A DNA stretch of 19,119 nt from a bacterium. Lineage in GTDB: Bacteria > UBP15 > UBA6099 > JAJRTR01. The stretch is from NCBI GenBank assembly GCA_024278215.1, contig JAJRTR010000043.1, forward strand, positions 1 through 19,119, written 5' to 3'. The translations under genes and the position numbers were made by a program. Shown here in pieces: positions 1 to 19,119 of the stretch (its first letter is position 1; every line of letters begins with the position of its first letter). Under the pieces are notes generated by a model. The model was given only the letters and a program-made list of their open reading frames with translations. It did not search any database and was not told the DNA's origin.

Positions 1-240
1 ACGCAGGATGGTAAAGAAATGCTGAAAAGAGATCGGGGAAAGCTGGAGCTTCCAGTTACAGGCGTTTCCAAGGTAGACCTTGGAAACGATGAAACACTGT
101 GTGCCGTGCTCAAACCGCATTTGTTTGGGCACGAAAATGCGGCCTGTTTGGTACCGGCTTTGCCGGGTTGGGAATACCGTTATACAGAAGGTGCCGGCAA
201 TGGGATAGGCAACGGATCGGGAAAGGGAATTATTTCTTAA
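1..240 (+). CDS. 3' end of an unidentified reading frame (partial)
   Basis: The frame is open from the first base of the window to a TAA at 238-240, so the true start may lie upstream; an internal ATG sits at 19. The visible peptide has about 79 residues, no recognisable domain, and a Gly/Asn-rich low-complexity tail (GNGIGNGSGKG). It ends 17 bases before tpx in the same direction, so it could be the gene before tpx in an operon. I do not recognise it. It could equally be a chance open frame or the remains of a broken gene, because the composition is not strongly protein-like. Confidence 0.3.
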   Translation, partial: TQDGKEMLKRDRGKLELPVTGVSKVDLGNDETLCAVLKPHLFGHENAACLVPALPGWEYRYTEGAGNGIGNGSGKGIIS

Positions 241-257
241 TATAATCGGAGGATGTT

Positions 258-773
258 ATGGAAGAACGAACAGGACTGGTGACATTGCAGGGGAATCCGG
301 TGACACTCGTCGGGCCGGAGATAAAGATCGGCGACGCGGCCCCGGACGCGACTCTTACGGCCAACGATATGACACCCGTACGCATATCGTCATTCAAGGG
401 CAGGGTGACGATCATATCGGTCGTGCCTTCGCTGGACACCCCGGTTTGCGACACACAGACGCGCAGATTCAATCAGGAGGCCGCGGCGCTTGGTGATGAT
501 GTTGTGATTCTGACAATAAGTGTGGACCTTCCGTTCGCGCAGGCGAGATGGTGCGGCGCGGCGGGAGTTGATGCTGTGCAGACCCTCTCGGACCATCGCG
601 ACGTGTCTTTCGGCAAGGCGTATGGCGTACTGATAAAAGACCTGCGGCTGCTTGCGCGCGCGGTGTTTGTAGTGGACAGAGACGGTATTATACAACATGT
701 GCAGCTTATCAGTGAAATAGCTGAAGAGCCGGACTATGCAGCGGTCCTCGATGCGGCGGAAAAATTGATATGA
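258..773 (+). CDS. tpx: Thiol peroxidase (Tpx-type atypical 2-Cys peroxiredoxin)
   Basis: A 171-residue protein with the Tpx architecture. Tpx enzymes reduce hydrogen peroxide and alkyl hydroperoxides in the cytoplasm, usually with electrons from thioredoxin. The peroxidatic site is VPSLDTPVCDTQTRRF with Cys64, and the resolving cysteine is Cys99 in ARWCGAAG. The spacing matches the Cys61/Cys95 pair of the E. coli enzyme. Thr61 and Arg of the TxxC active site region are present, and the length is normal for the family (about 165-170). The start at 258 follows a good GGAGG at 248-252. It begins a plus-strand run of redox-defence genes, with a rubredoxin-like gene 36 bases downstream. The identification is firm; the reductant in this organism is not visible here. 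Confidence 0.96.
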   Translation: MEERTGLVTLQGNPVTLVGPEIKIGDAAPDATLTANDMTPVRISSFKGRVTIISVVPSLDTPVCDTQTRRFNQEAAALGDDVVILTISVDLPFAQARWCGAAGVDAVQTLSDHRDVSFGKAYGVLIKDLRLLARAVFVVDRDGIIQHVQLISEIAEEPDYAAVLDAAEKLI

Positions 774-797
774 CTGTGTGTTCGGTACGATAAGGTC

Positions 798-803
798 GGG
801 AGG
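798..803 (+). promoter_or_regulatory. Ribosome binding site for the small rubredoxin-like gene
   Basis: GGGAGG six bases before the ATG at 810. It supports translation of a 53-codon frame that could otherwise be dismissed on length. Confidence 0.75.
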
Positions 804-809
804 CATATT

Positions 810-971
810 ATGAGCGACGATCAGAAATGGAAATGTTCGAATTGTGGATATACGGTACAGCAGAAAATACCACCGGACAAATGCCCTTCATGTAGTAAGA
901 GTTGCGGCTTCATAGATATATCATGCTACATTCCGGACTGTAGCGACAGCAACAAAGACGACAGGTTATAG
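810..971 (+). CDS. Small rubredoxin-like Cys-rich protein (53 aa)
   Basis: The translated product starts MSDDQKWKCSNCGYTV and has the rubredoxin-type iron knuckles C9-x2-C12 and C25-x2-C28, with PPDKCPSC between them. Such sites bind one Fe(Cys)4 and pass single electrons. The region matches the C-terminal rubredoxin domain of the rubrerythrin at 4304 (KWKCxxCGY...PPDxCPxC). Unlike plain rubredoxin it has three further cysteines (C32, C39, C44) in a tail with the pattern SCGFIDISCYIPDC, and then a short charged end. The length matches rubredoxins (about 50-55). Its place between tpx and a flavodoxin suggests an electron carrier for peroxide- or oxygen-reducing partners such as rubrerythrin or the flavodiiron protein. 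That role is inference. Confidence 0.85.
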   Translation: MSDDQKWKCSNCGYTVQQKIPPDKCPSCSKSCGFIDISCYIPDCSDSNKDDRL

Positions 972-1060
972 GGATAACCGGACAGTGGATCTGTGGCGAA
1001 AACGGCTTGATAATATGTGCTGATAAAAACAGAATCCTGAACAGCGGTGAAAAAAATAGT

Positions 1061-1067
1061 GAGGAGG
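1061..1067 (+). promoter_or_regulatory. Ribosome binding site fixing the flavodoxin start
   Basis: GAGGAGG nine bases before the ATG at 1077. It favours that start over an in-frame upstream ATG at 1047, which has no comparable site. Confidence 0.75.
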
Positions 1068-1076
1068 CATGGCAAT

Positions 1077-1514
1077 ATGGCCAGAGCACTGGTTTTGTAC
1101 ACGACAAAAACAGGAAATACAAAGAAAATAGCGGATTTTGTAGCGGAAGGATTGAGGTTCTCGGGTGCGACGGCGGAAGTGAAAACTATTGATCAGATAG
1201 CAGACCCGGCGCAGCTCGAGGAGTATGACGCTCTGATACTGGGCTCTCCGACTTACGGTGCGCAGATGATGGGTGAGATGAAGGAGTTTCTGGAGGTGAT
1301 GTCGTCGTGCAAATTGAGCGGCAAGCCGGGTGGAGCGTTCGGAGCGTTCGGCTGGAGCGGCGAGGCGCCCGATGAGATTTACGACTACCTGAAGAAAGAA
1401 TGCGGCATGGATATGGCCGGTGACGCCCTGCGTCTCAAGGCGGCGGACATTGAAGGCGGCATGAAGATGGCGCAGGGCTATGGCCGGGAAATAGGCGACA
1501 AAATCGCAGGATAG
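1077..1514 (+). CDS. Short flavodoxin resembling the FprA flavodoxin domain
   Basis: A 145-residue single-domain flavodoxin. The FMN phosphate loop is TTKTGNTKK (residues 9-17), followed by the flavodoxin motifs LGSPTYGAQM (55-64) and FGWSGEAPDEI (91-101). The GSPT and GxFGWSGEA motifs and the overall spacing closely match the C-terminal flavodoxin half of the flavodiiron protein at 7988 (FGSPTLNNG and SYGWSGEAV). It is therefore a free-standing relative of that domain, and likely a soluble one- or two-electron FMN carrier. The start at 1077 is chosen for its Shine-Dalgarno site. It lies 105 bases after the rubredoxin-like gene and 15 bases before ferritin, so it is probably co-transcribed with both. 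Its donor and acceptor are not known from sequence. Confidence 0.9.
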   Translation: MARALVLYTTKTGNTKKIADFVAEGLRFSGATAEVKTIDQIADPAQLEEYDALILGSPTYGAQMMGEMKEFLEVMSSCKLSGKPGGAFGAFGWSGEAPDEIYDYLKKECGMDMAGDALRLKAADIEGGMKMAQGYGREIGDKIAG

Positions 1515-1529
1515 AATTGGAGAAAAATC

Positions 1530-2054
1530 ATGATTAAAGAAAAAATTCAGGAAGAACTCAACCGTCAGATAAACGAGGAGTTATATTCATATTACCTTTA
1601 TTTATCGATGTCGGCGTATTTCGAAGACATTGACCTGCCGGGTTTCGCGAAGTGGATGAACGCGCAGGCGCAGGAGGAAATGGCTCACGCGATGAAGTTC
1701 TTTCACTTCATTATCGAGCGCAGCGGTAAGGTAACGCTGCTGCCGATCAAAGGTCCTCAGACGGACTGGGAAAGTCCTCGCGATGCTTTCGAGGCGGCCT
1801 ACAAACATGAGTGTTATATCTCCGACTGCATCAACAAGCTCGTCGATCTGGCGCTGGCGGAAAGCGACCATGCGACAAATGCATTCCTGCAGTGGTTCGT
1901 CAGCGAACAGGTCGAGGAAGAAGCCACAGCCGACGCGGTTGTCAAGAAACTCCGACTTGTCGAGGGACACCCGAATGGAATGTACATGATCGACAAGGAA
2001 CTGGGCGCACGTATATTTACACCTGCCTCGGCTGCCGGTGAAGAAGGTGCGTAA
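1530..2054 (+). CDS. ftnA: Bacterial non-heme ferritin
   Basis: A 174-residue four-helix ferritin. These proteins form 24-mer cages that oxidise Fe(II) at a di-iron ferroxidase centre and store ferric mineral, which removes the iron that drives Fenton chemistry. The expected ligands fall at the same numbers as in E. coli FtnA: Glu17, Glu50, His53, Glu94, Gln127 and Glu130 (motifs NEELYS, QEEMAHA and EQVEEE). No Met ligand of the bacterioferritin heme type is apparent, so this is FtnA rather than Bfr. GGAG at 1519-1522 precedes the start by about seven bases. The flavodoxin 15 bases upstream might supply electrons for iron mobilisation, but this is speculative. The C-terminus ends in a short Ala/Gly/Glu tail. 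Confidence 0.96.
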   Translation: MIKEKIQEELNRQINEELYSYYLYLSMSAYFEDIDLPGFAKWMNAQAQEEMAHAMKFFHFIIERSGKVTLLPIKGPQTDWESPRDAFEAAYKHECYISDCINKLVDLALAESDHATNAFLQWFVSEQVEEEATADAVVKKLRLVEGHPNGMYMIDKELGARIFTPASAAGEEGA

Positions 2055-2055
2055 A

Positions 2056-2080
2056 CCGGATTACTTCGCGGGAAATCCGG
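2056..2080 (+). terminator. Hairpin after ferritin (possible weak terminator)
   Basis: CCGGATT (2056-2062) pairs perfectly with AATCCGG (2074-2080) across an 11-base loop, directly after the ferritin stop. No T-run follows, so it is not a classic intrinsic terminator. It could end or protect the tpx-to-ferritin transcript. The rest of the 2055-2272 gap is relatively AT-rich and probably holds the cooS promoter, but I could not place convincing -35/-10 boxes. Confidence 0.35.
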
Positions 2081-2272
2081 GAAAGCTTATTAACACTCAT
2101 CCTGCTGTGTTGCGACGGCGTGTACGGAAACGATCACATATATGAAGTTCCATCAACGCACATTCGCCGCGACTTGTATTGCAGTCATTTTATGATATTT
2201 CACCCGAATTGAAGTGAGGTATCTGGTATGGTAACCACAAGTACTTGCAGCTAATGGCAAAAGGAGGCCAAA

Positions 2273-4264
2273 ATGGCAAAAGAAAAAAAGATTGTCGATG
2301 TGAACGACCTGACGATATGCGAAGCGACCGCACAAATGATAACAAAATCAAGGGAAGACGGTGTCGAGACGGCCTTCGACAGGGCGCAGAACATGAAACC
2401 GTGTCCGATAGGCGCGGACTCGGCCTGTTGCAAGCACTGTTTCATGGGGCCATGCAGGCTTTCGGCTAAAGACCCTTATGGAAAAGTGGGTGTATGCGGA
2501 GCGACTATCGATACGATTATGGCCCGCAATTTTGCCCGCATGGTGGCGGCCGGAACAGCAGCGCATACCGACCACGGTATGCACATGCTCGATGTTTTCA
2601 GGGGTGTCGTCAACGGGGAAATTTCCGATTACGGCATAAAAGATGAAAAGAAGCTTGTCGCCGTCGCCGCCTCTATCGGCATCGAAACCGACGGTCGCGA
2701 GATCATGGATATCGCTAAAGACCTTTATGTGGAACTAGAACGGACTTATACACAGGTTGAGGGCGAGATACCTTTCGCAAAACGAGTACCCGTGAAGACG
2801 CTCGAGATGTGGCGTAAGAATGATATCGTGCCGCGCGGCGCAATGCGTGAGATAATGGACATCATGCACCGCTCGACTATGGGAGTCGATCAGGATTACG
2901 GGAATATCATGAAACAATGCAGCAGAACAGCGCTCTCCGACGGATGGGGCGGTTCTATGGTGGCGACGGAACTTTCAGATATCATATTCGGAACACCGAA
3001 GCCGGTTGTCGCCGATGTGAATATGGGCTGCCTTGACGAGAAACAGGTCAACATCATCATACACGGACATGAGCCGAACCTTTTTGAATCAATTTTCGCG
3101 TCGGTAAGTGACGCGGCACTTGTAGAAAAGGCGAAAGCGCTTGGGGCGGAGGGCATAAATCTTGTGGGCATGTGTTGCTCGGGGGCGGAGATGCTCATAC
3201 GTCACGGAGTGCCCCACGCAGGTAACTTCATGTCGACGGAAACTGTTCTTGTGACGGGTGCCGTGGATGCTATGGCCGTCGATGTGCAGTGCATCAAACA
3301 GGGGCTCGCAAAAGTGGCCGACTGCTACGACACAAGGCTTTTCACCACAAACCCAAAGGGACGCATCGAGGGGGTCGAGCATATAGAATTCGACGACCAC
3401 AATCCGAAGGAATGTACCGACAGGATAGTGGAATTGGCGATCGAGCGTTACGGCAGAAGGAGTAAACCTGTCGAGATCCCCAATATTGTAAACAGAGGTG
3501 TTCACGGTTTTTCACATGAGTATATCAATTACATGCTCGGCGGTACATTCAGAGCTGCATACACGCCGCTTAACGACAACATAATAAACGGCAGGATACG
3601 TGGCGTGGCGGGTGTCGTGGGATGCACAACTGCAAGGTCGAAACAGGACTTTTCGCATGTCGAACTTGTCAAAGAGCTTATTAAAAACGATGTGCTTGTC
3701 CTTCAGACAGGCTGCTCGCAAATAGCGCTTGCGAAGGCCGAATTATGCACGCCCGAGGCGGCTCGTTTCGCTGGAGCGGGCCTGGCTGAAGTGTGCGAGA
3801 CTGTGGGTATGCCTCCAGTGCTTGGCATGGGCTCCTGTGTGGACAACAGCAGGATACTGATTGCCGCGTCGGAAATGGTGCGCGAAGGCGGCCTCGGAGA
3901 AAGCATTGCCGACCTGCCCGCGGCGGGCTGCGCACCCGAGTGGATGAGCGAAAAAGCAATCGCCATCGGTCAATATTTCGTCGCGTCTGGGGTTTACACG
4001 GTGTTCGGCGGTACTTTCCCGATTGTCGAGGATACGAAGTTTTTCAAACTTCTTTTCGGCGGACTCGAAGAGCAGGGGCTCGGCAAATGGGGTTTCGCGC
4101 CTGATCCCATAGAAATGGCCCGGCTTATGATCGAACACATAGATAAAAAGAGAAAAGCGCTCGGCATCGACAAACAGCGCGAGCGTATCCTCGTAGGCAT
4201 GGAAGAAAGGCGCGACATGAGTAATAACCCTGTCACGAAAGGATGTAAAGGCCCGATGCATTAG
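2273..4264 (+). CDS. cooS: Anaerobic carbon monoxide dehydrogenase catalytic subunit (CooS)
   Basis: A 663-residue Ni-Fe-S CO dehydrogenase that interconverts CO and CO2 with electrons. All metal ligands expected by comparison with Carboxydothermus CODH-II are present. The inter-subunit D-cluster is Cys44 and Cys52, and the B-cluster is Cys53, Cys56, Cys61 and Cys75. The C-cluster is His266 (HGHEP), Cys302 (GMCCSG), Cys340 (DVQC), Cys451 (VGCTT), Cys481 (TGCSQ) and Cys522 (GSCVDNS), with the catalytic Lys561 in EKAIAIG. AAGGAGG at 2261-2267 sets the start. The protein runs about 30 residues past the usual C-terminus, ending in a basic tail with TKGCKGPMH. No acetyl-CoA synthase, CooF ferredoxin, CooC maturation ATPase or hydrogenase gene is in the window. 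A rubrerythrin follows after 39 bases and ferritin precedes it, which favours a stress-linked, monofunctional enzyme over carbon fixation. The subunit identity is firm; the role is inference. Confidence 0.97.
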   Translation: MAKEKKIVDVNDLTICEATAQMITKSREDGVETAFDRAQNMKPCPIGADSACCKHCFMGPCRLSAKDPYGKVGVCGATIDTIMARNFARMVAAGTAAHTDHGMHMLDVFRGVVNGEISDYGIKDEKKLVAVAASIGIETDGREIMDIAKDLYVELERTYTQVEGEIPFAKRVPVKTLEMWRKNDIVPRGAMREIMDIMHRSTMGVDQDYGNIMKQCSRTALSDGWGGSMVATELSDIIFGTPKPVVADVNMGCLDEKQVNIIIHGHEPNLFESIFASVSDAALVEKAKALGAEGINLVGMCCSGAEMLIRHGVPHAGNFMSTETVLVTGAVDAMAVDVQCIKQGLAKVADCYDTRLFTTNPKGRIEGVEHIEFDDHNPKECTDRIVELAIERYGRRSKPVEIPNIVNRGVHGFSHEYINYMLGGTFRAAYTPLNDNIINGRIRGVAGVVGCTTARSKQDFSHVELVKELIKNDVLVLQTGCSQIALAKAELCTPEAARFAGAGLAEVCETVGMPPVLGMGSCVDNSRILIAASEMVREGGLGESIADLPAAGCAPEWMSEKAIAIGQYFVASGVYTVFGGTFPIVEDTKFFKLLFGGLEEQGLGKWGFAPDPIEMARLMIEHIDKKRKALGIDKQRERILVGMEERRDMSNNPVTKGCKGPMH

Positions 4265-4303
4265 AAATCAGGCTGAATACTTTATATAAGGAGAAGATGT
4301 AAA

Positions 4304-4795
4304 ATGAGTAAGACAAAAGAGAATCTGATGGCGGCTTTCCAGGGTGAATCAATGGCAAACAGAAAGTATCTCGCTTTCGCGCAGAAGGCGGACGAGGAAG
4401 GCTATCCGGAGATAGCGAAGCTGTTCAGGACACACGCCGAGCATGAGACCCAGCATGCGCTGGCACATGCGCGGAGGCTCGGACTGATCAAGTCGACTGC
4501 GGAAAATCTCGAGACCGCGATAGCAGGCGAGACGGACGAATCAAAAGAAATGTATCCTCAATTCGCTAAAGAAGCTCGTGAGGAAGGCGACGAGGAAACA
4601 GCGAAGTATTTCGAGGCGCTCGCGGAGGCCGAAGACAATCATGCTCATGAGTATTATGTTGCCCTCAAGAAACTTGAAGGCAAGCAGCTCAAGTGGAAAT
4701 GCGCTGTCTGCGGCTACATACACACAGGCGAGAATCCGCCCGACCGCTGCCCGCGTTGCGGCGCAGGCAAGGAAGCTTTCCATATCGTCGAATAA
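4304..4795 (+). CDS. rbr: Rubrerythrin (di-iron peroxidase with C-terminal rubredoxin domain)
   Basis: A 163-residue classic rubrerythrin. Rubrerythrins reduce hydrogen peroxide to water in anaerobes, usually with electrons from rubredoxin and an NAD(P)H oxidoreductase. The N-terminal four-helix domain carries the di-iron ligands Glu15 (GESMANRKY), Glu48-x2-His51 (EHETQHA), Glu79 and Glu82 (ESKEMYP), and Glu110-x2-His113 (EAEDNHAHE). The C-terminal domain has the Fe(Cys)4 site Cys133-x2-Cys136 and Cys149-x2-Cys152. AAGGAG at 4288-4293 precedes the ATG. The 39-base gap after cooS has no visible terminator, so the two genes are probably in one transcript. CO-derived electrons could reach this enzyme through the rubredoxin-like or flavodoxin carriers upstream. 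Confidence 0.97.
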
Positions 4796-4816
4796 ACGAT
4801 TTTGCAGAGTTTCCAC

Positions 4817-5023
4817 CGCAGAATCTGTTGGCCGGAAATTAAGGTTGTTATAAAAAGTGCCATGTAGAAAGGACTTTTTTACTACAAATGACTCGGATTT
4901 TTTCATAGTCATTTCTACAGAAGAGTTTTACACAAGTCCACCTTCCGGCAATCCTTTAAAATTGCCGGGAAAAGGTGGGCCTTGTGCTAAACTCGGCTCG
5001 AAACAAAATTCACAGATTCTGCG
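4817..5023. repeat. 207-bp intergenic element bounded by a 12-bp perfect inverted repeat
   Basis: CGCAGAATCTGT (4817-4828) is the exact reverse complement of ACAGATTCTGCG (5012-5023). Between them lie nested inverted repeats: TGTAGAAA (4863-4870) with TTTCTACA (4912-4919), AAATGACT (4886-4893) with AGTCATTT (4907-4914), and the long hairpin at 4931-4986. The element fills most of the gap between rubrerythrin and the aldehyde dehydrogenase and has no coding capacity. It could be a folded leader RNA, a terminator array, or a small non-autonomous repeat. No flanking target duplication was obvious. Confidence 0.5.
4931..4986 (+). terminator. Long interrupted hairpin before the aldehyde dehydrogenase
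   Basis: Three paired blocks make about 21 base pairs: CACAAG (4931-4936) with CTTGTG (4981-4986), CCACCTT (4938-4944) with AAGGTGG (4972-4978), and CCGGCAAT (4945-4952) with ATTGCCGG (4961-4968), around an 8-base loop CCTTTAAA. No U-run follows on either strand. It may stop or stabilise the cooS-rbr transcript or act in the leader of the downstream gene. Terminator is a best guess. Confidence 0.5.
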
Positions 5024-5071
5024 ATAGCGCCTTTAAAGATAGTAAACGATGTTCCGACAGGAGTTAAAGGT

Positions 5072-6619
5072 ATGATAGAAGCCATAAACCCGGCTACGCT
5101 GGAAGTTAATGCTGAGATTGAAGAAACTCCGGTCGAAGACGTCGGCACTGTGTTTGAAACTGCGCGCGGTGCGCAGCGCGAGTGGGCCGCCCTCGGCACG
5201 GCCGCTCGCGCAAAACACCTTATCCGCGTCAAAGAACACATACTGGACCGGATAGATGACATCGCGGAAACTATCACCATAGACAACGGCAAGACGCTGC
5301 TCGAATCCGTAAACTCGGAGATATATCCCGTTCTGGACATGCTGACTTTCTGCGCGAGGGAGGCACCCGGATACCTGAAAAAAGAATCTCTTAAAAATCC
5401 GATCTTCCCCATCGCGAGAATCGAGAGCAGCAACATCTTCGAGCCCCTGGGCGTGATAGGAATTATCTCGCCTTGGAACTTTCCGTTCGCTATTCCCATG
5501 ACGCAGATCGCAATGGCGCTGATTACGGGAAACGCGGTGGTTCTGAAACCCGCCGAGCTTACCGCGCTGACCGGTGAACTCATCGGCGGCATTTTCAAGG
5601 ACAGCGGACTGCACGACGGCGTTGTAACCGTAGTGCAGGGCGAGGGAGCGGTGATAGGCGGGGCGATGATGGACGCACGCCCCGACCGCGTCGTTTTCAC
5701 GGGCAGTGTGCCGGTCGGGAAGCATCTCATGAAAAGAGCGGCGGAAACCCTTATCCCGATCACGCTCGAACTGGGCGGAAAAGACCCTTTCATCGTTCTG
5801 AAAGATGCCGATGTCGAGCGTGCTTCGAGCGCGGCCGTATGGGGCGCTTTCATAAATGCCGGGCAGGTGTGCGCGTCCGTCGAGCGCGTGTATGTACACC
5901 GGAGTATCGCCGACGAATTCATCGCGAAAGTTGTGGGGAAGACAAAAAAGATTCGTGTGGGCAACGGCCTTGATCATAAAGTTGACATGGGGCCGATGAT
6001 CTCCATGAAACGAATCGAGGCGGTCGAGCAGCATGTGACGGATGCAGTGGCAAAAGGAGCGGAAGTCGCCGCGGGCGGCAAACGTATCGGTAGTATGCCC
6101 GGCTACTTCTTCGAGCCCACCGTCCTGACCGGAGTGGACCACACGATGGATTGCATGAGCGAGGAGACATTCGGTCCCACTCTGCCGATCATGGTTTTTT
6201 CGGATGTCGACGAGGCGGTCGCTCTGGCGAACGACAGCAGGTACGGCCTCACCGTCGCCGTATGGTCCAGGGATACGGCGAAGGCGGAGAAGGTCTGCCG
6301 CCGCATCGAGACAGGAACGGTCGTTGTGAATAACTGTCTCCTGACCTACGGTTTCTCGCAGTGCCCATGGGGTGGCGTTAAGGACAGCGGCATAGGACGC
6401 ACTCATTCCGTTCACGGACTCTATGAGTTCACAAACATAAAAAATATCACAATCAGCAAAAGCCTGCTCAGGGAAGACCTGTGGTGGCATCCGTACAGCG
6501 AAGCGAAATACAGGGGTATGAAAGCCGTGATTAAAACGCTTTTCTGCGAAGGCGTCGTCTGCAAGGGCGAGGGAATCGTTGATATACTGAAATCTTTCAA
6601 GTTGCCGGGCAGAAAATAA
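5072..6619 (+). CDS. NAD(P)-dependent aldehyde dehydrogenase
   Basis: A 515-residue member of the aldehyde dehydrogenase superfamily, which oxidises aldehydes to carboxylic acids with NAD(P)+. The catalytic thiol is Cys267 (NAGQVCASVERVYV), the general base is Glu233 (LELGGKDPF), the oxyanion Asn is Asn136 (SPWNFPF), and the cofactor-binding Lys159 lies in VVLKPAE; the FTGS motif is at 209-212. Beyond the usual core there is a C-terminal tail of about 45 residues starting near LWWHPYS. AGGAG at 5059-5063 sets the start. The gene stands alone, between a structured intergenic region and a convergent membrane protein gene. The substrate cannot be read from sequence. Removal of toxic or lipid-derived aldehydes would fit the stress theme but is only a guess. 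Confidence 0.93.
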   Translation: MIEAINPATLEVNAEIEETPVEDVGTVFETARGAQREWAALGTAARAKHLIRVKEHILDRIDDIAETITIDNGKTLLESVNSEIYPVLDMLTFCAREAPGYLKKESLKNPIFPIARIESSNIFEPLGVIGIISPWNFPFAIPMTQIAMALITGNAVVLKPAELTALTGELIGGIFKDSGLHDGVVTVVQGEGAVIGGAMMDARPDRVVFTGSVPVGKHLMKRAAETLIPITLELGGKDPFIVLKDADVERASSAAVWGAFINAGQVCASVERVYVHRSIADEFIAKVVGKTKKIRVGNGLDHKVDMGPMISMKRIEAVEQHVTDAVAKGAEVAAGGKRIGSMPGYFFEPTVLTGVDHTMDCMSEETFGPTLPIMVFSDVDEAVALANDSRYGLTVAVWSRDTAKAEKVCRRIETGTVVVNNCLLTYGFSQCPWGGVKDSGIGRTHSVHGLYEFTNIKNITISKSLLREDLWWHPYSEAKYRGMKAVIKTLFCEGVVCKGEGIVDILKSFKLPGRK

Positions 6620-6660
6620 GCCGTGCGGGTAAAATATTCGGCGGGACCGCGAAACCGATC

Positions 6661-7902
6661 TCAAGGGGCGTAACTATTGCGGATTGCGGTCATTAATTTG
6701 AGTATTATTATTGCGGAAATAATCAGTAACAGGCCCGCGACACCCCTGATGTAGCCGCTTTTGAAGTATATGCCGATGCACATAATGATGATTCCAAGGT
6801 GCATGAGAACATAGTGGATATTGCTTATCGCGCTATGCTCGAAACGGCCCGAAGTCCACATCAGATATATGAGAGCGCCGGTGATACCCATGCCCGCCCA
6901 GCCGAGCAGCGCGAGATGAATATGGCCCTGGATAAGAAAATAAAACATTGCCGATTTATTGTCGAATCCGTACCCGAGCGCGAGTCCGGCGAGCCCGGCG
7001 AGTGACAGATAAAATATCGCGCTTGCAAAATATCGCCATATATAATCAGGAAGCGCCTCCAACGTCTTTTTCCTGTCCTTTATCACTCCGGCGGCGAACA
7101 CTACGATGCTCATGACGAGCACGAATGAAAACAGGAATTGAAGTGTCGCGAAAATATGGTGAAATTTTGTGCTGTCGAAAAGAATCGCGCCAAAGAGCGC
7201 GAAAACGCCTGATACCAGTATCGCGTACTGGGCCTCCCACAGCGCTTTGCTCCTGATGCGGCCTGCCTCGTACTCTTTGAAATAGGGTATGTAAAGCGTT
7301 CCCATAATTGTTAGTGAGATCGGGAACGAAAACGCGAGATAATTGGTTTTTAGTGATATAGCCTCTGCAAACGGCAGTATCGGTTTGATCGTGTTGATAG
7401 TGACATGAATCAATTGGCCGTAGGCGAGAAAACACATAAACAGCGAGGTGGCGAGAAAGCGAAGAGGAATATTTGAAAGCAGTTTTGTCGCCGTCACGCC
7501 GGCATAAATGTTGTACGCGAATAGCGCGAGGCATATCAGTATGACGAAACCGAAGATAATGCCGATGTAGTAGAAAACGCAGTTGCCGGTGAGACCTTCG
7601 AGAAGATACGAAAGCCATATCGACCAGAGTGAAATGTTGAAACTCCTGAACAGCAGAGAATCAGCGTGGGCGGGGATTCCGGGGCTCTTGAGAAGCAGGT
7701 GCACAAACGCTTTCTGCTGCCCGAGTATCATCAGTGTGCCGAAACCCATGAAAGCGATGTATGCGTGGAAGATGAACGGACCTTCGGCCTGGAGTCCGCT
7801 CGAGGCACGGTCGCTTATGGAAATGCCGGCAAGCGCGGCGGTCATAAAATATATGATCGCAACTCTATGGTATGCGGAAATTTCGATCTCCGTTTTTTTC
7901 AA
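6661..7902 (-). CDS. Multi-pass membrane protein, heme-copper oxidase subunit I/NnrS-like
   Basis: A 413-residue, very hydrophobic protein with roughly 11-12 predicted membrane helices. Helices contain histidines in contexts seen in heme-copper oxidase subunit I and NnrS relatives: FHAYIAFMGFG (His46), GHIHLALLGWAGMG (His327, His329) and NIHYVLMHLG (His363, His368). The H-x-H-x5-GW pattern in particular resembles a heme-ligating helix. I do not see the Tyr-His and His-His copper-site motifs of a catalytic oxidase, so it is probably a non-catalytic or heme-only relative. The start is TTG at 7902, eight bases after AAGAGG. It is divergent from the flavodiiron gene 85 bases away, which suggests shared control and an O2- or NO-related role. 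Its exact function is unknown. Confidence 0.65.
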   Translation of the reverse strand: MKKTEIEISAYHRVAIIYFMTAALAGISISDRASSGLQAEGPFIFHAYIAFMGFGTLMILGQQKAFVHLLLKSPGIPAHADSLLFRSFNISLWSIWLSYLLEGLTGNCVFYYIGIIFGFVILICLALFAYNIYAGVTATKLLSNIPLRFLATSLFMCFLAYGQLIHVTINTIKPILPFAEAISLKTNYLAFSFPISLTIMGTLYIPYFKEYEAGRIRSKALWEAQYAILVSGVFALFGAILFDSTKFHHIFATLQFLFSFVLVMSIVVFAAGVIKDRKKTLEALPDYIWRYFASAIFYLSLAGLAGLALGYGFDNKSAMFYFLIQGHIHLALLGWAGMGITGALIYLMWTSGRFEHSAISNIHYVLMHLGIIIMCIGIYFKSGYIRGVAGLLLIISAIIILKLMTAIRNSYAP

Positions 7903-7987
7903 TACTTTATCCTCTTCGACATTTGTTGTATTTTATAACGTGCAGGATAAATTTACGATTTTATTTTAAAGAATGGAGAAAATGAAC
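7903..7987. promoter_or_regulatory. Divergent intergenic region between membrane protein and flavodiiron genes
   Basis: An AT-rich 85-base gap that must hold both start regions. AAGAGG (complement of 7911-7916) serves the minus-strand TTG start. GGAG at 7975-7978 serves the plus-strand ATG at 7988. A weak plus-strand promoter candidate is TTGTTG (7923-7928), 17 bases, then GATAAA (7946-7951). No clear palindromic operator was found. Confidence 0.4.
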
Positions 7988-9181
7988 ATGAATGCTTTAG
8001 AAGTTACAAACGGAATCTACTGGGTCGGTGCAATCGACTGGAATATTCGCGATTTCCACGGCTATTCCACCGAAAAGGGAACCACTTACAATGCTTACCT
8101 TGCACTAGATGAAAAAACAGTTCTTTTCGACACTGTCAGGCATGGCTTCTACAGGGACCTGCTTCATAATATCAAGCGAGTGACAAATCCTGAAAAGATT
8201 GATTACATTGTTGTCAATCATGTCGAACTGGACCACACGGGTTCTCTGCCTAAAGTGATCGAACTCGTAAAACCGGAGAAGATTTTCTGCTCGAAAATGG
8301 GGAAGCGGAACCTGCTCGACCACTTTCACAGGGAAGACTGGCCGCTGGAGGTCGTCAAGAGCGGCGACGAGATCAGCATAGGCAAGAAGACAATCACCTT
8401 TCTCGAAACCAAAATGCTCCACTGGCCCGACAGCATGTTTTCCTATATTAAAGAAGACAGGTTCCTTATATCGAGCGACGCGTTCGGACAGCACTGGGCA
8501 ACTTCCGAGCGTTTCGCCGATGAGGTGGACGACCCGGAACTGTTCCGGCACGCCGCGAAGTATTACGCTAATATCCTCAACCACTTTTCGGACAGGGTGC
8601 AGAAGCTGATCGAGACCGTAACGGAGATGGGGCTCGAATTCGACATGATCGCTCCCGACCACGGCCTTATATGGCGCAGGAATCCGGCGCGCGTCATCGA
8701 AGCCTACGACAAATGGAGCAAGCAGGAGCCGGGCAAGAAGGCGCTCATAATCTACGACACGATGTGGCACAGCACGGAACACATGGCAAAAGCAGTGTGC
8801 AGCGGCCTGATGCAGGAGGGCATCCCGGTGAATATTCTGAATCTCCATCACACGCACCGCTCGGACATCATGACGGAAGTGCTCGACGCGAAAGCGCTTA
8901 TCTTCGGGTCGCCCACTCTCAACAACGGCATGTTGCCGTCTATGGCTGACATCCTGACATATATCGGCGGCCTTAGACCCGCGAACAGGATAGGGGCCGC
9001 GTTCGGTTCCTATGGCTGGAGCGGCGAGGCGGTGAAAAAAATAAACGCGATGCTCGAAGAAATGAAGCTCGAAGTCGTATCGCCGGGCGTAAGAGCGAAA
9101 TATGTGCCGGGACATGACGAACTGCGTCCCTGCGTGGAACTCGGCAGGCAGATAGGCGCGGCGATAAATGCGGCTGTGTAG
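7988..9181 (+). CDS. fprA: Flavodiiron protein (FprA-type O2/NO reductase)
   Basis: A 397-residue A-type flavodiiron protein: a metallo-beta-lactamase-like di-iron domain followed by a flavodoxin domain. Such proteins reduce O2 to water or NO to N2O in the cytoplasm of anaerobes. With the start at 7988, the iron ligands are His78-x-Glu80-x-Asp82-His83 (HVELDHTGS), His145 (MLHWPDS), Asp164 (SSDAFGQH) and His225 (PDHGLIW), all intact. The FMN loop is YDTMWHSTEHMA from about residue 256, and SYGWSGEA lies near 340-347. There is no C-terminal rubredoxin domain as in NorV, so it needs an external donor such as the rubredoxin-like protein at 810. In-frame ATGs at 7973 and 7982 are less likely starts because GGAG at 7975-7978 is well spaced only for 7988. 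Confidence 0.93.
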   Translation: MNALEVTNGIYWVGAIDWNIRDFHGYSTEKGTTYNAYLALDEKTVLFDTVRHGFYRDLLHNIKRVTNPEKIDYIVVNHVELDHTGSLPKVIELVKPEKIFCSKMGKRNLLDHFHREDWPLEVVKSGDEISIGKKTITFLETKMLHWPDSMFSYIKEDRFLISSDAFGQHWATSERFADEVDDPELFRHAAKYYANILNHFSDRVQKLIETVTEMGLEFDMIAPDHGLIWRRNPARVIEAYDKWSKQEPGKKALIIYDTMWHSTEHMAKAVCSGLMQEGIPVNILNLHHTHRSDIMTEVLDAKALIFGSPTLNNGMLPSMADILTYIGGLRPANRIGAAFGSYGWSGEAVKKINAMLEEMKLEVVSPGVRAKYVPGHDELRPCVELGRQIGAAINAAV

Positions 9182-9189
9182 GCGCGGTA

Positions 9190-9216
9190 TGCCGACCGGC
9201 AATAGACAGGTCGGCA
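9190..9216 (+). terminator. Hairpin after the flavodiiron gene
   Basis: TGCCGACC (9190-9197) pairs with GGTCGGCA (9209-9216) around an 11-base loop, nine bases after the stop codon. No T-run follows, so it is a possible factor-assisted terminator or 3'-end stabiliser. Confidence 0.4.
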
Positions 9217-9372
9217 ATATGCTGAACCGATTGCAATATTCTGATTCTGCTGAAAACTGAAAGAATTTTTAAACGCCGTGATGCAAAAAGAAACCTGATT
9301 AACACTAATCTTCAGATAGTCAAAAGCGAGAAGAGGGACGCATACGCAATGAATTCGGCAGAAGATGTAGAC

Positions 9373-9427
9373 AAGGGCGGGGTACGGTGAGCCCGCCCTT
9401 CACAAAACCGGATGGTTGTTTTTTTAA
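9373..9427 (+). terminator. GC-rich hairpin with a distal T-run
   Basis: AAGGGCGGG (9373-9381) pairs perfectly with CCCGCCCTT (9392-9400) around a 10-base loop. A T-run follows at about 9419-9425, after a small AACC/GGTT stem. It sits 70 bases before the HEAT-repeat gene. The distance between the stem and the T-run is longer than in a textbook intrinsic terminator, so it could also be an attenuator in the leader of the HEAT-cydAB transcript. The rest of 9182-9469 holds no gene I can support. Confidence 0.5.
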
Positions 9428-9469
9428 AAATCACCACTACCAGAATTTCAGGGGTAATCAGGAAAAGAA

Positions 9470-10147
9470 ATGAAAAAGAGAGTTGCAGAGCTTATGCGGT
9501 CGGGTACGCTCGGTTCGATGCTGTGTGAGTTCGAGTCACACCCGGCACGCAAAGTAATCAACGCTCTGTATCCACACTTATGCAGCGGCAATGATGGGAT
9601 AAGATGGGCGGCGATAAAAGCTATGGGTGTCTCGATAGCACGTCTTGCCGCGGAGAACGAGGAGTCCGCGAGGATAATTATGCGGCGGTTTATTTGGAAC
9701 CTGAACGAGGAGTCGGGAGGCGCGGCCTGGGGTGCGCCGGAGTCGATGGCCGAGGCGATGGCGCTTCATGAGGGGTTGGCGGAGAAGTTTGCGCATGTTC
9801 TGGTTTCCTTCATCATGCCCGATGGGCTGTATCTCGATTTTGAACCACTGCTGCGAGGCGCCGTGTGGGGCATAGGAAGGCTGGCGGAGAAAGAGCCCGA
9901 CCGGGTCGGTGATGCTGTGGAATATCTCATACCGTTCCTTTCCGCAGCCGACGCCGGGCTCCGGGGCATGTCGGCGCGTGCGCTTGGCCTGCTGAATGCA
10001 CGCGGCGCTGTGCGCGAACTGGAAGGACTGGCGGGCGACAAGTCGGAAACGACCTTTTTTCTTGGTCGTGAACTTGTGACAAAAGAAGTGGGCGAACTGG
10101 CCTCGGAAGCGCTGTCCGCTATCGGCAGCCGACGTGAAGGACAGTAA
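9470..10147 (+). CDS. HEAT-repeat protein, DVU0298-like
   Basis: A 225-residue all-helical protein with HEAT-type helix pairs (for example GIRWAAIKAMGVSIARLA at 43-60 and the segment around residues 160-180). It carries the conserved core RRFIWNLNEESGGAAWGAPE (72-91) and RGAVWGIGRLAEK (129-141), which I recognise as the signature of the family named after Desulfovibrio DVU0298. No enzymatic residues or membrane segments are evident, so it is probably a cytoplasmic scaffold or protein-binding factor. It ends 44 bases before cydA in the same direction and is likely co-transcribed, which raises the possibility of a role in assembling or protecting cytochrome bd. The family's function is unknown to me. 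Confidence 0.75.
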   Translation: MKKRVAELMRSGTLGSMLCEFESHPARKVINALYPHLCSGNDGIRWAAIKAMGVSIARLAAENEESARIIMRRFIWNLNEESGGAAWGAPESMAEAMALHEGLAEKFAHVLVSFIMPDGLYLDFEPLLRGAVWGIGRLAEKEPDRVGDAVEYLIPFLSAADAGLRGMSARALGLLNARGAVRELEGLAGDKSETTFFLGRELVTKEVGELASEALSAIGSRREGQ

Positions 10148-10191
10148 CACTTTGACATAAATCAGGAGTAGAAAAAGGGGGAATAAAAATT

Positions 10192-11535
10192 ATGGATGTT
10201 GTCTTATTGTCACGGTTGCAGTTCGCGGCTGCAACAGCGTTCCACTTTATTTTTGTCCCGCTCACACTGGGGTTGTCGCTGATTATCGCGTTGATGGAAA
10301 CAAAATATGTCCGCACCGGTGATGTGACGTACCAGCGAATGGCGAAGTTCTGGGGAAAAATGTTCCTGATCAATTTCGCTATAGGGATCGTCACGGGGAT
10401 CACACTCGAATTTCAGTTTGGCACGAACTGGTCGCGCTATTCGCAATATGTCGGCGATGTCTTCGGATCGTTACTGGCCATCGAGGCGACCGCGGCGTTT
10501 TTTCTCGAATCGACATTCATCGCAGTATGGGCCTTCGGCTGGAAAAAACTTTCTGCGAAGATGCACGCGCTCACTATATGGCTCGTCACCATCGCGTCGA
10601 GTGTATCGTCGATATGGATAATTATAGCAAATTCATGGATGCAGCATCCGGTAGGATACACGATCCGCAACGGGCGCGCCGAAATGACGGATTTTATGGC
10701 GATAGTCACCCAGAAACTCGCCTGGATGACCATAGCGCACACGCTTTTTGGAGCTTTCATTTTCGCCGGTTTCTTTGTGATGGGCATCAGCGCTTACCAT
10801 CTGCTGCGAAAACAACATCTGGACGTTTTTCGCAAATCGTTCCGGTTCGGGCTTGTGTTCACGACAATATTTGCGTTCGCAATTGTTGTGCAGGGGCACT
10901 TCCATGGAGAGAACGTTTATCACCAGCAGCCTGCTAAACTCGCCGCTATGGAATCATTGTGGGAAACTACCGAAAGTGCGCCGATGTATCTGCTGACGGT
11001 CCCGGATGAAAAGAATGAACGTAACAAAGTAGACCTGTTGCCGATCCCCGGACTCATGAGTCTGCTCGCGACCGGTTCCGCCGATGCCGAACTCAAGGGG
11101 CTGAAGGATTTCCCGAAAGATGAGCGGCCTCCCGTCGCCCTTGTGTTCTACGCATTCCGCCTGATGGTCGCCTGCGGTATGTTTTTCCTGCTGCTTGTCG
11201 CGGTCGGCTGGCTGCTCGGCGACAAAGTCGAGACAAAACCGCTGTATCTCAAGCTGCTGATACTGGCCATACCTTTGCCTAATATAGCGATACAGGCGGG
11301 CTGGATCGTCAAGGAAGTCGGTCGCCAGCCGTGGATAGTATACGGTGTAATGAAAACATCCGAAGCCGTCTCTCCGGTGCCCGCCGTAAATGTCGCAATA
11401 TCGCTTGCGGCTTTTATCCTTGTGTATTCACTGCTCGGAGCGGCGGCGATATTTCTGATATACAAAGCGGCGGTGAACGGACCAGTGCCGCTGCCCGCAG
11501 ACGCGAAAACGGCAGACTCGAAAGGAGGGCGGTAA
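10192..11535 (+). CDS. cydA: Cytochrome bd oxidase subunit I
   Basis: A 447-residue membrane protein carrying all three hemes of cytochrome bd, a quinol oxidase that reduces O2 to water with high affinity. Heme ligands are His18 (ATAFHFIF, heme d/b595 side), His183 (IAHTLFG, heme b558) and Met325 (FRLMVACG, heme b558). The proton-channel acidic residues Glu98 and Glu106 (AIEATAAFFLES) are present. The quinol-loop residues Lys249 and Glu254 match Lys252/Glu257 of E. coli, and the GRQPWIVYG motif is at 378-386. The Q-loop is the short type, shorter than in E. coli. cydB follows after three bases. In an anaerobe this enzyme usually serves O2 scavenging and microaerobic survival and can also resist NO. 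Confidence 0.97.
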   Translation: MDVVLLSRLQFAAATAFHFIFVPLTLGLSLIIALMETKYVRTGDVTYQRMAKFWGKMFLINFAIGIVTGITLEFQFGTNWSRYSQYVGDVFGSLLAIEATAAFFLESTFIAVWAFGWKKLSAKMHALTIWLVTIASSVSSIWIIIANSWMQHPVGYTIRNGRAEMTDFMAIVTQKLAWMTIAHTLFGAFIFAGFFVMGISAYHLLRKQHLDVFRKSFRFGLVFTTIFAFAIVVQGHFHGENVYHQQPAKLAAMESLWETTESAPMYLLTVPDEKNERNKVDLLPIPGLMSLLATGSADAELKGLKDFPKDERPPVALVFYAFRLMVACGMFFLLLVAVGWLLGDKVETKPLYLKLLILAIPLPNIAIQAGWIVKEVGRQPWIVYGVMKTSEAVSPVPAVNVAISLAAFILVYSLLGAAAIFLIYKAAVNGPVPLPADAKTADSKGGR

Positions 11536-11538
11536 GCT

Positions 11539-12558
11539 ATGGAAATGATATGGTTTATAATCTGGGGTATACTCTGGTCTGTATACTTTGTCCTCGACGG
11601 CTTCGACCTCGGCATCGGCGCGTTGATCCCGTTTCTGGGCAAAAGTGAAGAAGACCGCCGCGTGATGGTGAACGCCGTTGGGCCTTTCTGGGACGGCAAC
11701 GAAGTCTGGCTCATCACAGCGGGCGGTGTGACGTTCGCCGCGTTCCCTACGGCATACGCGGTAATGTTCAGCACACTCTATTCACCGCTACTGCTGCTCC
11801 TGTTCGCCCTGATTTTCAGGGGCGTCAGTCTCGAATTCAGGCACCATGTCGACAGTCCCGGCTGGCGCGCGCTCTGGGACAGGTGTTTCTTCCTCGGCAG
11901 CGCGTTGCCCGCAATACTGCTCGGCGTTGCGTTCGCCAACATATTTAAGGGTATCCCTTTCGACAGCGAATATGTTTTTCACGGCACGATCCTCACGCTG
12001 CTTAATCCATACGGACTGCTCGGCGGTGCGCTGTTCCTGCTTCTGTTCGTAGTCCACGGCAGTCTCTGGCTCGCGACAAAATCAGACGGCGACCTGCAAA
12101 AACGCGCGGGCCGCGCGGCATCGGGCGTGTGGCTGGTTCTCCTTATTATCGCGGTCGTCTTCCTGGTCGCCACATGGTTCAAGACCGGTCTTTACGACAA
12201 TTATCTGGATCACCCCGCGCTGTTCATCATACCGCTGCTTGCAGTAGCCGGTCTCGTTCTGACACGCATTTACATAGCTGCCGCCGCATGGCTCAAAGCC
12301 TGGTTCGCGTCGGCGCTCACAATATTCGCCTGCGCCATGTTCGGCATAATCGGACTCTATCCGAACATATTCCCGTCGAGCCTGGACCCCGCGATCAGCC
12401 TTACTGTCCTGAATGCTTCATCCAGCCCGCTCACACTTAAAATCATGCTCGGCGTGGTCCTGATATTCGTTCCCATAGTTATCGCATATCAGACCTGGGT
12501 GTATTTCCTTTTCAAAGGTGTTCCCGATCATGATGAATCCGGGCACGGCGCGTATTGA
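11539..12558 (+). CDS. cydB: Cytochrome bd oxidase subunit II
   Basis: A 339-residue membrane protein with about eight or nine helices, the structural partner of CydA. The family hallmarks are the N-terminal VLDGFDLGIG (18-27), VGPFWDGNEVWLITAGG (47-63) and the RGVSLEFRHH region near 95-103. Its ribosome site AAAGGAGGG overlaps the end of cydA (11521-11529), so the two subunits are translationally coupled. There is no recognisable cydX-like small subunit or cydCD transporter after it: the next 76 bases hold only a hairpin, and then a convergent gene begins. Confidence 0.96.
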   Translation: MEMIWFIIWGILWSVYFVLDGFDLGIGALIPFLGKSEEDRRVMVNAVGPFWDGNEVWLITAGGVTFAAFPTAYAVMFSTLYSPLLLLLFALIFRGVSLEFRHHVDSPGWRALWDRCFFLGSALPAILLGVAFANIFKGIPFDSEYVFHGTILTLLNPYGLLGGALFLLLFVVHGSLWLATKSDGDLQKRAGRAASGVWLVLLIIAVVFLVATWFKTGLYDNYLDHPALFIIPLLAVAGLVLTRIYIAAAAWLKAWFASALTIFACAMFGIIGLYPNIFPSSLDPAISLTVLNASSSPLTLKIMLGVVLIFVPIVIAYQTWVYFLFKGVPDHDESGHGAY

Positions 12559-12611
12559 AACAAACAAGGAGTTGTAAGTCGCTCGTTATCACCGTTCCCG
12601 GCGGGGACGCA

Positions 12612-12629
12612 GGGCGGAGCCTTCCGCCC
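12612..12629. terminator. GC-rich hairpin between convergent genes
   Basis: GGGCGGA (12612-12618) pairs perfectly with TCCGCCC (12623-12629) across a GCCT tetraloop, between the end of cydB and the end of the minus-strand Fe-S gene. It is suitably placed to end transcription from both sides. There is no T-run on either strand, so efficiency is uncertain. Confidence 0.55.
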
Positions 12630-12634
12630 GGTAA

Positions 12635-13924
12635 TCACATGCCGCTTTTCTTTGTGATGAACTCGACGAAGTTGGACTTCAGTTCCTTATTGAGAAGTAT
12701 CTTTTTCGAGAGCGGCATTCTGAGTACCGCACCGAATATATTCTTAAGAAACTCTCCCGTGTTTCCGTCGACATCGTCGAAAAGGAAATGTTGCAGCTTA
12801 CCGCGTTCGATGGCCATTGTGAGTATCCTGTCGAGCGTCGATTGCGGTGTCAGAACTTTGCGGTTCTTCCGCTTTTTCATAGTCAGCGCATCGAACTTGC
12901 AGGCGCTTTCGCACACGCCGCAACCGAGGCAGATCGACTTGTCAACTTCAGCCCACTTTATTTTCTTCCCGTTCTTGCCCGGTTTTTCTTTTATTGTTAT
13001 TGCATTGATCGGGCAGCGTCTCGCGCACTTGCCGCAGCCTTTGCAGGCGTCTGTGTCGACGGAAGCGATGAAACCGGTGGTATGGACGGCGTTTGATATG
13101 CCGTGATTATTTATAGCGCCGAGCATACCGCAGCAGCAGCCACAGCAATTGCAGATGAATGTCGGTTCCCTGACGATATTGTCGGCGATATGGACGAGGC
13201 CGTGTTCGCGGGCGGCGGCGAGCAGGTCGAGCGCTTCTTCTTTTGATATTTCGCGGCCGAGATTTTTGCTTGTCAGCCACTCCGCGCCCTGGCCGAGAGA
13301 GAGGCATATCTCTTCGGGCTTGTCGCAGCCTTTGCCGGCGTGCTGCGCCTTGTGGAGACAGTAGCAGAGTGATACAGCGCGCTTTTTCGCTTCGGAAACG
13401 ATCATCGACGCGCGTTCCCAGTCGAGCACTTCCGTGATGTCGTCATCCGGGAGCGCGGTTTCGTGGACGAGTGCCCGGCCGACCTGTGTTTGCTGTTGAA
13501 ACACTTCATGCGCGAATATATCATCGTTCTCGAATATATTGTGCATTGCTTCGGCGAGCTCTTTCTGCGGCAGGTCTTCGCGGCGGCGCATGAGAGAGAA
13601 CTCGAAGAAACCGACAACTGTCGGTGGCAGCATGTAAAATGTTTTTCCGCTTCTCTGGTGATGAAAATCCATCATGCTGCCCTTGAACGACATTTCAGTC
13701 AGGATTTTTTCAACTTTATCTTTCTCGATTCCAGTTCTACGCGCGATCTTGCCGGCGGTCGCGGGCGCCATCGGCATCCGTGACGCTATGCGCGCTTCTT
13801 CTTCTGTGAAAAGAAGCCTGAGTACTTCATACATATCTTTCGTTTCAGGCGCGCCGACCGGATACCTATCCAGCCTTTCGCGCAGTTCGATGTATTCCTT
13901 CTTTATATTGTTCAGGTGAGCCAT
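12635..13924 (-). CDS. Winged-helix-like, Cys-rich 2x[4Fe-4S] ferredoxin-type protein
   Basis: A 429-residue multi-domain protein. The N-terminal part (about residues 35-105) contains FTEEEARIASRM and a helix-turn-helix-like segment, TAGKIARRTGIEKDKVEKIL, followed by a KGxMxD wing-like strand. The middle has CYCLHKAQHAGKGC (Cys187, 189, 200), ICLSLG (Cys207) and the dense block CNCCGCCCG (258-266). The C-terminal part has two classic 4Fe-4S motifs: Cys294-x2-297-x2-300-x3-304 and Cys332-x2-335-x2-338-x3-342. I recognise this as a recurring family in anaerobes but know no assigned reaction. It is probably a cytoplasmic electron carrier or redox sensor. GGAGG (complement of 13930-13934), five bases before the ATG at 13924, decides the start over an in-frame TTG at 13966. 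Confidence 0.82.
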   Translation of the reverse strand: MAHLNNIKKEYIELRERLDRYPVGAPETKDMYEVLRLLFTEEEARIASRMPMAPATAGKIARRTGIEKDKVEKILTEMSFKGSMMDFHHQRSGKTFYMLPPTVVGFFEFSLMRRREDLPQKELAEAMHNIFENDDIFAHEVFQQQTQVGRALVHETALPDDDITEVLDWERASMIVSEAKKRAVSLCYCLHKAQHAGKGCDKPEEICLSLGQGAEWLTSKNLGREISKEEALDLLAAAREHGLVHIADNIVREPTFICNCCGCCCGMLGAINNHGISNAVHTTGFIASVDTDACKGCGKCARRCPINAITIKEKPGKNGKKIKWAEVDKSICLGCGVCESACKFDALTMKKRKNRKVLTPQSTLDRILTMAIERGKLQHFLFDDVDGNTGEFLKNIFGAVLRMPLSKKILLNKELKSNFVEFITKKSGM

Positions 13925-14016
13925 TACCGCCTCCGTATCGAATCGCCGCCTGCCGACTTCGATCAAGATATTATTACGAATTCTACATTATCCAGCTTTT
14001 TGCTTACAACTGATAC

Positions 14017-14135
14017 ATTATAAGGAATTACCGACGGATTTATCCATTATCATGTTTTTGGGTTTACAATCTGAACTTGCGACATTAAAATCAATGTATA
14101 TGTAAGCCAACATCACCACGCTATATTATAAGGAA
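14017..14135. repeat. Two direct copies of ATTATAAGGAA in a divergent control region
   Basis: The 11-mer occurs at 14017-14027 and 14125-14135, 108 bases apart, within the gap between the minus-strand Fe-S gene and the plus-strand exported protein gene. They could be paired operator sites or alternative promoter elements. There is no independent support beyond the repetition. Confidence 0.35.
14063..14091 (+). promoter_or_regulatory. Sigma-70-like promoter for the exported protein gene
   Basis: TTTACA (14063-14068), a 17-base spacer, then TAAAAT (14086-14091): five of six matches to each consensus box with ideal spacing. It lies about 90 bases upstream of the start at 14179 and drives that gene in the correct direction. 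Confidence 0.5.
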
Positions 14136-14178
14136 CCGAATTGTAATATGCAGCGTGAAATGAAAGGGAGAATATCAC

Positions 14179-14679
14179 ATGAAGCTCGAGAAGATAAGTG
14201 CAGTAATGGCGGCGTTTGCGTTGATTTTCGTTTTTTCGACTGCGGTTTTTGCGCAGACGCTCGAGACTAAAAAGGTGGAACCGGCGCAGTTCGATTATTC
14301 ACGGCTGGCGGTCGCGCTGGAACAATCAGGACTTCAATACCAGAAACTCGCTCTGAATCACTGGTCGATGACAATTATGAACGGCGATAAACCTGTCAAG
14401 GTTTCTATCGCTACAAACAAAGATATCATATCCCTTATGATAGGCATTATCCCCGCGCCGAAGGAAGCTTCAGCCGAGTTGAATAAAGCTCTTTTGGACC
14501 TCAACAATAAGTACTACTTCGTGAAGTTCGTCGATGATGGTACGAATATATATTCACGCGTAGATATTCTGCTTGTATCGGTTAACGGCGCTTCACTGGC
14601 GAATCTCGGCACGCGACTGGTGATGGCGACGAGTGACGAGGCAGAAGGTATAACTAAACTGGTTCCTGCTGCTGAATAA
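14179..14679 (+). CDS. Exported small protein, YbjN/chaperone-fold-like
   Basis: A 166-residue protein with a clear Sec signal peptide: basic start MKLEK, hydrophobic stretch from about 7 to 23, and a likely cut after VFA at residue 25. The mature part (about 140 residues) alternates strands and helices, with a Trp in NHWSMTI, an SLMIGI strand, the segment LNKALLDLNNKYYFVKF and a late hydrophobic RVDILLVSV. This pattern resembles the YbjN or type III chaperone-like fold, but that is an impression and not a motif match. It has no cysteines or catalytic signature. AAGGGAG at 14164-14170 precedes the ATG. It is divergent from the Cys-rich Fe-S gene and 24 bases before the sixA-like gene. Its function is unknown. 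Confidence 0.75.
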   Translation: MKLEKISAVMAAFALIFVFSTAVFAQTLETKKVEPAQFDYSRLAVALEQSGLQYQKLALNHWSMTIMNGDKPVKVSIATNKDIISLMIGIIPAPKEASAELNKALLDLNNKYYFVKFVDDGTNIYSRVDILLVSVNGASLANLGTRLVMATSDEAEGITKLVPAAE

Positions 14680-14703
14680 TATTTTGCCACGGGGTTTTGT
14701 CAA

Positions 14704-15204
14704 ATGAATGTTTTTCTGCTCAGACATGGAGCATGTGAGGATATATGTGACGGTGTCGAGGACGCTGCTCGCGACCTCACCCCGGAGGGGGAGGCGGCGA
14801 TCAGGGATTCACTGCCCGGAATGAAACAGCTCACAGGGCAGGTGGATTTTATTCTCACCAGCCCGTTTGTCCGGGCCGTCCGGACTGCGAATATTGTTGC
14901 CGGGTACTTCAAATGTACGGACTTCATTCATCCCCTCGACGCTCTGGCCGAACGGGGAAACGAAGAGAAAATAGCCTCGGAACTTAACCGGCTTATCGGC
15001 AAGGAAAACATTGTTGTCGTCGGGCACATGCCCCATCTCGCCGAATTGGCGGAATACCTGGTCGGCGATACGTACGAGGGCGGGATAGTTTTGAAAAAGG
15101 GCGGCATGGCAAAAATTTATATTCAGGGTTTTCCCGCGAAAAACAGCGGAATGCTGAGATGGGTTATGACTGGCGATGAACTGCGCACTTCCGGCGAAAG
15201 GTGA
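14704..15204 (+). CDS. sixA: SixA-type phosphohistidine phosphatase
   Basis: A 166-residue member of the histidine phosphatase (phosphoglycerate mutase) superfamily, short SixA branch. The catalytic RHG is residues 7-9 (FLLRHGACED) with His8 as the phosphate acceptor. TSPFVRAVRTA (52-62) gives the second phosphate-pocket Arg, and the second active-site His is His108 (VVVGHMPH). SixA removes phosphate from histidines on signalling or phosphotransfer proteins; in E. coli the target is the PTSNtr protein NPr. The start follows the exported protein by 24 bases, and an operon is possible. The target here is unknown, and a related small-molecule phosphatase role cannot be excluded. Confidence 0.85.
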   Translation: MNVFLLRHGACEDICDGVEDAARDLTPEGEAAIRDSLPGMKQLTGQVDFILTSPFVRAVRTANIVAGYFKCTDFIHPLDALAERGNEEKIASELNRLIGKENIVVVGHMPHLAELAEYLVGDTYEGGIVLKKGGMAKIYIQGFPAKNSGMLRWVMTGDELRTSGER

Positions 15205-15412
15205 TCCGGCTCAGGTATAGCGATATTCAGATTCACACCATATCTATTGTTTCCGGCACTGTGGGGATGATCTTTCAAGCTGATTATTGCGCTCCTTTTC
15301 CCAATGCTTCCGTTGTCTACGCCTTTACTTTTTCACAATCAAACATTATTTTATGAATGGATCCGGTGCGTACTGCACGTGAATTTTGCCGCGCCGGAGC
15401 GGGAAGTGTTTA
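15205..15412. other. Gap before the tetrapyrrole operon, probably with its promoter
   Basis: A 208-base stretch without a supportable gene. It contains AT-rich segments around 15320-15355, where a poor TTTACT-N17-TATTTT promoter match can be drawn. I see no strong hairpin. Confidence 0.3.
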
Positions 15413-16228
15413 TTGCTGAAAGCGCTGTCATTTCTTATCGCCGTCGCATACCTCGTTTCGTGCGGGGCTTTTTTCCGTGTCTATATCACTGAAAATACGG
15501 GCCTGAGAAAAACCGCCCGGTTTATTTCAATCGCGGCTGTTGTGATGCATTTCGCATATCTTGTCGCCCTGACTGTCATTACCGGACACCACCCGATAAC
15601 CAACATGTTCGAGGCGCTCACGACGCTTGCGCTCATGATCGTGCTTGTTTTTTTCTACATCGATTTCCGCGTCGGGGCGAAAACAGTCGGCATACTGACT
15701 TTTTTCTTTGCCTTTATTGCACAGACCGTTTCATCAATCTTCATACGGTTTGAGCCCGGAAATTATGAGATGATGCGCGGCCTGATCCTACCGGCGCATG
15801 TGTATCTCGCCCTGCTCGGCTATGCGGCGTTCGCTACGGCTTTCCTTTACAGCATCATGTACCTGATGTTGTACGGAAATATAAAGTCGAGCAGTTTCGG
15901 CAGGCTTTTCCGGCGCTTCCCTTCGCTCGAGGAACTCGATGAAATGAACTATCGCGCTATTGCCATCGGTCTGGTGCTCATGCTCATATCAATAATACTC
16001 GGTTTTGTCTGGTCCTACAGAACATTCGCTGCGTTGCCGCTGTGGGACGCGAAAGTCATGTTTACGCTGTTCACCTGGATGGTCTACGCGGCGATAATTG
16101 TGTGCAAATACTTCTTTGGCTGGCACGGACGGCGCAACGCGATTCTCGCAGTGTGTGGTTTCATACTTGTTATGACCTCGTTCAGTCTCATAAACACGCT
16201 CGCAGGCTCTTTCCACGTTCATTTCTGA
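15413..16228 (+). CDS. CcsA/HemX-like cytochrome c assembly membrane protein
   Basis: A 271-residue integral membrane protein with about eight helices. GHHPITNMFEALT (59-71) and a reduced tryptophan motif, GFVWSYRTFAALPLWDAK (Trp200, Trp211, Asp212), are typical of the CcsA/HemX branch of the heme-handling superfamily. Candidate heme histidines are His129 (PAHVYLALLGY), His238 and the C-terminal His268/His270 pair. Family members export heme for cytochrome c maturation or, as with Bacillus HemX, modulate glutamyl-tRNA reductase levels. Being immediately before met8 and hemA favours the HemX type. The TTG at 15413 follows GGGAAG by six bases and starts directly before the first hydrophobic helix; the frame is open upstream to a further TTG at 15386. 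Confidence 0.82.
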   Translation: MLKALSFLIAVAYLVSCGAFFRVYITENTGLRKTARFISIAAVVMHFAYLVALTVITGHHPITNMFEALTTLALMIVLVFFYIDFRVGAKTVGILTFFFAFIAQTVSSIFIRFEPGNYEMMRGLILPAHVYLALLGYAAFATAFLYSIMYLMLYGNIKSSSFGRLFRRFPSLEELDEMNYRAIAIGLVLMLISIILGFVWSYRTFAALPLWDAKVMFTLFTWMVYAAIIVCKYFFGWHGRRNAILAVCGFILVMTSFSLINTLAGSFHVHF

Positions 16229-16239
16229 ACCGGCGCGGC

Positions 16240-16245
16240 GGGAGG
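16240..16245 (+). promoter_or_regulatory. Ribosome binding site supporting a TTG start
   Basis: GGGAGG five bases before the TTG at 16251. No ATG lies close by in frame until codon 8, so the TTG is the best start of the siroheme gene. Confidence 0.65.
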
Positions 16246-16250
16246 TTTTA

Positions 16251-16892
16251 TTGGAAGAAAAAAAGAAAAATATGTACCCGGTTTTTCTGTCTCTTGCGGG
16301 CAGGAAGTGCCTTGTAGTGGGCGGCGGCGGCGTGGCAGTGCGTAAGATCGCTGCGCTCGTTCGGACGGGTGCCGATGTCACTGTTGTCGCTCCCGATGCC
16401 GATAAGCGAATACAAGAAATGGCCGGGCGGAACGAAATAACATGGGAGCGGAGACAGTACGGGAATAAAGAAGCTGCGGACTATTTTATTGTGGTCGCGG
16501 CGACTGACAGTCGTAGTGTGAACACGTGCGTGAGCAAAGATGCGAGGGAGGCGGGCAGGCTGGTGAATGCTGTCGACATGCCTGACCTGTGCGATTTTTA
16601 TGTCCCTTCCGTGATCACGAGAGGTGAACTGCAGATAGCGATGTCTACATCCGGGGCGTGCCCGGCGATGGCGCGGAAGATACGCGAAGACCTCGAGTCG
16701 ATGTTCCCGGAAACTTACGGCCCGCTGCTGGCGCGCCTGCGCGAGTTCAGGAAGGATTTGATGGAGAAAGTGCCGGAGTGGGACGACAGGAAAAGGATTC
16801 TGGCGCAGGTGGCCGGGTCGGCTGAAGTGGAAAAATATTTGCAGGGTGACTGCTCACCCCTCGAGGAGATGTTGTCGAAATGCATCTCATAA
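16251..16892 (+). CDS. Precorrin-2 dehydrogenase/sirohydrochlorin ferrochelatase
   Basis: A 213-residue protein equivalent to the N-terminal half of CysG and to yeast Met8p. It oxidises precorrin-2 with NAD+ to sirohydrochlorin and may then insert iron to give siroheme. The NAD loop is VVGGGGVAVRK (22-32), and the key acidic residue is Asp109 in VNAVDMPDLCDFYVPS, matching Asp104 of CysG. The STSGACPAMARKIRE segment of the dimerisation domain follows. It lacks the SUMT methyltransferase half of CysG, so uroporphyrinogen methylation must come from a separate gene, probably the one starting at 19101. It overlaps hemA by 13 bases, so translation is coupled. Confidence 0.93.
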   Translation: MEEKKKNMYPVFLSLAGRKCLVVGGGGVAVRKIAALVRTGADVTVVAPDADKRIQEMAGRNEITWERRQYGNKEAADYFIVVAATDSRSVNTCVSKDAREAGRLVNAVDMPDLCDFYVPSVITRGELQIAMSTSGACPAMARKIREDLESMFPETYGPLLARLREFRKDLMEKVPEWDDRKRILAQVAGSAEVEKYLQGDCSPLEEMLSKCIS

Positions 16893-18163
16893 TGGTGGGC
16901 ATAAACCACGAGACGGCCCCTGTGGAGTTTCGCGAAAAACTCGCGTTCAATCATGATGAATGCACGGAAGCGCTCGCAGCTCTTAAAAAGCGTGATTATG
17001 TCTCCGAATGTATCATGCTCAGCACCTGCAACAGGACAGAACTGTATGTGCGCACATCACCTGATGCACCGCTGGACAGGGACGCTGTGTCTGAAGCGCT
17101 GGCTGATTATTTGACCGAATGCAAAAATGTTGAAACGCTGAACCGCGATCTTTTTTATGTGCGTTATGACAAATATGCGGCACGCCACCTGTTCAGGGTG
17201 GCGGCGGGCCTCGAGTCGATGATCAAGGGCGAGGCTCAGATACTCGCGCAGGTCCGCGACGCTTACAGCACGGCCTGCAAAGTACGCAGTTGCGACTTCT
17301 TCACGCACAAGTTGATGCACACCGCGTTCAGGGCCGGAAAGCGTGCACGCAGCGAAACCGATATCGGTATCGGTGCCGTTTCCGTCAGCCTTGCCGCGGT
17401 CGAGCTTGCCGAAAGAATATATCGAAAACTCTCGGAGAAAAAAGCGCTCGTGGTAGGCGCGGGCGAGATGGCGCGGCTCACTGCCGAGCATTTCATGAGT
17501 AAAGGTATACGCTCCCTGACCGTCGCAAACCGCACTCTGGAAAAAGCGGAGACGCTATCGAGTGAACTTGGCGCAAGGGCTGTTCCGTTCAAGAACCTCG
17601 TCGAGGAAATATCGGAAGCCGATGTTGTCATCACTTCCACAGCCGCTCCTTATTATATTATCAATCCCGGCATTATGCAGGTGGCGATGAAGCTGCGCCG
17701 CAACAGGCAGATATTCCTTATCGACATTGCTGTGCCGCGCAATATCGACCCGAAAGTCAAGCGCCTCTACAACGTGTTTGCGCACGACATCGACGACCTG
17801 AACCTTATCGTGGACCGCAATCTCGAACGCCGCCGCGCCGAGATGCCTCGCGTGGAACGCATCGTCCGGCAGGAACTCGAATCCTTTCAGAACTGGCACT
17901 CTTCGCTCGGTGTCACTCCTACAATAAAGGACCTTGTCGGCACTATTGACGAGATAAGGCGCGAAGAGATAAAAAAGAGCGCGAAATACTTTGACGATGA
18001 GCAACTTGAACACATTGACGCTTTGACTAGGAGTATCGTGAAAAAGATTCTTCATCATCCCATAACCAAGCTCAGGGAGAGCGGAAACGGACAGTCGGAC
18101 GGCACTTTCTGGGCCGACACGGTAAGGAATATATTCAACTTGAGGAAAACGCCTGATGAATGA
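16880..18163 (+). CDS. hemA: Glutamyl-tRNA reductase
   Basis: A 427-residue enzyme of the C5 pathway. It reduces glutamyl-tRNA with NADPH to glutamate-1-semialdehyde, the committed step of tetrapyrrole synthesis. The catalytic nucleophile is Cys50 in MLSTCNRTELY, with the GINHETAPVEFREK N-terminus and the substrate-site segment GLESMIKGEAQILAQVRDAY. The NADPH loop is VVGAGEMARLTAEH, then VANRT and the SSTAAP-like TSTAAPYYI. A C-terminal dimerisation helix region is present, and the length is normal. The start overlaps the preceding siroheme gene; GAGGAG at 16863-16868 lies upstream. It overlaps hemC by eight bases. No hemL (aminomutase) is in the window. Confidence 0.97.
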   Translation: MHLIMVGINHETAPVEFREKLAFNHDECTEALAALKKRDYVSECIMLSTCNRTELYVRTSPDAPLDRDAVSEALADYLTECKNVETLNRDLFYVRYDKYAARHLFRVAAGLESMIKGEAQILAQVRDAYSTACKVRSCDFFTHKLMHTAFRAGKRARSETDIGIGAVSVSLAAVELAERIYRKLSEKKALVVGAGEMARLTAEHFMSKGIRSLTVANRTLEKAETLSSELGARAVPFKNLVEEISEADVVITSTAAPYYIINPGIMQVAMKLRRNRQIFLIDIAVPRNIDPKVKRLYNVFAHDIDDLNLIVDRNLERRRAEMPRVERIVRQELESFQNWHSSLGVTPTIKDLVGTIDEIRREEIKKSAKYFDDEQLEHIDALTRSIVKKILHHPITKLRESGNGQSDGTFWADTVRNIFNLRKTPDE

Positions 18164-19088
18164 CATAGTTGCCGGAACGCGACGCAGCAGACTTGCGCGC
18201 ATACAGACAGAGATCGTAATGAATGCTTTGAAATCCGGGCGCGCGAATCTTGAGATCGAAGAAAAAATAATTGTTACAAAAGGTGATAAGATTCTCGATG
18301 TGCCGCTCGCGAAGATCGGCGATAAAGGATTGTTCACACGGGAAATCGAGCAACAGTTGCTGGACGGCGAAATTGATTTCGCGGTACACAGCTACAAGGA
18401 CCTCCCGACAGAATTGCCGGAGGGACTTGCCATAGGTGCCGTGCTCGAGCGGGAATCTCCGGGCGATGTGCTGATTGCGGAACCGGGCATAAATATCGAA
18501 ACTCTGCCGCCGGGCGCGAGAGTCGGAACCAGCAGTCTGCGTCGCAGGGCGCAGCTTCTTCATGCGAGGCCGGATGTTAAACCTGTCGATGTGCGCGGGA
18601 ATGTAAACACCCGGATCGAAAAATTTGAAGCGGGTGAATATGACGCTATACTCCTTGCAGAGGCGGGCGTGAAACGAATGGGACTGACTGATAGAATCGG
18701 ATCGAGAATCCCTTCGGATATATGGTATCATGCGGTGGGGCAGGGCGCGATTGCTGTTGAAATACGCGAGGATGATGAGCGGATGCGGGAATTACTGCGC
18801 GTGCTCGAACATGCTACGACACGTTGCGCGACCGATGCCGAGCGCGCACTGCTTGCAGGGCTCGAGGGTGGTTGCCAGGTACCGGTGGGTGTGCGGACTG
18901 GAGTGTCGCGTGGCGTTTTGAAACTGTTCGGAATGGTTGCCGCGCTGGATGGTTCGCCGTTTATTACTGCGCGGATCGAAGGCCGCGTGGAAGACGCTTC
19001 GGAACTTGGAATGAAACTTTCAGATAAATTGCGCGCAATGGGCGCGACTGAAATACTCGACGACATTAGGCTGTGCGAAAACAGATAA
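18156..19088 (+). CDS. hemC: Porphobilinogen deaminase (hydroxymethylbilane synthase)
   Basis: A 310-residue enzyme that joins four porphobilinogen units into hydroxymethylbilane. The dipyrromethane cofactor is attached at Cys240 (GLEGGCQVPVGV). The catalytic Asp82 lies in HSYKDLPTELPEG, and the cofactor-binding arginines in GTSSLRRRAQLLHARPD and DVRGNVNTR are intact. The length matches the family. The ATG overlaps the end of hemA, so it is the next gene of one operon, and the sequence continues with a further start at 19101. The product feeds uroporphyrinogen III synthase, after which siroheme and heme branch. Confidence 0.97.
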   Translation: MNDIVAGTRRSRLARIQTEIVMNALKSGRANLEIEEKIIVTKGDKILDVPLAKIGDKGLFTREIEQQLLDGEIDFAVHSYKDLPTELPEGLAIGAVLERESPGDVLIAEPGINIETLPPGARVGTSSLRRRAQLLHARPDVKPVDVRGNVNTRIEKFEAGEYDAILLAEAGVKRMGLTDRIGSRIPSDIWYHAVGQGAIAVEIREDDERMRELLRVLEHATTRCATDAERALLAGLEGGCQVPVGVRTGVSRGVLKLFGMVAALDGSPFITARIEGRVEDASELGMKLSDKLRAMGATEILDDIRLCENR

Positions 19089-19100
19089 AGGGACAATGTG

Positions 19101-19119
19101 ATGCGGGATAAAAAAGGGA
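19101..19119 (+). CDS. First codons of the next operon gene (probably SUMT/HemD)
   Basis: The last 19 bases read ATG CGG GAT AAA AAA GGG, with AAAGGGA seven bases upstream. MRDKKG would suit the usual start of a uroporphyrinogen-III methyltransferase (which continues KVYLVGAGPG in the family). Operon order hemA-hemC-cobA/hemD is common, and the siroheme gene here lacks its own methyltransferase half. Only six codons are visible, so this is inference. Confidence 0.35.

Follow-up and report, generated by a model that had tools for sequence, protein, structure and literature searches.

What might a carbon monoxide dehydrogenase (CODH) do among genes for peroxide and iron defence? A cooS gene in such surroundings lies in a bacterial contig of 19,119 nucleotides, which was analyzed whole and is here called the window. 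Genes for a thiol peroxidase, a 53-amino-acid mini-rubredoxin, a flavodoxin, a ferritin, CooS and a rubrerythrin follow one another on one strand (positions 258 to 4795; Table 1). A preliminary description made from the sequence proposed that CooS passes electrons from CO through the flavodoxin or the rubredoxin-like protein to rubrerythrin, for the reduction of peroxide. The use of CO as an antioxidant has already been proposed for CODH-IV, and loci of the window's type are a variant of that known idea.

The locus and its CooS

Table 1. Genes and one intergenic region of the window, with the matches that identify them.
Feature	Position	Strand	Basis or remark
tpx, thiol peroxidase	258..773	+	NF001808 214 bits, cutoff 123
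53-aa mini-rubredoxin (mrub)	810..971	+	RUBY_RBDX 36.9 bits, cutoff 26.5
Stand-alone short flavodoxin (fld)	1077..1514	+	PF12724/PF00258
Non-haem ferritin (ftn)	1530..2054	+	PF00210 155 bits
ftn-cooS gap, 218 bp	2055..2272	+	no PerR box by published matrix
cooS, putative stand-alone Ni-CODH catalytic subunit	2273..4264	+	TIGR01702 590.4 bits, cutoff 478; 6t7j alignment
Rubrerythrin (rbr)	4304..4795	+	PF02915 + RUBY_RBDX; 39 bp 3' of cooS
Aldehyde dehydrogenase (aldh)	5072..6619	+	PF00171
fprA, flavodiiron (O2/NO-reducing) protein	7973..9181	+	PF19583 + PF00258
cydA, cytochrome bd oxidase subunit I	10192..11535	+	PF01654 585 bits
cydB, cytochrome bd oxidase subunit II	11539..12558	+	PF02322 360 bits

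Profile matches bear out every gene that the preliminary description named. The contig begins 257 bp before tpx, so genes further upstream are out of sight. From tpx to aldh, successive genes are separated by 36, 105, 15, 218, 39 and 276 bp, each is preceded by a Shine-Dalgarno-like sequence, and the single tight pair that involves cooS is cooS-rbr. The defence cluster extends on to fprA and cydAB, of which the preliminary description made no use. Scans of the window for tRNAs and Rfam families returned no match, and matches to sigma-70 promoters and terminators were no commoner than in shuffled sequences. Profile annotation detected no genes for ACS, CdhDE, CooC, CooF, FNOR or hydrogenase in the window, in agreement with the earlier statement that ACS, CooF, CooC and hydrogenase are not in view; the genome's CODH/ACS operon, in which ACS, CooC and a second CooS occur together, sits on a separate contig (C177). 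No source of CO is evident for the window's organism.

Judged by its TIGR01702 score and full set of cluster ligands, the window's CooS is probably a complete Ni-CODH catalytic subunit, as had been claimed. Alignment to 6t7j, a Thermococcus AM4 CODH, assigns C44 and C52 (numbering of the window protein) to the D-cluster, C53, C56, C61 and C75 to the B-cluster, and H264, C302, C340, C451, C481 and C522 to the C-cluster, and places the catalytic acid-base residues in the H98 region and at K561. With a type II D-cluster (C-x7-CC), a complete C-cluster, the His/Lys residues and no extra N-terminal Cys motif, the protein fits structural group E-1 (Inoue 2019); group F-1 has the identical signature (PMC6344411 Table 2), so the signature by itself does not separate E from F. 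Among solved structures the best match, at 562 bits, is 6t7j; further chains of clade E likewise score above CODH-IV (500 bits) and CODH-II (~414 bits). Thermococcus AM4 CODHs have been placed in clade E and CODH-IV in clade F (PMC13056359), and by this similarity ranking the window's CooS appears nearer to clade E than to clade F CODHs.

The mini-rubredoxin combines a rubredoxin-like CxxC...CxxC pattern with three more conserved cysteines (C32, C39 and C44, in a CYIPxC motif), for a total of seven. Aligned with five homologues that adjoin CooS in Desulfobacterota, it shares 22 invariant columns. The family occurs in 123 of 395 sampled Desulfobacterota genomes, mostly distant from cooS. Both the mini-rubredoxin and the flavodoxin recur as neighbours of stand-alone CooS proteins of the window's type.

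Neighbourhoods and predicted PerR boxes in relatives

Gene neighbourhoods and predicted PerR boxes support a repeated tie between stand-alone window-type CooS and defence against O2 and peroxide. Four loci in Desulfobacterota have the gene orders fld-rbr-dfx-ftn-mrub-fld-cooS-fprA-rrf2-cydA (L048), rbr-[124 aa, dfx-sized]-mrub-cooS-fprA-cydAB (L062), rbr-fur-rbr-[124 aa, dfx-sized]-ftn-mrub-fld-cooS (L034) and rbr-fld-perR-tpx-dfx-mrub-cooS-fprA (L036), and two more, L024 and L025, are arranged similarly. In L024, L025, L036, L048, L062 and L122, six loci with a conserved arrangement, fprA comes after cooS. Flavodoxins of the conserved CooS loci are 50-54% identical to the window's, the ferritins of L034 and L048 55-57%, and the FprA proteins encoded 3' to cooS in L024 and L025 63-65%.

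In the CooS tree, L024, L025, L034, L036, L048 and L062 fall within one clade of 15 rows (SH-aLRT 95), all from Desulfobacterota, with arrangements that resemble the window's and draw on perR, rbr, desulfoferrodoxin, ferritin, mini-rubredoxin, flavodoxin, CooS, fprA and cydAB. Further O2-context cases are scattered outside this clade, and O2 context must have changed at least 11 times on the tree. In G225, a cooS from a second CODH lineage (54-55% identical) is found in the order mrub-fur-cooS-Prx-Prx-fld. Across 395 evenly sampled Desulfobacterota genomes, defence genes lay within 5 kb on the same strand for 6 of the 43 cooS genes that are stand-alone and of the window's type, versus 0 of 50 ACS-linked genes (Fisher p 0.008, a value that ignores relatedness); the remaining 37 of the 43 lack any defence gene over that distance. 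The nearest neighbours that recur at stand-alone loci are electron carriers and O2 or peroxide reductases, and never ACS parts.

Conservation is different in the window's own order. The nearest relative, G002, encodes a CooS that is 78% identical, but its cooS is alone on a 5.3-kb contig, apart from a tpx-dfx-mrub-fld operon, and the CooS matches in G001 and G003-G006 are just 35-53% identical. The idea of synteny shared across the order was therefore rejected. The co-occurrence of CooS with rubrerythrin, ferritin and the 53-amino-acid protein that the preliminary description asked about exists in Desulfobacterota loci but is not conserved in the nearest relative, so that one of the outcomes which that description named as refuting its idea is borne out in part. 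The defence locus of G002 ends in an aldh copy 66% identical to the window's, and PORab fills the slot before it. We considered whether POR and CooS are low-potential electron sources swapped within one slot, and rejected this; POR adjoins aldh in G005 as well, where the contig ends at POR, and so may simply belong with aldh.

Using a matrix built from seven published Desulfovibrio PerR sites and a threshold of ≥15 bits, we predicted a PerR box upstream of cooS in 27 of the 78 stand-alone window-type cases and in none of the 106 others; 0.06% of shuffled upstream regions reach this score. The contrast between boxes and ACS linkage is a property of a clade and not a set of independent events, with too few informative pairs for a phylogenetically independent test. 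Of eight whole Desulfobacterota genomes scanned for the exact consensus, seven have a match ahead of the cooS ORF, at a distance of 4-133 bp, and in four of these seven it is the sole exact match genome-wide. Two genomes carry the exact consensus 14-17 bp ahead of a Fur/PerR gene. By the published matrix no box precedes the window's cooS, where the best upstream score is -0.3; the window's genome has three exact consensus matches, all away from the cooS locus, and a single Fur-family gene on a different contig. No CO-sensing regulator was recognized near stand-alone cooS genes, whose control sites resemble those of a peroxide regulator rather than a CO regulator. Regarding stress transcriptomes of sulfate reducers, no mention of CODH was found in PMC11451228.

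The missing box, the 218-bp gap between ftn and cooS, and the G002 operon, which lacks cooS and has PORab before aldh, would all fit a history in which cooS-rbr landed beside an existing tpx-mrub-fld operon in the window's lineage, whether by accident or for a cause that has nothing to do with CO. Such a history seems unlikely given that the combination arose or was kept not only in Desulfobacterota but also in another CODH lineage, and that a spacing of 39 bp with a ribosome-binding site joins cooS to rbr.

A possible role in oxidative stress

Gene content, cluster ligands, recurrent synteny and the predicted PerR boxes before cooS in relatives are the observations on which a functional proposal can be built. 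We see roughly an even chance that, in at least part of the subfamily's range, CooS of the window's type is an oxidative-stress CODH that feeds O2 and peroxide reductases and serves neither acetyl-CoA synthesis nor CO-driven growth. CooS would oxidize trace CO to CO2 and, by way of its surface D-cluster, hand over the electrons singly to a small carrier encoded by a neighbouring gene, the flavodoxin and/or the mini-rubredoxin. The carrier could then reduce rubrerythrin (H2O2 to water), FprA (O2 to water) and, in the Desulfobacterota versions only, desulfoferrodoxin (superoxide to peroxide), while ferritin would sequester iron and cytochrome bd would remove O2 at the membrane. The observations do not single out the exact chain first proposed, in which rubrerythrin is the acceptor; FprA is an equally good candidate. 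For the window's organism, this scheme presumes that CO is a physiological reductant, that one or both small proteins act as the carrier, and that the genes are co-transcribed and induced by stress. The separate CODH that most of these genomes have, and the H2-fed peroxide reduction shown for a hydrogenase-rubrerythrin protein, speak for it. Points that weigh against it are the missing box at the window's cooS and the single, distant Fur-family gene, the separation of cooS from the defence operon in G002, the majority of stand-alone cooS genes with no defence gene nearby, the frequent occurrence of the mini-rubredoxin away from cooS, the type II D-cluster and the lack of an evident CO source.

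Alternatively, CooS might be a back-up isozyme, induced by stress to stand in for the CODH subunit of CODH/ACS after O2 damage, and its neighbours might be co-regulated without being electron partners. There is a parallel in E. coli, where fumC replaces fumAB. The predicted PerR boxes would account for co-regulation without an electron link, closely related CooS proteins of the same subfamily serve as ACS partners in Syntrophobacteraceae, and most host genomes have a separate CODH, as does the window's genome, in which it is ACS-linked. However, cooS at stand-alone loci adjoins carriers and reductases to the exclusion of ACS parts, and the type II D-cluster of the window's CooS is not of the O2-resistant type, which in the O2-resistant Desulfovibrio CODH is type III. 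We therefore regard the back-up role as improbable. Many metalloenzymes are inhibited by CO, and cydAB genes in or near the cluster (L048, L062 and the window) might suggest that CooS clears CO that blocks haem and iron enzymes such as cytochrome bd and hydrogenases, with electron delivery to rubrerythrin or FprA incidental, but conserved adjoining carriers would then be needless and the control sites are of the peroxide-regulator kind, which makes this very unlikely.

A broader generalization, which we rate as somewhat less likely than not, is that of a PerR-controlled antioxidant CODH subfamily that extends beyond Desulfobacterota to one or more other lineages. In its members O2 stress would switch on CO oxidation, and flavodoxin or the seven-cysteine mini-rubredoxin would carry the electrons to rubrerythrin, FprA and superoxide reductase. 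This would bear on the second, stand-alone CODH of no known purpose in many genomes. The apparent peroxide-control sites before cooS in many sulfate-reducing relatives suggest that some anaerobes use electrons from CO for protection against oxygen. The cultured sulfate reducer Desulfosarcina alkanivorans PL12 has its predicted box at about -142 relative to the start of the cooS ORF, and Desulfofustis glycolicus DSM 9705 has a weaker site. Since a predicted PerR site precedes cooS in such cultured strains, an idea drawn from one CODH-IV operon is now open to simple expression and gel-shift tests.

Comparison with known systems

Context surveys name WLP, ECH or FNOR modules as the likely partners of stand-alone CODHs, and keyword searches of the main texts of three such surveys did not find rubrerythrin, or any of the further defence terms tried, as a CODH neighbour (PMC13056359, PMC6344411, PMC13240472). 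The CODH-IV operon of Carboxydothermus hydrogenoformans, as outlined in two later papers, has the order CooF-CooSIV-FNOR-rubrerythrin (CHY0735-0738), and these papers attribute to Wu 2005 the proposal of CO-fed peroxide reduction (PMC4703632, PMC6085454). Both CooS proteins lack ACS and hydrogenase partners and adjoin rubrerythrin, with the same proposed chemistry. The carriers differ, as the preliminary description had noted: CooF and FNOR in Carboxydothermus, flavodoxin and mini-rubredoxin in the window. Also, fprA, desulfoferrodoxin, ferritin and cydAB are part of the conserved context of window-type CooS. Kinship with CODH-IV by sequence was rejected because the similarity ranking puts clade E structures above it. 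The parallel that had been drawn thus holds for the adjacent rubrerythrin but not for CooF/FNOR or for sequence, and the tie to CODH-IV is an analogy only.

Clostridial clade C CODH clusters are induced by O2 (Whitham 2015 and Hillmann 2009, as cited in PMC6344411), so that CODH is tied to oxygen stress by expression there and by prediction here. Those enzymes belong to another clade and phylum, have Tyr/Gln in place of the His/Lys acid-base residues and, in C. ljungdahlii, use CooF/FNOR carriers, unlike the flavodoxin and mini-rubredoxin of the window. Known deltaproteobacterial PerR regulons, such as perR-rbr-rdl and perR-rbr-roo, share the box and several genes with window-type cooS loci (PMC545781). 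The available text of that study assigns Desulfovibrio cooS to CooA and does not place it in the PerR regulon. H2-fed reduction of H2O2 has been shown biochemically for CperHydR, an [FeFe] hydrogenase-rubrerythrin chimera (PMC11926857). As would be the case for CooS under our proposal, a low-potential gas is oxidized and H2O2 is reduced through rubredoxin and di-iron centres, but CperHydR does so with H2 and one fused protein, whereas CooS would use CO and the products of separate genes.

The window CODH and its gene neighbourhood

The window CooS, the catalytic subunit of a Ni-containing CO dehydrogenase (CODH), retains the catalytic lysine and the full ligand sets of its D-, B- and C-clusters, and family scans recovered every gene named in the preliminary description at its position, bearing out the complete enzyme proposed there. 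The oxygen-defence neighbourhood is also present, and is larger than first described, with fprA and cydAB further along on the same strand. As the same description held, genes for ACS, CooC and hydrogenase are absent from the 19,119-bp window. A second CooS, 54% identical, is encoded on contig C177 of the same genome with ACS, CdhD and CooC-like genes, which makes the window enzyme an additional CODH that stands alone.

The window is the complete contig C12 of a 4.55-Mb genome in 207 contigs, and its visible upstream side is limited to the 257 bp 5' of tpx. The tight pair is cooS and rubrerythrin. The order has six other genomes; HemA of this contig is 54-58% identical to that of five of them, and 39-40% identical to that of two Desulfobacterota genomes and, likewise, of G002, the same-order genome discussed below. 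These values fit contig C12 belonging to the 4.55-Mb genome.

Features of the window and of compared loci (mrub, mini-rubredoxin; fld, flavodoxin; ftn, ferritin; rbr, rubrerythrin; dfx, desulfoferrodoxin; aldh, aldehyde dehydrogenase; Prx, peroxiredoxin)
Feature	Position	Strand	Gap to preceding gene (bp)	Basis or remarks
tpx	258-773	+		family scan
mrub, 53-aa rubredoxin-like protein	810-971	+	36	family scan
fld	1077-1514	+	105	family scan
ftn	1530-2054	+	15	family scan
cooS	2273-4264	+	218	TIGR01702, 590 bits (cutoff 478)
rbr	4304-4795	+	39	family scan
aldh	after rbr	+	276	family scan
413-aa membrane protein	6664-7902	-		between aldh and fprA, opposite strand; COX1 (haem-copper oxidase subunit I) match sub-threshold only
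fprA, flavodiiron protein	7973-9181	+		family scan
cydAB	10192-12558	+		family scan
443-aa protein	12635-13966	-		two 4Fe-4S ferredoxin motifs in C-terminal third; no full-length family match found
Locus L048				fld-rbr-dfx-ftn-mrub-fld-cooS-fprA-rrf2-cydA
Locus L062				rbr-[124 aa]-mrub-cooS-fprA-cydAB
Locus L034				rbr-fur-rbr-[124 aa]-ftn-mrub-fld-cooS
Locus L036				rbr-fld-perR-tpx-dfx-mrub-cooS-fprA
L121, TANGO2-family gene (PF05742)	11110-12027			immediately 3' of cooS, PerR-type locus
L024, flavin reductase-like gene (PF01613)	11995-12501			immediately 3' of cooS, ahead of fprA
L235 (G225)	4195-10936	-		mrub-fur-cooS-Prx-Prx-fld
L238 (G002, contig C41)	548-8613	-		tpx-dfx-mrub-dsrE-fld-rubredoxin, then two-subunit 2-oxoacid:ferredoxin oxidoreductase and aldh

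The closest solved structure is 6t7j (562 bits), a Thermococcus AM4 CODH; other clade E chains follow, and CODH-IV (6elq, 500 bits) and CODH-II (about 414-422 bits) rank below them. The Thermococcus AM4 group has been assigned to clade E (PMC13056359). Clade E is likewise the likely affiliation of the window CooS, short of proven because its type II D-cluster (Cys-x7-Cys-Cys) is a signature common to groups E-1 and F-1 (PMC6344411).

Related CODHs in oxygen-defence clusters

The best 80 genome-contig matches to the window CooS (68-79% identity) are nearly all from Desulfobacterota. Three contexts occur among these relatives. Some cooS genes belong to CODH/ACS operons; some stand alone near unrelated genes such as those for ferredoxin-thioredoxin reductase, glutaredoxin and citrate synthase; and some lie in oxygen-defence clusters strikingly similar to the window. 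Pfam/NCBIfam models verified desulfoferrodoxin in L048, L122, L036 and L121 and PerR-like regulators in L036, L121 and L122; L034 and L062 each have a 124-aa ORF that is assigned to desulfoferrodoxin by size and place only. The window mini-rubredoxin, flavodoxin and ferritin are 50-57% identical, and fprA up to 65%, to counterparts at defence-type cooS loci. Desulfoferrobacter suflitae (L063, L066) carries two window-type CooS genes, one in a CODH/ACS operon and one alone, possibly a change of role.

In a tree of 126 CooS proteins, the window protein groups with its order-mate L023 (support 99), and both adjoin a large clade in which most members are stand-alone CooS from Desulfobacterota. A 15-member subclade (support 95) contains the fullest defence clusters, with several other members cut off by contig ends. 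Defence context requires at least 11 changes on this tree. Desulfobacterota were also sampled evenly (395 genomes); here a defence neighbour (rbr, mrub, fprA, ftn or tpx on the same strand within 5 kb) was found for 6 of the 43 stand-alone cooS genes of the window type versus 0 of 50 ACS-linked ones (p 0.008, relatedness ignored).

Mini-rubredoxins (~50-70 aa; homologues in L048, L062, L034, L036 and L121) combine a rubredoxin-like CxxC...CxxC half, to which the known-domain match is confined, with three further invariant cysteines (CxFxDxxCYIPxC). Of the 395 genomes sampled, 123 encode a member of the family. Five copies are no more than 10 kb from a cooS, whereas a rough estimate predicts fewer than one by chance. 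One of the five, in G225, accompanies a CooS with 54-55% identity to the window's, a different CODH lineage in a defence setting.

In G002, the cooS (78% identical to the window's) sits by itself on a 5.3-kb contig, and the defence operon lies on a different contig. After that operon come a two-subunit 2-oxoacid:ferredoxin oxidoreductase, in the place of the window's ftn-cooS-rbr, and an aldh 66% identical to the window's. It is tempting to regard this oxidoreductase (POR) and CooS as interchangeable suppliers of electrons at the same position, but the POR-aldh pair also occurs in another genome, G005, and we put no weight on that reading. The conservation expected from the preliminary description is thus partial: similar clusters exist in Desulfobacterota, but the separation in G002 means that the union of cooS and defence operon is not fixed in this order.

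Predicted PerR boxes

A palindrome resembling the published Desulfovibrio PerR consensus was seen upstream of several cooS genes. We scanned positions -250 to +60 of cooS with a matrix built from only the seven Desulfovibrio PerR boxes of PMC545781, none of them a cooS site. At 15 bits or more (0.06% of shuffled regions), boxes were predicted for 27 of the 78 stand-alone cooS genes of the window type and for 0 of 106 others; the contrast between stand-alone and ACS-linked genes is a clade property, not a set of independent events. Many of the 27 lack an adjacent defence gene. This seven-box matrix found no box ahead of the window's own cooS.

Eight Desulfobacterota genomes were searched in full for exact matches to the IUPAC consensus, which yielded 13 distinct sites. 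These genomes were picked for a box at cooS and so speak to within-genome specificity, not frequency. In seven of them a site falls 4-133 bp ahead of the cooS ORF, and in four of the seven it is the only match; two other sites precede Fur/PerR genes by 14 and 17 bp.

Possible function and known systems

CO oxidation yields electrons at about -0.5 V, sufficient to reduce flavodoxin, rubredoxin and all downstream steps. For a CODH that is controlled by a peroxide regulator and has two small carriers and two reductive scavengers as neighbours, the best reading, with perhaps an even chance of being right, is an inducible electron source for O2 and peroxide removal: CooS would oxidize CO and pass electrons to flavodoxin or the mini-rubredoxin, and thence to O2 or peroxide removal. 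The stand-alone CODH could instead be a stress-induced spare for CODH/ACS, which we consider unlikely. It is similarly doubtful that CooS is a bystander in this particular organism, with G002 on one side and the Desulfobacterota clusters on the other. CO clean-up by CooS is improbable.

The general idea is not new: Wu 2005 put it forward for CODH-IV, as related in PMC4703632 and PMC6085454; PMC6344411 cites clade C CODHs of Clostridium that are induced by O2; and an H2-fed analogue has been demonstrated biochemically (PMC11926857). In the main texts of the papers searched, neither a link to PerR nor this gene cluster came up for a clade E-like stand-alone CODH. The initial comparison with CODH-IV holds for gene context only: the CooF and FNOR of CODH-IV are missing at the window locus, and the window CooS is closer in sequence to clade E chains.
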